64,000 bases of DNA from Petrachloros mirabilis ULC683. GTDB lineage: Bacteria > Cyanobacteriota > Cyanobacteriia > Thermosynechococcales > Thermosynechococcaceae. Position 1 is the stretch's first letter, and each line of letters begins with the position of its first letter. Positions 1-64,000 of the stretch are shown piece after piece. The position numbers were made by a program, and so were the translations under genes. The notes beneath the pieces were generated by a model. That model saw only the letters and a program-made list of their open reading frames with translations, had not been told where the DNA came from and made no database searches. The DNA is taken from positions 1-64,000 of the forward strand of contig NZ_WVIC01000027.1 in assembly GCF_009939295.1 (NCBI RefSeq), given 5' to 3'.

Positions 1-54
1 GGGGCGAGTGCAAAGATTTTGAATTTTTCAAGACTTGTGTGTACACGGTAGCCC
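1..54 (+). repeat. Right end of dispersed repeat (copy A), cut by window edge
   Basis: The first 54 bases match the right-hand end of the repeat family seen again at 7.5, 25.2, 49.0, 51.5 and 63.9 kb: a G-rich block, the small hairpin region around AAAGATTTTGAAT, then ACTTGTGTGTACACGGTAGCCC. The left part lies outside the window. Bases 55-243 carry the G/A-rich flank GGGAGAGGGCTAGGGTGAGGG that often accompanies the repeat; I see no gene before the glutaredoxin. Confidence 0.8.
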
Positions 55-243
55 ATCGGGAGAGGGCTAGGGTGAGGGCTTCCGAGGTTTTGGGCCGAGA
101 AGTTCTGTCAGTCAGCCAGCTTGACTCCAGCGGAAAGATCATCGAAACCAACTGCGAGGGAGTAGGTCTTTTTGGTTTCTGCTGTATCCTGAAGATTCTG
201 ATACCTTCGATTTGAGTGTCTTGAGGTTGGCAATCTGATCGCT

Positions 244-504
244 ATGGCAGCCAAAGTTGAAATTTATACCTGGGAATTTTGCCCCTTTTGTATACGGGCT
301 AAGTACTTGCTAACTCAAAAAGGCATTAAATTTATTGAGTACAAGATTGATGGCGATGAGAGGGCGCGGCAGTTGATGTCAGAGCGAGCCGAGGGGCGAC
401 GGTCACTGCCTCAAATTTTTATTGATGATCAGCCCATTGGAGGTTGTGATCAGCTTCAGGGGCTGGAAGCCCAAGGGCGACTGGATGCACTGCTGAAAAT
501 ATAA
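244..504 (+). CDS. grxC: Glutaredoxin 3 (GrxC type)
   Basis: Small cytosolic dithiol glutaredoxin that reduces protein disulfides and glutathione mixed disulfides at the expense of glutathione. At 86 residues it is the usual length for bacterial Grx3. The active site CPFC is at residues 13-16, followed by the cis-proline segment LPQIFID and the glutathione-binding GGCDQL turn (the family usually has GG-DD/DL). It lies 99 bases upstream of glutathione synthetase on the same strand, a common cyanobacterial pairing that puts the thiol cofactor and its user together. The ATG start gives a complete thioredoxin fold from the first strand. Confidence 0.95.
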   Translation: MAAKVEIYTWEFCPFCIRAKYLLTQKGIKFIEYKIDGDERARQLMSERAEGRRSLPQIFIDDQPIGGCDQLQGLEAQGRLDALLKI

Positions 505-603
505 CGATGCCATGGGGTCTGCACTGACTCCTATGGAAGAGAGAGGCTTCCAGGGGTTGTTAAAACTTGCCATAATTCAGATGAAGCGCTGAGAAGGTTG
601 GCC

Positions 604-1584
604 GTGAAGCTGGTATTTATCATTGATCCCATTGAACGGTTAGATCCTGGTCATGATACCAGTGTGGCGCTGATGGAGGCAGCCCAGGCTCATAACCATG
701 AGGTATGGGTGACACAAATTGAGCAGTTGCATGTGATTGAGGACAAAGCTTGGGCAACGGTGAGAGCGTTGGAGTTAAAGCCTGTAGAGCTGGCTGGAAA
801 CCAATGGGTAGCCGCTCCGGATTGGTATTGCCTGGGTGAACCCGAGCAAATACCGCTAGAGACCATGGATGCGGTATTTATGCGCAAAGATCCGCCGGTC
901 TCAACGGCCTATCTCTATGCCACCTATCTGTTGGACTATGTGGATCCAGCTAAGACGATGGTGATTAACCATCCCCAGGGGCTTCGAGCTGCCAATGAGA
1001 AGATGTATGCCCTTCAATTTCGAGAGGCGATTCCCGCTACCCTGGTTACCCAAGATAAAACTATCATCCGTGAGTTTGTGGATGCCAAGGGAATGGGAGT
1101 GCTCAAGCCACTGGGGGGTAAGGCAGGGGAGGGCATTTTGCTATTGCAGGTAGGGGATCGAAACTTAAATTCGCTGATCGAAATCAGCACGGAACGGGGG
1201 CAGGTGCCGGTGATGATCCAGGAATATTTGCCGGCTGCCCAAGAGGGGGATAAGCGCATTATTTTGCTCAATGGGGAACCCATTGGGGCGGTAAACCGCA
1301 TTCCTACAGGGCATGAGTTTCGTGGCAATATGGCCACGGGGGGGCGGGTGGTCTCTGCCCATCTGACGGATCGAGAGGAACTCATTTGTGCCCAGCTCGC
1401 GCCAACGCTCAGGCGGGAAGGCTTAACTTTTGTGGGCATTGATGTGATCGGGGGCTACTTGACTGAGGTGAATGTGACCAGTCCCACGGGTGTGCGGGAA
1501 ATTGACCGCTTAGATGGCACCCAATTGGGTCATCGTGTCATGCAGTGGCTTGAACAAGCACGACGAGGATACATACACGTTTAA
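604..1584 (+). CDS. gshB: Glutathione synthetase
   Basis: ATP-grasp ligase that joins gamma-glutamylcysteine to glycine, the second step of glutathione synthesis. The protein opens with KLVFIIDPIERL, the typical GshB N-terminal strand, and contains the ATP-grasp core (KPLGGKAGEGILLL, about residues 160-175) and the C-terminal loop NVTSPTGVREIDR that binds ATP-magnesium and substrate. I chose the GTG at 604 because GAGAAGG lies six bases upstream (591-597) and the first residues then match the family; the TTG at 598 is too close to that site. The stop codon overlaps the galE start (TAATG), suggesting translational coupling. Confidence 0.93.
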   Translation: MKLVFIIDPIERLDPGHDTSVALMEAAQAHNHEVWVTQIEQLHVIEDKAWATVRALELKPVELAGNQWVAAPDWYCLGEPEQIPLETMDAVFMRKDPPVSTAYLYATYLLDYVDPAKTMVINHPQGLRAANEKMYALQFREAIPATLVTQDKTIIREFVDAKGMGVLKPLGGKAGEGILLLQVGDRNLNSLIEISTERGQVPVMIQEYLPAAQEGDKRIILLNGEPIGAVNRIPTGHEFRGNMATGGRVVSAHLTDREELICAQLAPTLRREGLTFVGIDVIGGYLTEVNVTSPTGVREIDRLDGTQLGHRVMQWLEQARRGYIHV

Positions 1585-2588
1585 TGGCACGCTTAATGGA
1601 TATGCCGACAGTTCTGGTCACGGGTGGTGCGGGCTATATTGGTGCCCACACGGTTCTAGCCCTGAAAGGGGCGGGCTACCCGGTGGTGATTTTAGACAAC
1701 TTGGTCTATGGCCACCGAGACCTAGTGGAGCAGGTCTTAGATGTGGATCTGATCGAGGGAGATATTTGCGATCGCACCCTCCTGAATCAAATCTTTACCC
1801 AGTACGACATTCAAGCCGTCATCCACTTTGCTGCCTACGCCTACGTGGGCGAATCCGTCGAAAATCCCGCCAAATACTACCGCAACAACGTCGCTGGCAC
1901 CCTCACCCTGCTGGAAGCCATGGTTGCCGCTGGCGTACAGTGCATGGTCTTTTCCTCCACCTGCGCCACCTATGGCAACCCCCATCAGATCCCTATTCCT
2001 GAAGATCACCCCCAAGAGCCCATCAACCCCTACGGCATGAGCAAACTGATGGTGGAGCAAATCCTCACAGACTTTGATCATGCCTATGGGCTACGTTCCG
2101 TCCGCTTTCGCTACTTCAACGCCGCCGGAGCCGATCCCGAGGGTCGTCTCGGTGAAGACCATGATCCTGAAACCCATCTGATTCCGCTGGTGTTGCTCAC
2201 CGCCCTAGGCAAACGTGAGCATATCTCGATTTTTGGCACCGACTACAAAACCCCAGATGGCACCTGTGTGCGGGACTACATTCACGTCACAGACCTAGCC
2301 CAAGCCCATGTTCTGGGATTAGAATACTTGTTGGATGGCGGCCAGCCCGAAGTGTTTAACCTAGGCAATGGCGACGGGTTTTCGGTGCGAGAAGTGATTG
2401 CAGCAGCTAAGACCGTAACCGAGCAGCCCATCCCCGTCGTTGAAGGGTATCGACGAGCCGGTGATCCACCCATTTTGATTGGTAGCGCCACCAAAGCCCG
2501 AAAAGTCCTAGGATGGGAACCCCAGTATGCTGAGCTAGAAGTAATTTTGGCCCATGCCTGGCGCTGGCATCAGCAACGACATGCTTAG
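1584..2588 (+). CDS. galE: UDP-glucose 4-epimerase
   Basis: Short-chain dehydrogenase/reductase that interconverts UDP-glucose and UDP-galactose using bound NAD, feeding cell-surface polysaccharide synthesis. Visible motifs are the Rossmann GGAGYIG (residues 14-20), the SST motif (124-126) and the catalytic Tyr150-x-x-x-Lys154 in YGMSK. At 334 residues it has the normal length. The ATG at 1584 overlaps the gshB stop and is preceded by GAGGA at 1565-1569; in-frame ATGs at 1596 and 1602 would trim the leader to the family norm, so the exact start is uncertain. The downstream transketolase-like gene follows closely. Confidence 0.95.
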   Translation: MARLMDMPTVLVTGGAGYIGAHTVLALKGAGYPVVILDNLVYGHRDLVEQVLDVDLIEGDICDRTLLNQIFTQYDIQAVIHFAAYAYVGESVENPAKYYRNNVAGTLTLLEAMVAAGVQCMVFSSTCATYGNPHQIPIPEDHPQEPINPYGMSKLMVEQILTDFDHAYGLRSVRFRYFNAAGADPEGRLGEDHDPETHLIPLVLLTALGKREHISIFGTDYKTPDGTCVRDYIHVTDLAQAHVLGLEYLLDGGQPEVFNLGNGDGFSVREVIAAAKTVTEQPIPVVEGYRRAGDPPILIGSATKARKVLGWEPQYAELEVILAHAWRWHQQRHA

Positions 2589-2686
2589 GGGTGGATGTGG
2601 CTCAGTGGGAACAGAAGCCGTCTATGATCATCACAGATCGCGCCCAACCAACGCGCCTGGATTCTGAACTGCCTTTGAGGATATTC

Positions 2687-4597
2687 ATGACTTCATCAAC
2701 CGCCTTTCCCATTGATCTGTCAGCTTATCAACCGCTGACCCTAGACCCCACAGTGCCCACACTCACCAGTGAGCAGCGGCAAGCCCTCCAGGCCAATATT
2801 CAACTGTGTCGAGATGCCATTGTCTTTTTCACGGCAACCGGTGCCGCCCGAGGCGTGGGAGGACATACCGGCGGCCCCTACGACACGGTGCCGGAAGTGA
2901 TGATTTTAGATGCATTTTTCCGAGGTGCACCTGACAAATTTGTGCCCATTTTCTTTGATGAAGCAGGGCACCGAGTCGCCACTCAATACCTCATGGCTGC
3001 GATCTATGGTGACCTGCCCGTAGAGCAACTGGTGCATTACCGAGAAGCCCATGCCAAGCTTCCCGGCCACCCCGAACTGGGCTTAACCCCTGGGGTCAAA
3101 TTCAGCTCGGGTCGCCTAGGGCACCTATGGCCCTATGTCAATGGCGTGGCCTTAGCCAATCCGGGCAAAGCTGTTTTTTGTCTGGGCTCCGACGGCTCTC
3201 AGCAAGAGGGCAATGATGCTGAGGCCGCCCGTCTGGCCGTCTCTCAGGACATCAATGTCAAGCTCATTATTGATGACAACGATGTCACCATCGCCGGACA
3301 CCCCTCTGACTACATGCCGGGCTATGACCTCAAGAAAACCCTAGAAGGCCATGGCTTGACCGTTCTAGAAGGGGAGGGTGAAGATCTCGATGACCTTTAT
3401 CGCCGCCTTTGTCTAGCCGTGACCACCGATGGCCCAGTTGCGTTGATTAACAAGCGCAAAATGTGCCCTGGCATCGAAGGTTTAGAAGGCTCAGAACATG
3501 GCCATGACGTGATTCCCCTGAAGCTGGCTCTGCAATACCTGGAAGCCCGTCAGCGACCCGAAGCCGTAGCCTTCTTGAACAATATTCAAAAGCCCAAGCA
3601 AGACCACACCTTTTACGGATCGGGGGATACGCTTGGCTCTAATCGCAACGTCTTTGGCGAAACCCTTGTTTCGGTGCTGGAGCGGATGAGCGCTGAAGAT
3701 CGCAAAGCCAAGGTGCTTTGTATTGACAGCGATCTAGAAGGTTCCTGTGGCCTGAAAGCGGTTCGGAGTGCCTGTCCTGAAATCTATGTGTGCGCTGGAA
3801 TTATGGAGCGAGGCAACTTCTCTGCCGCCGCCGGATTTGGCATGGCCGCAGGCAAGCAAGGCATCTTTGGCACCTTCAGTGCCTTTCTGGAGATGTGCAT
3901 TTCTGAAATTACGATGGCGCGCCTGAATCGCTCGAACGTGCTCTGTCACTTTTCCCATGCCGGTATTGACGACATGGCCGACAACACCTGCCACTTCGGG
4001 CTGAACAACATGTTTGCCGACAACGGCCTCGAAGATGGTTACGAGACCCGCCTCTACTTCCCCGCCGACGCCAACCAAATGAGCGCCTGTGTCGAAGCTG
4101 TTTTTGATCAGCCTGGACTGCGGTTTATTTACTCCACCCGCTCCAAGGTGCCTAATATTCTCAACAGTGATGGCCAAGATTTCTTTGGCGATGGCTATAC
4201 CTTTGTCCCTGGCAAAGATGAAGTGATTCGTGAAGGCACTGCGGGCTATATTGTCAGCTTTGGGGAAGCGCTGTACCGGTCACTCGATGCAGTCGAGCGA
4301 CTTAAGCAAGAAGGCATTGATGTGGGCTTAATTAACAAATCCACCCTTAACGTTGTCGATGAGCCCATGCTGGCCAAACTGGGACAAGCGCCCTTTGTGA
4401 TGGTTGTCGAAGCCTTTAACCGTCGCACTGGCCTGGGGAGTCGTTTGGGCTCCTGGTTACTTGAGCGCGGCTATACCCCCCGCTATAACTACCTGGCAAC
4501 CCATAAAGAGGGTTGCGGAGGGCTCTGGGAGCAGTTTCCCCATCAAGGCATTGATACGTTTGGCATTATGAAACAAGTTAAGGCGTTGGTTGCTTAG
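2687..4597 (+). CDS. Atypical transketolase-like thiamine-diphosphate enzyme
   Basis: Predicted 636-residue protein with transketolase architecture: an N-terminal thiamine-diphosphate binding half (GSDGSQQEGNDAEA, then DDNDVTIAGH, matching the metal/TPP motif and the D-x-N-x-x-x-I-x-G signature), a central pyrimidine-binding domain and a C-terminal domain. The sequence departs clearly from standard TktA; for example the substrate-binding HTGGPYDTVPEV region and a His/Cys-rich central domain are divergent. I placed the start at ATG 2687, preceded by GAGGA at 2677-2681; a GTG at 2591 would add 32 residues of unlikely sequence. It probably transfers two-carbon units, but its substrate is unknown. 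It follows galE by 98 bases. Confidence 0.75.
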   Translation: MTSSTAFPIDLSAYQPLTLDPTVPTLTSEQRQALQANIQLCRDAIVFFTATGAARGVGGHTGGPYDTVPEVMILDAFFRGAPDKFVPIFFDEAGHRVATQYLMAAIYGDLPVEQLVHYREAHAKLPGHPELGLTPGVKFSSGRLGHLWPYVNGVALANPGKAVFCLGSDGSQQEGNDAEAARLAVSQDINVKLIIDDNDVTIAGHPSDYMPGYDLKKTLEGHGLTVLEGEGEDLDDLYRRLCLAVTTDGPVALINKRKMCPGIEGLEGSEHGHDVIPLKLALQYLEARQRPEAVAFLNNIQKPKQDHTFYGSGDTLGSNRNVFGETLVSVLERMSAEDRKAKVLCIDSDLEGSCGLKAVRSACPEIYVCAGIMERGNFSAAAGFGMAAGKQGIFGTFSAFLEMCISEITMARLNRSNVLCHFSHAGIDDMADNTCHFGLNNMFADNGLEDGYETRLYFPADANQMSACVEAVFDQPGLRFIYSTRSKVPNILNSDGQDFFGDGYTFVPGKDEVIREGTAGYIVSFGEALYRSLDAVERLKQEGIDVGLINKSTLNVVDEPMLAKLGQAPFVMVVEAFNRRTGLGSRLGSWLLERGYTPRYNYLATHKEGCGGLWEQFPHQGIDTFGIMKQVKALVA

Positions 4598-4662
4598 GGA
4601 AGCCAGCCATTCTAGAATCGCATTCTTGTTCTGTAGCAATTGCTGAGTGCAGCTTGGTTGTT

Positions 4663-4690
4663 GGGGTGTGGGGTGTGGGGTGTGGGGTGT
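4663..4690 (+). repeat. Heptanucleotide tandem repeat, GGGGTGT x4
   Basis: Four perfect consecutive copies of the heptamer GGGGTGT lie in the 164-base gap between the transketolase-like gene and the FAD oxidoreductase gene. Short heptameric tandem repeats are familiar in cyanobacterial spacers. Four runs of four G separated by TGT could also fold as a G-quadruplex on this strand, about 70 bases before the next start codon. Confidence 0.9.
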
Positions 4691-4761
4691 GGCAGTGAGA
4701 GCCGCTTATCTTTGGCAGCATTCCATTCCAGGATGCTGGCTTGTTAGGGTAGGGGTTCACT

Positions 4762-5889
4762 ATGCCGATTCAGGTTGGGATTATTGGATGTGGTGTGGTG
4801 GGGGCTGCCATTGCCTACACCCTGAGCCAGATGCCTGGGGTCAAGGTTTGGGTATGGGACAGACGGTTGCCCCAGGCTTACGAGGCGACGGGGGCGGCAC
4901 TGGGGGTGCTGATGGCGGTCAGCAGCCCGAAGCTCAAAGGACGGCATCTCCAGCTACGGCTAGAAAGCCTGCGCCAGTATGAGGCTCTGATTCCACGGCT
5001 GCAGGCTCAGACCCACATTGAGATTCCCTATAACCGACAGGGTATCTTGAAGCTCTGTTTTAGTGTGGACGAACTCCAACGCTGGCAAGCTATCCAAGGG
5101 GTGCGGCAGCGCCAGGGCTTTGGCCTAGAAATCTGGAATGCTGTTCAACTCAGTGAGTTTTATCCAGAGCTGATGCAGGCTCGTTGCCTTGAACCACCCA
5201 TGGGGGTGCAAGGTGCCATTTATTCCCCCGATGATCGTCAGGTGGATCCGGTTGTCCTCACCCAGGCTCTTTTGGTGGGGGCTCAGCGCCAGGGTGCCCA
5301 AGTCCGGTTTGAGACGGAAATTCAAGCTTGGCGAGAGGAGCGGGGAGAAATGGGAGAAGGGAGCGATCGCACCTTAACCCACATTTGCACGCCCCAAGGT
5401 GACTATGCCCTCGACTGGTTAATTGTGGCAGCGGGGCTGGGTTCGGTGCCGTTGGCGGCGCAATGGCAGCATCCTGTGCCGATGGAGCCGGTGTTGGGAC
5501 AGGCTTTGCAGCTCCGCCTTCCCCGTCCCTGGCGTTACCCCCAGCCGGTGATCAGTGGAAATGATATTCACTTGGTGCCCTTGAACGCTCAGGAGCTCTG
5601 GGTCGGGGCAACTGTGGAATTTGCCGCCAATGCTGAAGTGCCCAGGGCGGATAGGCAAGCCCTTGAGCGTCTTTATCAGGGTGCGATCGCATTGTATCCT
5701 GACTTGGCAGAGGCTCAGATTCTCAAAACCTGGAGTGGTCACAGGCCACGGCCTGTGGGGCAAGCGGCCCCAGTCATTAAGCGGCTGTCTCCCTACGCCA
5801 ATGTTATATTGGCCAGCGGGCACTACCGCAACGGTGTCTTGCTAGCCCCGATCACAGCCACAAAAATTCAGCAATTTTTATGCCCATAA
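4762..5889 (+). CDS. FAD-dependent amino-acid oxidase family protein (ThiO/DAO-like)
   Basis: Predicted flavoprotein of the D-amino-acid oxidase/glycine oxidase family. The dinucleotide-binding motif GCGVVGAA is at residues 9-16, with the acidic strand end and RRLP segment that usually follow. The C-terminus carries GHRPRPVG and SGHYRNGVLLAP, close to the ThiO-type signature GH-RNGI-LAP that packs against the flavin. At 375 residues it is a full-length single-domain enzyme. Glycine oxidation for thiamine synthesis is one possibility, but no thiamine gene lies nearby, so the substrate is not assigned. It stands alone between two metabolic genes on the same strand. Confidence 0.8.
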   Translation: MPIQVGIIGCGVVGAAIAYTLSQMPGVKVWVWDRRLPQAYEATGAALGVLMAVSSPKLKGRHLQLRLESLRQYEALIPRLQAQTHIEIPYNRQGILKLCFSVDELQRWQAIQGVRQRQGFGLEIWNAVQLSEFYPELMQARCLEPPMGVQGAIYSPDDRQVDPVVLTQALLVGAQRQGAQVRFETEIQAWREERGEMGEGSDRTLTHICTPQGDYALDWLIVAAGLGSVPLAAQWQHPVPMEPVLGQALQLRLPRPWRYPQPVISGNDIHLVPLNAQELWVGATVEFAANAEVPRADRQALERLYQGAIALYPDLAEAQILKTWSGHRPRPVGQAAPVIKRLSPYANVILASGHYRNGVLLAPITATKIQQFLCP

Positions 5890-5996
5890 TGCGCTGAACT
5901 GGCTCCCAACCCATGCAAGAACCAGAGATACTTGTTAAGGAACTGGGCGACCTCTAAAGAAAGCCGCCCACCCGATTGTTGTCATGGATTTTCCCT

Positions 5997-7502
5997 ATGC
6001 CCTTTCCTCGCGCCAGTGGTCTGCTGCTTCACCCCACCTCCTTGCCGGGTCGCTTTGGCATTGGAGATCTAGGCCAAGCAGCCTATCAATTTGTAGACTT
6101 TATGGCAGAGAGTGGACAACAACTTTGGCAGGTGTTGCCCCTTGGCCCTACCAGTTTTGGGCACTCCCCATATATGTGCTACTCCGCCATGGCCGGCAAT
6201 CCGCTGCTGTTGAGCCTAGAGCACTTTCAAGAGCAGGACTTGCTTGGCGAAGCTGACCTCCAAATTGGGGTTGGCTTTCGCCCAGAGGTGGTGGCCTATG
6301 AACAAATGATGTCCATTAAGTGGTCACTCCTGCGCAAAGCCGCCCGCCAATTTCTGGCTCAAGACAGTGAGGACGATCAACAAGCCTTCGACGAGTTTTG
6401 TCAAACCCGTGCCCATTGGCTCAATGACTACGCCCTATTCATGGCGCTCAAAGATGCCCATGGGGGGGCAGGCTGGAACTACTGGGACGGTGCGATCGCC
6501 AAGCGAGACCCCACAGCACTTGACATTTGGCAACAAAAACTAATGGATGACATTGCCTTGCATAAAGTCTGGCAATTTCAATTTTTCCAGCAGTGGTCAA
6601 ACTTGCGGCAGTACGCCAACGACCATGGCATTCAAATTATTGGCGATATTCCCATTTATGTAGCTCATAACAGCGCGGATGTCTGGGCCAATCCCGAGCA
6701 ATTTCATTTAGATCCCATAACCGGTGAAGCCGCACTCATGGCTGGGGTTCCCCCCGATTACTTTAGCGACACAGGGCAGCTTTGGGGAAATCCCATTTAT
6801 AACTGGGCTCATATGCAGAACGATGGATTTCAATGGTGGCTCCATCGCTTCCGTACCATGCTGGAGTATGTCGATCTGATTCGTGTGGATCACTTTCGCG
6901 GCTTCCGGGCTTACTGGCAAGTGAAGCAGGGCGAGACCACAGCCATGAATGGAGAGTGGGTCAATGCCCCTGGAGATGAACTCTTTGAAACGATTCGCCA
7001 GGAATTTGGTAGCCTGCCCATTTTGGCAGAAGATTTGGGGGTGATTACGCCCGACGTGGAAGCCCTGCGGGATAAGTTTGAGTTTCCTGGCATGAAGATT
7101 CTCCACTTTGCCTTTGGCTCTGGCCCAGACAACCCCTATCTGCCCTATAACCTGAGTGCAAATTGCCTGGTCTATACCGGCACCCATGACAACAACACCA
7201 CTGTAGGCTGGTTTCACAGCCTATCAGAGGGTGAGCGTCAGATTGTTGAGGCTTACATCGGGGGCTTGTCGGCTGAGGGCATTCACTGGGACTTGATTCG
7301 ACTGGCACTCAGTACCGTGGCCAATCAGGTGATCATTCCGGTGCAAGATTTGTTGGGGCTCGATAGCGCGGCTCGGATGAATTTACCCAGCACCACTGGG
7401 GGAAATTGGTCGTGGCGCTATCCGCCCACTGCCCTGACAACAGCCATTGCCAATCGACTGCGGCACCTCACAGAACTCTATGGTCGTGGCCCTGCTCACT
7501 AG
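5997..7502 (+). CDS. malQ: 4-alpha-glucanotransferase (amylomaltase)
   Basis: GH77 enzyme that transfers alpha-1,4-glucan segments between maltooligosaccharides during glycogen breakdown. The N-terminus ASGLLLHPTSLPGRFGIGDLG is the classic GH77 opening. The catalytic residues are recognisable: the nucleophile Asp in RVDHFRGF (about residue 298), the acid/base Glu in LAEDLGVITP (about 345) and the third acidic residue in GTHDNNTT (about 398). I start at the ATG at 5997 because it directly precedes the conserved beginning; a TTG at 5976 adds seven extra residues. The length of 501 residues is standard. Confidence 0.96.
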   Translation: MPFPRASGLLLHPTSLPGRFGIGDLGQAAYQFVDFMAESGQQLWQVLPLGPTSFGHSPYMCYSAMAGNPLLLSLEHFQEQDLLGEADLQIGVGFRPEVVAYEQMMSIKWSLLRKAARQFLAQDSEDDQQAFDEFCQTRAHWLNDYALFMALKDAHGGAGWNYWDGAIAKRDPTALDIWQQKLMDDIALHKVWQFQFFQQWSNLRQYANDHGIQIIGDIPIYVAHNSADVWANPEQFHLDPITGEAALMAGVPPDYFSDTGQLWGNPIYNWAHMQNDGFQWWLHRFRTMLEYVDLIRVDHFRGFRAYWQVKQGETTAMNGEWVNAPGDELFETIRQEFGSLPILAEDLGVITPDVEALRDKFEFPGMKILHFAFGSGPDNPYLPYNLSANCLVYTGTHDNNTTVGWFHSLSEGERQIVEAYIGGLSAEGIHWDLIRLALSTVANQVIIPVQDLLGLDSAARMNLPSTTGGNWSWRYPPTALTTAIANRLRHLTELYGRGPAH

Positions 7503-7538
7503 GGTATGGTCTCGACTCTGGCTTCCCTCTCCCGTTCT

Positions 7539-7744
7539 GGGCTACCGTGTATACATAAGTCTGAGAAAAACGATTTCACCCTGCATTCGCCCCCTACATC
7601 CCCCATTCTGGGGGACTGTGAGATATTCAGAACCCCCCAATTACGCCCTTCGGGCACGCTTCGCGAGGGGGGGCAGGGGGGCGAGTGTAAGGATGTTAGA
7701 GGCTTTTAAATCATCTTTTTAGATTTGTGTGTACACCGTAGCCC
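7539..7744 (+). repeat. Full copy B of dispersed repeat with inverted ends
   Basis: A 206-bp non-coding element occupies most of the 346-base gap after malQ. Its ends are inverted: the left begins GGGCTACCGTGTATACATAAG and the right, read on the other strand, begins GGGCTACGGTGTACACACAA. Inside are CCCCCATTCTGGGGG and a C6-AATT...G-run palindrome that is interrupted by a 24-base insert (ACGCCCTTCGGGCACG...). Copy H at the right edge of the window is nearly the same sequence in inverted orientation. The flanks also carry CCCTCTCCC/GGGAGAGGGG inverted repeats. No coding potential is visible, so it is best seen as a MITE-like or REP-like element. Confidence 0.85.
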
Positions 7745-7848
7745 TCTCTGGGAGAGGGGTTGGGGATGTAGAGCTTTGCTCTTCTCGCAGAGTGGGTCTT
7801 AAAGATTTGCCAGCCAATCAGGTCTCCCTCAAAGCACCGACAGAGCAT

Positions 7849-8112
7849 TTAGGAGGCTATGGGGTGATCAATGGGGTGATCAATGACAGCGGGGTTGACG
7901 CTGAGTGGATCTCGAATCAGAGATTGGTTTTCGAGCCAATCATAGATTTGATCTAACTGGTGAAGGGTCACCAGACCGTTTTGCCACAGCAGAACCGGCA
8001 ACTGGGTCAAAGATGGATTGCGATGGCGCAGGACAACTGCGATCGCAGCCTCAGAGATTGCCAAGTCATGCCGCAAAAACTCTAAAAATTGAATGTTTAT
8101 TACGGATCGCAT
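7849..8112 (-). CDS. DUF2949-like small cyanobacterial protein
   Basis: An 87-residue protein with the pattern QFLEFLRHDLAISEAAI...LPVLLWQNGLVTLHQLDQIYDWLE, which matches what I know of the cyanobacteria-restricted DUF2949 family. Its function is unknown. The C-terminal tail is unusual: a 12-bp tandem duplication in the DNA (GGGGTGATCAAT twice on the + strand, at 7860-7883) gives the repeated peptide DHPIDHPI just before the stop. It stands alone downstream of the signalling block on the same strand, and its 3' end approaches repeat copy B. Confidence 0.7.
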   Translation of the reverse strand: MRSVINIQFLEFLRHDLAISEAAIAVVLRHRNPSLTQLPVLLWQNGLVTLHQLDQIYDWLENQSLIRDPLSVNPAVIDHPIDHPIAS

Positions 8113-8270
8113 GATTTTAAAGTGAGTGATTCAGATGTAATGTTATAAGTTTCCATATCCTACGCCCTGTTGAGGCAATTCAACTGGAAGAGACTATTAA
8201 TCTTTACCAAAGAATTCTGACAACCGATTTTGGCAGCCCCTCCCCCAGCCATGACCCCGCAAATTTGACC

Positions 8271-9371
8271 CTAAGAAGAGCAGGACAGCTCCGAAACCGT
8301 ACTGGGATCAAGGGGAAGACAAACTGAAAACACACTACCCACTCTAGGAGTAGAGGTGCAAGAAATTTTACCGCGATGAGCCTGAATAATTTGCCGACAG
8401 AGGTGTAATCCTAAACCATGGCCTGACTGCTTATGGGTTCCCCGGCGAAAGCGCTCAAAAATTAAAAGCTGATTTTCTGGGGAAATGCCCTCTCCTGTGT
8501 CTTCTGTTGTAAGCTGCAATTCGGTGTCAACGCGCTGCACCTGCACCGTAATTGACCCCGTTTCGGTAAACTTAATGGCGTTGCTAACCAGGTTGGTCAG
8601 CACCCGACGCAACTCCAAGCGATCGCCACAAATCTCATGGGTATCAGCTTGCCAGACCACCCTCAACGTCAGAGACTTTTGTTCAGCTAGGGGAAATAAC
8701 TCCTGAACCACCTCGTAGACAAGAGCCTTGAAATCAAAGGTAATAAAGCTCAGCATCTTCTCGCCCACCTCATAGCAATGCACTTCCAGGAGGGTATTGA
8801 GCATTTGCAGCAAGTTTTCATTGCTGTGAATGATATTGCCCAGTGCTTCGTGCGCCTCAGAGGAGACTTGGCCATACACCCCTTGTTGCAACAGGGTTAA
8901 CATGCGATCTGCGGCCACCAGCGGAGTACGTAGATCATGGGTCAGGCAAGACACAAAATTTTCGCGCTGATCAATCGCGTACTTCAGACGCAGCAGCGAT
9001 CGCACCCTTGCCAGCAACTCATCAATTCTGACAGGCTTGCGAATAAAATCATCCGCACCCAGGTCTAGCCCCTTAACCACACTGGACTGTTCATGAGCCG
9101 TAATCAGCAAAATGGGGATATAGGGCAAGTTCGCCTCAGCTTGGCGAATTCGCTGCGTGACATCGTAGCCACTCATCCCCGGCATCATCACATCCAAAAT
9201 CAGCAAGTCAGGGGGCGACGCTTGAATTTCAGCCAAGGCCGACTGTCCATCCGAGGCCAATCGCACCAGATACCCCTCTCGTTCGAGGGTCAACTGAACC
9301 AGCACCAGATTATCGGGCGTGTCATCCACAGCCAGAATATTGAACGATGCAGGATTAGGGTAAGCAGACAT
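8271..9371 (-). CDS. REC-histidine kinase (hybrid two-component protein)
   Basis: A 366-residue soluble signalling protein with an N-terminal receiver domain (acidic pocket VDD at 15-17, phospho-acceptor Asp60 in LLILDVMMPG, Lys in RKPV) followed by a HisKA helix hairpin (phospho-accepting His145 in CLTHDLRTP) and a HATPase domain with the N box NLVSNAIKFT and G boxes DTGEGI and GHGLGLHL. The order receiver-then-kinase suggests that phosphorylation of the receiver modulates the kinase. It is the last gene of a tight minus-strand run behind the Rcp1-like regulator and another REC-kinase (50-base gap), so it is probably co-expressed with them. Confidence 0.9.
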   Translation of the reverse strand: MSAYPNPASFNILAVDDTPDNLVLVQLTLEREGYLVRLASDGQSALAEIQASPPDLLILDVMMPGMSGYDVTQRIRQAEANLPYIPILLITAHEQSSVVKGLDLGADDFIRKPVRIDELLARVRSLLRLKYAIDQRENFVSCLTHDLRTPLVAADRMLTLLQQGVYGQVSSEAHEALGNIIHSNENLLQMLNTLLEVHCYEVGEKMLSFITFDFKALVYEVVQELFPLAEQKSLTLRVVWQADTHEICGDRLELRRVLTNLVSNAIKFTETGSITVQVQRVDTELQLTTEDTGEGISPENQLLIFERFRRGTHKQSGHGLGLHLCRQIIQAHRGKISCTSTPRVGSVFSVCLPLDPSTVSELSCSS

Positions 9372-9421
9372 AGAAGGAATATTGGGGGTGGGTCAGCAGC
9401 AGAGAAACCGAGCAGCAGTGG

Positions 9422-10630
9422 CTAAGGCGGCGACACCCGCCGGGGAAATTGCACCCAAAATGTAGAGCCTTGGTTCACTTGGCTATCGACAGTAATGCTG
9501 CCTTGGATGGCCTCAACTAGAGATTTGGTAATTGCCAAGCCTAACCCCGTACCGGGGTGAAGCCGCGTCAGCGTTTGGTCAGCCTGACGAAAGGGCTGAA
9601 AAATGGCCGTCAGATAGTCTGAGGGAATGCCAACCCCAGTATCCTGAACCCCAATCTCTAGGGTGTCATTCTCTAGGGCTTGCACTGTAATTCGCACACC
9701 TCCTGTCTCTGTAAATTTAATCCCATTGCCAATCAAGTTCATCAGGATACGTCGGATACAGTCTTGATCCGTGTGAACCTCTGGATTTTGCAGCCGAATG
9801 TCTAGATCCAGGAATAAACTTTTCTGAATGGCCAACACTCTTAACTCTTCAGCAGTCAGTTGCACCAGTTTGACTAAATCAAAGTCACTGACGCGTAGAT
9901 TTAAGTGACCTGCCTCAATTTTGGAGAAATCTAACACTTCGTTAAGCATGACCAGAAGATTTTGGCTATTGTTCAAAATCCGACTCACCATATCCAACTG
10001 TTGAGCTGTCAGTGGATCAGGATACTGCTCCCGCAAAAGCTGCGAAAAACCCATAATGGCATTCATCGGGGTGCGCAATTCGTGGGAAATCGTGGCCAGA
10101 AACTGGGATTTTAACTTTGACGCCTCAATTAGCTTTTTGTTCTGGCATTCAATTTGCTGACGCTGACTCTCTAGCTCCTGGTTTTGACGCAGCAACTGCT
10201 CGTTGGTGGTACGCAACTGCTGGTTCGCTAGTTCTGCCGCTCGCTCAGCTCGGGAAAGGCGCACAGCATTTTGCAGTACCTGAGACAATCGCTCGGGGGT
10301 GACTTTGGACTTAGCCAAATAGTCGGAGGCCCCAGCTTTCATGATTTCTACAGCCAGTTGCTCATCGCCCTGACCCGTCAAAACAATCAGCGGCACCCGA
10401 ATACCCAGTTCATCCAGTTGCCGGATTAAGTCCAAGCCATCTTGATCAGGCAGTCGGTAGTCTAAAAAAGCACAGTCAAAAGATTGCTCCTGTAACGTTT
10501 TGATGGCATCGGCGCAGTCCGTCGCTTCGACCAAACTTATCGATAGACCCGTGTTCCGCAAAGCTCGCCCGATGGCCATGCGATCGACAATGTCATCATC
10601 AACGATCAGAATATGTAGCTTTTCATCCAT
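9422..10630 (-). CDS. REC-histidine kinase with coiled-coil linker
   Basis: A 402-residue soluble protein: a receiver (DDD at 11-13, Asp57 in CAFLDYRLPD, Lys in LAKSK), a roughly 45-residue glutamine-rich coiled coil (about 125-170), HisKA with His183 in ISHELRTPMN and a HATPase domain with NLIGNGIKFT, DTGVGI and GTGLGLAI. It starts six bases after the stop of the Rcp1-like regulator, which strongly suggests one transcript. The likely job is relay of phosphate between the upstream sensor, the single-domain regulator and the final kinase; this is inferred from neighbourhood only. Confidence 0.9.
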   Translation of the reverse strand: MDEKLHILIVDDDIVDRMAIGRALRNTGLSISLVEATDCADAIKTLQEQSFDCAFLDYRLPDQDGLDLIRQLDELGIRVPLIVLTGQGDEQLAVEIMKAGASDYLAKSKVTPERLSQVLQNAVRLSRAERAAELANQQLRTTNEQLLRQNQELESQRQQIECQNKKLIEASKLKSQFLATISHELRTPMNAIMGFSQLLREQYPDPLTAQQLDMVSRILNNSQNLLVMLNEVLDFSKIEAGHLNLRVSDFDLVKLVQLTAEELRVLAIQKSLFLDLDIRLQNPEVHTDQDCIRRILMNLIGNGIKFTETGGVRITVQALENDTLEIGVQDTGVGIPSDYLTAIFQPFRQADQTLTRLHPGTGLGLAITKSLVEAIQGSITVDSQVNQGSTFWVQFPRRVSPP

Positions 10631-10636
10631 GGGATT

Positions 10637-11068
10637 TTAAAGCAATTCACACAGCGTCCAATATCGATTGAGGGCAACCATCACCTCTGCAAATTTAGAA
10701 AAGGTGACTGGCTTGAGAATATAGCCAGCAACATTGAGGTTGTAGGCTTCAATGCGATCGCGCTCTTCATTGGACGTGGTAAGCATAATCACTGGAATGC
10801 TTCTGAGCTCTGGATCCTGGCGCAGGGCATGCAGAAACTCTAGCCCGTTCATCCGTGGCATATTCAGGTCGAGCAGAATCAACCGCCGCTCTTTCGGCAA
10901 AACAGAGGGTTGTCCCTCTCGTCCCCGTAACATCGCCAGAGCTTCGACCCCATTTTCGGCAACGTACAATGGATTAGTGATGTTGTGCTTCACAAATGCA
11001 CGCCTGACATTCATGATGTCCACATCATCATCTTCCACTAGTAAAACATTGATAATCTTGTCCTCCAT
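10637..11068 (-). CDS. Rcp1-like single-domain response regulator
   Basis: A 143-residue CheY-like receiver with the acidic pocket EDDD (12-15), phospho-acceptor Asp67 in LLDLNMPRMNGLEFL and Lys in YILKPVTF. The extended loop between strands (REGQPSVLPKERR) and the LNMPRMNGLEFLHALR stretch are typical of the Rcp1 class that partners cyanobacterial phytochromes and related kinases. There is no output domain. It sits 262 bases downstream of a multi-PAS kinase whose H box is of the phytochrome class, the expected cognate partner, and six bases upstream of a REC-kinase. Confidence 0.9.
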   Translation of the reverse strand: MEDKIINVLLVEDDDVDIMNVRRAFVKHNITNPLYVAENGVEALAMLRGREGQPSVLPKERRLILLDLNMPRMNGLEFLHALRQDPELRSIPVIMLTTSNEERDRIEAYNLNVAGYILKPVTFSKFAEVMVALNRYWTLCELL

Positions 11069-11330
11069 GGAAGTTCAAAACACAAATAGCATAATAATTG
11101 TTACAATTTTTTTGTAATGAGTCTAGCTTACAGACTTGCTCCCCTGCTTTACCTCATCTTCAGGAAAGAGCTATGCTAAAAAATAATCTCTCTTCAGATA
11201 GAGAAGGTCGTTAATAGACTGCCCCAACTCATTAGTTTAGCCTAGCTCTTAGGGCTGATGGTGAGTTCGAGTTAGCAGTTGACTGCAAATGTTGGCATTT
11301 GCAATCATAATGCACCCTTCTGAAGAGAGA

Positions 11331-14300
11331 TTAGCTATCCTTAGGCCAGGTAAAACGAAAGGTCGCTCCCTGACCCACCTGAGACTCCAGCAGAATCTTG
11401 CCCTTGCGCGCCTCAATCAGTTTTTTGACAATGGACAAGCCAATGCCCGTATTTTCAGAGCGATCTCGCGCCTCTAGGGTCTGAAAAATGCCAAAAATTC
11501 GCTCATGGTACTCTGGGGCGATGCCCTGACCATCATCCCGAACCCTAAATTCCACGAAATGCCCCTGATCTTGAGCGCCAATCTCAATACAGCCATCTTC
11601 GCGGTCATGGTGCTTAATCGCATTGCTGATTAAGTTAGCAAACACCTGCTGCAAGGGCAACCGTTCACTCCGCAGGGTCGGCATCGGCGCAATCTGAATC
11701 GAGAACTGGGGCGGCACTCCCAAAAAGTCGAGGATTTCCGCTAGTAACTGGCCAACCTCAATCACCTCGATCTCGACCGTCTGGCGTCCTGCCCGAGAAT
11801 ACTCCAGCAGTCCATTGATCAGGTTTTCCATCCGTTGCACCCGTCCCCGCAGAAGATTCATTTGCACCCGGGTTTCATCAGTGAGTTGAGCCTGAAGGTC
11901 TTCTTCAATCCACTCAGAAAGATTGGCAATTGCCCGCAGCGGCGCTTTGAGGTCATGGGATGTGACATAGGCAAACTGATCGAGTTCTTGATTGCGCTTT
12001 TCCAGTTGAGCGGTCGTGTGGAGCAATACTGCATTCAGTTGGGTGAGTTCATCAGCCCGTGCTTGCAACACGGCCTCTGTCTGCTTGCGTTCGGTAATGT
12101 CGTTGAGGGTGCCCAGGGTGCCTGCAATCTGGTCTGCTTCGTCTCGGTAGCACCGCACATTGATCTCTAGCCAGCGAAAGCGACCACTCTGGGTGAGGCT
12201 GCGAAACTCATGGAAATAGGCATCTCGCCAGCCTTCGATTAGAGAGCGAAATAAATCGAGACCGTGGGCTTGATCCGCTTCGTCATAAATCAACTCTGTG
12301 AAGCAGGTGTGCAAACTCTCGGCAATCTCTCGCCCCGTGATGGCGGTCCAGGCGGGTGTCAGAAACACCCAATTGCCCTGGCGATCGGTTTGAAAAATGA
12401 CCTCCTGGACGCTGTTGACCACGGTACGATAGCGCTGCTCACTGTGAACCAAGGCTTCAGCAGTCTGTTTGCGTTCTGTAATGTCTTCAAAGGCGAGCCC
12501 AAGACACTGTTCCGGCAAGGGAAAAGCTTTGACGGCAAAGATGCTGGGCTTGACCCGTTCATCTCTATACTGAACTTCTTCTAGGTTGCGCCCTTCCTGG
12601 GTCAGAATCACCTCAATGTAGCTGGTCAATAACTCGCTATTAATGATGCCCGGAAACACCTGGTCAATTCGTCGTCCCAGTTCAGCTTGTAAGTCTATGC
12701 CTAACAGTTGAGAGGTGGCTGGGTTCGCAGCCACTAGGCGAAGGCTGCCAAAGTCTTGGGAATCCTCAAGCTGCCACACAAGAAAGCCCACCGGGATATT
12801 TTGAGCCACATTTAAGTAAAGTTCAGCTTGCCGCCGCGCTTCTTGTTCCCGAGCGAGCAACTCGTCTTGGCGGCGATTGACGGCTTCAAGTTGGGCGGTG
12901 CGATGGCGCACCCGTTGCTCAAGTTCTTCGTTCAGTTGGGCGATTTGCAGTTCGGCCCATTTGCGTTCACTAATGTCTTGAAGAGAGCCCACCATGCGAA
13001 TGGGCTGTCCGCTTTGATCCCATTGGGCTTGGCCGCGAGCGAGAAACCATTTGTAGTGGCCATTTTTGCAGTGCATTCGATACTCAGCCACATATTGATC
13101 ACAACGATGCTCTAGGTGTCTCTGTACCTGCTGCATTGTGGCTTCAATATCTTCGGCATGAACCAGTTGCCGCCAGCTTTCCAGGGTATTTGACAACTCT
13201 GCGTCGGCATAACCCAGCATGGCTTTCATCCGGGTAGACATAAACAGGTCTCCCGTGGTCACCGTCCAGTCAAAAATGCCGTCTCCGGTTCCCTGGAGGG
13301 CCAGTTGCCAGCGTTCTTCACTTTCTCTGAGTTGGATTTCGGCTTGTCGCCGCTGGGTAATATCTCGACCTTCGGCAATGAGCAGAACGACAGCGCCAGA
13401 CTCATCACAAATGGGCTTGAGGGAAAAGTCAATCACAGCGTGGGTATCGCCTGCGCCCCGAACGGTGACTTCATAGCGAATAAATTCGTTGGCTGCTGCC
13501 TGCTCTACGGCATGCCTCACTCTGGTTTGGGTGTCAGGGGAAATCTGCCACCAGTAGGTGTCCCAAATGGGTTTGCCGACCACTTCATCGAGGGGGATGC
13601 CCCCAAAGTCCAATGCGGACTGATTGGCCTCTAAAATGACTCCATCAGTTTGCAGCAGACCAATGAATTGAAAGGTCTGGTTAAACAAGGCTCGAAATTT
13701 ACGCTCACTGGCCTGAAGCGATCGTTCGATTTCCTTGCGCTCGGTGATGTCGCGCATGGCAACGACGGCTCCTAGTTTGCGACCCTCTGCGCCGATGATG
13801 GGGTCACCGCTCACTAGCACCGTGCGTGGCTGCCCCTGCTTGGGTAAAATCATCATCTCAACACCCTGTACCGATTCCCCCTGCAAGGCTCGATAAAGGG
13901 GCACTTCTTCAGGGCGAAGGGGGGTTTGGCCATCGGTGTGATAGAGGCTATAGTAGTTGGGCCATTTTTCTGCCGGGATGGCAGCCTCAGGTAGGTTATG
14001 GAATTCTCGGGTGGCTCGGTTAAACAGGCGCAACACGCCGTTGGCGTCACAGGCAACGATGCCTTCGGCTAAGTTGTCGAGCAGGGCATGGATAAATTGC
14101 TGTCGATTTTGAAGGACAGCATTCATTTCTAAAATTGACTCGATGTTGATGTAGGTGCCCCCCCATCCCTGGATCTGGCCAGCGGCGTCAAAGTGGGGGT
14201 AAGCCCGAGCCAGAAAGGTTTGATAGAGTCCGTCTGCTCCTAATAGCCGCAAGGTTAGCTCAAAGGGGTGGGGGTCGGAATGGCTTTGGTGCCAGTGGGC

Positions 14301-14549
14301 TTGGATGCGATCGCAGTCTTCGGGATGGACAAATTTCAAGAAATTCCACCCCAACGCCACTTGAGGAGACTGGCCAGTGTAGTCCTGCCAGCGAGCGTTG
14401 AGTGCAATCAAGTGCCCCCAAGGATCGGCCCGCCAAGTCATATCTGGAAAGATATCTAAACCAGAACTAGGCGGTAAAGTAGATCGCAACTGCTCAAGTT
14501 CTTGACAAAGCTGCTGAATTTGAGCTTGGGCTTGGTGAAGAGCATCCAT
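11331..14549 (-). CDS. Multi-PAS sensor histidine kinase
   Basis: A 1072-residue soluble sensor. I count at least six PAS-like segments, each closing with a PAC motif of the ITERK/ISERK kind (DITERKEI, DITQRRQ, DISERKWA, DITERKQT twice, plus the first DMTWRADPWG domain). A coiled coil (ELEQRVRHRTAQLEAVN) lies in the middle and the C-terminus has the HisKA with SHDLKAPLRAIANL and a HATPase with NLISNAIKHH, DDGQGIAP and NTGIGLSI. The SHDLKAPLRAI form of the H box is the class found in cyanobacterial phytochromes that signal to Rcp1-type regulators, and such a regulator lies directly downstream. No GAF/bilin-binding domain or membrane segment is visible, so the stimulus may be redox or a small ligand. 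Confidence 0.92.
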   Translation of the reverse strand: MDALHQAQAQIQQLCQELEQLRSTLPPSSGLDIFPDMTWRADPWGHLIALNARWQDYTGQSPQVALGWNFLKFVHPEDCDRIQAHWHQSHSDPHPFELTLRLLGADGLYQTFLARAYPHFDAAGQIQGWGGTYINIESILEMNAVLQNRQQFIHALLDNLAEGIVACDANGVLRLFNRATREFHNLPEAAIPAEKWPNYYSLYHTDGQTPLRPEEVPLYRALQGESVQGVEMMILPKQGQPRTVLVSGDPIIGAEGRKLGAVVAMRDITERKEIERSLQASERKFRALFNQTFQFIGLLQTDGVILEANQSALDFGGIPLDEVVGKPIWDTYWWQISPDTQTRVRHAVEQAAANEFIRYEVTVRGAGDTHAVIDFSLKPICDESGAVVLLIAEGRDITQRRQAEIQLRESEERWQLALQGTGDGIFDWTVTTGDLFMSTRMKAMLGYADAELSNTLESWRQLVHAEDIEATMQQVQRHLEHRCDQYVAEYRMHCKNGHYKWFLARGQAQWDQSGQPIRMVGSLQDISERKWAELQIAQLNEELEQRVRHRTAQLEAVNRRQDELLAREQEARRQAELYLNVAQNIPVGFLVWQLEDSQDFGSLRLVAANPATSQLLGIDLQAELGRRIDQVFPGIINSELLTSYIEVILTQEGRNLEEVQYRDERVKPSIFAVKAFPLPEQCLGLAFEDITERKQTAEALVHSEQRYRTVVNSVQEVIFQTDRQGNWVFLTPAWTAITGREIAESLHTCFTELIYDEADQAHGLDLFRSLIEGWRDAYFHEFRSLTQSGRFRWLEINVRCYRDEADQIAGTLGTLNDITERKQTEAVLQARADELTQLNAVLLHTTAQLEKRNQELDQFAYVTSHDLKAPLRAIANLSEWIEEDLQAQLTDETRVQMNLLRGRVQRMENLINGLLEYSRAGRQTVEIEVIEVGQLLAEILDFLGVPPQFSIQIAPMPTLRSERLPLQQVFANLISNAIKHHDREDGCIEIGAQDQGHFVEFRVRDDGQGIAPEYHERIFGIFQTLEARDRSENTGIGLSIVKKLIEARKGKILLESQVGQGATFRFTWPKDS

Positions 14550-14598
14550 CGGAACATCAGAACGGGAAGACAGGCGGTCGAAAAGTTGTTAGTGCAAC

Positions 14599-14686
14599 TA
14601 TAGCGGTTCTCACCTGAGTGAGATACGGGGTGTGGGGGCAGTGCCCCCTGCACCCCATGTACTCCATTGATCTGTAAACCGCTATA
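14599..14686. repeat. 88-bp inverted-repeat element in mgtE upstream spacer
   Basis: Ends TATAGCGGTT (14599-14608) and AACCGCTATA (14677-14686) are perfect 10-bp inverted repeats. The interior carries a second palindrome, GGGGGCAGTGCCCCC (14634-14648), extended by GGGGTG and CACCCC. The whole can fold as a long hairpin. Sequences beginning TATAGCGGTT are a recurrent theme in cyanobacterial spacers, so this is probably a MITE-like repeat. The rest of the 354-base gap (14550-14903) shows no gene; the AGGGG ribosome site for mgtE is at 14891-14895. Confidence 0.75.
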
Positions 14687-14903
14687 TAACAAGCTCCCCA
14701 GAGCAGGATTCAAAGATTCATGGCAGGAAGAGACTTCCCGTTCAAATTTGCTCTGGCCTGACTGTCAACCCGTCGTGATCTGCTGAAGCCCCAATTCTTC
14801 AGCTCGACTCTGCCCCCTGTAGACTAGAACAGCAGGCGAGCCTCAAGCTCGCTAAACTTAGGAACTGGGCAAGCGCCCGATCATTTCAGTAGGGGTACTT
14901 TTG

Positions 14904-16277
14904 ATGACTGAGGATCTTCGTGAATCTGTGGGGTCGCAGCTCCAAGCATTGCTCGCAGCAGAAGATTTTCAAACCGCGAAAGCACTGTTAGCACCAGCTC
15001 AGCCCGTAGATGTCGCTGAAGCCATTGCCGAGCTGCCTGAGGCGATGCAGGTGATTGCCTTCCGATTGCTCCCCAAAGATGAAGCCATTGAAGTCTATGA
15101 ATATCTAGATGCCAGCATTCAGCAATCCCTGATTGAGCGATTTAAGCAGCAGGATGTTCTCGAACTAGTAGAGCGAATGTCCCCCGATGATCGGGTCAGG
15201 CTGTTTGACGAGCTGCCAGCCAAAGTTGTGCGTCGCCTGTCTCAGAACATGAGTGCTGCCGAGCGACAGGCCACGGCCCTACTGTTGGGCTATCCCCCCG
15301 GAACTGCCGGACGGATGATGACCCCAGAATATCTATCTCTGCGGGAAAACATGACCGTGACTGAGGCCATTGCCCGCACCCGCACCCTAGCCAGAACGAC
15401 GGAAACCATTTATGCACTCTACGTCACAGACGCAGCCCGAAAGCTCACTGGCATTCTCTCCTTAAGGGATCTGCTCACCGCTCCCCTAGACCAAACCATT
15501 GGAGACACGATGACCCGTGATGTGGTTTACGTACAAACGGATACGGATCAAGAAGAAGTCGCCCGCCAGATTCAGCGCTATGACTTTCTAGCCATTCCAG
15601 TGGTCGATTACGAGGGACAGTTGGTTGGCATCATCACTGTAGACGATGTTTTAGATGTTTTAGAGCAAGAAAACACCGAGGATATCTATACCCTGGGTGG
15701 GGTGCAGTCCAATGGCGACGACTACTTCCAGGCCAGCTTGATCACGGTGGCGCGGCGACGGGTGGTTTGGTTGTTGATTTTGTTGGTGACCAACACCGCC
15801 ACCAGCTTAGTCATTCAAAGTCAAGAAGCCGTGCTAGAGCGCGTAGTGGCTCTGGCTGCCTTTATTCCATTGCTCATTGATACCGGCGGCAATGTCGGGG
15901 CTCAGTCTTCAACAGTCGTGATTCGCGGTCTCAATCTAGACAAAGTAGAAACGCGCCAAGCCCTGAACATTATTAAGCGAGAAGCCATTGCCGGAGCCTT
16001 GCTCGGGGTGATGCTAGGCGGCGTTGTCTTCCTGTGGGCTTATATCCTTCAAGGCAACCTCGTGGTGGCATCGTCGGTGGCATCAAGTTTGGCTGCTATT
16101 TCTTTTTTGGCTTCGGTAGCTGGTGCGGCGCTACCCATGCTGTTTCGGGCAATTGGCTTAGATCCAGCCCTGATGTCAGCGCCGTTTATTACCACTGCGG
16201 TGGATGTGTTTGGAGTCTTGATCTACCTGAACGTGGCTCGCAGTATTCTGTCTTGGGGAAGTTCTGAGCCCTGGTAA
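14904..16277 (+). CDS. mgtE: Magnesium transporter MgtE
   Basis: Inner-membrane magnesium channel. The N-terminal superhelical MgtE_N domain (about 10-130) is followed by two CBS domains (about 135-255; GIITVDDVLDVLEQE ends the second) that sense cytosolic magnesium, a connecting helix and about five membrane segments from residue 280 onward. The pore signature ALAAFIPLLIDTGGNVGAQS and the later PALMSAPFITTAVDVFGV match the family. I use the ATG at 14904, eight bases after AGGGG; a TTG directly before it is also in frame. The length of 457 residues is normal. It faces murJ in a convergent arrangement. Confidence 0.96.
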   Translation: MTEDLRESVGSQLQALLAAEDFQTAKALLAPAQPVDVAEAIAELPEAMQVIAFRLLPKDEAIEVYEYLDASIQQSLIERFKQQDVLELVERMSPDDRVRLFDELPAKVVRRLSQNMSAAERQATALLLGYPPGTAGRMMTPEYLSLRENMTVTEAIARTRTLARTTETIYALYVTDAARKLTGILSLRDLLTAPLDQTIGDTMTRDVVYVQTDTDQEEVARQIQRYDFLAIPVVDYEGQLVGIITVDDVLDVLEQENTEDIYTLGGVQSNGDDYFQASLITVARRRVVWLLILLVTNTATSLVIQSQEAVLERVVALAAFIPLLIDTGGNVGAQSSTVVIRGLNLDKVETRQALNIIKREAIAGALLGVMLGGVVFLWAYILQGNLVVASSVASSLAAISFLASVAGAALPMLFRAIGLDPALMSAPFITTAVDVFGVLIYLNVARSILSWGSSEPW

Positions 16278-16295
16278 GTGGGAGCCGACTTGCAC

Positions 16296-17879
16296 CTACT
16301 GAAACTTGGACAAAAAAGGTAGTTTTTGACTCAATCGCTCCACAAAAAAGCTCACTTCAGAGAGCTTTAACCAGGCCACGATCGCAGCAAAAATCAGCAT
16401 GCCCACGGCACCGGAAATTCCAATATTCAGCAGTTGAATCAAGAGACCCTCCTCACCCCAGATCCGTTGGACTCCCATGAGGGTTGCCCAGACTGCTGCC
16501 CCAGTGACCAGACTACCCAATCCCAGCCCCAAAACTGGCTCGGTTATTTGACGCCAAGGGAGCCCCTGCAAGCGCTGATTCAAAATCCACAGAAGGGCGG
16601 CCATGGAAATGATATTGACCCCCACCGTAGCCATTGCTAGACCGGCTGCCCCAAAGGTCTGGGTGAACAGAAAGCAAAACAGGGCATTTAACCCCAAACC
16701 CCAAAGCGTAATTTTCAAAGGGGTTTTGCCATCTCCAAGTCCGTAAAACACGCGCACGAGCACATCTCGACCCAAATAAAAGAACATGCCCACGGCATAG
16801 GCCAGCAAAATTGAAGACACCAAGTTGGAAGCTGAGAGGTCAAATTCTCGACGCTCATACACAATGCGCACAGCAGGTAGGGCAAGGGCTGCCATCAAGG
16901 CCCCAATCGGCATCATGCTCATAGCTGTTAGGACTAAACTCTGACGAATGCGATCTTTGAGTTCTGGCCAGTCGGGGGGCATGGCCAGCCGCGAGAAAAT
17001 AGGCATATAGGGCACCAAGATCACATTGGAGAGAATTCCCAGGGGTGTCAAAAACAACAGTTGGGCATATCCCAATGCTGAGGCAGCGCCCACCGGCAAC
17101 TGCGACGCGAAAAACATACTGATATAAACGCTGATCAATAACATGCCCGATGAGAGCGTGGCTGGCCCCATCAATCGATACAGCTCTTGCACCCCAGGCC
17201 GATTAAACTGAAAGCGCAGGCGCAAGGTGCCCATGCCAGACTTCCACTGAGCCGGAATTTGGGCAAACCATTGTAAAAAGCCACCTGCCAAGGTGCCCCA
17301 GGCCAACACCGCTGGCCCAAAGGTATCTGCAAAAAACCAAATGCCAATGATCACCGTGACGCTCGACAACAGGGGACTAATCGAGGGCAACCAGTACTGA
17401 TCGGAGGCATTCAGGGTGCCAAAGCCAATGCCAATGAGTCCGGACAAAACAGCTAAGGGTGCCATGATTTGAAACTGCTGCACGGCAATCGCCTGTACTT
17501 CTGCCGGGGCACCGGGGGCAATCAACTGAATGATGGGGGCAGCAAACACCATCAGCAGTGTTGCCAAAATCAGCAGTAATAGCCCCACCAGGGTGTTAAT
17601 GGTTTCAATCAGGGGGGCAGCTTCTGAGCGAGGACGTTTAGACAAAACGCTGATGATGGAGCTATGAAACGGCCCGTTGATGCCACCTAGCAAAATAAAC
17701 AGAAAGCCTGGAATGATATAAGCGTAGTTATAGGCGTCTACCACGGCACCCACCCCAAATTCGGCGGCAATGGCTTGTTGGCGGACTAGGCCGGCCAGCT
17801 TACTGATTAGGGTGGCGATCGCCACGATGGTGGCAATGCTGGCCAAAGAACGACTGGATTTTGGGGATACGTCTGTCAC
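16296..17879 (-). CDS. murJ: Lipid II flippase MurJ (MviN family)
   Basis: Predicted 527-residue integral membrane protein with about 14 hydrophobic segments, the MOP-superfamily flippase that moves lipid-linked peptidoglycan precursor across the inner membrane. The family hallmarks are visible: an N-terminal ATLISKLAGLVRQQAIAAEFG helix with positively charged residues, the LLGGINGPFHSS segment and later YLGRDVLVRVFYGLGDGKTPLK. The length is typical of cyanobacterial MurJ. It is convergent with mgtE (18-base gap) and its upstream region contains a decayed EIIA-like fragment on the same strand. Confidence 0.95.
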   Translation of the reverse strand: MTDVSPKSSRSLASIATIVAIATLISKLAGLVRQQAIAAEFGVGAVVDAYNYAYIIPGFLFILLGGINGPFHSSIISVLSKRPRSEAAPLIETINTLVGLLLLILATLLMVFAAPIIQLIAPGAPAEVQAIAVQQFQIMAPLAVLSGLIGIGFGTLNASDQYWLPSISPLLSSVTVIIGIWFFADTFGPAVLAWGTLAGGFLQWFAQIPAQWKSGMGTLRLRFQFNRPGVQELYRLMGPATLSSGMLLISVYISMFFASQLPVGAASALGYAQLLFLTPLGILSNVILVPYMPIFSRLAMPPDWPELKDRIRQSLVLTAMSMMPIGALMAALALPAVRIVYERREFDLSASNLVSSILLAYAVGMFFYLGRDVLVRVFYGLGDGKTPLKITLWGLGLNALFCFLFTQTFGAAGLAMATVGVNIISMAALLWILNQRLQGLPWRQITEPVLGLGLGSLVTGAAVWATLMGVQRIWGEEGLLIQLLNIGISGAVGMLIFAAIVAWLKLSEVSFFVERLSQKLPFLSKFQ

Positions 17880-17908
17880 AAAAGTTTAAGATCAGGATCA
17901 ACACTCAC

Positions 17909-18055
17909 TTAGTTTAAGGCACGACAGGCAAGCAGATCGTCCAGGGTGTCCGGTTGCGAGAAATAGCGTGCGATCGCAGCCAGTTGGGTCAAGTGATCCT
18001 GAGTAGACTGTTGGGCAGGGCTGAGCAGCAGGACAATCACAATAGACCTTGACAG
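17909..18055 (-). pseudogene. PTS EIIA (type 2)-like C-terminal gene remnant
   Basis: On the minus strand an open frame ending in TAA at 17909-17911 encodes about 48 residues: SIVIVLLLSPAQQS, then DHLTQLAAIARYFSQPD, then LDDLLACRALN. This is the layout of the last strand-helix-helix of PTS_EIIA_2 domains (V-LLL-P then HLQLLA-IARLL-DP). No start codon or N-terminal half with the active histidine is present, and an in-frame stop and an inverted repeat lie just upstream. In cyanobacteria such domains occur at the C-terminus of ion transporters and channels, so this may be the tail of a lost transporter gene. Confidence 0.55.
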
Positions 18056-18080
18056 TTTTATTTGGCTTCGTTAAGGTTTA

Positions 18081-18155
18081 TGGAATAGTGGTGCTTACTG
18101 TGGCTAAGTGCAGTTGCTAGCTTGAAGATTGCTCAACCTTTACACCACTATTCCA
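18081..18155. repeat. 13-bp inverted repeat bounding a 75-bp segment
   Basis: TGGAATAGTGGTG at 18081-18093 and CACCACTATTCCA at 18143-18155 are perfect inverted repeats separated by 49 bases. The segment lies between the EIIA-like remnant and the c-di-AMP riboswitch. It could be a small mobile element that truncated the EIIA gene or a hairpin belonging to the riboswitch transcript's promoter region. Confidence 0.8.
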
Positions 18156-18164
18156 TCGAACAAG

Positions 18165-18310
18165 TCAGCCTAGTCTAGTGATGCATGAGTATCCCTAGAA
18201 CGGGGGAACCAGTCAAGGGGCGTATTTCCGAGTTCTTGCACCCACCACAGGGTAATCGGAAAGGGACATCTCTCAGTCCTAGCCCGTCAGCTAACCTCGT
18301 CGGCGTTGAG
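18165..18310 (+). promoter_or_regulatory. c-di-AMP riboswitch (ydaO-yuaA class)
   Basis: The conserved core of ydaO-yuaA leaders is plain: CGGGGGAACC at 18201-18210, AAGGGGCGTATTTCC at 18215-18229, the pairing GGAAAGGG at 18257-18264, and the hallmark CCGTCAGCTAACCTCG at 18284-18299 followed by GGCGTTGAG. TCAGC (18165-18169) can pair with GTTGA (18305-18309) as a short closing helix. These RNAs bind cyclic di-AMP and normally switch expression off at high ligand. The aptamer is on the same strand as, and 100 bases before, the first gene of the nitrate-type ABC transporter, which it presumably controls. I did not identify the terminator or anti-terminator hairpin with certainty. Confidence 0.85.
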
Positions 18311-18410
18311 GGAGATTGGATCGTCAGCATTTTTGCATGAACGTTTCAGTGTCCTGAGCTGTGTTATCACGGCTTGTTCGCTGTTGTTAAATGCCCCCAG
18401 GGAGGGTATC

Positions 18411-19262
18411 ATGCAGCCCAAGTCAAGATCTCGCGCGTCTGCCCGTTCTGGGCGGCAAACTTCGCTATCCGGGGAAAGAGGATTTCCCTGGGAAAATATT
18501 TTTCTGCCTGCGATCGCATTCCTAGCCATCATTGTTTTGTGGTGGGTGATTGCAACTTTCTTTACCACCCTGATGCCGACCCCCTGGGATGCCTTTCAGG
18601 CCAATATCGACTACATTCTCAATCCATTCTTTCGGCGGGGGCCAGGAAACTTGGGGATTGGCTGGCTGCTTTTGGCCAGTCTGCGCCGGGTCATGCTCGG
18701 TTTTCTGCTGGGGTCTTTGGTGGCCATTCCCATTGGGTTTTGGATTGGCCTTTCGCCTCGGGCGATGAAAGCCATAAACCCGATTGTGCAACTCTTTCGT
18801 CCGGTGTCTCCGGTGGCTTGGTTGCCCATTGCCCTGGCCATTTTTAACCTGGCCAATCCGTCCGCGATTTTTGTGATTTTTATCACCTCGCTGTGGCCGA
18901 CGGTGATCAACACGGCTCTGGGGGTATCCAGTGTGCCCAAAGACTATTTAGACGTGGCGCGGGTGTTGGAAATGCCCCGCTGGCGGCAGATGACTAAAAT
19001 CATTTGGCCGGCAAGTTTGCCCTACATTTTTACCGGTTTGCGGTTGAGTTTAGGGATTGCCTGGCTGGTGATTGTGGCCGTTGAAATGCTCACTGGAGGC
19101 ATTGGGATTGGCTTCTTTATCTGGGACGAATGGAACCGTTTGAGCTTGAGTTCGGTATTTCTGGCGGTGATTGTGATTGGCCTTACGGGGCTAGTTTTGG
19201 ACTACATCATTAGCTTGATTCAGCAGTGGGTCACCCACCGTCCGGCCCGTCAGACTTCGTAA
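18411..19262 (+). CDS. Nitrate/bicarbonate/cyanate-type ABC transporter permease (NrtB family)
   Basis: Predicted 283-residue inner-membrane permease with about six hydrophobic segments and the binding-protein-dependent transport signature in the cytoplasmic loop (VPKDYLDVARVLEMPRWRQMTKIIWPASLPYIFTGL read in parts). The LFRPVSPVAWLPIALAIF segment and MLTGGIGIGFFIWDEWN are characteristic of NrtB/CmpB/CynB. ATG 18411 is preceded by GGAGG at 18401-18405. It heads a three-gene cluster (permease, binding protein, ATPase) with no NrtC-type fused ATPase, which resembles the cyanate-transporter layout more than nrtABCD. A c-di-AMP riboswitch lies upstream. The transported ion cannot be decided from sequence. 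Confidence 0.9.
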   Translation: MQPKSRSRASARSGRQTSLSGERGFPWENIFLPAIAFLAIIVLWWVIATFFTTLMPTPWDAFQANIDYILNPFFRRGPGNLGIGWLLLASLRRVMLGFLLGSLVAIPIGFWIGLSPRAMKAINPIVQLFRPVSPVAWLPIALAIFNLANPSAIFVIFITSLWPTVINTALGVSSVPKDYLDVARVLEMPRWRQMTKIIWPASLPYIFTGLRLSLGIAWLVIVAVEMLTGGIGIGFFIWDEWNRLSLSSVFLAVIVIGLTGLVLDYIISLIQQWVTHRPARQTS

Positions 19263-19316
19263 TCGCAGGCTCGCCATCTCAGTTCGCCCACGTCGCACAC
19301 CCAAAGGATTTTTGCC

Positions 19317-20717
19317 ATGACTGGTATTAGTCGGCGATCGCTCCTCTATGGGGCGGTCGGATTCTCCACAGCCCTGGCCGTCTCGGCCTGCGGGCTACAC
19401 CAAAATCGTTCCACTGTCGGGGGCAGCCCAGCTCAGGCGGCCAACGTTGAACGGGTCATTGACCCCAGCAGTCTAGAAAAGCCCAACCTGCGGGTGGGCT
19501 ATGTCCCGGTTAACGACTGCGCTCCCTTTGCAATCGCCCAGGCCAAGGGCTTTTTCTACAAGTATGGTCTCGATGTCAACCTCAACCGGGAAGCAAGCTG
19601 GGGCACCTCCCGCGATGGGGTGATCTTCGGCCGTCTGGATGCCTCGCCCGTCGTGTCGGGAGCTGTCACCAATGCCCGCATTGGTGCAGAGGGTGCCCGC
19701 AGTGCGCCGCTGTCTGCGGCCATGACCATTCATCGCCATGGCAATGCCATGACCATGAACCCCGCCATGTGGGAGTACGGCCTGCGCCCCTGGCGAGAAT
19801 ATAACGGCAATCTGGAGGAATTTGGTCGAGACTTTCGCGGCTATTTCGATGGGCTGGCTCCCGAACGTCGCATCTGGGCCACGGTGCTGAGTTCAGCCAT
19901 TTACGAATATTTCATCCGCTATATGGCTGCCGCTGCCGGAATTGACCCCCTAGCAGAGTTCCGCATTATCATCATTCCGCCGCCGCAGATGGTCACCAAC
20001 ATCCGCATCGGGGCGATGCAGGCTTACATGGTAGCCGAGCCCTGGAATACCCGGGCAATTATCGGCAATGAGGGAGTAGGCTTTACCTTTGCCCATGGCA
20101 AAGAGGTGTGGCGGGGGCACCCCGACCGGGTGTTGGCGGTGATGGAAGATTTCATCGAGGACAACCCCAACACCTATCGATCGCTGGTCAAGGCCATGAT
20201 CGAAGCCTGCCGCTACTGCGACGACCGAGCCAACCGGGAAGAGGTGGCGGAGATCATCTCCGATCGCGCCTTTACTGGTGCCCCGCCCAAATTCACTAAA
20301 CCTGCTCTGGTGGGCAACTACGACTACGGCGGGTTTGATGGCCACAGCCGGTTGGTTAAGTTACCCGACAGCACCCTTTTCTTTGAATTGCCGGACGATT
20401 TGCCCCATCCCCCTGGAGATCACTCCACCTTTTTGTGGCAGTCCCAGGCCCTATGGCTGATGACCCAGGCTACCCGCTGGGGCCAAATCGCCGAATTTCC
20501 AGCGGATGCTGAGCAAAAGGCTCGCCGTGCTTGGCGTACTGATCTCTACCGCGACATTGCCGCCGACATGGGCATCGAGTGCCCTGCTGAAGACTTCAAG
20601 CCTGAGCCGAGTGAAGTGTTTATCGATGGTATGGCCTACGACCCCAGCGATCCGGTGGGCTACCTCAATGGGTTTGAGATTCGCGCCCGGCGACCCCAGC
20701 GGATATTTCTGTCGTGA
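19317..20717 (+). CDS. NrtA/CmpA/CynA-type anion-binding lipoprotein
   Basis: A 466-residue solute-binding protein of the nitrate/bicarbonate family. The N-terminus has SRRSLLYGAVGF, a hydrophobic core and a VSACG lipobox (Cys about residue 25), so it should be exported and lipid-anchored; the double arginine suggests Tat export. The mature part begins LRVGYVPVNDCAPFAIAQAKGFF and contains the family segments HRHGNAMTMNPAMWEYG, PPPQMVTNIRIGAMQAYMVAEPWN and NREEVAEIISDRAF. It lies 54 bases after the permease and 68 before the ATPase. Nitrate, nitrite, cyanate and bicarbonate remain possible ligands. Confidence 0.9.
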   Translation: MTGISRRSLLYGAVGFSTALAVSACGLHQNRSTVGGSPAQAANVERVIDPSSLEKPNLRVGYVPVNDCAPFAIAQAKGFFYKYGLDVNLNREASWGTSRDGVIFGRLDASPVVSGAVTNARIGAEGARSAPLSAAMTIHRHGNAMTMNPAMWEYGLRPWREYNGNLEEFGRDFRGYFDGLAPERRIWATVLSSAIYEYFIRYMAAAAGIDPLAEFRIIIIPPPQMVTNIRIGAMQAYMVAEPWNTRAIIGNEGVGFTFAHGKEVWRGHPDRVLAVMEDFIEDNPNTYRSLVKAMIEACRYCDDRANREEVAEIISDRAFTGAPPKFTKPALVGNYDYGGFDGHSRLVKLPDSTLFFELPDDLPHPPGDHSTFLWQSQALWLMTQATRWGQIAEFPADAEQKARRAWRTDLYRDIAADMGIECPAEDFKPEPSEVFIDGMAYDPSDPVGYLNGFEIRARRPQRIFLS

Positions 20718-20785
20718 CCGCGATCTCAACGTTCAAGCCTTGTGTTCCGCATTGAAATTAACCGACCCACAGGAGACAACTCACC

Positions 20786-21628
20786 ATGGTTAAACCCAGC
20801 AGTTACTTTGAATCCTCCGATCGCCGTCAGGCAGAATTTGACACCGATTTTCTGGTGATTCAAGACCTGGTCAAAGCCTATCCCAATAACGAGGGGGGGC
20901 AAACGGTGATCTTAGATGGTATCAACCTGACCGTTGGGCCGAATGAATTCATTGCCATCATCGGTCATTCGGGCTGCGGTAAATCGACGTTGCTCAAGAT
21001 CGTCGGTGGCCTAGAGCGAGCCACATCCGGCCAGGTATTTTTAGAGAGCCAGCCGATCCGCAAGCCAGGAGCCGATCGCATGATGGTGTTCCAGCAGTAT
21101 TCGCTCTTGCCCTGGCTGACGGTGCGCGACAATGTGCGGCTGGCGGTGGACGAGGTGTGCCATCGCCTCTCGCTAGCACAGAAAAAAACCCTGGTGGAGG
21201 AGCACTTGGCCATGGTTAATCTAACTGCCGCCGCCACCAAATACCCCGATGAGCTGTCGGGGGGGATGAAGCAGCGGGTGGGCATTGCCCGCGCCCTAGC
21301 CATTCGCCCCAAAATGCTACTGATGGATGAACCCTTTGGGGCACTGGATGCCCTCACCCGAGGACGTTTGCAGCGGCAGGTACTCGACATCTGGGAGCGC
21401 AACCCCCAGGCGGTGATGATGATTACCCACGATGTAGACGAGGCCATCTATATGGCCGATCGCATCGTGATGATGACCAACGGCCCCAATGCCCAAATCG
21501 GCGAAATTTTGACCGTGCCCTTTGAGCATCCCCGCGATCGCACCGCCCTGCGCGAATCTAAAGATTACTACGATTTACGCAACCACGCCCTAGATTTCCT
21601 TGATCGCTACTTTGAGCAAGCAAGCTAA
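20786..21628 (+). CDS. NrtD/CynD-type ABC transporter ATPase
   Basis: A 280-residue cytoplasmic ATPase that powers the permease just upstream. Motifs in order: Walker A GHSGCGKST (about residues 58-66), Q loop VFQQYSLLPWLTV, signature LSGGMKQR (about 154-161), Walker B LLMDEPFGALDA and H loop MITHDVDEAIYMADR. It is the single-domain NrtD/TauB-like form, without the C-terminal binding-protein-like regulatory domain of NrtC. An 11-residue extra acidic N-terminus (SSDRRQAEFDTDF) precedes the first strand. The ATG is preceded by GGAGA at 20771-20775. Confidence 0.92.
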   Translation: MVKPSSYFESSDRRQAEFDTDFLVIQDLVKAYPNNEGGQTVILDGINLTVGPNEFIAIIGHSGCGKSTLLKIVGGLERATSGQVFLESQPIRKPGADRMMVFQQYSLLPWLTVRDNVRLAVDEVCHRLSLAQKKTLVEEHLAMVNLTAAATKYPDELSGGMKQRVGIARALAIRPKMLLMDEPFGALDALTRGRLQRQVLDIWERNPQAVMMITHDVDEAIYMADRIVMMTNGPNAQIGEILTVPFEHPRDRTALRESKDYYDLRNHALDFLDRYFEQAS

Positions 21629-21690
21629 GGGATTGCTGAGGTTTGGCTTGCCCTGACTACTTTTCTCCTGTAGTGAAAATTTGTCGTTCA

Positions 21691-21960
21691 TCAGCCATTC
21701 GGAGGATTTGAGATCCACTGAATTGGATCCACTCGATAGTAGTGTTGAAGTTGGGCATAGAGACCGGAGTGGTTCTTTTTTAGCTGCCGGGGTTTTTCAA
21801 AAAAAGTTTCGGTGGCCACGGCAAAAAATTCGGCTGGATTGGTAGCACCATAGGCATCCAGAACCGTTTTTTGCCCCCGTTCAACGGCCTGACGAGGGTA
21901 AAAATGATTGACTTTGAGGGCACAAAACAGCCAGTTTATGGGGTTCCATTTCCGAGCCAT
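21691..21960 (-). pseudogene. MtfA-like zinc peptidase, C-terminal remnant
   Basis: The frame carries DAYGATNPAEFFAVATETFFEKP, then LYAQLQHYYRVDPIQW. This is the conserved C-terminal part of the M90/MtfA-type zinc-dependent peptidases, where a Glu in PAEFFAV completes the metal site. The upstream HExxH motif and the N-terminal two thirds are absent; the first 30 residues (MARKWNPINWLFC...) do not match. It therefore looks like a truncated gene left between the ABC transporter and the haemagglutinin-type exoprotein. Residual expression of an 89-residue protein cannot be excluded. Confidence 0.65.
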
Positions 21961-22101
21961 AAAAAACCCGGTTGCTGGCGGGTAAGCACGAACAAAATGC
22001 CCAACTTAGCACAGCCAGCCAACCAGGCAGACGTTTCAAAGACGACGAACTGATTACATGTCAGACAGCCAGGCTAGAGCTACGCATATCTTTACACCGG
22101 T

Positions 22102-24558
22102 TTACAATTCCTGACCCTGGCAGGGTGTTGAGGCCGGGTCAATGTCTACAGTCCCTAAGGCCGTTGCCGTCAGCATGACGGCACCATCGGCCTGTCTTAC
22201 CCATCCTTGGGCTTCAATGAGATCGGGAGCCCTTGCGATAGTCTGAGCTTCTGTTGAGGGTACGGTTGCAGCTCGGGTCGAGAAAAGCCGTAAATCTTGC
22301 CAGGGAAGCAGTCCGCTCTGAACAGCCCGAGGAGAAATGCCTCCGCGCCCAACATTTACAAAACTACTGGTGGCAGACTGAGTTGCAGCGTTACACCCCT
22401 GAGCAATGACCGGGACTGCCTCAACTTCAGGAACATCTATTAAGTCTACGCTGGGATCTACCTCTGGGGTGTTGATTTCTACGGTGCCCGCTAGGCCAAA
22501 GGTTGAACTGGCTGTGATGTCACTCAAGGGGGTGGGCTGTTCTCGAAACTGAATGCCAAAGACGTTGCGGGCAGTGATGGTGACCCGTCCTCCGTCCCCA
22601 GTAAAGGCATCGGTGCGAATATCGCTGTTTTCTGTGGGGAAGGCCAACAAAATTTGGGTTTTAATATCAATGTTGCCCCCAGAGCCACCGCCCATGCTCT
22701 CAGGGCGGACTGAGGTGGAAATCAAGCTGCCCCGTCGTAGCAAGATTAAATCCTCAGCGCGCAGATAAATGTTCCCCCCATCCCCGGAGTCGCTCTCGGC
22801 AAGTAGCTTGGCTCGGTTGTCTAGGGTAATCTGGCGGGCATTAACCCTCAAGTCTCCGGCAGTTCCCTGACCCTGGCCACTCACACTAAGGGCTGCGCCA
22901 TTCCGTACCCGGAGTTCCCCACCGGTAAAGGTGATATTTCCCCCTTGAGTTGGCAAGTTAGGCGGGGTTGAGGTGAGCGAACTGAGATCAAAGTCAGCCG
23001 AGATCAGGCTTTCAGAGCCGCGAATTTCGGCGCGATCAGCATTGATAAAGATGCTGCCCGGCTGGCCAATGCTGCCATCGCGGGTGCGGGCTGAGATCAC
23101 GCCTTTATTCTCGACTAACAGATACGGTGTATTGAGGCGAATGATGCCACCACTGCCGGTGGTTCCTGGGTCTCGGGATTCTGAGAGAATGCCGCTGGGA
23201 GTAATGGCGCTCTCTAGGTCAAAGTTGGCGAGAATCAGTGGATCAATGATGCGATCGCGAATCCGAATCGATTCCGTTGCCGTCACCGAGATTTGCCCCC
23301 CATCCCCACTGGAGCCAATACGGGTTGAAGTGGCAATCTGTCCTCCCCCTTCTAGGCGTAAGCGCCCCGTCCGAATGGTGATATTGCCTGCACCGCCATC
23401 TGATGTAAACGCTTCAGAGGCAATTCGAGTAATTCGTCCCTCTCCCAAAACTTCTACAGACTCTGAGGCATCAATCGTAATGTCCCCGCCCCGAGCAGAA
23501 GGCTCGAAAATACCCTGCGTCAATGCATCAATTGATGATCCGTCACGCACCACCAATCGTCGTGACTGAATGTCAATATCTCCGGCTCTTCCCGTCTCAA
23601 AAGGTGAGAAGGTTCCCGATATAATAATGCTCCTATCCAGAAGGATTGTGTCGGTGGCAGAGAGTTGAATCGAGCCACCGGGTTGATCTGAGATGACAGA
23701 GGGGTTTAATGAAGCCACCCGAGAGTTGTCCAATAAATTAATATTTTTGCCCTGAAGTTGAATCCCTCCACTGGCAAAGGGGGTAAAGATATTAGCTCCT
23801 TCAAAGGTGAAGATATCAGCTCCGATCAAGGTCAGGTCACTGAAGGCGGGCATCTCGGAATAACTCAACACCCAGCCCCCTGGTGCCGGTTTCAGCCCCA
23901 CCTGCCCAGGGCCTTGGACACTGCCTAACTCAACCCGCCCCCCAGGAGTAGCAATTTTGCTATTTTCCAGGCGCACCCCCTGACCGACCAGAGCCATCGT
24001 TTTTTCCGGTGCAAGTTCGATCTGACTACGATAGACAATAGAACCAGCATTTGCCCCAAATTGCAGGCCAATGGGGGTGCTTACCGTCAACAAGGGTTGA
24101 GCCTGAGGTTCACGGGCACTAAACACCGTGCCATCTGCAAACTGCACTGCCTCAGCCGTACTGCCAATAAAAGATCCACCAATATTCAGAGTGGCATTGG
24201 GACCAAAGATAATGCCGTTGGGATTGATCAGAAAGAAATCGCTGGGGTTAGCCGTGGCCAGAACCCCATCAATGGCAGAAAGAGAATTGCCTGTCACCCG
24301 ACTGATAATCCGGTTAACCACCGCCGGATTATTGAACAGCACTGACCCCTGGGTGGGAATCGAAAAGGCACTGAAGCTGTGAAACTGATTTCGTCCAGCA
24401 ATGGTGCCGCCATCCACGACAAAATTCAGCCCATTCCGAGACACTTGGGTTGAGACGGTATTGTCACTCACTACTTGGGCAAAGCCCGCAGGTGCCAGTG
24501 CCCCCCCTGCACCCAGCAACAGACATAGATGACTGAGAATATCCCTGGGAATAGACAT
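22102..24558 (-). CDS. Filamentous-haemagglutinin-type exoprotein (two-partner secretion)
   Basis: An 818-residue secreted protein. A signal peptide (LLLGAGGALAPAGFAQ) is followed by the TPS/haemagglutination activity domain (about 25-150) with NQFHSFSAFSIPTQGSVLFN and NPNGIIFGPNATLNIGGSF, and then a long run of right-handed beta-helix repeats rich in GGxIxI and DGSSI motifs. The end SSFVNVGRGGISPRAV resembles the usual C-terminal block of cyanobacterial members. Such proteins leave through a TpsB/ShlB-type outer-membrane partner, which is not in this window. The ATG at 24558 is preferred over a GTG nine bases earlier. The role is probably surface adhesion, but this is family-based inference. 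Confidence 0.9.
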   Translation of the reverse strand: MSIPRDILSHLCLLLGAGGALAPAGFAQVVSDNTVSTQVSRNGLNFVVDGGTIAGRNQFHSFSAFSIPTQGSVLFNNPAVVNRIISRVTGNSLSAIDGVLATANPSDFFLINPNGIIFGPNATLNIGGSFIGSTAEAVQFADGTVFSAREPQAQPLLTVSTPIGLQFGANAGSIVYRSQIELAPEKTMALVGQGVRLENSKIATPGGRVELGSVQGPGQVGLKPAPGGWVLSYSEMPAFSDLTLIGADIFTFEGANIFTPFASGGIQLQGKNINLLDNSRVASLNPSVISDQPGGSIQLSATDTILLDRSIIISGTFSPFETGRAGDIDIQSRRLVVRDGSSIDALTQGIFEPSARGGDITIDASESVEVLGEGRITRIASEAFTSDGGAGNITIRTGRLRLEGGGQIATSTRIGSSGDGGQISVTATESIRIRDRIIDPLILANFDLESAITPSGILSESRDPGTTGSGGIIRLNTPYLLVENKGVISARTRDGSIGQPGSIFINADRAEIRGSESLISADFDLSSLTSTPPNLPTQGGNITFTGGELRVRNGAALSVSGQGQGTAGDLRVNARQITLDNRAKLLAESDSGDGGNIYLRAEDLILLRRGSLISTSVRPESMGGGSGGNIDIKTQILLAFPTENSDIRTDAFTGDGGRVTITARNVFGIQFREQPTPLSDITASSTFGLAGTVEINTPEVDPSVDLIDVPEVEAVPVIAQGCNAATQSATSSFVNVGRGGISPRAVQSGLLPWQDLRLFSTRAATVPSTEAQTIARAPDLIEAQGWVRQADGAVMLTATALGTVDIDPASTPCQGQEL

Positions 24559-24632
24559 CGCGGACACTCGCTAGAACCCATGCCTGTGATTCTGACACAC
24601 TTCACAACGACTGGGGTTAATCGTTTTAACCT

Positions 24633-24920
24633 TTAACAAGCAACGCAATACCCGTTAACCCACTTGCCTCTATGACCCAGGGGTGTCTTACAGGCTCCAC
24701 AGCTACTGTGGAGTTTCCAACTCGGTTCTCCCAATTGCGTTGCTTGTTCGTAGTAGAGTTTGGCCTTGTGTGCGTGCAGGCTGCTGAGGTAATAGTAGAC
24801 ATCAGCATTCTGGCTGCCCTGCTGGGCCAGATCTGCAAATGCCTGAATAGCTTCTTCCAGGGTGATTGTTCCCTGAATCATGGCTTCTTCTAGGGTCTGG
24901 ATGTGCGCGGCTTCGTCCAT
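24633..24920 (-). CDS. Small helical protein with C-terminal Cys4 zinc-ribbon-like motif
   Basis: A 95-residue protein that I cannot assign to a named family. The first 65 residues are helical and TPR-like (EEAIQAFADLAQQG, YYYLSSLHAHKAKLYYEQATQLG). The C-terminus has CGAC, then 17 residues later CVAC as the last residues, a spacing that could bind one zinc ion. GAGAG lies about eight bases before the ATG. It reads as a real gene because of the clean start, the codon use and the conserved-looking cysteines. It stands alone upstream of the exoprotein gene on the same strand. Confidence 0.6.
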   Translation of the reverse strand: MDEAAHIQTLEEAMIQGTITLEEAIQAFADLAQQGSQNADVYYYLSSLHAHKAKLYYEQATQLGEPSWKLHSSCGACKTPLGHRGKWVNGYCVAC

Positions 24921-25149
24921 CGTTTATCTCTCGAAAGAATATTCCTTAATTCTATCTCTTTCTCCCCGCAGATGATCGCTCTTGATTTAGTTGGCACCCA
25001 TCGCAATGGTTAGCTGACTTCATTGCCGGGTTGGGTCTGTACAACGAGGTTATCGATTAGGAGCGAAAGGCACTTTAGGAGAGCGATCGCTATGGCTTCT
25101 ATCACTATTGACCTTTGAGAAAGCCAATTCCAAAAGCTCCAGGATTTAA

Positions 25150-25258
25150 GGGACTGTGAGATATTCAGAACCCCCCAATTTGGGGGGCAGGGGGGCAAGT
25201 GTAAGGATGGTAGAGACTTTTTAATCTTCTTCTTAAATCTGTGTGTACACGGTAGCCC
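25150..25258 (+). repeat. Partial copy C of dispersed repeat (right half)
   Basis: Starting at GGGACTGTGAGATATTCAG the sequence matches the right half of copy B, through CCCCCCAATTTGGGGGGCAGGGGGG, to the end GTGTGTACACGGTAGCCC. Here the AATT palindrome is uninterrupted, whereas copies B, F and H carry a short insert at that point. The left terminus is missing. It lies in the 683-base gap 24921-25603. Confidence 0.8.
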
Positions 25259-25300
25259 AAAAGGGGAGAAGAAGGGGTTGGAGGATGAAGGAAAAAGATT

Positions 25301-25417
25301 TGTCAGTCAACCAGCTCTGTGGATGAACAAGAGCGTATGGTGTTGGCGATCGCATCAGGTGAGCTAGGGCGCGGAGCATTCGTAGAGTGGTTGCAACGGA
25401 ACCCTAAAGCCAGGTAA
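25301..25417 (+). pseudogene. Doc-like toxin (Fic fold) C-terminal remnant
   Basis: An open frame with no start codon reads SVDEQERMVLAIASGELGRGAF, in two parts, then VEWLQRNPKAR and a stop at 25415. The pattern DEQER-VLAIASGEL-R--F--WL is the tail of cyanobacterial Doc (death-on-curing) toxins. Nothing upstream resembles the Fic motif HPFxDGN, and repeat copy C ends 43 bases before. I read it as the remnant of a Phd/Doc-type toxin gene, possibly truncated by the repeat. Confidence 0.5.
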
Positions 25418-25424
25418 TAAGTTG

Positions 25425-25556
25425 ATGAAGCAGACGATTGTGGAGATCTGGGTTAAGGTTGCCAAAGCTGTTTGTCGTCGCTTAATATTGTTTGTTGCGT
25501 TTTTTGCCATGATGCTTCTGGGTAGACAAGAGCTGGTGGAGGGGAATTCGCTGTAG
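25425..25556 (+). CDS. Possible 43-residue single-span membrane protein
   Basis: The frame from ATG 25425 encodes 43 residues with one hydrophobic stretch (RLILFVAFFAMMLLG, about 20-34) after a basic segment KAVCRR. No family is recognised and no strong ribosome site is visible, so it may be chance. It sits between the Doc-like remnant and the DUF3318 gene on the same strand. Apart from this, the Doc remnant and repeat C, the 24921-25603 gap shows nothing I can name. Confidence 0.25.
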   Translation: MKQTIVEIWVKVAKAVCRRLILFVAFFAMMLLGRQELVEGNSL

Positions 25557-25603
25557 CCGCTATACTTCAAATAGAGTGACTGCATGATTCATTGGACGAG
25601 TTT

Positions 25604-26248
25604 ATGGTATCCGCAACCTCAACAGCTCGGGCGGAAATGGGTGAACTGCGGCGGCTGCGCACCTTACTGCCCCCAGAATTACAAAGTTGGGTGACGGTGG
25701 AATCGGCCACAGCCGTGAATCCGCCCCTGATTACCTGCGAAGAATTGGGTAAAGATGAAATTGAGATTCAAATTGACCTGGTGCGCTGGGATCAGCTTGC
25801 TAAGGATCAACGCAATCTCTTGTTCTGGCACTGGGTAGCCCGAATTCAGCAGGATACCATTCCCCGAGATGGCTGGGAGATGGCGGCTCTGGCCATTGGC
25901 CTGGGGGGAGCTGTGGGGGAACTATGGGTGCAGGATGGGTTGCTGTTGCTGCTGGCTTTAGGGCTGTGCAGTGTCTCGGGTTGGCGACTCTATCAGCGCA
26001 ACAATGCTCAGAGAAATACTGAGCACGACATTGAGGCCGATGAAAAAGCCATTGCTCTGGCGACTCGATTTGGCTATACCTTGCCCAATGCCTATAAAAG
26101 CCTGGGCAGTGCCCTGAAAATTTTAATTCAGCAGACCCCAGCACGACGCCAGCGTCGTCGCTATGAAGAGCGCTTGCGAGCCCTAAAGGCCAGTGCGTCT
26201 GAAGCCAAGACCCGCAGCCGCACCATGCGTGCGGAACGACTGGCCTAA
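25604..26248 (+). CDS. DUF3318-like cyanobacterial membrane protein
   Basis: A 214-residue protein with the block ELRRLRTLLPPELQSWV near the start, a central FWHWVARIQQDTIPRDGWEMAAL motif, two adjacent hydrophobic helices (about 100-130) and a basic, helical C-terminus (ARRQRRRYEERLRALK). This fits the cyanobacteria-specific DUF3318 family, whose function is unknown. I start at the ATG at 25604 because family members begin shortly before the ELRRLR block; a TTG at 25592 adds four residues. It is convergent with the ABC ATPase gene, with only seven bases between the stops. Confidence 0.75.
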   Translation: MVSATSTARAEMGELRRLRTLLPPELQSWVTVESATAVNPPLITCEELGKDEIEIQIDLVRWDQLAKDQRNLLFWHWVARIQQDTIPRDGWEMAALAIGLGGAVGELWVQDGLLLLLALGLCSVSGWRLYQRNNAQRNTEHDIEADEKAIALATRFGYTLPNAYKSLGSALKILIQQTPARRQRRRYEERLRALKASASEAKTRSRTMRAERLA

Positions 26249-26255
26249 TGTTCGG

Positions 26256-27245
26256 TCAATGGCTGGAGCGAATGCCACGTTCGCGAAGCTGATGCAGGAA
26301 ATAGTCTTCTAGGGACTGTCTCATCCGATCAAGCTTCAGGAGGGTGGCATCCATGGCGGCAAGGGCACCATAAAAGCTCGCCAAGTCCTGTCCCTTGCGG
26401 AGTTGCCCGTGCCAGTAGCCACCTTGAAACTCTAAGTCCTCAAGCCAGGGGGTGAGGGCTTCGTGGGTGCCGCCGCTGCCTTTGATCTGGTAGGCATCTG
26501 CTTGCACGCCGAGTAGCTGGTCGAGTGAGCCCTGACAAATCAGCTCGCCTTGAGCCAAAATGGCGATGCGATCGCAGATCACCTCTACATCCGACAGAAC
26601 ATGACTGTTGAAGAAAATAGTCTTGCCCCGCTGCTTCAGAGACAAAATAATTTCCCGGATTTGAAAACGCCCGAGGGGATCTAACCCCGACATAGGCTCA
26701 TCCAGAAACACCAAATCAGGATCGTTGATCAGAGCTTGAGCCATGCCCACCCGCTGCAACATCCCCTTGGAGTATTGGCGCATTTGCTTTTTCTGGGCAG
26801 CTCCACGATCGAGACCCACCAGATCCAGCAGTTCTGGGATGCGCTGGCGCTGCAAGCTGGCCGGAAGTTGGAACAGCCCAGCAATAAATTCTAGAAATTC
26901 CCAGCCCGTGAGATAGTCATAAAAATAAGGATTCTCTGGCAGGTAGCCCAACCGCTGTTTGATGGTGCGATCGCCCAAGGGCTTACCCGCAATAAACCCT
27001 CGACCCGCTGTGGGGCGAATAATCCCCAGCAGCACTTTCAGGAGTGTAGTTTTCCCTGCCCCATTAGGGCCGAGCAAGCCAAAGGTTTCCCCAGGGTAGA
27101 TGGCCAGACTACACTGTTTGAGGGGTGTGATGGTTTTATTGAGCCAGAATCCGGTTCGGTAAGACTTCTGCAAATTCAAAGTTTGAATCACAGGCTGCGG
27201 TGCTGGCTCAGAGGGGTTCATACTTGGATTGGCAACCGGCTCCAT
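26256..27245 (-). CDS. ABC transporter ATP-binding protein (CcmA/GldA/NodI-like exporter type)
   Basis: A 329-residue ATPase: Walker A GPNGAGKTT (about residues 59-67), Q loop YLPENPYFYDYLTGWEFL, a Y-S-K-G-M signature (YSKGMLQR), Walker B LVFLDEPMSGLDP and H loop FFNSHVLSDVE, followed by a roughly 90-residue C-terminal domain of the DUF4162 kind. This type partners with separate membrane subunits of the ABC-2 class. No permease gene is adjacent, so the substrate is unknown; the neighbouring polysaccharide locus uses a Wzx-type flippase and does not obviously need it. Confidence 0.9.
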   Translation of the reverse strand: MEPVANPSMNPSEPAPQPVIQTLNLQKSYRTGFWLNKTITPLKQCSLAIYPGETFGLLGPNGAGKTTLLKVLLGIIRPTAGRGFIAGKPLGDRTIKQRLGYLPENPYFYDYLTGWEFLEFIAGLFQLPASLQRQRIPELLDLVGLDRGAAQKKQMRQYSKGMLQRVGMAQALINDPDLVFLDEPMSGLDPLGRFQIREIILSLKQRGKTIFFNSHVLSDVEVICDRIAILAQGELICQGSLDQLLGVQADAYQIKGSGGTHEALTPWLEDLEFQGGYWHGQLRKGQDLASFYGALAAMDATLLKLDRMRQSLEDYFLHQLRERGIRSSH

Positions 27246-27373
27246 AACCCATACCTAAACGTAGTCCCTCTTATTTTGCCCGATGGCTGTCACTTAGCAA
27301 GCAGCAAGGCTCTTAATTCTGCCTGAACTACAACGGTCTATCTGTGCTGTCTGCCAAAACTGATTGGGGATAT

Positions 27374-28594
27374 ATGCGTAATCCTGTCCTGACGATTTTT
27401 TATCAATACAACCCTTGGCACAGCACGATTGGGGGCATTCAAACCTTTATTTCCACCTTTATTAAATATGCACCCACTGACTTTGAAATTCGCCTAGTGG
27501 GGACAGGCTATGATCCTGACCTTGCCATTGGCCAGTGGCATCCTGGGACTTTTGAAGGTCGAGAGCTGCAATTCATGCCCCTCTTTTGGCTGCCAGAAGA
27601 TAATGTCCGTAAGCTGATTCCCACGTCGGTTAAGTATACGTTGACTTTGATGGGTAAAAACTTAGCTTCCGACTTCATGCATTTTTACCGCATTGAACCC
27701 ACCCTTGCCACTCGCCATTGGTCAGGAGAAAAAACGTTATTTATTCAAAATGACATCCACAAGCAAGTTCTGGCCAAAGAAGGGGACAACGCCATCCTGT
27801 GGCGACGATTCCCCGCAGCTTATTTTGCCCTAGAGCGACAGTTGGTGGGGCAGTTTGATCAAATCTATTCGTGCAACTCAGACTCTGCTGAGCTCTATCG
27901 CCGCCGTTACCCCAACATGGCCGAGCGGGTGAGGTTTCTAAACAATACAGTCGATCAGGATCGGTTCTTTCCAGGGCAGGAGACCGAGCGCCAGCAACTC
28001 CGTCGGGCACTCGCACAGCAATTGGGGTTGCCAGAAGAGACTCAATTCATTTTGTTCGCAGGGCGCTTGCATCCTCAGAAAGATCCGCTGCGATTGGTGG
28101 GTGCGATCGCAGCCCTTAACCACCCCCAAGCTCACCTGCTGATGGCCGGAGAAGGTGAACTCGCCGAGCGCATTCGCCAAGAAATTCAGCGGCTCAACCT
28201 GTCACAGCACATCACCTTGCTAGGGGCCGTCAACCCACCCCGTCTGGCTGAACTGCATCGGCTCAGCCAAGCTTTCGTCTTAACCAGCGCCTACGAAGGC
28301 TTGCCCTTTGCCGCCCTCGAAGCCCTGGCGTCTGGCACCCCTGTCGTCACCACCCCCGCCGGAGAAACCCCGCGACTCCTGACCCCAGACAGTGGCATTG
28401 TCTGTGTCGATCGCACCCCACAGACCATTGCCCAGGCATTGCGTCACGTTTTGCAACATCCAGACCAATACCCAGTCGCCGCTTGTGTGCAGGTGGCTCA
28501 GCCTTTTGGTGCCCAGCAAGTGATCCATGGGGTCTATGCTGATATGCGCGATCGCTGGCAAGCACAAGCCCACAGATCTAGCGCTGAAGGCTGA
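27374..28594 (+). CDS. GT4-family glycosyltransferase
   Basis: A 406-residue cytosolic or membrane-associated glycosyltransferase with the GT-B fold. The N-terminal half contains STIGGIQTFISTFI and the C-terminal half has FAGRLHPQKDPLRLVGAI, GEGELAERI and the donor-binding E-x7-E motif in SAYEGLPFAALEALASGTPVV. The start at ATG 27374 places the first strand (VLTIFYQYNP) near the N-terminus. It is the first gene of the surface polysaccharide region and is separated by 683 bases from the next one. Sugar donor and acceptor cannot be told. Confidence 0.88.
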   Translation: MRNPVLTIFYQYNPWHSTIGGIQTFISTFIKYAPTDFEIRLVGTGYDPDLAIGQWHPGTFEGRELQFMPLFWLPEDNVRKLIPTSVKYTLTLMGKNLASDFMHFYRIEPTLATRHWSGEKTLFIQNDIHKQVLAKEGDNAILWRRFPAAYFALERQLVGQFDQIYSCNSDSAELYRRRYPNMAERVRFLNNTVDQDRFFPGQETERQQLRRALAQQLGLPEETQFILFAGRLHPQKDPLRLVGAIAALNHPQAHLLMAGEGELAERIRQEIQRLNLSQHITLLGAVNPPRLAELHRLSQAFVLTSAYEGLPFAALEALASGTPVVTTPAGETPRLLTPDSGIVCVDRTPQTIAQALRHVLQHPDQYPVAACVQVAQPFGAQQVIHGVYADMRDRWQAQAHRSSAEG

Positions 28595-28687
28595 CGGCTT
28601 CTTAAGATTCCAAAATTGAATGCTGAAGTAATCAAGGGTAGCAAATAAATAAGAAACGCTTTACACTGAGCTAGAGACAGGATGCAG

Positions 28688-28729
28688 ATTACTCTAAAAA
28701 TTGGGATTAATCTCTATTTTTAGAATAAT
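28688..28729. other. AT-rich hairpin in the 28.6-29.3 kb spacer
   Basis: ATTACTCTAAAAAT (28688-28701) and ATTTTTAGAATAAT (28716-28729) form a 14-bp stem with one mismatch and a 14-base loop. It lies 94 bases after the first GT4 gene and could be a bidirectional terminator or a cruciform-prone spacer. The 683-base gap 28595-29277 is AT-rich compared with its surroundings and, apart from this hairpin and repeat copy D, shows no gene. Confidence 0.6.
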
Positions 28730-29052
28730 CTGTCAAACTCCCAGTCTCCCACGATCACAAACCTTGTTAAAAATTATGATTTTATTCAATCAAAATAAAT
28801 CCTATTTCCCCTTGCTAAATTTCCAGGAAAATGATAGGGCTGAGATCATGAAAGTTCTCAAATCCTAATTTTTTGTGAATTCCTCGGCAGACCTCTTTTT
28901 ATGTTGTAGAATAAAAATCAGTATGTTGCCTTGCGCACAGATCCTTCAACTCGGGGGTCTGGTGTGTATTTAGGCAACGGGTTCGAGATCGGGGGGCATC
29001 ACAACAGAAGCCGCAGGAGTGTAGCCATAGATCGGCGTATGCCTGAATCTAT

Positions 29053-29200
29053 CTAAGAGGCGGTTTGAAAAGTTTCTAACGCCTTGCATCCGCCCCTAAA
29101 TCCCCCATTCTGGGGGATTTAAGAGTGATCAAAGCCCTCCAGGGTGGGGGGTTGGGGGCGAATGTAAAGCATGGGAAGACTTTAGAAGACAGCCTCTAAG
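29053..29200 (+). repeat. Repeat D, related core with different ends
   Basis: The core CGCCCCTAAATCCCCCATTCTGGGGGATTTAAG and GGGGGGTTGGGGGCGAATGTAAAG, read in parts, is related to the other dispersed repeats. The ends differ: CTAAGAGGCGGTTTGAAAAG on the left and an imperfect inverted counterpart ACTTTAGAAGACAGCCTC on the right, without the GTGTACAC termini. It lies 78 bases upstream of the second GT4 gene. Confidence 0.6.
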
Positions 29201-29277
29201 GCTCTGACTGCTGACGGCAATTGTGTATTGAGTCAAGAAAGCAATCCTAAGCGCCCACCGATTCGAGATTCCCCTCC

Positions 29278-30450
29278 ATGAAAGTTGCCGTTATTGGAGC
29301 AAAGGGGCTCCCCCCCAAGCAAGGGGGCATTGAGCACTATTGCGCCGAAGTCTATCCACGTATGGCAGCGCAAGGCCACAGCATTGATGTGTTTGCTAGA
29401 GCTTCCTATACAGAATTGCCCTGGTTTTATCGCTATAACCACCAGGGCGTGCAGGTCATAACTCTGCCCTCGCTGCGATTCCGAGGGCTAGACGCCCTGG
29501 CCAACGCGGCCATTGGCTCAACTTTGACCCTCCTGAGTCAATATGATGTAGTTCATTTTCATGCCCTAGGTCCAGCGCTCTGTAGTCTGGTGCCACGCCT
29601 GAAACGACAGACTAAAGTGGTAGTCAGTTGTCAGGGTCTAGACTGGCAACGCAATAAATGGGGACATTGGCCCCGACGCATTATTCGCCTAGGAGAGTTC
29701 ACCGCAGTTCAGTGTGCCCATCGCCTCATTGTGGTGTCTGAAGCGCTTCAATCTTACTTTCTAGACACCTACGGGCGAGACACCGTTTACATTCCCAATG
29801 CCCCCGCCGCCTATGCGGCCTCAGACCCCCAGTTTGGCTATGCCCAGTCCCTGGGGCTGCATCCCGGCAAGTACATCGTATTTGTGGGGCGTTTAGTGCC
29901 CGAAAAGTGCCCTGATCTGTTGATTCAAGCCTTTCATCGGCTTAACCCCCCCGGTTGGAAGCTAGTGTTGGTGGGCGGCAGCAGCGACACCCTCGGCTTC
30001 TATCGTCAACTTCAGCAGTGGTCTAAGCACAATCCTGATATTCTGCTAACGGGCGAGCTACGGGGCAGTCGCTTGGCAGAACTGGTGCGGGGAGCAGGGC
30101 TATTTGTGCTGCCTTCGGATGTTGAAGGGCTACCCCTGGCAATGCTAGAAGCGATGCAAGAGGGGATTCCCATTGTAGCCAGTGATATTCCCCCCCATCG
30201 CCAGTTGTTAGGAGAGGGGCAAGGGGTTCTTTTTGAGAAGGCAAGTTTGGCTGATTGCATGAAAGCCCTTGATTGGGCCATTCAGAATCCTGCGGACATG
30301 CAGGCAATGGCAGCTCTAGCACAGCAGCATGTGCGTGACCAATACACCTGGGATCAGATTACCAACCGTACACTGGATTTATACACCACCTTACTCCGGT
30401 CACGACTGCCCCGACAGGCAAGAATTTCCAGAGAGGTAGGATTTTACTAG
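29278..30450 (+). CDS. GT4-family glycosyltransferase with DUF1972-like N-terminus
   Basis: A 390-residue GT-B glycosyltransferase. The opening MKVAVIGAKGLPPKQGGIEHYCAE is typical of the DUF1972 group used in exopolysaccharide and O-antigen synthesis. Further motifs are VVHFHALGPAL, CQGLDWQRNKWG, FVGRLVPEKCPDLLI and the donor-site motif SDVEGLPLAMLEAMQEGIPIV. It begins a tight run of + strand polysaccharide genes; the next gene follows within 40 bases. The likely job is adding a sugar to the lipid-linked repeat unit. Confidence 0.9.
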   Translation: MKVAVIGAKGLPPKQGGIEHYCAEVYPRMAAQGHSIDVFARASYTELPWFYRYNHQGVQVITLPSLRFRGLDALANAAIGSTLTLLSQYDVVHFHALGPALCSLVPRLKRQTKVVVSCQGLDWQRNKWGHWPRRIIRLGEFTAVQCAHRLIVVSEALQSYFLDTYGRDTVYIPNAPAAYAASDPQFGYAQSLGLHPGKYIVFVGRLVPEKCPDLLIQAFHRLNPPGWKLVLVGGSSDTLGFYRQLQQWSKHNPDILLTGELRGSRLAELVRGAGLFVLPSDVEGLPLAMLEAMQEGIPIVASDIPPHRQLLGEGQGVLFEKASLADCMKALDWAIQNPADMQAMAALAQQHVRDQYTWDQITNRTLDLYTTLLRSRLPRQARISREVGFY

Positions 30451-30487
30451 GTTGAGCAAACCGCACACCATCTCTTGTGAGTTGGCT

Positions 30488-32719
30488 ATGGCTAAGCCCA
30501 AACAGAGCCGCATGGGGGCACTTCTTCGTCCGCTGCAAAGGCGCAAAATTTTGAAGATCCTAGGCCTATTCCTGCTGGTGTGGGTTACTCAGCTCTGCTT
30601 GAGTTCAGGATGTCAACCTCATGCCTCTTTTCAGGTGAGTGCCGCTCAGGTGCAATTCTCGCCACGGTGGGTCAATGTGGATATTGGCGGCGGGGGATAT
30701 GTCACGGGAATCGCGGTGCCTTCGCAAGCGCCAGACGCTCCCTATTTGCGAACCGATATTGGGGGATTTTTTCGCTGGGAGCCGTCTGCTCAGCGTTGGC
30801 AGCCCTTGAGCGATCAGTTCAACCTCGAACAAAAAAATCTCTACGGGGGAGAGGCACTGGCTATCGATCCTCACAACCCTGAAATTGTATACATTGCCGC
30901 CGGGTTGTACTTGTCTTGGGGTTCAGGTGGGTTGTTTAAGTCTACGGATGGGGGGCAAACCTGGGTGCGCTCAGATTTGGCGGTGCCCATGGGGGGCAGT
31001 GAGGCGGGGCGTTGGTCGGGGCAGCGGTTGGCCATCGACCCCTTTGATTCTAATCGGCTATTTTTTGGATCCCGCCAGGACGGGCTGTGGCGATCTGAGG
31101 ATGGGGGCTTGACCTGGCAATCGGTGTCGAGCTTTGCTGTCGAGGCAAATCCAACTTGGGGGGTGTCGGTGGTGGCCTTTGACCCGCAGAGGCGCGATCG
31201 CATCTATGCCAGTGCCTATGAGGATGGGCTATATCAATCTGAAGATGGGGGCGCAACCTGGCAAAAGCTCGGGGGATGTCCCACCGAGATCCTGAAACTG
31301 GCAGTTGCAGCAACGGGTCGCCTCTACATCACGAACAATGCTCGACCTTGGGTGAGTCGCTACCAAGGGGGCACCTGCCAAAACATTACCCCGCCTCACC
31401 CCACCTCAACTGGATTTAATGCCCTAGCGGTGCGGCCAGATCATCCCGAGCAGGTCGCAATTGTGGAGCAGCAGACTGCAAGTCCGTTGATCTTGCGATC
31501 GCAAGACAGCGGTCAAAGCTGGGAGCGCCTTAACTCCCAGGTGCAAAATCGCCTGCCCTGGCTGCCCAACCGCTTCTTTGGCGATCACACCGCCGATCTG
31601 CAATGGGACTCAAACAATCGACTGTGGCTCACCGACTGGTTTAGCATTTGGCGCACCGACCCCCTAGAAGGGCGCACCACAACCTGGCGCAATCTTCCCT
31701 GGGGTCACGAGCAAATTGTCACCTTTAGCATTCTTGCCCCCCCCACCGGTGCCCTCTTGATCAGCGGTATTGCCGACATGGACGGCTTCTACCACCACCG
31801 GCTCGACCAGTTCCCCCAGCGTCGCCTGGGCTATAGTGCCAACCCTCAAGATGCCTTTCAAGATACCTACAGTCTTGCCTACAGTGCCCAACATCCAGAG
31901 TCCTGGGTGCGGGTCGCAGGCGATCGCTGGCGGTCACGCTATGGCGGTGCCACCTCCCAAGATGGCGGCCAAACCTGGCGGCAGTTCCCCACCTTTCCCT
32001 CAGGTGCCATCCCGCAGCGGGTGGCGGTATCGGCCACCCAACCCGATCGCTTTGTGATCACTATCCAGGAAGGAACCGCCTTACGCAGCAGCAATGGCGG
32101 CCAAACCTGGCAAACGGTGACTGGGCTTCCCCCCGGCAACAGTGGCCCCTGGAACTGGACACAACCCCTGGCAGCCGATAGCGTCAATGGCCAGAGCTTT
32201 TACTATTACCATCAAGGCACCCTCTATCGGAGCGACAATGGGGGGCTATCGTTTCAGCCCATCAACACCACCTTGCCAACAGAAGATCGAGTAACCCTGG
32301 TCAGCGTTCCCCACCAAGCCGGAGAACTTTGGCTAGCCTGCGAAAACCATGGCCTTTATCACTCCACCAATGCCGGGCAAAGCTTCACGGCTACTCCAAC
32401 CTTAACCCAGGCGCGATTGTTTGCCCTGGGTCGCCCCTTAGAGGCTGGTCAGGCTCCCGCCCTCTACGCCATGGGCGCTTTAAGTACACAAGAATCTGGT
32501 ATTTTTCTCTCTCTTGACAGTGGCCAAACCTGGCATAACATAAGTGAATCTGACCGTCCCATAGGAACCGACCCCAATGTGATGGCAGCCAGTCAGCAAC
32601 AGTTTGGACTGGTCTTTGTAGGAACCACTGGTCGCGGTATTTTTTATAAACACATTGATCCGGGTACTCTACCGGGTACTCTAGCTCATTCAGACTCTTC
32701 CCTGGTGCACCGCTTATGA
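30488..32719 (+). CDS. Secreted Asp-box beta-propeller protein (GH74/sialidase-like)
   Basis: A predicted 743-residue exported protein. After a basic N-terminus and a hydrophobic helix (ILKILGLFLLVWVTQLCLSSG) come at least nine Asp-box motifs of the form S-x-D-x-G-x-T-W (for example STDGGQTW, SEDGGLTW, SQDGGQTW, SLDSGQTW), which mark tandem beta-propeller blades. The first blade RTDIGGFFRWE and GLYLSWGSGGLFKSTDGG resemble GH74 xyloglucan-hydrolase-like proteins. It may trim or bind the polysaccharide made by this locus. Its stop overlaps the next ATG by four bases (ATGA), so it is coupled to the REC-Wzz gene. An upstream TTG at 30452 could add 12 residues. Confidence 0.75.
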   Translation: MAKPKQSRMGALLRPLQRRKILKILGLFLLVWVTQLCLSSGCQPHASFQVSAAQVQFSPRWVNVDIGGGGYVTGIAVPSQAPDAPYLRTDIGGFFRWEPSAQRWQPLSDQFNLEQKNLYGGEALAIDPHNPEIVYIAAGLYLSWGSGGLFKSTDGGQTWVRSDLAVPMGGSEAGRWSGQRLAIDPFDSNRLFFGSRQDGLWRSEDGGLTWQSVSSFAVEANPTWGVSVVAFDPQRRDRIYASAYEDGLYQSEDGGATWQKLGGCPTEILKLAVAATGRLYITNNARPWVSRYQGGTCQNITPPHPTSTGFNALAVRPDHPEQVAIVEQQTASPLILRSQDSGQSWERLNSQVQNRLPWLPNRFFGDHTADLQWDSNNRLWLTDWFSIWRTDPLEGRTTTWRNLPWGHEQIVTFSILAPPTGALLISGIADMDGFYHHRLDQFPQRRLGYSANPQDAFQDTYSLAYSAQHPESWVRVAGDRWRSRYGGATSQDGGQTWRQFPTFPSGAIPQRVAVSATQPDRFVITIQEGTALRSSNGGQTWQTVTGLPPGNSGPWNWTQPLAADSVNGQSFYYYHQGTLYRSDNGGLSFQPINTTLPTEDRVTLVSVPHQAGELWLACENHGLYHSTNAGQSFTATPTLTQARLFALGRPLEAGQAPALYAMGALSTQESGIFLSLDSGQTWHNISESDRPIGTDPNVMAASQQQFGLVFVGTTGRGIFYKHIDPGTLPGTLAHSDSSLVHRL

Positions 32720-34701
32720 CTCGCATCCTGATTGTCGATGACCAGCGCACGATTCGTGAATGCTTGCGCGCCATGCTAGAGCCTGACCCTGAACTGGTGG
32801 TGGTCGGCACAGCCGGGGATGGTCATACCGCGCTGGAACAGGTTGAGCTACTGCAACCCAATGTGGTGCTGATTGATATGGAAATGCCAGGTCTAGACGG
32901 GGTTCAGGCCACCGAGCTAATTTGCCAGCGATTTCCCGAGGTTAAAATCCTGGTTCTGAGTATGCACGATAGCGATGAATATGTCGCCAAAGCCCTCCAG
33001 GCAGGCGCGACAGGCTATTTACTCAAAAATACCCCAGCCCAGGACTTGCGAGAGGCGATTCGATTTGTAGAGCGCGGCTATGCCCAAATTGCCCCTCAGC
33101 TCTTTGACAAGGTGTTTTCAATTCCAACCGTTTCTAGAGAACCGCTGCCATCATACTCTCCCTTGCCGACAGCGATGGCATCTCATCCGAGGGTTGCGCC
33201 CCTCTCCAATGGCCAGGGCTTCGTGGATCAGGTGCCCAAGGCATTACAGCCAGCGGAACCCCCTTCCCCCCAACCCGCAACCGTTACCCCCCGTCATTGG
33301 AAGGGGTACCTGGGGCTGGGAGTGGGGAGCATGGCCGCCATTTGGCTGCTTTCTTTGGCCTATCTGGGCGCAACCGCTCCGGCCTATCGCAGTCAATGGA
33401 CGATTACATTGCCAGTGGCCAGTTCTTCCGCACGCGTCGATTTACCTGGCATTGGTCAAGCGACGGCTGAATCGAGTTCCCCCTATGGCAACCGGATGTC
33501 CGATCCCAGGGAAAACTATAAAGACCTGATGTTGACAGAAGAGGTGCGCTCTGCCGCCGCCGCCCGCCTCCAGATGCCCTTGGCAGACTTTGGCAGCCCC
33601 AGGGTTCAGGTGCTAGACAATACCACCCTGATGCGCATAGAGATGTCTGGAGAAACCCCTCAAGAAGCTCAAGATAAAGCTTTTGTACTCCATGAAGCCT
33701 TTGAAAATCGCCTAGAGCAATTGCGCCAAGAAGAGGTTGCTCAGCAAAATCGAGCTTTAGAGGCCAGCCTAGCGGGGTCGAGAGAAAAGCTCGAAGAAGC
33801 GCGTCAAAAACTGACCGCTTTCCAAGCCCAGGCAGGGTTAGACTCGGTTGAGCAACTCCGAGATTTATCAGTCAATATTGAGGGGCTCCGCCGACAGCGA
33901 TCGGAGGTAGAAGCACAGTGGCAACAGACAAAAGCCCAGGCACAGCAGCTCTCTCAAGAATTGGGGTTGACAGCTCCAGAGGCCGCAGATGCTTTTGCCC
34001 TGCAAGCAGATGCAACTTTTCAGCAGCATTTAGCGAACTACAGTCGAGCCAGTTCAGAGCTGGTACGTTTGAGTGCAAACTATCAGTCCGATTTTCCCGA
34101 AGTGGTCGATCGCCGCGAGGAACAGCAAGCGGCTCAGTCTGCCCTGTTGAGTCGAGGTCAGACGGTACTGGGGCGTTCGGTTTCCCCCTCAGTCCTGCAA
34201 CAGATGAATCTAATGGCCGGAGAAAGTACGGGAGGGGCTCGGGCTACGTTGTTCCAGGAGCTGGTATCCCTCCAAAATCGAGAGCGCGGTCTTGGGGAGC
34301 AATCTCAGGCATTGGTGCAACAGGTGTCAGAGCTTGAGGGTATGCTCAAAACTCTAGCGCCGCAAAAGGCTGAGCTACAAGCCCTTGAACGGGATGTGCA
34401 AATTGCAGAGGCGGTGTTTTCTTCGACATTGACACGCTTGGATTTGGGTCAAGTCAATGTGTCGGCCTCTTATCCAACGGTGTCGATCATGACGCAACCC
34501 AGTATGCCGGAAGCCCCCAGCGCCCCGAAGACAAAATTGGTTCTTTTGGGGGCAACCTTGGGCTCGCTCTTGACGGGCTTGGGTGCATTTTCTCTGTGGC
34601 GGCGCGATCGCACCTTTACCCCCACGGTGGTGACAGGGGTTCCCCAACTCCCAGCGGCTGCTCCAATTCTGAAGCCCAACCTGTTTTTAGATCAATCCTG
34701 A
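32716..34701 (+). CDS. Fusion of response-regulator receiver and Wzz/GumC-type polysaccharide co-polymerase
   Basis: A 661-residue protein combining two functions. Residues 1-125 are a NarL-class receiver (VDD at 7-9, phospho-acceptor Asp54 in VVLIDMEMPGLDG, Lys in GYLLKNTP) without the usual DNA-binding domain. A proline-rich linker leads to a first membrane span (about 200-220), a large external coiled-coil domain (ENRLEQLRQEEVAQQN, SREKLEEARQKLTAFQAQAG) and a second span (LVLLGATLGSLLTGLGAFSLW) near residue 620, the PCP layout that sets polysaccharide chain length. The tyrosine-kinase domain usual in cyanobacterial GumC-type proteins is absent. It is translationally coupled on both sides (ATGA, TGATG) to genes of the polysaccharide locus. 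Confidence 0.88.
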   Translation: MTRILIVDDQRTIRECLRAMLEPDPELVVVGTAGDGHTALEQVELLQPNVVLIDMEMPGLDGVQATELICQRFPEVKILVLSMHDSDEYVAKALQAGATGYLLKNTPAQDLREAIRFVERGYAQIAPQLFDKVFSIPTVSREPLPSYSPLPTAMASHPRVAPLSNGQGFVDQVPKALQPAEPPSPQPATVTPRHWKGYLGLGVGSMAAIWLLSLAYLGATAPAYRSQWTITLPVASSSARVDLPGIGQATAESSSPYGNRMSDPRENYKDLMLTEEVRSAAAARLQMPLADFGSPRVQVLDNTTLMRIEMSGETPQEAQDKAFVLHEAFENRLEQLRQEEVAQQNRALEASLAGSREKLEEARQKLTAFQAQAGLDSVEQLRDLSVNIEGLRRQRSEVEAQWQQTKAQAQQLSQELGLTAPEAADAFALQADATFQQHLANYSRASSELVRLSANYQSDFPEVVDRREEQQAAQSALLSRGQTVLGRSVSPSVLQQMNLMAGESTGGARATLFQELVSLQNRERGLGEQSQALVQQVSELEGMLKTLAPQKAELQALERDVQIAEAVFSSTLTRLDLGQVNVSASYPTVSIMTQPSMPEAPSAPKTKLVLLGATLGSLLTGLGAFSLWRRDRTFTPTVVTGVPQLPAAAPILKPNLFLDQS

Positions 34702-36026
34702 TGAGCACTGTCCTGCGTCCTCAAAATATCCCAGAAGCCTTGGTTTGGGGCTATATCGTCGGCACTTATGGCATTTACTACTTAGGAGCGCAATTTGTCC
34801 TAGGCCCCTTGTTGGGCTTGGGGCTGGCTGGCTATTGGGTTTGGCTCTGGTGGCACCAACCCCGCCAAGAAACCTCCTTAGTCATTCAGCCCCTCTCAAA
34901 AATTACCTGGCTATGGGTGGGCTGTGCCTTAGTGATTGCATTGGCGTTGGTGGTCGGACATGCCAACTTCGATCTGGGTCTATCACAAATGGTTAGATCC
35001 TTGTTCAATCGGTGGTTGCGGACTTGGGCGCTGTTTCCCCTATTTTTGATTGCTGCACACCTGCCGATTCGACCCCAGATTATCTACCAAGCTGTGGCTA
35101 TACTCTGTGCCCAGAGCCTCTTGTTGGTTCTGATCGGGGGGGGAGCCAATATCTTAGGTTTACCCTTAATTCTCTACACCTCTCCCCTCCAGGTCTTGGG
35201 GGGAGGAAGATTCTATGGCGTTACCTTGTTGGGCAATGTTTTTGATGAAGAGCAGCGGCGACTTCAGTTATTTGCCCCCTGGCCGCCAGCCTTGGGGCAA
35301 ATCGGCTGCCTTTACTTCTTTTTAGCCCGTCAGTCGGGGGTCAGAACATGGCGATGGTTGGGAATGGCAGGTGCAGTTGCCATGACGGTTGGGTCACTCT
35401 CTCGGCTGGCGGTTGTGGCGCTTCCCGTCGTGGGCATAGGGCTGTGGATCCTGTTGCGAATTGGCTCACCTTGGGTGCAGATGGCTCTGGGGTTTGCAGT
35501 GTCAATTTCAAGCATGGTTGTCACCCCTCTCTGGCAAGCCTACCAACGCTTTCGAGAAGAAGTGACTCGCTTGCGACCCGGCTCCTCAGAAGTCCGAGCA
35601 ATCTTGAACCGGCTTGGGCTAGAAGGCTGGTGGCGGGAAGCCCCAATTTGGGGGCACGGCCTGATAGCCGCCGAAGGTCCAGCGGCCACGGGCTACATGC
35701 CGATTGGCACTCACCAAACCTGGATTGGGCTGCTCTATCTCCATGGGCTGGTGGGGTGTCTTGCCTTTGGCATCACCCTGGCCGTGAGTGCGCTTTATTT
35801 ACTTGTGAGAGCCTTCAAAACGCTGACTGGTCGGGTGGCTTTTTCTCAAATCAGCATTCTGCTGATCTTCTCTTTGACGGACAACATTGACATGTCTGCC
35901 TATCTCTATTGGCCCAGTTTGTTGATCTTAGGCTTGGCATTTGCTGAACCGGCAACACAACACGCCACAACTGACCCAACCCGCCCTGGGAATTCCTTAT
36001 TTACACAGCCCAATGCTCATGCCTAA
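34701..36026 (+). CDS. O-antigen ligase/polymerase-like membrane protein (Wzy/WaaL type)
   Basis: A 441-residue integral membrane protein with about ten hydrophobic segments and one large external loop (RFREEVTRLRPGSSEVRAIL... GHGLIAAEG ... IGTHQTWIGLLYLHGLVG), the arrangement of Wzy_C/WaaL proteins that polymerise or ligate lipid-linked glycans; the loop's Arg and His residues are the ones usually needed. The ATG at 34701 overlaps the stop of the REC-Wzz gene (TGATG). Together with the flippase and chain-length protein it would complete a Wzx/Wzy route. Confidence 0.8.
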   Translation: MSTVLRPQNIPEALVWGYIVGTYGIYYLGAQFVLGPLLGLGLAGYWVWLWWHQPRQETSLVIQPLSKITWLWVGCALVIALALVVGHANFDLGLSQMVRSLFNRWLRTWALFPLFLIAAHLPIRPQIIYQAVAILCAQSLLLVLIGGGANILGLPLILYTSPLQVLGGGRFYGVTLLGNVFDEEQRRLQLFAPWPPALGQIGCLYFFLARQSGVRTWRWLGMAGAVAMTVGSLSRLAVVALPVVGIGLWILLRIGSPWVQMALGFAVSISSMVVTPLWQAYQRFREEVTRLRPGSSEVRAILNRLGLEGWWREAPIWGHGLIAAEGPAATGYMPIGTHQTWIGLLYLHGLVGCLAFGITLAVSALYLLVRAFKTLTGRVAFSQISILLIFSLTDNIDMSAYLYWPSLLILGLAFAEPATQHATTDPTRPGNSLFTQPNAHA

Positions 36027-37011
36027 GATCACCGTTATTATTCCGGCCTACAACGCCATGGGCTATTTGCCACATACCCTCAGAAGTGTTCTCCAGCAAA
36101 CCTATGCTGATTTTGAAGTTTTGATCATCAATGACGGCAGCAGCGACGGCATTGAAGACTGGTTTCAACAAGGACATGATCCGAGAGTTCAGATGATTTC
36201 TCAGTCTAATCTCGGACTTGCTGGAGCTAGAAATACGGGGATTCATCACTCAAAGGGTGACTATCTGGCATTTCTAGATGCAGATGACCTATGGCAGCCG
36301 ACTAAGTTGGCCAAACAAGTGCAATGCCTTGATGCACATCCTGAGGTGGGTTTGGTGTATTGTTGGGTGACTTATATTGATGAGACAGGGCAATGCACCG
36401 GGCGGATTTTTCGACATCAAGACAAGGGTTGGGTGTGGCCAAAACTCACCGCTCACAACATTGTTGAGTGTGGCAGTGTGCCACTGGTCAGGCGTACCTG
36501 TTTTGACACGCTGGGGGGCTTTGATCAAACTCTAAAGTCCTATGTTGAAGATTGGGATATGTGGCTGCGTATTGCCTGGGAGAATTCTTTTGCAGTTGTT
36601 GAAGAGCCCCTTGTTTATTATCGTCAAACTTCAGGAAGTGCTTCTAGAAATTGGCAAGCGATGGAGGCAAGCTTCCATAGGGTTATTGAAAAAGCTTTTG
36701 AAAATAAATCTGAATTTGAGACTTTGAAGTCTAGAAGCTATGGCGAAATAAATCTATGCTTGGCCTGGAAATGCTTGCAAGGCAAAGATTGCAATCTTGC
36801 TCAGTCTCAAGAGTTTTGCAAAAAGGCTCTCAAGCATTGGCCTAAGCTGTTACTTTATCGAGAATATTGGCGCTTGAGTGCGGCCATTTTTTTGAGATCT
36901 TTTCTGGGTCGGTCTGGATATGCTAAATTTCTACGAAACTTTTATGTACTCCGTCGCACTTGGCTAGGAGTTGCCCCACGGTTCAATGTGAAATTTTTAT
37001 CTAGGCAATAG
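36013..37011 (+). CDS. GT2-family glycosyltransferase
   Basis: Inverting glycosyltransferase of the GT-A fold. It begins KITVIIPAYNAMGYLPHTLRSVLQQTYADFEVLIINDGSSDG (read in parts), with the acidic motif AFLDADDLW (metal-nucleotide binding) near residue 90 and a later acceptor-side ED in SYVEDWDMWLRIAW. About 332 residues. The start is ATG 36013 or 36019; both overlap the end of the polymerase gene. The C-terminal part (from about 36600) becomes markedly more AT-rich than the upstream genes, which continues into the flippase gene and hints at a different origin for this segment. Confidence 0.88.
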   Translation: MLMPKITVIIPAYNAMGYLPHTLRSVLQQTYADFEVLIINDGSSDGIEDWFQQGHDPRVQMISQSNLGLAGARNTGIHHSKGDYLAFLDADDLWQPTKLAKQVQCLDAHPEVGLVYCWVTYIDETGQCTGRIFRHQDKGWVWPKLTAHNIVECGSVPLVRRTCFDTLGGFDQTLKSYVEDWDMWLRIAWENSFAVVEEPLVYYRQTSGSASRNWQAMEASFHRVIEKAFENKSEFETLKSRSYGEINLCLAWKCLQGKDCNLAQSQEFCKKALKHWPKLLLYREYWRLSAAIFLRSFLGRSGYAKFLRNFYVLRRTWLGVAPRFNVKFLSRQ

Positions 37012-37022
37012 AAAAGCCGATA

Positions 37023-38288
37023 ATGCCCCTTAAAAAAATAAAACACTTTCTGTCTGGAAAATTCATTCAAAATGTAGGCTGGCTGGGGGCAGCAGAGATT
37101 GCTAATCGACTGTTTCGGGTTGGTACTACAGTGACGCTGGCTAGGATCTTCAGTACTGAAGATTATGGCTTAATGGCTCAAATTTATATTATTTTTGATC
37201 TGTCTCAAGTTTTTACCTTAAAAGGGGGAATTGCTGCAAAGGTAATTCACACTGAAGAATCTTCTTTAGAAACTATTTGTCGAACCTCTTATTGGTTAAA
37301 TTGGATTTTGTGCATTGGGGTATTTCTATTGCAATTGTGTGTGGCCTGGTCTCTAGCTTATGCCCAAAGGAGCTTTGAGCTGGGTTTGCAGTTGAGTATT
37401 GTGGGGCTTATATATTTGATGTTCCCGCTCTATACCATTCAGGCTGCATTGATTGAACGGCAAAACCGTTTGGAAGTTCATGCTTACTGCGTAGCTGCCT
37501 ATTCATTTTTAAGTAACTTTATTACGATTGTGCTGGCAGTATGGGGGTTTGGGGTCTGGTCAATTGTTTGGGCAATGGTCATAAGTATGCCGGTTTGGAT
37601 TGTGATCAGTCGCTGGCAACATCCCTGGCGAGCACCGACTCAATTTCGGCTGGATCGCTGGCGGGAAGTGATTCGCTTCGGAGGGAATCTCTTAGGGGTT
37701 GAAATATTGGGGACAATGCGGCTCAATGCTGATTACTTAATTGTGAGGAGTTTTTTGGGGGTTGAGGCACTGGGTCTGTACTATTTTGCCTATAATGCGG
37801 GCTCAGGAATTACAAGCTCGATCCTCAGCAAGTTAATGATCCCGTTGTTTCCCTATCTCTGTGAAGTTAGGACAAATTCAGAGGCTTTTAAGAAACGGTA
37901 CTGGAGCAGCTTCAAAACTGTTCTGTTGACTATGACGCCAATTGTGCTGTTGCAGGCAAGTTTGGCACCCTGGTATGTACCGATTATTTTTGGAGCGCAG
38001 TGGGTTCCAGCTATTCCTATTTTAATTTTGATTTGTCTGGCTATTTTGCCGATTACCTGGGGCTGGTTGGCTACCATTTTGTTGAATGCGATGGATAAAA
38101 CCCACATTCCCCTTTATTTTGGAGTGGGCTATACCGGAGTTTTTGTGATAGCAATTTTAGGGGCTGTGCGTTTTCAAGCGCTGGGGGTTGCGATCGCAGT
38201 TCTGTGTAGTCACTTCATCGGTCAGTCCTTGTTTGCCTTGGGGGCGCACTGGTATGTTTTCAGGAAGTTGAAATCTCAATGGAGCTAA
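37023..38288 (+). CDS. Polysaccharide flippase (Wzx/MOP superfamily)
   Basis: A 421-residue membrane protein with about 12 hydrophobic segments, opening with VGWLGAAEIANRLFRVGTTVTLARIFSTEDYGLMAQIY in family-typical form (the A-R-x-x-x-x-x-x-Y-G motif), which fits the oligosaccharide flippases that move lipid-linked repeat units across the inner membrane. It follows the GT2 gene by 11 bases and is the last gene of the polysaccharide run. Its stop overlaps by three bases the stop of the convergent recombinase gene. Base composition is AT-rich relative to the rest of the window, a common trait of exchanged surface-polysaccharide genes. Confidence 0.88.
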   Translation: MPLKKIKHFLSGKFIQNVGWLGAAEIANRLFRVGTTVTLARIFSTEDYGLMAQIYIIFDLSQVFTLKGGIAAKVIHTEESSLETICRTSYWLNWILCIGVFLLQLCVAWSLAYAQRSFELGLQLSIVGLIYLMFPLYTIQAALIERQNRLEVHAYCVAAYSFLSNFITIVLAVWGFGVWSIVWAMVISMPVWIVISRWQHPWRAPTQFRLDRWREVIRFGGNLLGVEILGTMRLNADYLIVRSFLGVEALGLYYFAYNAGSGITSSILSKLMIPLFPYLCEVRTNSEAFKKRYWSSFKTVLLTMTPIVLLQASLAPWYVPIIFGAQWVPAIPILILICLAILPITWGWLATILLNAMDKTHIPLYFGVGYTGVFVIAILGAVRFQALGVAIAVLCSHFIGQSLFALGAHWYVFRKLKSQWS

Positions 38289-40222
38289 GTGCGTTCATCA
38301 ACAAAGGCTTTCAGCGCTTGAGCATCTTTGCCCCGATTGTGTCCGGCCAAGTTTTCGACACCGATATCGCTATGGTGCTCCCAGAGTTCGTTTTGAAATG
38401 TGGCGCAAAATTCCTTCGCCGCCTTGCGATGAATCCGAAAGATGCTCTCTAGCAAACCTGGGTTGACGGCGAAGGTTTGCTCGGGATGGAGGTGGTTCCA
38501 CTCTTGAATGGCATAAAAAATTTTCTCGGCTCGCTGCATTGCGCGCCCTTTGATCCGGCTGGGTTGGTGAACCACGGACACCTGTGGAGCAGACGGAACT
38601 GGCGGGGGCACTGGCGGAGCGGGGGTCTCTGGGGTTGGCTGCCCAGCATCGGGGGGCGAACTTCCGAGTAAAAGCTGGCGAAAGTGGTCAAGGGTTTGCT
38701 GGGCGTCATGGAGTTGGGTGGCCAGGGTTTGGTTTTGCGATCGCAGCTCCTTCAGGGTTTGGCTATCTCCCTGTTGGGACTGGTGGGCGGTCTCTTTGGC
38801 TTGGCGCAGGGCTTCATTTTCAGCCTCTAGAGACTCCACCCGTTGCACCAGCCAGCGCAGATCAACCTGCTGGCGGAGAGACTCTAGCTGAGCTTGCACC
38901 TCGGCTTGGAGAGTCTCTAGCTGCGTTGTCATCGCTTGCCGCTCTTGGGCTAATTTTTCATCCATCTGGCGCTGCACTTCAGCTTCAAGGGTTGCCAAAC
39001 TCGCTGCGCTAGGAGTGGCAGGCAATTTCTGGCGTTGAGCTGACTGAGCCCCAGGGGATTGGGTGGGAATAGATCCTAGCTCTGGTGTTTCAGGTAGTAC
39101 CGCTTCGGCCAGAAGCGGCAGTTCCCCCACCTCTGGCAATAAAACACCTTTATCTCGAATGAGCTTGCCTTCTGTATCTACCAACTGAAAGCGAAAGTAG
39201 TTACCTGTCGCCGAGGACTGCATCACATGGCCGAGATAGTGCTGCAAAAAGGCATACTCATGGTGGTGCTCAGGACAAAAGAAATAGGTGGCAATGGCAC
39301 CCCACAGGCTTCTGAGGTTGTGAACCGAAACCGATTTTTTGCCCGCCAAGACCGGGACAATGCCAGGCTGGCGCAGCAGCTTCTCACATTCTCGATTCAC
39401 CTGCACATCAAATTTATTGATCCCGCGTCTGAGGGCTTCCCCTTGCTGCGATGGTCCCAGACCGCCCTTCGAGCCTCGCAGCGCCTTTACCTCTGACATG
39501 CGACGAAACCGATTCAGCGCCGTTAACACCTCCTGGGCGGGCAACAACGTCACAATATCGTAGCTGTCACGCTCGTGCTTTTGCTGCCCCGAGAAGTGCA
39601 ACATATAGGGATGCTCGGTGAGCCGAAAGGATCCTCTCGCCACCACCTCCCCAATCCGACGACCCGTAACCCCAGCGATGGCAATCGCTAAATGACGCGC
39701 CGCAAACTTGCCCCTGGCCTTCAGTAAAGACTGCAAAACCTCCAGATATTGATCGACGGGAACCGTCTTCAGATTGAGCTGCCGGGTGCGATTGACCTGG
39801 GCTTGGCGCGTATCTAGCGCTTCATATTCCTCGGCAGAGTATTTAAGGTAGGTCAGGGCCAAGTGTTCAAACCGCTCCTCAGATTTGCCCGTCACGCGCT
39901 GATGGTGAACATAGCGATGGCTGGTTTGAGGCGTCAGGGGTAAGGTTCCCGCCTCAATTGCCGCTTCCAGGGCTTGCCGATAGCGGGGAATATAATCTGA
40001 AGCCAGGGTCAGCCGTGGGTAGCCCTCTTCCAGTAGATCAATTTCAGCCGCACAAAGAGCCTGAATGGCAGCCTCAGAGTCTGCCTGTTGCAGTTGGGTA
40101 ATAAAACCTGCCACCAAAACTTCAAACTCTGCCTTATAGAGCTTGATGCGCTTGTCTTGGGCGATGCGATCGCGGTAGCTCTCTAACACCCCATCACGGG
40201 TCAAATGAGTCGAAGTAACCAC
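38285..40222 (-). CDS. Tyrosine recombinase resembling telomere resolvases (protelomerase-like)
   Basis: A 645-residue protein. A helical N-terminal region (1-165) precedes a tyrosine-recombinase catalytic core: Arg189 in VTGRRIGEVV, Lys215 in FSGQQKHERD, His301-x-x-Arg304 in VHNLRSLWG, His332 in YLGHVM and the presumed nucleophile Tyr342 in TGNYFRF. The FSGQQK hairpin, the length (TelK and TelN are of about this size) and the large N-terminal domain resemble protelomerases more than Xer or phage integrases. Beyond the tyrosine lie a long coiled coil (about 410-525), a proline-rich linker and a separate C-terminal helical domain. No integration site or phage genes are adjacent. The substrate is unknown; the assignment to telomere resolution is inference. 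Confidence 0.65.
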   Translation of the reverse strand: MVTSTHLTRDGVLESYRDRIAQDKRIKLYKAEFEVLVAGFITQLQQADSEAAIQALCAAEIDLLEEGYPRLTLASDYIPRYRQALEAAIEAGTLPLTPQTSHRYVHHQRVTGKSEERFEHLALTYLKYSAEEYEALDTRQAQVNRTRQLNLKTVPVDQYLEVLQSLLKARGKFAARHLAIAIAGVTGRRIGEVVARGSFRLTEHPYMLHFSGQQKHERDSYDIVTLLPAQEVLTALNRFRRMSEVKALRGSKGGLGPSQQGEALRRGINKFDVQVNRECEKLLRQPGIVPVLAGKKSVSVHNLRSLWGAIATYFFCPEHHHEYAFLQHYLGHVMQSSATGNYFRFQLVDTEGKLIRDKGVLLPEVGELPLLAEAVLPETPELGSIPTQSPGAQSAQRQKLPATPSAASLATLEAEVQRQMDEKLAQERQAMTTQLETLQAEVQAQLESLRQQVDLRWLVQRVESLEAENEALRQAKETAHQSQQGDSQTLKELRSQNQTLATQLHDAQQTLDHFRQLLLGSSPPDAGQPTPETPAPPVPPPVPSAPQVSVVHQPSRIKGRAMQRAEKIFYAIQEWNHLHPEQTFAVNPGLLESIFRIHRKAAKEFCATFQNELWEHHSDIGVENLAGHNRGKDAQALKAFVDERT

Positions 40223-40364
40223 AGCACATTACTCAACATACAGGTATTCCATCAATCCTATGCCCCTCAATTAAGATTCCATGTTTTAACACAGACCATA
40301 GACTGATGCAACAAGCTTGATCCCGACTTAAAGTATTACAACATACCGTTAAGCCCTGCCTGGT

Positions 40365-40400
40365 GGGTTTAGAACTCTAAATAATGGAGAAATTAAACCC
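40365..40400. other. Hairpin in the spacer between recombinase and coiled-coil genes
   Basis: GGGTTTA (40365-40371) and TAAACCC (40394-40400) are perfect inverted repeats with CTC/GAG pairing possible inside the loop. The 364-base spacer 40223-40586 separates two divergent genes and should contain both promoters. Just after the hairpin is a GC-rich stretch with GCCACTGGCACC and CCGTGCGGAGG that may also fold. I see no long palindrome of the kind expected for a telomere-resolution site. Confidence 0.5.
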
Positions 40401-40586
40401 ATAGGCTGTCCTTGCCACTGGCACCCCCGTGCGGAGGGTCAACAGGAAGCCTCGAACGGTTCCTCTAGCGATCCCCAACCGTGATCCCAAAAACATCGTC
40501 AGTTTCCATCCCCATCACCGACTGACTCTCCTACAATTCAAACCTGTGGCTATTGCAGTACGCTGCCCAAAGAGGACTTTTGAACC

Positions 40587-41861
40587 ATGTCAAATCAATA
40601 CGCCTTTGCCGTCGCTTTTGATGCGCCCCCCGAATCGCCAAGCCTGCCATGGCCAGAACTCAAGGCTGCGATCACTGCCGCTGCGCTTCCCGCCCTTGAC
40701 TCTGATCGTTGGGACGAATTTGGAGAGGGTCGCATCTTTTGGGGCACCCTCACCGAATGTGAAGCGGTCAAGCAGGTGTTGCAAGCTTTTTCCTTGGACA
40801 TTCAAGAAGAGCGTAACCTCGACCCAGGCTACTACGCCACCCCTGATGCCACCTACTACGTTGACGAAACAGGCAACATTTTTACTGGGGTGCCTGCAAA
40901 TGGATCCGGCAACCCTGGCTCGGTGATTTCGGTCACGGCAATTCCCCTCGATGCCTTTAAAACTGAGCTTGTGCCCCCTGAAATCGCAGCCAAACTGCAA
41001 ATTGCAGCTCAAGGACTTGACCCTGAGCAAATCACAGCGCTGAATGCCCAAATTAGCAGCCTAGAGCAGCAGGTGCAAGCTGCTGAAGCTCTAGCAGCCA
41101 GCCGGATTGATCCCGAGGGGTATCAGCAGCTTCAGCAAGAGGCTATCGGTCAAGCTGCACATATTGGCGACCTGACGGCACAGATTCAGAGCTTGAGCGC
41201 TCAAGTCCAAGACTGGCAAGCCCAGGCTCAAGGCAAGGTGGACGCAGACACCCACGCTACCCTTCAGCATCAGTTTGTCGAGCAGGAGCAACGCATTCAG
41301 GAGCTAGAGGCTCAGATTGCTGACTTAGAAGCACAACTGCAAAAATGGCAAGCTATTGCCACGGGCAAGGTGGAGCCTGAGGAGTATGCCACCGCCCAAA
41401 ACCAATTGGCTGACCAAGGGCAACAGATCGTCCGGTTAGAGCAAGAAGTTGCCGCGCTGACCCAGGAAGTTGCCGCGCTGACCCAGCAATTGCAAGAAGC
41501 CCAAACCCTGACTCTGAATAAAGTGGATGCTGACTCCTATACCAGTGTGGAGCAAGATCAGAGTGTGCAGGCTGCTCACATTGCCGAGTTAGAGCAGGCT
41601 TTTAGGGAGCAAGCCCTCCAGATCACAGCACTAGAGCAGGAGCTAAGCCTGGCTAAGGCTGAGGCTGAAACCCTGGTAAGCCGAGAACGCTATGAAGCTC
41701 TAGAACAGGACTTAGAAATCCAAAAGGCAATTGTCGCCACTTTAGAGCAGCGCAACCGGCAAGCACCTGCTGCCCCAGAAGCTTTTCCCCGATTGTATGA
41801 GGCGGAAACAACGCCGAAGAAAGGCTTTTTCTCATTTCTGTCGCGGTTTTGGTCTTCGTGA
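40587..41861 (+). CDS. Long coiled-coil protein with repeated segments
   Basis: A 424-residue protein without a family I recognise. Residues 1-130 form a small globular domain (PELKAAITAAALPAL, WDEFGEGRIFWGTLTE, ATYYVDETGNIFTGV). From about 145 to 400 it is continuous coiled coil organised in repeats of about 50 residues, each with a G/N-K-V-D/E-x-D/E-x-Y/H element (GKVDADTH, GKVEPEEYA, NKVDADSY, LVSRERYEA) followed by an ALEQE/ELEAQ heptad stretch. A 21-bp unit encoding EVAALTQ is perfectly duplicated (about 41446-41487). The C-terminus is KKGFFSFLSRFWSS, a possible amphipathic membrane anchor. It is divergent from the recombinase gene. Confidence 0.8.
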   Translation: MSNQYAFAVAFDAPPESPSLPWPELKAAITAAALPALDSDRWDEFGEGRIFWGTLTECEAVKQVLQAFSLDIQEERNLDPGYYATPDATYYVDETGNIFTGVPANGSGNPGSVISVTAIPLDAFKTELVPPEIAAKLQIAAQGLDPEQITALNAQISSLEQQVQAAEALAASRIDPEGYQQLQQEAIGQAAHIGDLTAQIQSLSAQVQDWQAQAQGKVDADTHATLQHQFVEQEQRIQELEAQIADLEAQLQKWQAIATGKVEPEEYATAQNQLADQGQQIVRLEQEVAALTQEVAALTQQLQEAQTLTLNKVDADSYTSVEQDQSVQAAHIAELEQAFREQALQITALEQELSLAKAEAETLVSRERYEALEQDLEIQKAIVATLEQRNRQAPAAPEAFPRLYEAETTPKKGFFSFLSRFWSS

Positions 41862-41886
41862 TCTGTTGATCTCGCCCGAAATGAGC

Positions 41887-42600
41887 TTAGGCGCTGGCTT
41901 CATGGCACTTAGACGCCAGAGATTGGGAAAAAGCCTGATACTCTGGTGACGCCAAGCCCAGCCGTAAGCCAGCCATCACTGGCGCTAAATTCCCTAACAG
42001 CAACTCATTGACAGCCAGCCATAGCCCTGGAAATACCTGACTGCGCAGGATGCCATCGGCATCAATGGGCAGCTCAATGTAAGCCCCTTCCTGTAATACA
42101 AACCAATCAAAGGCAGTATCCAACACTCGCCATACTAGGTATTCCCGCACGCCATGGCGACGATAGATCTGCTTCTTATCGTGAAGATCGTAGGACGCAC
42201 TGCTAGCCGCTACTTCGACAATCAGTTCGGGGGCACCCTGGATATAATCGTCTTCAGTGATCTGGGACTGTCCCCCTACGGCTGCTTCAATCCGCAAACA
42301 GGCATCCGGCTGTGGTTCATTATTCTCATCTAACCGCACCGTTGGGTTATCCATCAGTTCGATGCCAGGGGTGACTTCGCAGTAGTTAAATAACCAGCCA
42401 ATCATGATCCCATGGGGTTTGCTATGTTTCCTGGCGCGAACGGGAGATGGCATATAGACTCTTCCTTCGATTAATTCCGCCTTTTTAAGGTAGGGCATGG
42501 CCTGATAACGGCGCTCGAACTCAATTTGGGTGAGGCGATCGCCATTTTCTAAGTGCAGAATTGATGCTGAATTGCTCGATCGAGCTAGGGTCATAGCCAA
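41887..42600 (-). CDS. Uma2-family (DUF820) predicted endonuclease
   Basis: A 237-residue protein of the Uma2 family, which has a PD-(D/E)xK nuclease fold and is greatly expanded in cyanobacteria. The likely catalytic residues are the Asp of PQPDACLRIE, the Glu in APELIVEVAAS and the Lys in HDKKQIYRRHGV; the following REYLVWRVLD is also typical. The protein starts at ATG 42600 or 42594. Biological role is unknown; proposals for the family range from restriction-like activity to mobile-gene behaviour. It is convergent with the coiled-coil gene and divergent from mfd. Confidence 0.88.
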   Translation of the reverse strand: MAMTLARSSNSASILHLENGDRLTQIEFERRYQAMPYLKKAELIEGRVYMPSPVRARKHSKPHGIMIGWLFNYCEVTPGIELMDNPTVRLDENNEPQPDACLRIEAAVGGQSQITEDDYIQGAPELIVEVAASSASYDLHDKKQIYRRHGVREYLVWRVLDTAFDWFVLQEGAYIELPIDADGILRSQVFPGLWLAVNELLLGNLAPVMAGLRLGLASPEYQAFSQSLASKCHEASA

Positions 42601-42799
42601 GGACAGAATGGAAGGATCTGGCTTCGATTATAGGCAATTACGCTCTGATTCTGGGTCAGCCTCTAACTATAGCTACAATAATCGCTGGAGTCTCAATGTG
42701 TAGCCATTGGCCAATGGCGGAGTGGATCACCATGGCGTCTTTGTTGGGTGGGCGGCGTCCGACTCTGGGGTTGTTTTTTTAGGATGAAACTCAAGGGCT

Positions 42800-45700
42800 A
42801 TGACGCTCTCAGCAGTGGTGCGAACTTTGCAGCGATCGCGGCTCACCGCAGAGCTGCTGACGCAGCTAAACACCAATCGTCAACTTTCTCTGTGTGGTTT
42901 GCCGCGCCTGCCCCGGGGGCTGGTGGCGTCGGCTCTGGCTCAGCCACAATCGCTGTTGGTGGTAACCTCCACCCTCGAAGAAGCAGGACGCTGGAGTGCC
43001 CAACTGGAGGCCATGGGCTGGCCAACGGTCTACTTTTACCCTACGTCTGAGTCGTCCCCCTACGAACCCTTTGACTCAGAAGCTGAAATGACCTGGGGAC
43101 AGCTTCAGGTCTTGGCCGATTTGTTGACGAACCCAGCGCCGCTGGCCGTGGTGGCGACTGAGCGGGCGTTGCAGCCCCATTTGCCACCGCCAGATGCGTT
43201 TCGACCCTATTGTCTGCGGCTGCAACCTGGGGCGGAGATGCCCCTTGGGGAGTTGAGCCAGCAGTTGGCTCGGTTGGGGTATGAGCGGGTCTCCCTGGTG
43301 GAAACGGAAGGTCAATGGAGTCGCCGGGGAGACATTGTTGATATTTTTGCGGTGGCGGCGGAGTTACCGGTGCGCCTGGAATGGTTTGGGGATAGCCTGG
43401 AGCAGATCCGTGAGTTTGACCCCGGCACTCAGCGCTCTCTAGATGCGATCGCAGATCTGCTGCTCACCCCCACTTGCTTTAGTCCGATTACTTGGGCTGC
43501 ACTCCAGGCTCAGCCTCAGCTCAACCTCTCCCCCTATCTCAGCCCAGAAGAGCAAGGGCAGTTCAGCCAAGGTCCCATTGAAGGTATGCGGCGATTTTTG
43601 GGGCTGGCTTTTGAGTCCCCCGCCTCCCTCGTGGATTATCTGAGCGAAACCACCCTGGTGGCCATTGACGAACCAGATTTATGTCGCTCCCATAGTGACC
43701 GATGGGCTGAACATGCTGAAGACCATTGGCACAGTCTACAAGTGCCTGCGCCCCCTTTACCTAAACTCCATTTGGACTTTGCGGCGGCGACCTTACCCCT
43801 TGAAACCTTTCCCCAGCTACGCCTAACGGAGCTGGCTGAAGAACGCTATGGCCTCAACCTGGCCAGCCGTCCCGTTCCTGCTGTGCCCCACCAGTTTGGC
43901 AAACTCGCTGAAACCTTGCGAGAGCTGCGATCGCAGCACTATTCCACCTGGCTGATTTCAGCTCAACCCTCCCGCTCTGTCTCCCTTCTCCAAGAGCATG
44001 ACTGTCCCGCCCAATTTGTCCCCAATCCTCGGGACTATCCAGCCATTGATAAACTCCAGGAGCAGCGCACCCCGACTGCCCTCAAATACTCAGGGCTAGC
44101 TGAACTGGAAGGGTTTATTCTGCCCACCTTTCGCCTGGTGCTGGTCACTGACCGAGAATTTTTTGGTCAGCATAGCCTCACCAGCCCGTCCTATATTCGC
44201 AAGCGGCGGCGAGCCGCCTCCAAGCAGGTTGATCCCAACAAACTGCAACCCGGCGATTATGTCGTGCATCGCAATCACGGCGTCGGTAAGTTCTTGAGAC
44301 TAGAGAGCCTCACCCTTAACCGGGAAACCCGAGAGTACTTGGTGGTGCAATATGCTGACGGCCTGCTGCGAGTCGCCGCCGATCAATTGGGATCACTCTC
44401 TCGATTTCGGGCCACTAGCGATCGCGCCCCTGAACTCAACAAAATGTCCGGCAAAGCCTGGGAGCGCACCAAAGGCAAAGTCCGCAAGGCGATCAAAAAG
44501 CTGGCCGTCGATTTGCTCAAGCTCTATGCCCAGCGATCGCAGCAGCAGGGCTATGCCTTCCCACTCGATCAGCCTTGGCAGGTGGAAATGGAAGACTCAT
44601 TCCCCTACCAACCCACCCCCGATCAGCTCAAAGCTGCTCAGGATGTCAAACGCGATATGGAAAGCGACCGCCCCATGGATCGGCTGGTGTGCGGAGACGT
44701 GGGCTTTGGCAAAACCGAAGTGGCCATCCGCGCCATTTTCAAAGCCGTGACCACCGGCAAACAAGTGGCGTTCCTCGCCCCGACAACCATTCTCACCCAG
44801 CAGCACTACCACACCCTCAAGGAGCGCTTTGCCCCCTACCCCATCCAAATTGGCCTGTTAAATCGCTTTCGCTCCGCCGAGGAACGCCGAGACATCCAAG
44901 CACGGTTGACCACAGGCGAGTTAGATATTGTAGTGGGCACCCATCAGCTCTTAGGCAAATCCGTAGCCTTTCGAGACTTGGGGCTGCTGGTGATCGACGA
45001 AGAGCAGCGCTTTGGCGTCAACCAAAAAGAAAAAATCAAAAGCCTAAAAACCCAAGTAGACGTGCTCACCCTCAGTGCCACCCCTATTCCCCGCACCCTG
45101 TATATGGCGCTGTCTGGAGTTCGAGAAATGAGTTTAATTACTACCCCACCCCCCTCACGCCGCCCCATTCAAACTCACTTAGCCCCCTATAACTCTGAAA
45201 TGGTCAGCAGTGCCATTCGCCAGGAACTAGATCGAGGGGGGCAAATCTTCTATGTTGTGCCTCGCGTAGAAGGCATTGAAGACATCTCGGCCAAGCTCCG
45301 CGAAATGGTGCCCTCAGCCCGCATTGCCATCGCCCATGGCCAAATGGTGGAAGGAGAACTAGAAGCCACCATGCTGACCTTTAGCAATGGTGATGCCGAG
45401 ATTTTAGTCTGTACCACCATCATTGAGTCAGGGCTAGATATTCCCCGGGTCAACACCATTTTGATCGAAGATGCCCAGCGCTTTGGTCTGTCGCAGCTCT
45501 ATCAGCTCCGAGGTCGGGTGGGCCGTGCGGGTATTCAGGCCCATGCCTGGTTGTTTTACCCGCAGCAGCACACCCTCAGTGATGCCGCTCGCCAGCGCCT
45601 GCGCGCCCTGCAAGAATTTACCCAGTTGGGGTCGGGGTACCAATTGGCCATGCGGGATATGGAAATTCGGGGGGTGGGCAATCTCTTGGGCGCTGAGCAG

Positions 45701-46273
45701 TCTGGGCAAATGGATGCCATTGGCTTTGATCTGTATATGGAAATGCTAGAAGAGGCTATCCAAGACATTCGGGGGCAGGCGATTCCCCAGGTGGAGGATA
45801 CCCAAATTGATCTCAATCTCACGGCCTTTATTCCGGCTGACTACATTCAAGACCCCGATCAAAAGATGAGTGCCTACCGAGCCATCGCCACTGCCCACTC
45901 CAAGGCTGAGCTGACTCAAATCGCCGTGGACTGGAACGATCGCTATGGTTCCCCTCCCCCTGCTGCCCATCAATTGCTGCGCATTATGGAGCTCAAACAG
46001 TTGGCGAAGTCCTTAGGCTTTACCCGCATTAAACCCGAAGGCAAGCAGCATATTCTCATTGAAACCCCCATGGAAGAACCCGCTTGGCGACTGTTGCTAG
46101 AGAACTTGCCAGAACACCTGCGATCGCGCTTTGTCTACAGCCCCGGTAAAATCACTGTTCGCGGCCTAGGCGTCTTGAGTGCTGACCAACAGCTCCAGCA
46201 TCTCATTGGTTGGTTTACCCAGATGCAGGGGGCACTGCCAGAAATCCCCTCAGCTCAACCCAGTTCATCTTAG
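42800..46273 (+). CDS. mfd: Transcription-repair coupling factor
   Basis: A 1157-residue DNA translocase that removes RNA polymerase stalled at lesions and recruits UvrA. Domains in order: UvrB-homology module (about 10-330), the RNA-polymerase interaction domain ([16 protein letters not shown], about 490-560), RecG-like translocase lobes with Walker [10 protein letters not shown] (about 633-641) and the DEEQRFG box (about 733-739), helicase motifs SATPIPRTL and [10 protein letters not shown], the TRG motif and the C-terminal D7 domain. The length is normal. The gene stands alone between Uma2 and a convergent small membrane-protein gene. Confidence 0.97.
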
Positions 46274-46313
46274 TGAAATGAAAGTAGCTGCCCCCCCCTC
46301 TTCTTAGCATTCT

Positions 46314-46787
46314 TTAGAGGGTATTGCCGTATTCTTCGAGAAAAGCCAAGACGGCGCTTAGTTGTTCTCGGTGGGCGGGGTTGGGGTCGAGCTGGAACCG
46401 AATTTGGGCAGCACTGCATCGAGCTTGGATTCTAGCTCGGCGAGCCGCGCGTTCTGCTTCTGCAACTCTAAAAGCTTCATCTTGGATTCGGCGTTGTGCT
46501 TCCTCAGCTCGGCGTTGTGCTTCCTCAGCTCGGCGTTGTGCTTCCTCATCTCGGCGTTGTGCTTCCTCAGCTCGGCATTGTATTGCCTCAAGTCGAACAA
46601 GCCCCCGTAAGACTTGATCCACTGCCACCAAGAAAAAGGTGACGGCTGCGAGGCTGAGGCCGACCCACTGGGGGATGTAGAGGGTGTATTGTCGCAGTTG
46701 GATGTGGTCATAGCGCAAGAGAATGCCGGTGGCAAAGACCAGCAGGGCTGTGAGGATGGTAACGAGAGTTTGGAGGTCGAGAGCCAT
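46314..46787 (-). CDS. Two-span membrane protein with EEAQRRA heptad repeats
   Basis: A 157-residue protein with two hydrophobic segments (TLVTILTALLVFATGILL, about 8-25, and WVGLSLAAVTFFLVAVDQVL, about 41-60), then a coiled coil of seven-residue units EEAQRRA/EEAQRRD (about 74-103), and a helical end. I prefer this frame to the overlapping one (46358-46846) because it has clear membrane segments and ends in a plausible amphipathic helix. The unit is encoded by a perfect 21-bp tandem repeat, and similar proteins with variable EAQRR repeats are known in cyanobacteria. Function unknown. Convergent with mfd and downstream of glmS on the same strand. Confidence 0.7.
   Translation of the reverse strand: MALDLQTLVTILTALLVFATGILLRYDHIQLRQYTLYIPQWVGLSLAAVTFFLVAVDQVLRGLVRLEAIQCRAEEAQRRDEEAQRRAEEAQRRAEEAQRRIQDEAFRVAEAERAARRARIQARCSAAQIRFQLDPNPAHREQLSAVLAFLEEYGNTL
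46488..46571 (+). repeat. 21-bp tandem repeat, four units, inside a coding region
   Basis: Four consecutive 21-bp units beginning TCGGCGTTGTGCTTCCTCAG, with one two-base variation in the third unit, followed by a degenerate fifth. Because 21 is divisible by three the frame is kept and both minus-strand frames yield seven-residue periodic peptides (EEAQRRA in the assigned gene, RKHNAEL in the shadow). Copy number is likely to vary by slippage. Confidence 0.9.
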
Positions 46788-46863
46788 GGATGGCTACTAT
46801 TGTATCGTAGCTCTAAGGGCTGCTTGGGCAGAGTGACTATTGACACTGTTTACTTACAACTGT

Positions 46864-48762
46864 TTACTCCACAGTCACAGACTTGGCCAGATTGCGGGGC
46901 TGATCTACATCTAGCCCACGATGGGCGGCAATGTGATAGGCGAGCAGTTGCAGGGGAACCACAGTTAACAAAGGGGATAGTAATTCATCGACATGGGGTA
47001 CAGGCAGAAGGGCATCAAAGGTTTCAGCAGCTTCCTGCTCATCCATGGGCGTGACGCCAATTAATAGGGCATCGCGGGCTTTAGCTTCTTGGGCATTCGA
47101 TAAGACTTTCTCAAAGACGGTGCCAGGCATGGCAATGGCGACCACGGGAACTTTGGCATCTAACAGGGCGATGGGGCCATGTTTCATTTCTCCGGCAGGG
47201 TAGCCTTCGGCATGGATGTAGCTGATTTCTTTCAGCTTTAAGGCTCCTTCTAGGGCGATGGGAAAATTGATGCCCCGCCCTAAGAAAATGAAGTCCTGGG
47301 TGTCTACAAAGTCGTGGGCGAGGGTTTCGACATACCGTTCCTGGCTTTCAAGAATCAGCTCCAGCTCGGCGGGGAGTTGGCGCAGCCCTTCTATCAAGGT
47401 GTGCAGTTGCTCTGGGGTCAGGGTTTGCCGAGTATAGGCCAGGTCTAGAGCCAACAGATAAAAGGCCACCAACTGAGCCACGAAGGTTTTGGTGGCGGCC
47501 ACACCAATCTCAATGCCTGCATGGGTGTCAATAATTTGGGGAACCAGGCGTGATAGAGAACTTTCAGGGCGGTTGGTAATTCCTAATAGTCGGGGTGGGG
47601 GAGCGCCTTCAGAATGACGGGTACCCTCCATCTCTAGGGCAGCAAGTGTGTCGGCAGTTTCGCCAGACTGGGTGACCCCAATGGTGAGGGTATTCGGGCG
47701 TAAGGGGGTGGGGGCGTAGCGAAACTCTGAGGCATAGTTGACGGTGGTGGGCAGACCCGCCACTTGCTCTAGGAGGTATTTGCCCACCAGTCCGGCATGC
47801 CAACTGGTGCCACAGGCCACAATTTGCACTTGCTCAAGATTGTTGTAAAAATCTGTGGGTAAACCCAGATGGATCGGAGAATCGGCCATTCCTGGCTGCC
47901 AGTCCCCATTCAGGTACTGCTCTAGACAGGTGCGTACCACCCCAGGCTGCTCGTAAATTTCTTTGAGCATGAAGTGTTTGAAACCCTGTTTTTCCACCAT
48001 GACGGGGTTCCAGTTGAGGGTGCGAGGGGTTTTTCGTACCCGATTGCCTTCAAAACTAAAGACCTCGACCCCTGTGGGGGTGAGTCGGGCAATTTCACCA
48101 TTGTCTAGGGGCAAGATGGCGCGGGTGTAAGGAATCAAGGCAGGTGTGTCGGAGGCGCAAAAAAATTCGCCCTGGCCAAATCCAAGCACGAGAGGGGCTT
48201 GCTGGCGCGCGACGATCAGTTCGTCGGGAAAGTCGGCAGAAATGACTGCGATCGCAAATGCCCCTTGCAGTTGACAGACCGCTTGCCGCACAGCCTCCAG
48301 AAGCGGGGAGGGATGATGAGCCTGAAGCCCTTCAGCCTGAATGCGAGGCAGACCATCCGCAATTAAATGGGGAATCACTTCCGTGTCGGTGTCGGAGCGA
48401 AAGGTATGGCCATGATGGCGTAACTGTTCGCGCAATTCACGATAGTTTTCAATAATGCCGTTTTGAACCACGGCCAACCGTTCTGAGGTGTCTCGGTGGG
48501 GGTGGGCGTTATATTCTTCGGGTTTGCCGTGGGTAGCCCAGCGCGTATGACCAATGCCCAGACTGGCAGGGCGATTCCAGCTAGCGACCTTTTCTTGGAG
48601 ATTGTGAAGCTTGCCCTTAGCGCGAATGCAGTGCAACTCACCTTCACTGATGGTGGCGATTCCGGCAGAATCATACCCCCGGTATTCCAGCTTTTGGAGC
48701 CCAGCCAAAAGAATTTCACTCGCCGCTGGCTGGGTGCCAATGTAACCCACAATTCCACACAT
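46864..48762 (-). CDS. glmS: Glutamine-fructose-6-phosphate aminotransferase (isomerizing)
   Basis: Makes glucosamine-6-phosphate, the entry to peptidoglycan and amino-sugar synthesis. After Met removal the N-terminal Cys of CGIVGYIG is the glutaminase nucleophile; GHTRWATHGKP and QNGIIENY follow. Two SIS isomerase domains are seen, with GTSWHAGLVGKYLLE, VTQSGETADTLAAL and GRGINFPIALEGALKLKE, and the conserved end DQPRNLAKSVTVE. The length of 632 residues is slightly above the usual 609-630 because of short insertions. No ribozyme-like leader could be identified upstream. Confidence 0.97.
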   Translation of the reverse strand: MCGIVGYIGTQPAASEILLAGLQKLEYRGYDSAGIATISEGELHCIRAKGKLHNLQEKVASWNRPASLGIGHTRWATHGKPEEYNAHPHRDTSERLAVVQNGIIENYRELREQLRHHGHTFRSDTDTEVIPHLIADGLPRIQAEGLQAHHPSPLLEAVRQAVCQLQGAFAIAVISADFPDELIVARQQAPLVLGFGQGEFFCASDTPALIPYTRAILPLDNGEIARLTPTGVEVFSFEGNRVRKTPRTLNWNPVMVEKQGFKHFMLKEIYEQPGVVRTCLEQYLNGDWQPGMADSPIHLGLPTDFYNNLEQVQIVACGTSWHAGLVGKYLLEQVAGLPTTVNYASEFRYAPTPLRPNTLTIGVTQSGETADTLAALEMEGTRHSEGAPPPRLLGITNRPESSLSRLVPQIIDTHAGIEIGVAATKTFVAQLVAFYLLALDLAYTRQTLTPEQLHTLIEGLRQLPAELELILESQERYVETLAHDFVDTQDFIFLGRGINFPIALEGALKLKEISYIHAEGYPAGEMKHGPIALLDAKVPVVAIAMPGTVFEKVLSNAQEAKARDALLIGVTPMDEQEAAETFDALLPVPHVDELLSPLLTVVPLQLLAYHIAAHRGLDVDQPRNLAKSVTVE

Positions 48763-48949
48763 GGCTGCAATGCCTCCTCAGGTGACCCAGGTTAAGGGTT
48801 GATCAACCCCTGTCTGCATAGAGACAGGAGGATAGGTCGTAACCATTCAGGTAGTTTGACATCCTTTCTGCTAAATCGCCAACTGAACCCATGGACAAAT
48901 GCTCAGCCAAAACCGAATGACGCTGGGAATTGACATACTCATCCACCCT

Positions 48950-49086
48950 GCATTAGCCCCCCCGACCCCCCAATTCTGGGGGGAGATCAACAAAGCCTGG
49001 AACTATTTCCCCCCAGAATTGGGGGGCTAGGGGGGCGAGCGCAAAGATTTTGAATCTTTTCAAGACTTGTATGTACACGGTAGCCC
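48950..49086 (+). repeat. Copy E of dispersed repeat (left terminus degraded)
   Basis: Within the 323-base gap after glmS, the sequence from about 48950 matches the family: ACCCTGCATTAGCCCCCCC, a pair of CCCCCCAATTCTGGGGGG-type palindromes flanking AGATCAACAAAGCCTGGAAC, the GGGGGGCTAGGGGGGCGAG block and the end GACTTGTATGTACACGGTAGCCC. The last bases of the repeat coincide with the stop codon of the MerR gene (49086-49088). The left inverted terminus is not recognisable. Confidence 0.8.
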
Positions 49087-49493
49087 TAAAGCGGAGTCTC
49101 CAAAATCGGGCAAATCACCCCCTCCTGTGGATGAGGTAAAGGTTCAGAGTCAAAAATCAACCCCTGGAGCTGCTGCTGTAGCACTCGCAATTCCGCAATC
49201 CGGTTTTCAATCTCCATGACTTTGACCTGAAGCTTTTGGCGAACCTCGGCACAGGGCAATTCCCCTTGATCATGAATCGTTAGGATATGGCCAATTTCTT
49301 GGAGACTAAATCCCAAATATTGTGCCCGCTTAATAAAGGCCAACCGAGACACGACTTCCGGAGCAAATAGACGAAAGCCTCCCGTCGTTCGCCGCCTAGA
49401 CTGAATCAAGTTAAGTTCTTCGTAGTAGCGCAGTGTTCGGATTGGCACCCCGCTCTGAGCTTCAAGTTCACCAATTTTGAGTAATGATGGCAT
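49086..49493 (-). CDS. MerR-family regulator, metal-responsive type
   Basis: A 135-residue DNA-binding regulator. The winged helix is LLKIGELEAQSGVPIRTLRYYEE with the RYYEELNLI wing typical of MerR proteins; a dimerisation helix follows. A Cys in QGELPCAEV and a Cys near the end (VICPILE) sit where ZntR/CueR-type sensors bind metal, so a metal or redox ligand is likely. I chose ATG 49493 since the upstream 15 residues (MGSGQFHSC...) do not fit the family. No divergent metal exporter lies next to it; the target is unknown. Its stop codon abuts repeat copy E. Confidence 0.82.
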   Translation of the reverse strand: MPSLLKIGELEAQSGVPIRTLRYYEELNLIQSRRRTTGGFRLFAPEVVSRLAFIKRAQYLGFSLQEIGHILTIHDQGELPCAEVRQKLQVKVMEIENRIAELRVLQQQLQGLIFDSEPLPHPQEGVICPILETPL

Positions 49494-49741
49494 GGTAAGC
49501 GGCATAGGTCTGCATGAATGAAACTGGCCGGAACCCAACTGGAATTACCAAAAGAATGGGTAAAGCTGCGCTAGGAGTGACAACCTAGAAGTCTTGTCCT
49601 ACAACAACTCTAGCTTAGATAAGCTCCAATAAGACCGACAACAATAGCTGTCATAATGAGTCACATTCCAGGCTGTAAGCGTTTGCCCTTGGTTGACTGA
49701 CAAAACTCGAACCGCCCTCACCCCAACCCCTCTCCTGCTCT

Positions 49742-49905
49742 GGGCTACGGTGTACACACAAGTTTTGAAGAGATTCAAAATCTTTGCGCTCGCCCCCCTA
49801 GCCCCCCAAACTTGGGGGGAATATAGTCCCAGTTTTTGTTGATCTCCCCCAGAATTACGCCCTGTGGGCACGCTGGGCGAAGGGGGTTCAGGGGGGCTAA
49901 TGCAG
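49742..49905 (-). repeat. Copy F of dispersed repeat, minus orientation, right part decayed
   Basis: Begins GGGCTACGGTGTACACACAAG and continues with the AAGATTCAAAATCTTTGCGCTCGCC, in parts, then CCCCCAAACTTGGGGGG and an AGAATT palindrome broken by ACGCCCTGTGGGCACGCTGGGCG before the G run. It is preceded by CCCTCACCCCAACCCCTCTCC, another common cyanobacterial spacer repeat. The far inverted terminus is missing. It fills most of the 506-base gap 49494-49999, in which I see no other feature beyond the start of the DUF2252 gene. Confidence 0.8.
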
Positions 49906-49999
49906 GGGTCATAGACTTTTGTCAGTTAATCAGAAATTGCTCTGTTGGGTTGTTTACATTGGTACGACTGAAACGTTACTTTGAAGAGATTTTAGGGTC

Positions 50000-51382
50000 A
50001 TGTCTTCTACTCGCCTCTTTCCTCAAGTTCAGCTCGGCCTTTCAAGATCTGATCGCATCGAGACTGGCAAAGCCTTACGCAAGCAGGTTCCCCGATCTTC
50101 CCACCGAGACTGGCAACCCGCTCCCCATCGTCCTGACCCGGTTGATTTAATTGAGCTATCGAACCAGGGGCGAGCCCCCGAACTCATTCCGCTGCGGCAC
50201 GCCCGGATGATGGTCTCTCCCTTTACGTTTTTTCGGGGCACGGCCTTGATCATGGCAACTGATATGGCCTCTTTGCCAACGACGGGTCTGCGTGTAGAGT
50301 CTTGTGGCGACTGCCATTTGATGAACTTTGGAGGGTTTGCCACGCCAGAGCGCAATTTAATTTTTGATTTAAATGACTTTGATGAAACCCTCCCAGCTCC
50401 ATGGGAGTGGGATATTAAGCGCCTGAGCGCCAGTTTGGTGATTGCTGGACAAGATCTAGAATTATCTGACAAGCATTGTCATAGGGCAGCTCGGAACGCT
50501 GCACAAGCTTACCGACAGTCGATGCGTGACTATAGTCAGCAACGGGCTCTTGAAGTTTGGTACGCCCGGCTCAATGCAGAAACGCTGCTGGAGCATGCCC
50601 CCAGCGATGAAATTCACCATCATTGGCAACGGATGCTCAGCCGTGCTGACAACCGCACCCTTGAGCAAGCGTTTGATTCTCTCACTGAGGTGGTGAACGG
50701 TCAGCGACGGTTTCGAGAGGAACCGCCTTTGTTTTATCATCCCCCTGATTTTGAAACCTATTTTGCATCCCTGTCGGAGCTTTTTGAGCAGTACCGCGAT
50801 ACGCTCCTGGATAATCACCAGTTTCTATTGGATCGCTATCAGTTGGTGGATGTGGCGATTCGAGTGGTTGGGGTAGGCAGTGTGGGCACGCATTGTGGGG
50901 TGGCATTGCTGATGGCAGATGATCATGATCCGCTTTTGTTGCAGTATAAAGAGGCGCGGCCTTCGGTTCTAGAACCCTATGTGGGCAAAAGTCCCTATGA
51001 CCATGAAGGCCAGCGGATTGTCAGTGGCCAGCGCTTAGTGCAGGCGGCTAGTGATATGCTTCTGGGCTGGACGAGCGATCGCACCGGTCGTGATTTTTAC
51101 TTCCGGCAACTGCGGGATATGAAAACCTCGATTCGGCTCAAGGGCATGTCTGCTCGGGGGCTGGCTGACTATGGTGAAATTTGTGGCTCTACGTTGGCCT
51201 TGGCCCATGCTCGTTCGGGGGATCCTGCCATGATGGCGGGCTACCTGGGCAAAGGAGACATCTTTGATCGAGCCATTGCTGACTTTGCCCTCACCTATGC
51301 CTCCCAAAACCAGCAAGATTATCAGGCCATGCAACAAGCTGTGAAATCGGGCCGATTAGAGGCAAGGCCAGAAGATGGGTGA
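50000..51382 (+). CDS. DUF2252 protein
   Basis: A 460-residue protein matching DUF2252: RHARMMVSPFTFFRGTA, then GDCHLMNFGGFATPERNLIFDLNDFDET, then WDIKRLSASLVIA (read in separate parts) and, further on, VGVGSVGTHCGVALLM and QYKEARPSVLE. The GDCHLxNFG and DLNDFDE motifs recall the catalytic and metal-binding loops of aminoglycoside-kinase-like folds, so phosphotransfer is possible, but the function is not established. It is isolated: repeat copies F and G lie on either side, and no operon partner is present. Confidence 0.85.
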   Translation: MSSTRLFPQVQLGLSRSDRIETGKALRKQVPRSSHRDWQPAPHRPDPVDLIELSNQGRAPELIPLRHARMMVSPFTFFRGTALIMATDMASLPTTGLRVESCGDCHLMNFGGFATPERNLIFDLNDFDETLPAPWEWDIKRLSASLVIAGQDLELSDKHCHRAARNAAQAYRQSMRDYSQQRALEVWYARLNAETLLEHAPSDEIHHHWQRMLSRADNRTLEQAFDSLTEVVNGQRRFREEPPLFYHPPDFETYFASLSELFEQYRDTLLDNHQFLLDRYQLVDVAIRVVGVGSVGTHCGVALLMADDHDPLLLQYKEARPSVLEPYVGKSPYDHEGQRIVSGQRLVQAASDMLLGWTSDRTGRDFYFRQLRDMKTSIRLKGMSARGLADYGEICGSTLALAHARSGDPAMMAGYLGKGDIFDRAIADFALTYASQNQQDYQAMQQAVKSGRLEARPEDG

Positions 51383-51406
51383 TAGATCCTCATTGCCCCT
51401 ATTGGA

Positions 51407-51587
51407 GGGCCTACGGTGTACACACATCTCTGGATAAACCCATTTCGCTCTGTATTAGCCCCCCCGACCCCCCAAGTTTGGGGGGAGATCAACAAAAACT
51501 GGAACTATTTCCCCCCAGAATTGGGGGGCTAGGGGGGCGAGTGCAAGGATTTTGAATCTTGGCAAGACTTGTATGTACACGGTAGCC
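51407..51587 (+). repeat. Full copy G1 of dispersed repeat
   Basis: A 181-bp copy with both ends: left GGGCCTACGGTGTACACACA and right GACTTGTATGTACACGGTAGCC. Interior: TATTAGCCCCCCCGACCCC, paired palindromes of CCCCCC and GGGGGG around AGATCAACAAAAACTGGAAC, and GGGGGGCTAGGGGGGCGAG. Directly followed by the extra right end G2. It lies in the 310-base gap after the DUF2252 gene. Confidence 0.85.
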
Positions 51588-51656
51588 AAGTTTGGGGGGT
51601 TAGGGGGGCGAGTGCAAAGATTTTGAGTCTTTTCAAGACTTGTGTGTACACGGTAG
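51588..51656 (+). repeat. Tandem extra right end G2 of the dispersed repeat
   Basis: Immediately after copy G1 a second right-hand end is present: AAGTTTGGGGGGTTAGGGG, GGCGAGTGCAAAGATTTTGAG and ACTTGTGTGTACACGGTAG. The join is exact at the G1 end, which suggests insertion of one copy into another or an unequal crossover. Confidence 0.8.
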
Positions 51657-51692
51657 TATCGGGTGGCGCGGGGATGGCCACTCAGCACGCAA

Positions 51693-54600
51693 TCAGGCGG
51701 AGCGTTGATTGGGCTGTGAATCCAGAGTCAGAAAGGAATGCTCTGGATTGCTCAGCAGTGTGGTCATCTGAGCTACTGTTAGGGGTTGAGCAAACAAGTA
51801 GCCCTGAGCATGTTCACAACCCAGAGATCGGAGATAGTGAAACTGATGCACAGTTTCGACACCTTCAACCACGACTCCCATGCGTAAGCTGTGGGCTAGT
51901 TTTGCGATCGCAGTTACAATTTCCCGATTTTCAACCTCTTCATCCATAGCCTGCACAAAAGACTGATCAATTTTGAGGGTATCAATGGGAAATTGATTGA
52001 GATATCCCAATGAGGAATAGCCTGTCCCAAAATCATCAATATGGAGCTTTACCCCAAGGTGCTTCAGCCGGAACAACATATCAGAGGTAACTTCATTTTT
52101 TTCCATTAACACGGATTCTGTAATTTCTAAATTCAGGTGTGCCGGGGGCAAGCCCACCTCAGGGAGTAAGTCACCGGTGTAAGTCACAAAATCAGGGTGT
52201 AAAAACTGTTGACTCGATAGATTCACACTCATCGTCAGAGGAGCGGCCCAAGGAAATTGTTGCCGCCAAGTTTGGAGTTGTTCGCAAGCCTGGCGCATCA
52301 CCCATCGATCTAAGCTGACAATGAGCCCCACCTCTTCAGCAACGGGCAAAAAATCAAGGGGTGGAACCAACCCCCGCAGGGGAGAGTGCCACCGCAGCAG
52401 GGCTTCCATGCCCGCTAGCTGACCCGTCTGCAAACAAATTAGGGGTTGATAATAGACCTGAAACTCCTGTCGTTCGAGGGCGTGACGCAGATCGGTTTCA
52501 ATACTCAGACGCTCAACCGCTTGATGATGCATGGTTGGATCAAACACCGCATGACAAGATCGGCCTTGATTCTTGGCGCGATACATGGCAATGTCTGCCG
52601 CTCGGAGCAGGTCCTCAGCATTGCCATAAAAGGTGTCACTGCGCACAATGCCGATACTGGCGGAGATAAACAACTCCTGCCAGCCCACTTGAAAAGGATG
52701 AGAAAAGGTTTCTTTGATCCGCTCAACCATTTCATCGAGATCAAAGCCCAGATATAAATCATCCAGCAGAATCGCAAATTCATCGCCACCCCAACGGCTG
52801 ACCGTATCGCTCCCGCGCACACAGTCCTGAAGCCTGGTGCTGACGCCCTTGAGCAGATCGTCGCCCGCAGAGTGCCCCAGGCTATCGTTTACGACCTTGA
52901 AGCGATCTAAATCTAAGAACAGCACTGCGAAGGCCAAGTGCGGTGAGCGTCGCACCCGATTCAGGGTTTTCTGGAGCTGCTCTAAGAACAAGGCGCGATT
53001 GGCCAGCCCGGTCAGGGCATCATGGCAGGCACTATACATGAGCTGAGCTTCAGACTGTTTCCGCCGGGTGATATTAGAGAGCGACCCAGCCATGCGCTGC
53101 GGATGCCCCTGATCGTCATAGGTGGCAACACCGCGACTGAGTACCCAAAGATAATGACCGGCTCGATGGCGGAGTCGATGCTCATTTTCAAAATGGGGGG
53201 TTTCACCAGCCAAGTGAGCGGACAAACTGACCTGAAACGGTCTTTGGTCATCGGGGTGAATGCGATCGAGCCAACTACTCAGAACATCGGGAAGTATGTC
53301 ATCTTCAAAGCCGAGCAGAGCTTTCCACCGAGGAGAGTAGTAGATGTCTTGGCTAATCAGGTTCCAGTCCCAGATGCCATCGTTGGCTCCTTGGGTGGCG
53401 AGGGCGTAGCGCTCTTCGCTGAGCCGCAGGGCTTCTTCGGCTTGCTTGCGCTCGGTAATGTCTTCGACAAAGCCTTCAAAATATAGGATTTTTCCCTGGT
53501 CATCCCGCACTGTTCGGGTCTTTTCTGAAATCCAGATGATTCTTCTATCTTTGCGCCACACCTGAGACTCAAAGTTGTTGAGGGTATCTGTGGATGCAAT
53601 TTGTTGCAGAAACTCCTGACGCCGAGCGGGGTTGACGTAGAGTTGGGTCTCAATGCAGGTCAAAGAGCTGATCAAGTCTTCAGGCGAGTCATACCCATAA
53701 ATTCGCGCTAGGGCAGGGTTCACTTTGAGATATTGCCCGCTATAGGAACTTTGAAAAATGCCTTCAACGGCATTCTCAAAAATGTTGTAATATTTGCGCT
53801 CAACCTCTTGCAGTGCCGATTGCATGGCAGCTCGCTTCAGGGCTTCACTAATGCTGGCTGCCATGGCTACTAAAATAGACTCTTCTTCAGGAGTCCACTG
53901 GCGCTCGCGGTGACAGTCATCAAAGCCGATATACCCCCAAAGCGCGGCATCAATTAAAATGGGCACCAACAAAAGAGAACGGATGCGATCGCGCACCAAT
54001 AATTCTTGATCTTCTGGGGGCAGCTCACGAGTAATCACCGTAAAAGACTGTCCCGTCGAAAGCCGCTCGTACCAGCGCATCATGCCAAAGGCTGCGTAGG
54101 GCTGATTTTGCCAGTGAGCCTGGGTGATAGACGCAGGAATATCGGCTCGGGTCCACTCATAGCGCATACTCATCGACACGTCCTGGGTGACGGGGTGCGG
54201 ATGATTTTCGTAGATATAAATCCGATCCACTTCTGCCGCTGCCCCCAGCATTGCCAGGGCTTGATTGACAGACGCCTCAAGGTCATTGCCTCGCAAAAAA
54301 AGTTGCGTGCCTGCCGTAACAGCTCTGAGGAGGTTGCGTTGACGGTGCAACTCTAATTCAGCAGTTTTGAAGGCAGTGATATCTGTGATGAAGCCCTCAA
54401 CGCGCAAAATGTTTCCCTGAGGACTAAAAATACCTTGACCTTTTTCCCATAACCACTTCTCTTGACCAGATTTTGTCAAAATTCGATAGGGAATCGCATA
54501 GGATTTTTGATTCTGAACAGCAATATTGATTTGTTCGATGACTCCTGCCAAATCATCGGGATGCGTAATTGAATTAAAGTGAATTTCACTGTCCAATAAC

Positions 54601-54776
54601 TCTTCAGCATCATATCCAGTCAATTGCTGACAGCCTTCGCTGATATATTTCATCGACCAGTCATGACTAGGCTCACAAGAAAAAACAATGCCTGGCAGCA
54701 TATTTACCAGGCGATCGAGCGGATCACAGGTTGAAGGATCTAGTTGCAACAGATTCTCGGTAGATTCACTGATCAC
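51693..54776 (-). CDS. PAS-GAF-PAS-PAS-GGDEF-EAL c-di-GMP enzyme
   Basis: A soluble protein of about 1027 residues that can both make and degrade cyclic di-GMP. Order: PAS (LVNMLPGIVFSCEP), GAF (ASVNQALAMLGAAAEVDRI...SLLLVPILIDAALWGYI in parts), two more PAS domains each closing with DITERKQA or NITRRKQS, GGDEF with an intact RWGGDEFAILL, and EAL with GMEALLRW and DDFGTGYSSLGYLNQFP intact. I use the GTG at 54776 (V-I-S-E-S); an ATG at 54869 would add 31 residues of hydrophobic sequence that does not fit, but the start is uncertain. It stands alone with repeat copies downstream. Confidence 0.88.
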   Translation of the reverse strand: MISESTENLLQLDPSTCDPLDRLVNMLPGIVFSCEPSHDWSMKYISEGCQQLTGYDAEELLDSEIHFNSITHPDDLAGVIEQINIAVQNQKSYAIPYRILTKSGQEKWLWEKGQGIFSPQGNILRVEGFITDITAFKTAELELHRQRNLLRAVTAGTQLFLRGNDLEASVNQALAMLGAAAEVDRIYIYENHPHPVTQDVSMSMRYEWTRADIPASITQAHWQNQPYAAFGMMRWYERLSTGQSFTVITRELPPEDQELLVRDRIRSLLLVPILIDAALWGYIGFDDCHRERQWTPEEESILVAMAASISEALKRAAMQSALQEVERKYYNIFENAVEGIFQSSYSGQYLKVNPALARIYGYDSPEDLISSLTCIETQLYVNPARRQEFLQQIASTDTLNNFESQVWRKDRRIIWISEKTRTVRDDQGKILYFEGFVEDITERKQAEEALRLSEERYALATQGANDGIWDWNLISQDIYYSPRWKALLGFEDDILPDVLSSWLDRIHPDDQRPFQVSLSAHLAGETPHFENEHRLRHRAGHYLWVLSRGVATYDDQGHPQRMAGSLSNITRRKQSEAQLMYSACHDALTGLANRALFLEQLQKTLNRVRRSPHLAFAVLFLDLDRFKVVNDSLGHSAGDDLLKGVSTRLQDCVRGSDTVSRWGGDEFAILLDDLYLGFDLDEMVERIKETFSHPFQVGWQELFISASIGIVRSDTFYGNAEDLLRAADIAMYRAKNQGRSCHAVFDPTMHHQAVERLSIETDLRHALERQEFQVYYQPLICLQTGQLAGMEALLRWHSPLRGLVPPLDFLPVAEEVGLIVSLDRWVMRQACEQLQTWRQQFPWAAPLTMSVNLSSQQFLHPDFVTYTGDLLPEVGLPPAHLNLEITESVLMEKNEVTSDMLFRLKHLGVKLHIDDFGTGYSSLGYLNQFPIDTLKIDQSFVQAMDEEVENREIVTAIAKLAHSLRMGVVVEGVETVHQFHYLRSLGCEHAQGYLFAQPLTVAQMTTLLSNPEHSFLTLDSQPNQRSA

Positions 54777-55056
54777 TATTGAAAGCCAAAGAAGATAAGT
54801 TGATCTCAGAAATATGTAGCAGTTGATACGGATTGGCCGGGATGGTCTCTGCCCAAAAATGCAGACCATTATGCTCTGAGTTGCTGCTCCTTAGTGTGCC
54901 ATTTTTGAATAGAAAGTGATCAAATTTTGGTTCAGAGTGTGGATCATCTTGAGCCAGCCTGTCCCCTGATCCTAGGCAAATATCCGGAAGATGCCCCACA
55001 ATCTTGACTCTGACAACATAAGTTCAACAGCTCTCGCCTGCCCAGGCAGTTTACGG

Positions 55057-55863
55057 TCAACGCTGGACGTTATTGAGTCCCCAGTATTGCTGTCTTTCTT
55101 CTAGCCAGCCTTCTTGCTGGAGCGATTGGAGGCGCTGATCAACCCACTGGCGCACAGAGGCGAACTGGGTGCCTTTGGGCAGTGCGATCGCCAGTCGATG
55201 GGTCGCCAATCCTTGCGGCAAATAGCGATACTGGCTGCCGGGCTGCGCCCAGCCTTGGAGTACGACTGCATCTCCCACAAAGGCATCCACCTCCTGGCGA
55301 TCAAGAGCCTGTTGCGCCCCTTGATAAGAGTTCACCCCCACTAAATGCACGCCTGGGAGTGCCGATTGCACAATGGCAATGGCGCGGGAGCCCTGTAGCA
55401 CCGCAACCGAGCGATGAGTCAAATCCCTGGGGCGACGAATGCCGGGATGAGTGGTGAGAATGCCGGTGCCGCTGACATAGTAGGGCTGGCTAAATTGCAC
55501 CACCCGGCGACGGTTATCGGAGTCAGAAAGGTTAGCAATCGCCAGATCAACGGTGCCTGAGACCACAGCAGGCAAGCGCTCCGCATTAGAGACTGGCACC
55601 AACAAGGCGGCCTCGGCCTCTCCCCAGAGGTCTTGAGCCAATCGCTGGGCTAGATCGATTTCAAATCCCTGGAGTTGACCTGTCTCTGTGCGAAAGCCCA
55701 AAGGCTTCAGGTTATCCTTGACGGCGACACGCAGGTGGCCTCGACGCTGAATCCGCGCCAATTCAGCCGCCGTGACTGGAGCAGGATTCTTCAGCCAGCC
55801 GATCATGCACCCACCGACCCCCAAGCCCAAGAGCAGCCAACGCCAGATGTAACGGTGCCCCAT
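55057..55863 (-). CDS. Family-3 extracellular solute-binding protein
   Basis: A 268-residue protein with an N-terminal hydrophobic helix (WLLLGLGVGGCMIGWL; Cys about 19 is a weak lipobox candidate) and a periplasmic SBP_bac_3 fold: GHLRVAVKDNLKPLGF, QGFEIDLAQRLAQDLWG and DLAIANLSDSDNRRRVVQFSQPYY, which are the amino-acid-binding signatures. No ABC permease or ATPase is adjacent, so it may serve a distant transporter or act as a sensor. I start at ATG 55863 because the upstream in-frame sequence overlaps the next gene. It lies four bases after that gene, on the same strand. Confidence 0.85.
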   Translation of the reverse strand: MGHRYIWRWLLLGLGVGGCMIGWLKNPAPVTAAELARIQRRGHLRVAVKDNLKPLGFRTETGQLQGFEIDLAQRLAQDLWGEAEAALLVPVSNAERLPAVVSGTVDLAIANLSDSDNRRRVVQFSQPYYVSGTGILTTHPGIRRPRDLTHRSVAVLQGSRAIAIVQSALPGVHLVGVNSYQGAQQALDRQEVDAFVGDAVVLQGWAQPGSQYRYLPQGLATHRLAIALPKGTQFASVRQWVDQRLQSLQQEGWLEERQQYWGLNNVQR

Positions 55864-55867
55864 GGAC

Positions 55868-56167
55868 TTAAACCCCCACCGCTTGCAAGAGAGGCTCAAA
55901 CTCTGTCCAGGATAGGCCCCGTTGTCGATAGCGGGGCATCGAAGGGTCATAGGGGCCTTCGAGTCGATCAATGCCGATAATGCTGGCATTTGCGGGCAGA
56001 ACCGGAATATCTAGATCAAAGGCAGTGGGTCGCATTAGAGAGCTGGACATACCCCGAAAAATGGCAATTTCGTCGGCTTCTCCATTGACTTCAATCTGAA
56101 CCAGTAGCACTTCCTGGGGTTGCTTTAGGGTGTATTGCTCTAAACGAAAGCCTGGGTTTATAGTCAT
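55868..56167 (-). CDS. Conserved small protein of unknown function
   Basis: A 99-residue protein that I do not assign to a named family. It looks like an alpha/beta domain: RLEQYTLKQPQEVLLVQIEV, EIAIFRGMSSSLMRPT and IIGIDRLEGPYDPS with a short C-terminal helix. It lies six bases after the DUF3177 gene and four bases before the solute-binding protein gene, giving a three-gene minus-strand unit. The tight spacing and clean frame are the main support for its reality. Confidence 0.7.
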   Translation of the reverse strand: MTINPGFRLEQYTLKQPQEVLLVQIEVNGEADEIAIFRGMSSSLMRPTAFDLDIPVLPANASIIGIDRLEGPYDPSMPRYRQRGLSWTEFEPLLQAVGV

Positions 56168-56173
56168 ACTTCG

Positions 56174-56764
56174 TTAAAAACCAGTCGCCGAACGTCCCTG
56201 CTTGCTCAATCGAAAGATCAAGAAGTACAGCAAATATAGCCCGTAGATGACCAGGGCGAGTAGAGCCAGAAAACTCATGCGCCCCACCCGGGCTCCGGAA
56301 TGAAAGGTTTCCCAAAACAGGTAGGTAGGCTCTAGCCAAGCTTGGCAGGTGGGTGTTGCCATCTCAGCGGTGGAGAGCGCACATCGGAGATAGGGCACTT
56401 GCAGGGCGGCAGCCAGCAGACAAAACAGCGTGGTGGCCCAGCGCCAAGCGGTGAGGGCAAGTTTTAAATACCCCCGGCGATCGTCGATTTCTTCGTTGAG
56501 GTCAACCCAAAACCACAGGCTGATCGGAATCAGTAACAGAGCCAAAAACCCCACACCAAAGCTTAAGGGAATTTGAGCCACCATCAAGTAAACGGTAATG
56601 GCTAGCAAGCTGGCTACCCGCCAATAGATTGTCAGTAGATGGGTGATCGCATGTGCTTTCTGCAAGACTGCCCAAGCCAATAGTCCTAAAGGGATGATCA
56701 CGGTAAAGAGAATTGCCAGTCGATATTCAGTCCACACCAGGGACTGCAAAAGTTCAAGAGCCAT
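56174..56764 (-). CDS. DUF3177-like cyanobacterial membrane protein
   Basis: A 196-residue membrane protein with five hydrophobic segments. The opening LVWTEYRLAILFTVIIPLGLLAWA, the WFWVDLNEEIDDRRGYLKLALTAWRW loop (in parts) and the FHSGARVGRMSFLALLAL end agree with the DUF3177 family found in cyanobacteria and plastid-bearing organisms. Its function is unknown. I chose ATG 56764 (MALELLQ) since family members begin there; an ATG seven codons upstream is in frame. It is the first gene of the unit leading to the solute-binding protein. Confidence 0.75.
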   Translation of the reverse strand: MALELLQSLVWTEYRLAILFTVIIPLGLLAWAVLQKAHAITHLLTIYWRVASLLAITVYLMVAQIPLSFGVGFLALLLIPISLWFWVDLNEEIDDRRGYLKLALTAWRWATTLFCLLAAALQVPYLRCALSTAEMATPTCQAWLEPTYLFWETFHSGARVGRMSFLALLALVIYGLYLLYFLIFRLSKQGRSATGF

Positions 56765-56951
56765 AGGGTAGCGTCGGAAGTGCAACAGCAGTCTTATCTT
56801 CTTTATTCAGAATACGCGAAGGCTAGCCCAATCATTTTGAGCGGGGTTGATCGTTCTGGAGACAATTTAGGGTTTACTAACACAAAAGGCTTTGTAGATG
56901 GCAGTTGCGAGGATTGGGGCGGTTTAATGTGAATGCGAGGAAACAGCTAAG

Positions 56952-57698
56952 GTGAGTCACCTCTCCCATCTTGCCGTTGCCCCGGCGCAAATTCAGGGTG
57001 AACAGGTGATGTTAAAGCCCGAGCAGCAGCATTACTTACACCATGTGTTGCGCCTTCAAAGCGGTGATCAGTTTCGGGTATTCGATGGCCAGGGTCGAGG
57101 GTGGCTCGCTGAGTTGCACGGGTCAGACGCTACAGCTCAACTCCTCCTGTCGCTGACGCTGCCTACGGAGTTGTCTGCCCAGGTGACTTTGGTGGCGGCA
57201 GTTCCCAAGGGAAACGGGTTTGATGAGGTGGTGCGCTGTAGTACTGAGTTGGGGGTGGCTGGCATTGTGCCGCTGCTGAGCGATCGCACCTTGGTGCAGC
57301 CCAGTGCCCATAAGTTAAAACGCTGGCAGCGGATTGCTACGGAGGCCACTGAGCAATCCCATCGACAGCGAGTGCCGGAGGTGCTGCCCCCCCAATCTCT
57401 GCCGGAAGCCTTGGCCTCTCGCCCTCCAGAAAGCCAATCTTATTTCTGCGTGGTGGGGGAAGCGCCTTCGCTGCTGGATTGTTTGCTGGAGCATCGGAAC
57501 ATGGCTGCAATTACTGTGTTTACAGGGCCAGAAGGGGGGTGGACTGAGGCTGAGCAAGCCGGTGCGATCGCAGCCCAGTGTCAGCCCGTCTCCTTGGGCA
57601 AGCGAGTGCTGCGAGCGGTCACCGCCCCGCTCAGCGCCCTGGCCGTGATCAGCCTATATCAAGATTCTTTATTCCGAATTAATCAGAGCACCCTATGA
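56952..57698 (+). CDS. rsmE: 16S rRNA m3U1498 methyltransferase
   Basis: SPOUT-class methyltransferase that modifies U1498 of 16S rRNA. An N-terminal PUA-like domain (QQHYLHHVLRLQSGDQFRVFDG) precedes the knotted SPOUT domain with AAVPKGNGFDEVVRCSTELGV, FTGPEGGWTEAEQ and SLGKRVLRAVTAPLSALAVI, the SAM-binding trefoil. Length 248. The start is GTG 56952, with GAGG about 12 bases upstream. The stop overlaps the next gene's ATG by four bases (ATGA). Confidence 0.96.
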   Translation: MSHLSHLAVAPAQIQGEQVMLKPEQQHYLHHVLRLQSGDQFRVFDGQGRGWLAELHGSDATAQLLLSLTLPTELSAQVTLVAAVPKGNGFDEVVRCSTELGVAGIVPLLSDRTLVQPSAHKLKRWQRIATEATEQSHRQRVPEVLPPQSLPEALASRPPESQSYFCVVGEAPSLLDCLLEHRNMAAITVFTGPEGGWTEAEQAGAIAAQCQPVSLGKRVLRAVTAPLSALAVISLYQDSLFRINQSTL

Positions 57699-58843
57699 AC
57701 CAGGACATTGCTGAGGCCCTTGCCCGTCAAGATTGGGTCGAAGCCGCCCAGCACATTCAAGCCTTACCCGCTGAAGACCCCTGGCGTCTGCTGTACCAGG
57801 GCCAACTCTATGAAGGACAACAGGAGTGGTCCCTGGCGGAGTCAACCTATCGTCAGCTTTTACAAAGCGATGTGGTGCCAAAATTAATGCGAGAGGCTCG
57901 GCAAGGCATCCAGCGCATCCAGGATAGTCAGACCGCTCAGCAAGAGCAGCAACAAGAGCGAATCCAGCAGCAAATTGCCCAAACTGTTGCGGCTGGGAGT
58001 ACCGAGCCAGGGGTTTTAATCCTAGACGCCATTGCCCCCGAGCAGAAAACCGAAGCCGCTCGCCACTTTGCCACCATCATGCAAACTGACCCCTACACAG
58101 CCCGCCTCCAGTTGCCCTCTCGCGGCAGTCGGCTGTATCGATCTGGGGCAATTGGGGAACTGCAAGGCTATGGGCAAGCCCTTATAGATGCTGGGATTCC
58201 GGCATTTTGGGCAACCCTCAAGCAAATTGAACCCATCAAAGTCTATGCGGTTCGGTACTTTGTCAGCATTGAGGATCCCGTAGAGGTTAAAGTCGTGAAA
58301 CCCGATGCTGGGGGAGCTTCCAAGTCTCTGACCTTTTCTTGGTCTGAGGTCAGTCAATGGGTAGAAGGACAACTGCCCATCCTCGAAGAAGTAGTAGATC
58401 TCACCCCCCGAGGCAAACTCCAGCGTAAAATCCAAACCCAGGACCATGCCCAAGTCTGGGATTTACATCTGCCCCAGCGCCAGTGTATTCTTCGCTTTTA
58501 CGACGCCATCTATCACTTTCATGAGGGCGTGCAGTTGGCAGAGTTGGCCTCCCAAACCACGGGCGGACAACGATCTTCCTGGGCGCACTGGCAAGGCTTT
58601 GCCGCCCTCTTAGCCCAAAAACTAGGCGATCGACCCGCCTGGAAAGACTTTACCCCCTTTGCCGAAACGGCGGTGGATCATCCCGATACCCTCAATCGCC
58701 TGTCCTCCCATATTCACCTGCTGCGTCGCATTGACAGTGATTGGGATCCAGCTTTCCATCTTTACAGCAGTTTGGCTTTTTTGCGCCAGCCGACCATGGA
58801 GCCTCTGAACACTTGGACAGAGGCGACAGTCCCTCAGCGTTAG
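57695..58843 (+). CDS. TPR-like conserved cyanobacterial protein
   Basis: A 382-residue soluble protein coupled to rsmE by an ATGA overlap. The first 75 residues form two TPR-like helical hairpins (EAAQHIQALPAEDPWRLLY, YEGQQEWSLAESTYRQLL), followed by a glutamine-rich helix, an EQKTEAARHFATIMQTDPYTARLQ segment and a larger C-terminal domain that I do not recognise (FSWSEVSQWVEGQLPILEEVVDLTPRGKLQRK in parts). Homologues next to rsmE seem familiar in cyanobacteria, but no function is known to me. Confidence 0.75.
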   Translation: MNQDIAEALARQDWVEAAQHIQALPAEDPWRLLYQGQLYEGQQEWSLAESTYRQLLQSDVVPKLMREARQGIQRIQDSQTAQQEQQQERIQQQIAQTVAAGSTEPGVLILDAIAPEQKTEAARHFATIMQTDPYTARLQLPSRGSRLYRSGAIGELQGYGQALIDAGIPAFWATLKQIEPIKVYAVRYFVSIEDPVEVKVVKPDAGGASKSLTFSWSEVSQWVEGQLPILEEVVDLTPRGKLQRKIQTQDHAQVWDLHLPQRQCILRFYDAIYHFHEGVQLAELASQTTGGQRSSWAHWQGFAALLAQKLGDRPAWKDFTPFAETAVDHPDTLNRLSSHIHLLRRIDSDWDPAFHLYSSLAFLRQPTMEPLNTWTEATVPQR

Positions 58844-58939
58844 CTGGGTGTCCTGCATCTGAGCCAAAATCAGTGATATAACTCAAATGAAGCCGTTCCC
58901 TGGACACTTCCTGGGGAACCCTCCACCGGAGTCATTCCC

Positions 58940-59437
58940 ATGAGTATGTCAGTCTCTCGCTGCCCGGTGCCTCTAGACCAGCAGCCTGTTAATGAATACC
59001 AAAGCCTGAGAGAGTCTTGGTTTTTCCGATGGTCAACCCAAGCCCCGCCCCAGTACCTCCGGTGCTTGAGCACAATCTGGATCAGTGCAGCGTTGCTGAT
59101 GACTCCACTGGCTGCCGATAGCTTTGCCCCAGAAGAAGCATGGGCAAAATTCCTATTGGCCTCGGCAGGGGGGGCAACCCTGGTGGTCAGCTTGATTTTG
59201 CTTCGCCTTTATCTTGGCTGGGCCTATGTCTGCGATCGCCTGCTTCGAGAGCAAATTCCTTACGAAGAGACAGGCTGGTACGATGGCCAGTCCTGGACTA
59301 AACCCCCCGAAGAAATTACCAAAGATCGGTTGATTGGTATTTATGAAGTTCGCCCCTTGCTGCAAAGACTGCGCTTGAGCTTTGGGGGTTTGGGGTTGGG
59401 GTGCGTCGCTGGATGGCTTGTGTGGCATTGGCTATGA
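58940..59437 (+). CDS. ycf36: Ycf36/DUF1230 family membrane protein
   Basis: A 165-residue protein with CPVPLDQQPVNEYQSL, WFFRWS, two hydrophobic segments (about 50-65 and 75-95), EEITKDRLIGIYEVRPLLQRLRLSF and a terminal hydrophobic helix. These are the hallmarks of Ycf36/CGLD27-type proteins, present in cyanobacteria, algal plastids and the green lineage. The exact role is unresolved; in the green lineage relatives are linked to photosynthetic or metal-stress phenotypes. It stands alone after the TPR-like gene. Confidence 0.85.
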   Translation: MSMSVSRCPVPLDQQPVNEYQSLRESWFFRWSTQAPPQYLRCLSTIWISAALLMTPLAADSFAPEEAWAKFLLASAGGATLVVSLILLRLYLGWAYVCDRLLREQIPYEETGWYDGQSWTKPPEEITKDRLIGIYEVRPLLQRLRLSFGGLGLGCVAGWLVWHWL

Positions 59438-59542
59438 GGTCAGAGCCGGTTAAAAGACTGCGGTATAATAGCTCTGCCCATCTATGCACCCGCTTTCGAT
59501 TCGCGCTTTATACTCAGCTATTCAGGACAAGAACTTTATCCC

Positions 59543-60496
59543 ATGACCATGGGCAAACGAAATCATACCGCCGCACTGGAAGTTCATCTGTTGCGGGAGG
59601 GCATCATTGAGTCTCAACATCATGCCCAGGCAGTGGTCTGCGATGATCGAGGCCGAGCCCTGTCCGTGGCTGGGAATGCTGAATCCTCTACGTTTCCTCG
59701 CTCTGCCCTCAAGCCCCTTCAAGCTTTGGCGGTCACTGCTACCGGTGCCCTTGAGCATTTTGAACTGTGCGATCGCGACCTTGCCATTATGTGTGGTTCC
59801 CACCAAGGCACCATGGAGCAAGTTCGCCAAGTCTTTAACATTCTCTGGCGGTGTGATGTGGAACCCAGTGCACTCCAATGTCCAATTCCGCCCCAGAGCA
59901 AAAGTCCGCTCGCCTATAACTGCTCAGGGAAACACGCCGGAATGCTGGCCATCTGCCAACAGCAACATTGGCCTCTGCAAACCTATATGGAACGCCGCCA
60001 CCCCGTCCAGCAGCTCGTGCTGGCCAAGTTGGCTGAAGTGCTGAAAATGCCTGCCGCCGAATTTATCTATGCCCATGACGACTGCGGCGTCCCCACCTTT
60101 GTCCTGCAACTGCGCCAGATGGCCTGGATCTATGCCCAACTCTCGGCAGGGGAAAACCTGTCTATGGAGCGGGTCGTGCGAGCCATGATTCACCATCCCA
60201 CCCTAATTGCAGGCGTTGGTGAATTTGATACCGACTTAATGGAAATCAGCGCCGGGGAACTCGTGAGCAAAACTGGTGCAGAAGGGGTTCAATGTGTAGG
60301 CCGCATCGGCGAAGGGATGGGTCTAGCCATTAAGGTCACCGATGGAGCCAAACGAGCCAAGTATGCTGTCGCCATTCATTTGCTCAAAGAGCTAGGCTGG
60401 ATCACCCCCAGTGTGGCTGAGAGCCTGGGCGAGCGCTATCTTGACCTCAGTGACTATAAGCGTCTAGAAGTCGTGGGCGAGTTGTCTCTAGTGTGA
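59543..60496 (+). CDS. Type-II-like L-asparaginase (R. etli AnsA family)
   Basis: A 317-residue enzyme of the Asparaginase_II (AnsA) family, which is unrelated to the E. coli enzymes and hydrolyses asparagine to aspartate and ammonia. Signatures are HHAQAVVCDDRGR, STFPRSALKPLQALAV, CGSHQG, NCSGKHAGMLAIC and DDCGVPTFVLQLRQMA, with the Cys/Ser/Lys residues typical of the active site. ATG 59543 or ATG 59549 could be the start. It is convergent with hrcA (33-base gap). Confidence 0.9.
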   Translation: MTMGKRNHTAALEVHLLREGIIESQHHAQAVVCDDRGRALSVAGNAESSTFPRSALKPLQALAVTATGALEHFELCDRDLAIMCGSHQGTMEQVRQVFNILWRCDVEPSALQCPIPPQSKSPLAYNCSGKHAGMLAICQQQHWPLQTYMERRHPVQQLVLAKLAEVLKMPAAEFIYAHDDCGVPTFVLQLRQMAWIYAQLSAGENLSMERVVRAMIHHPTLIAGVGEFDTDLMEISAGELVSKTGAEGVQCVGRIGEGMGLAIKVTDGAKRAKYAVAIHLLKELGWITPSVAESLGERYLDLSDYKRLEVVGELSLV

Positions 60497-60528
60497 AAAT
60501 GATCCAATCCAGCTCAGCCCTAGAATGG

Positions 60529-61635
60529 CTAGAGCGTTCCTTGGCTCAAACATTCCGTCAGGTAGTCAGCCATCACCTCTACCATGGCAATAATTTCTTC
60601 ATAGGCCATGCGGGTCGGGCCCAAAATTCCCACACTGCCTACGGGGATTTTCCCCTTTTGATACGTCGAAGAGATCAAAGCACAGGTCTGAATCGGCTCT
60701 AAGGGGTTTTCAGCTCCGATGCGAATACTAACCCGTTGCCTCGATTGCTGCGGCACTCCCCCAAAGGAAGCGACATCGGTCCACTCCCAAATCAACGGCA
60801 ACAGTTGATCTTGATTTTCTTCTAGCAGATGGATGATCGTTTGCGCCTGATGCAATTCAGCAAATTCGGGTTGGCGTAGAACCTCTGCTAGCCCCCCAAT
60901 GAGAATTTGGTTAGACTGCAACGCAGCGTTGCGCTGAGTTAAGTCCCGCAGGAGTGCCTGCAAAAAATCTGTATAGTGCCGAAATTGCTGCTCAATCGTC
61001 TGCCAGTCTAGGGTGGCCAAATCTCCGAGGGTGCATCCTGTAAACTGATGGTTCAAGAAGTTGGATAGAATTTGCAGCTCCCGATCCAAATTTTCACCAG
61101 CCTCTGGCTCTGACTCACTGAATTCAGGCAAATCTACGAGCACCGACTGAATTTCGTAGGTGTCTGTCACTACAATTAGCATCACTCGTTGAGCTTCGAT
61201 CTGCACTAACTGTAGGTGACGAATCGTTGTGGCTGGGGCTCTGGGCATGGTAATCAGTGCCACACAGCCACTCAGGGTGGCCAACACTTGAGCAGCGTGC
61301 CGCAGCATAGCTTCAAAGCCCCACTGCATCGGTCGTAGACGCTCTGTGAGTACCTGCTCAACCCGTTGCACCATTTGACTGGCCGGACGCATGAGTTCAT
61401 CTACGTAAATGCGATAACCAGAATCAGAAGGCACCCGACCAGCGGAAATATGGGGCTGATACAACAGCCCTGATTTTTCCAGCACGCCCATGACATTGCG
61501 AATCGTGGCCGGACTAATGGGCAATTGATATTCTTGAGCCAGGGCTTTAGAGCCGACTGGTTCAGCGGTGGCAATGTAGTACTGAATTGTGGCTCGTAAA
61601 ACCTGCTGCTGGCGTTTTGTCAGTTGAACTTTCAT
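60529..61635 (-). CDS. hrcA: Heat-inducible transcription repressor HrcA
   Basis: A 368-residue repressor of class I heat-shock genes that binds CIRCE operators and senses chaperonin capacity. The N-terminal winged helix is LTKRQQQVLRATIQYYIATAEPVGSKAL with SPATIRNVMGVLEKSGLLYQPHISAGRVPSD next (read in parts), followed by the GAF-like dimerisation domain and the end GPTRMAYEEIIAMVEVMADYLTE. I start at ATG 61635; an upstream in-frame ATG would add nine residues. No dnaK, grpE or groEL gene and no CIRCE element is seen nearby. Rhodanese lies 29 bases upstream on the same strand. Confidence 0.96.
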   Translation of the reverse strand: MKVQLTKRQQQVLRATIQYYIATAEPVGSKALAQEYQLPISPATIRNVMGVLEKSGLLYQPHISAGRVPSDSGYRIYVDELMRPASQMVQRVEQVLTERLRPMQWGFEAMLRHAAQVLATLSGCVALITMPRAPATTIRHLQLVQIEAQRVMLIVVTDTYEIQSVLVDLPEFSESEPEAGENLDRELQILSNFLNHQFTGCTLGDLATLDWQTIEQQFRHYTDFLQALLRDLTQRNAALQSNQILIGGLAEVLRQPEFAELHQAQTIIHLLEENQDQLLPLIWEWTDVASFGGVPQQSRQRVSIRIGAENPLEPIQTCALISSTYQKGKIPVGSVGILGPTRMAYEEIIAMVEVMADYLTECLSQGTL

Positions 61636-61664
61636 GGCGTCCCTTTTGCTGAACACAATCAACC

Positions 61665-62021
61665 CTAATACCGGGGTAGGGACGCATCGACCCGGAGGGC
61701 GTAGGCATCAATTCCACCGATGACATTTTCGACCTGGGTAAATCCTTGTTGGATCAGCCAAGCACACATCTGCGCCGAACGCATACCGTGATGGCAGATC
61801 ACGATAGTACGAGTCTGGGCATCTAGTTGGGCGTGAATCGTCTCAGACCAAACGGGAAACTGACTCAATGGTAGGTGCATAAAGCCAGGTAGTTGTACCA
61901 GATCTAATTCTGATGCTTCACGCACATCCACCAACTGGGTGGGGTGATCAAGGGAGGCCAGGATATGAGCTAGGCTTTCAACGCTAAGCTCAGGAATGGA
62001 GTCGGAACGCAGAGTTGTCAT
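61665..62021 (-). CDS. Single-domain rhodanese-like protein
   Basis: A 118-residue rhodanese domain with LVDVREASELDLVQLPGFMHLPL and an intact active-site loop CHHGMRS (Cys about 77), followed by LIQQGFTQVENVIGGIDAY. These proteins transfer sulfane sulfur or act in redox signalling. The gene probably shares a transcript with hrcA downstream. ATG 62021. Confidence 0.9.
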   Translation of the reverse strand: MTTLRSDSIPELSVESLAHILASLDHPTQLVDVREASELDLVQLPGFMHLPLSQFPVWSETIHAQLDAQTRTIVICHHGMRSAQMCAWLIQQGFTQVENVIGGIDAYALRVDASLPRY

Positions 62022-62130
62022 CGGGGCATCTATAAAAAAGGAATGAATCTAAAATTGTGAAAACGGGAAAGCAATGCCGATGGCTTGATCAGGCTAAGAT
62101 CAAAGTCCTTCATCCGCCACTTTAACCTGT

Positions 62131-62373
62131 ATGTTAACGGAGTATATTCGCGCTGTGATGCGTCAGGCTCAATATCGCCTCAATCCTGTGGACGACTGTG
62201 TGTATGGTGAGGTGCCTGGGTTTGTGGGGGTAAGTGCCTGTGCCCTGACGTTGGAGCAGTGCCAACAGATATTAGTGGAAGCCCTGGAGGAGTGGATCTT
62301 TTTTCGAGTTTCTCGCAACTTGCCTGTGCCTGATGTGGATGGCATTCATCTTTCTGGGTCAGATTCGTTTTAA
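62131..62373 (+). CDS. HicB-like protein without a HicA partner
   Basis: An 80-residue protein with the HicB fold: YRLNPVDDCVYGEVPGFVGVSACALTLEQCQQILVEALEEW, read in parts (E-x-P-G-x-x-G-V-x-A-x-x-x-T-x-E-E/Q pattern), and the RNLPVPDVDG end. There is no HicA toxin gene on either side and no C-terminal DNA-binding extension, so it is probably a solo HicB/DUF1902-like antitoxin. The stop codons of this gene and of the convergent GGDEF gene share four bases (62370-62373). Confidence 0.78.
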   Translation: MLTEYIRAVMRQAQYRLNPVDDCVYGEVPGFVGVSACALTLEQCQQILVEALEEWIFFRVSRNLPVPDVDGIHLSGSDSF

Positions 62374-63704
62374 CCCACCCGAGACTGGGGCAGAGGAACA
62401 CTGGCTTGACAGACTTGATTGCGTCCATTGTCCTTGGCTTCATAGAGCGATCGATCGGCTTCAGCGGTGAGTCGATCGGCTGATTGGGCATCTAGGGGGA
62501 AGGTCGCGCAGCCCAAACTGGCGGTTACTTTGAGCACTAGCCCCTGGTGGATCTGCACATCATGGGCAGCAATGTGCTGCCGCAGGCGCTCAGCCACGAC
62601 ATAAACTTCGTCGCGGCTGGCATAGGGTAAAATCACGGCAAATTCTTCGCCACCGTAGCGGGCTGGTTGATCGCTAGGGCGAACTTCTGTTTTGATGATG
62701 TGAGAAACCTGGCGCAGGGCTTCGTCTCCGGCTTGGTGCCCATAGGTATCATTGAGTTTCTTGAAGTGATCAATGTCAATCATCATCAATGAGACTGAGT
62801 GCCCTTCTCGCTGCGATCGCGCCAGCTCTAACGCCAGTCTCCGGTTAAATTCCCGGCGATTATATACCTTAGTCAACTCATCCATCGTGGCCAATTCTGT
62901 GAGCATCTGTTGATTTTGCTCTAGATTTTCGGCCATCCAGTTGACAGTTTGAGCCAAAAGATCTAACTCATCGTGGGTATTCAGATAAATGCGATGGGAC
63001 AGCTCCCCATCCCCAAACTTAGCCACACCATACTGTAACTGCTTCAGAGGCTTCAAAATAGACCGCGCTAGAATCAGCCCCGAAATCACAGCCATGAATA
63101 ACGCCAAGGTGAGGATGCCAGCCACCAGTAGCCGCACGCGATATTTCATGAGCCGGGCTTGGGTCAAATTATCATCGTTGCGAAATGAGGTCAGCAACCG
63201 ATCGAGACGACGACTGGCTCGAATCGCTTGCTCAACTTGTTGCTTAACCATAACCTGGTCAGCCAAGGAAGGGTCAGGAACATCTGCATGGACAGATTGC
63301 TTCACAATCCAGCTACTATTAGCCTGAGCCTGCTGCCAAGACTGCTGAATCTCAAGAACAAACCGGTGCTTTTCATGCAACTGTGAAGGTGCATTGAGCA
63401 AGTTCTCAAAAGTTTGTTCAATTTCTTGATGGAGTTGAATCCATCGAGCCTGCTGCTGAGGCAAAACCCCAAACTTTTGGAACCCTTCAAGTAAGTCGAG
63501 GGCCTCCAGCAGCAATTGCTCTAGCTGAACTAGCGGAAATTGCTCTTCTAGCATCCTGTCCTGATTGCCTTCTAGGGTTGCGATGGCTGATTCAAATGAA
63601 ACAAAGGAAACGACCGCCAAACCTAGGACTGGGAGTAACATAAAGCTGACTCCCAGCCCTAGGCGTTGCACAATAGAGAGGCGACGGTTGCCGATTTTTT
63701 GCAT
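62370..63704 (-). CDS. Membrane-bound diguanylate cyclase with HAMP domain
   Basis: A 444-residue inner-membrane sensor. A first hydrophobic helix (LGVSFMLLPVLGLAVVSFVSF, about 17-37) is followed by a roughly 155-residue periplasmic four-helix region, a second span (LLVAGILTLALFMAVISGLIL, about 190-210), a HAMP linker (LKPLKQLQYGVAKFGDGELS) and a GGDEF domain with TMDELTKVYNRREFNRRL and intact RYGGEEFAVILPYA. The product c-di-GMP would act with the GGDEF-EAL protein encoded at 51.7-54.8 kb. ATG 63704. Confidence 0.92.
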   Translation of the reverse strand: MQKIGNRRLSIVQRLGLGVSFMLLPVLGLAVVSFVSFESAIATLEGNQDRMLEEQFPLVQLEQLLLEALDLLEGFQKFGVLPQQQARWIQLHQEIEQTFENLLNAPSQLHEKHRFVLEIQQSWQQAQANSSWIVKQSVHADVPDPSLADQVMVKQQVEQAIRASRRLDRLLTSFRNDDNLTQARLMKYRVRLLVAGILTLALFMAVISGLILARSILKPLKQLQYGVAKFGDGELSHRIYLNTHDELDLLAQTVNWMAENLEQNQQMLTELATMDELTKVYNRREFNRRLALELARSQREGHSVSLMMIDIDHFKKLNDTYGHQAGDEALRQVSHIIKTEVRPSDQPARYGGEEFAVILPYASRDEVYVVAERLRQHIAAHDVQIHQGLVLKVTASLGCATFPLDAQSADRLTAEADRSLYEAKDNGRNQVCQASVPLPQSRVG

Positions 63705-63815
63705 TCAGATCAAGGCATGGATACAAGATACTCCTAGGATTCCCGCCTGAGAGTGAGGATTGTTAGCACGGGTGCATCCCAGTTGTGTAACCCTCACCCT
63801 AAATCCCCTCCCTCA

Positions 63816-64000
63816 GGGCTACGGTGTACACACAAATCTAAGAAGATGATTTAAAAGCCTCTAACATCCTTACACTCGCCCCCCTGCCCCCCTCGCGAAG
63901 CGTGCCCGAAGGGCGTAATTTGGGGGGTTCTGAATATCTCACAGTCCCCCAGAATGGGGGATGTAGAGGGCGAATGCAGGGTGATTTTTTTCTCAGACTT
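63816..64000 (-). repeat. Copy H of dispersed repeat, inverted relative to copy B, cut by window edge
   Basis: Begins GGGCTACGGTGTACACACAA and continues with ATCTAAGAAGATGATTTAAA, CACTCGCCCCCCTGCCCC, the insert CGCGAAGCGTGCCCGAAGGGCG, GGGGGGTTCTGAATATCTCA and CAGTCCCCCAGAATGGGGG, ending in CTCAGACTT at the window edge. Read on the other strand it is nearly identical to copy B at 7539-7744, with only a few substitutions and homopolymer differences. The 296 bases from 63705 to 64000 contain no gene; the flank has CCCTCACCCTAAATCCCC. Confidence 0.85.

Follow-up and report, generated by a model that had tools for sequence, protein, structure and literature searches.

The resolvase gene and its product

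The 64,000-nucleotide stretch of DNA analyzed here (the window) covers nearly all of contig C43 (64,065 bp), which belongs to a 4.12-Mb cyanobacterial genome of 79 contigs. The window contains a reading frame, uninterrupted and with no internal stop, whose product is by family and predicted fold a telomere resolvase (Table 1). One flank of the gene is occupied by a polysaccharide flippase gene and glycosyltransferase genes, and the other by genes for a coiled-coil protein and a Uma2 nuclease-like protein and by mfd, which was named from its sequence. The contig also carries gshB, malQ, murJ, glmS, and hrcA, and these housekeeping genes, together with mfd, identify it as chromosomal. The neighborhood of polysaccharide, Uma2 nuclease-like, and housekeeping genes (mfd, glmS, murJ, hrcA) agrees with the preliminary description, in which phage and plasmid genes were said to be absent around the gene. 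TATACA-type repeats, present near the telomeres of several relatives, show no enrichment near the resolvase gene.

Table 1. Features of the resolvase gene and its product (window coordinates; residues of the 645-aa protein)
Feature	Position	Strand	Basis
Telomere resolvase (protelomerase) gene	38285..40222	-	645 aa, GTG start; PF16684 207 bits, E 2e-61
N-terminal helical DNA-clamp domain, residues 8–125	39848..40201	-	TelA 154–239 profile alignment, i-E 1.7e-4; structural alignment of model residues 1–357
Interdomain linker helix, residues 130–149	39776..39835	-	profile alignment and model
Catalytic domain ResT-TelK_cat, residues 150–345	39188..39775	-	Pfam profile match
Catalytic Arg189 codon	39656..39658	-	sequence and alignment
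Catalytic Lys215 codon	39578..39580	-	sequence and alignment
H301-x-x-R304 (Tyr at the His301 position in TelA and ResT)	39311..39322	-	alignment
Catalytic His332 codon	39227..39229	-	sequence and alignment
Nucleophile Tyr342 codon	39197..39199	-	sequence and alignment
Coiled coil, residues 407–518	38669..39004	-	model helices 407–452, 455–482, and 486–518; Pfam/PDB matches there only of coiled-coil type
Conserved C-terminal domain, residues 556–645, six helices	38288..38557	-	model, clade alignment

Analysis of the catalytic domain revealed a complete and conserved R-K-x-R-H-Y set of the tyrosine recombinase/topoisomerase IB type. The residues R189, K215, H301xxR304, H332, and Y342 lie exactly where the preliminary description had placed them, and in an alignment of 37 proteins, R189 and R304 are kept in 37/37 and K215 and Y342 in 36/37. 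The FSGQQK hairpin mentioned in the same description is part of LHFSGQQK, the strand pair bearing K215, and motifs of the (F/L)xGQxK type are seen repeatedly in the clade. Upstream of the catalytic domain, residues 8–125 are the predicted counterpart of the TelA N-terminal domain, as judged from profile and model alignment. In the linker helix, Y133 aligns with Tyr201 of TelA, a refolding residue, and D137 aligns with Arg205 of TelA; both TelA residues are essential for DNA refolding and hairpin formation in TelA, and the refolding residues are described as poorly conserved between systems (PMC3558466).

The protein continues well past the nucleophile, with long helices at residues 407–518 and a helical domain at residues 560–644 in the model, which bears out the extra coiled coil and terminal domain proposed earlier. 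The C-terminal domain is compact, spans 90 aa, and has a pLDDT of about 95 (94.6). It is kept across the clade, most clearly at W575-N576 and H617, and occurs as a single copy in this genome. Neither the PDB nor the viral structure library provided a confident match to its fold. A winged-helix protein was among the candidates considered, with a Z of 2.6 that is not evidence of a match. Our guess is that the coiled coil and the C-terminal domain might add dimer contacts or DNA binding.

Assignment to the telomere resolvases

In Pfam, the protein matched PF16684 (ResT/TelK catalytic domain) with a score of 207.1 bits (cut-off 27), at an E value (2e-61) that excludes a chance match; the same family was matched by 22/22 aligned members, and no integrase family in Pfam or NCBIfam matched the protein at E up to 1. 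A PDB search with a profile of 22 relatives returned TelA (1e-23), TelK (5e-20), and ResT (1e-4), and neither an integrase nor a Xer protein was listed. The core of the predicted structure has a pLDDT above 90. Structural comparison with VIA-align yielded Z scores of 22.4 for TelA (281 residues), 19.3 for TelK (277 residues), and 14.8 for ResT (156 residues), against at most 9.8 for ordinary recombinases (XerA, XerH, Cre, and others), and the best eight Foldseek matches were all resolvases. The N-terminal clamp and the linker helix are arranged as in TelA (residues 1–357) and TelK (residues 15–362). The earlier reading of the gene as a telomere resolvase, and not a Xer or phage integrase, is thus upheld by the Pfam and PDB profiles, the structural Z scores, and Foldseek; ordinary integrases as the best hits, an outcome named there as refuting it, did not occur. 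An ordinary Xer-type or phage-type tyrosine recombinase merely resembling resolvases would have the catalytic fold and the HxxR motif in common with this protein and could account for the middling Z scores of 8–10 to XerA, XerH, the Tn1549 integrase, and Cre, but the absence of integrases from the Pfam and PDB profile results and the lead of 12 Z units that TelA holds over the best ordinary recombinase make this identity extremely improbable and exclude it for practical purposes. The TelA equivalog of NCBIfam (NF052462) gave 23.1 bits against a curated cut-off of 800, over an N-terminal stretch only, and by sequence the protein is a relative of TelA, not TelA itself.

Hairpin telomeres are textbook knowledge in Borrelia, Agrobacterium, and N15-like phages. 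Comparison with TelA of Agrobacterium (PDB 4e0z, 4dwp, and 4f41) showed that the clamp and catalytic domains align over 281 residues and that the catalytic scheme is alike. In contrast, TelA has Tyr363, and ResT a Tyr, at the position equivalent to His301 (PMC3558466), and it offers no counterpart beyond model residue 357, so that the coiled coil and the C-terminal domain are extra here. TelK/TelN of linear plasmid-prophages (PDB 2v6e) resemble the window protein in the catalytic domain and the overall arrangement; they are phage-encoded, whereas the window gene has no phage genes nearby, and no relatives were found in phage records and viral contigs at the sensitivity used. ResT of Borrelia (PDB 8vs5) has a similar catalytic domain but differs in size and in its N-terminal part, besides the Tyr mentioned above, and lacks such a C-terminal extension.

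Relatives and the ends of their replicons

Linear replicons are called rare in cyanobacteria. PF16684 was detected in 15 of the 386 genomes sampled across the phylum, 14 of them above the cut-off, and in 15/29 genomes and 7/11 genera of the family to which the window belongs. A contig search with an alignment of the close clade recovered 27 loci; the same scan with a single protein recovered none. The relatives are mostly located on plasmids or small contigs, and the named ones are plasmid-borne, many of them annotated as "protelomerase family protein" or "telomere resolvase". In a tree of the catalytic domain, the window protein falls into a 20-member clade (bootstrap 100) that includes proteins of Gloeocapsa, Gloeocapsopsis, Crocosphaera, Chroococcus, Stenomitos, and PCC 7822 (474 kb); inside this clade, the branch order around the window protein is weak (bootstrap 16–37). 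The closest relatives are those of Lyngbya confervoides (54% identity) and of G400 (51%), and neither comes with a telomere in hand. The "protelomerase family proteins" of the cyanobacterial plasmids of Gloeothece PCC 7822, Gloeocapsa PCC 7428, and Gloeocapsopsis dulcis belong to the same clade, with 41–45% identity over the aligned protein and, for the PCC 7822 copy, 55% over the best segments. They share the architecture of the window protein, including the conserved C-terminal domain. These proteins are plasmid-borne, two of them on records deposited as linear, whereas the window copy lies amid chromosomal housekeeping genes with no telomere nearby.

Two other copies in the window's family are also found on chromosome-like contigs, in unrelated places: in G400 the gene adjoins mutS2 and an NADH dehydrogenase-type gene, and in G296 it adjoins transporter, kinase, and ThiF genes. 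No conservation of the neighborhood was found with relatives of the same clade. A distant relative, from another branch of the tree than the window protein, occurs in the sister genus g144 of the same family in 7/7 genomes searched, with upstream neighbors partly common to three of them, and lies on a 4.5-Mb contig in G386. Its dN/dS is 0.07–0.15 (Nei-Gojobori, six genomes), a rough estimate in which many dS values are near saturation; this purifying selection indicates that chromosomal resolvases can be kept by selection.

Analysis of replicons that carry relatives revealed palindromic ends in several cases. Records deposited as linear comprise two of Gloeothece PCC 7822 (474 kb, which carries the 55%-identical relative, and 13.8 kb) and the 202-kb plasmid of Gloeocapsa PCC 7428. 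The Gloeocapsa plasmid has TACATTGTTATATTGGAATTCCAATATAACAATGTA at both ends, a 36-bp palindrome identical on the two sides, and the adjoining sequences also agree over all of the 160 bases compared. A Gloeocapsopsis dulcis record, labelled circular, contains a perfect palindrome with 1,738-bp arms 7.8 kb from the resolvase gene, and the telomere core of Gloeocapsa recurs at the center of this palindrome. The end of a Crocosphaera contig is ATGTTTCCTTGGAATTCCAAGGAAACAT, and TTGGAATTCCAA is common to the telomeres of Gloeocapsa, Gloeocapsopsis, and Crocosphaera, all within the 20-member clade. In G078, contigs C59 and C53 share one perfect palindrome, present at each of their ends (38 and 106 bp), and contigs with relatives from Stenomitos, Chroococcus FPU101, and Oculatella end in perfect or near-perfect palindromes. 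The end palindrome of Chroococcus FPU101 has a different core and is treated with caution. In the window genome, which served as a control, none of the 154 contig ends that could be read is palindromic, and palindromic ends are therefore no general artifact of such assemblies.

The Nostoc N6 linear plasmids, including pNPM9, have covalently closed hairpin ends with AAATTAACRGAC, as inferred from read data (PMC5987646); neither the word telomere nor the word resolvase appears in the text of that report, which leaves the end-forming enzyme unnamed. AAATTAACRGAC is also the core of the palindrome observed in the present analysis, and pNPM9 (NZ_CP026691) carries a PF16684 gene whose product, a more distant relative of the window protein, falls outside the 20-member clade. 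Published hairpin evidence thus concerns the more distant relative, and the closer relatives are associated with palindromic ends and deposited linear topology.

Target search and proposed role

The genome has 158 contig ends, of which four (two contigs) read as N, leaving the 154 readable ends. The palindromic target envisaged in the preliminary description was found neither at these ends nor as telomere-like palindromes in contigs shorter than 20 kb, and the window holds no perfect palindrome with arms of at least 14 bp, the best candidate having 24-bp arms with 3 mismatches (28685–28732). The Gloeocapsa telomere core and TTGGAATTCCAA are absent from the genome, no linear replicon was found among its contigs, and no DUF3987 plasmid replication gene was detected in it. 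A search for the DUF3854 plasmid replication gene gave no match here and was also silent in every control genome, so it shows little. Twenty contig ends share no sequence with other ends, and none of them looks telomeric; the remaining contig breaks are mostly junctions at 55-bp repeats.

The gene lies in the chromosome while its clade is largely found on plasmids, and the most likely role is therefore maintenance in trans: we estimate a probability of roughly two in three (about 0.68) that the gene encodes a functional chromosomal resolvase acting on a linear replicon unrecovered in this assembly. The mechanism proposed from homology to TelA, TelK, and ResT begins when a linear DNA with hairpin ends is replicated: a dimer would bind the resulting palindromic junction, and the two Tyr342 residues would each attack a strand to form phosphotyrosine links (6 bp apart in known members). 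The strands would then refold and the released ends be joined again, so that two hairpin ends, both covalently closed, are formed. TelA acts on a linear replicon other than the one encoding it, and ResT, encoded on one replicon, serves others; a chromosomal gene from a largely plasmid-borne clade would maintain its replicon in trans as Agrobacterium TelA does. The lack of a palindrome at the readable contig ends, in contigs shorter than 20 kb, and in the window, of the telomere core genome-wide, and of a DUF3987 gene speaks against the in-trans role, and D137 at the position of TelA Arg205 may speak against hairpin activity, although these residues are poorly conserved between systems. Short-read assembly can lose a linear plasmid. 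The preliminary description had offered a choice between a linear replicon and an undescribed recombination system. The first part gains from the ties of the relatives to linear, palindrome-ended replicons, and the second is unneeded because the known hairpin-telomere mechanism fits.

Two further explanations of the chromosomal copy were weighed. The gene may have entered the chromosome, through integration or transposition, along with a linear plasmid since lost, and be intact only because decay has not begun. The lack of a target and of a linear replicon at the contig ends, in the small contigs, and for the telomere core is consistent with such a stranded copy, as are the unrelated gene locations in relatives, which sporadic capture predicts, and the decayed resolvase copies in Lyngbya confervoides (L260 and L275). 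However, the frame is intact with every catalytic residue kept, and the G+C of the gene (0.53–0.55) matches that of the contig (0.53), which argues against the gene having come very recently from a donor of different composition; we consider this history unlikely. Domestication as a host enzyme for strand annealing, repair, or the resolution of cruciforms, hairpins, or replication intermediates appears less likely still. It would suit the g144 gene, with its presence in all genomes searched, its large contig in G386, its partly common upstream neighborhood, and its purifying selection, and single-strand annealing is reported as a conserved telomere resolvase activity (PMC7861564). Nevertheless, the g144 gene comes from a different tree branch, and some of the extra copies in G386 lie near the ends of a 416-kb contig that has 11-kb inverted repeats near its ends, where a telomere role is possible.

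Maintenance in trans could be part of a wider pattern, which we put forward tentatively and regard as possible but doubtful. In some cyanobacteria, including this one, a chromosomal, selectively maintained resolvase with a dedicated C-terminal domain might keep large linear replicons, in places even the chromosome, hairpin-ended, and "circular" records with perfect multi-kilobase palindromes (G027 and Gloeocapsopsis dulcis) might be linear molecules whose telomeres were joined during assembly. Where the G027 palindrome lies with respect to dnaA and dnaN was uninformative.

Telomere resolvases are a known kind of enzyme, and databases already name the family on cyanobacterial plasmids. The TelA structure paper counts cyanobacteria among the bacteria with hairpin telomeres without giving a reference, and our search of the freely accessible literature found one report of cyanobacterial hairpin ends (PMC5987646). 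Three findings are new as far as this literature shows: a resolvase gene in the chromosome with no telomere nearby, a C-terminal domain conserved in the clade, and the co-occurrence of the family with palindromic ends on replicons of many cyanobacteria. The results suggest that cyanobacteria have hairpin-ended DNA more often than recognised, with none found in this genome, and the tie between the resolvase family and palindromic ends across many cyanobacterial plasmids provides a concrete explanation for how such ends are formed. The chromosomal copy suggests that a resolvase and its target can be on different replicons in cyanobacteria, and the family is a source of new enzymes with which closed-end linear DNA could be made.

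Deposited topology and ends of the plasmids

The plasmid record NZ_CP119970.1 of Gloeocapsopsis dulcis, which carries a resolvase relative, has a circular topology in its deposited form. Within it lies a perfect palindrome whose arms measure 1,738 bp and whose centre is the telomere core in common with Gloeocapsa. This replicon is probably a linear plasmid, with the circle closed by assembly. Nostoc N6 pNPM9 (NZ_CP026691.1, L052), which also carries a resolvase relative, is circular according to the sequence collection; contrary to this listing, its describing paper reports that the plasmid is linear and that its ends are hairpins (PMC5987646). Gloeothece PCC 7822 has a linear plasmid of 13.8 kb (NC_014535.1, L042) in which (CTC)GCGAGTATGC is located at both ends, and long tandem repeats of the GTATAGGGTGTACAGGGAACTT type lie inward of these end sequences.

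Coordinates of the features described
Feature	Record or locus	Position
Palindrome centre, G. dulcis plasmid	NZ_CP119970.1 (L056)	211060
Divergent resolvase homologue	L014 (G036:C1)	2075679-2079158
661-aa protein	Window	32716-34701
Inverted-repeat contig G386:C3	L236 (G386:C3)	3548-14656
Inverted-repeat contig G386:C3	L237 (G386:C3)	
Palindrome arms	L038 (G027:C1:2103191-2123190)	6921-9999 and 10001-13079

Divergent and degraded homologues and a protein of the window

A divergent PF16684 homologue (L014) is located on a 2.7-Mb contig of genome G036. Rough alignment indicated that the region of the first Arg is kept, while the catalytic Tyr and the HxxR motifs are absent; this homologue may be a resolvase that has decayed or been domesticated. 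The PF16684 search also matches Synechococcus elongatus, which was included as a named control. Additional, degraded copies of the resolvase gene were observed in Lyngbya confervoides (L260 and L275), on contigs labelled as plasmid, and the title of L260 gives a coverage of 1308 versus approximately 350 for the two other L. confervoides contigs compared.

In the window, the start of the 661-aa protein resembles, by eye, a response-regulator receiver domain, and the rest a coiled-coil-containing protein of the polysaccharide chain-length/Wzc type, forming a putative unusual fusion.

Inverted repeats on large contigs

The 416-kb contig G386:C3, from a genome of the same family as that of the window, has 11.1-kb inverted repeats close to both ends (98.7% identity), with fragments of the resolvase gene close to either end, and is a candidate linear replicon. 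The 4.68-Mb genome G027, assembled in one contig, contains a perfect palindrome with arms of 3,079 bp and a 1-nt spacer. Each arm carries one complete resolvase gene (876 aa), the two genes diverging from the centre, and chromosome-type genes flank the palindrome on both sides (malic enzyme; TonB/ExbB/FecCD). Comparison of its position with dnaA and dnaN was uninformative. The palindrome has the appearance of a pair of telomeres that assembly has joined, or else of an inverted duplication, and the main chromosome of G027 might be linear.
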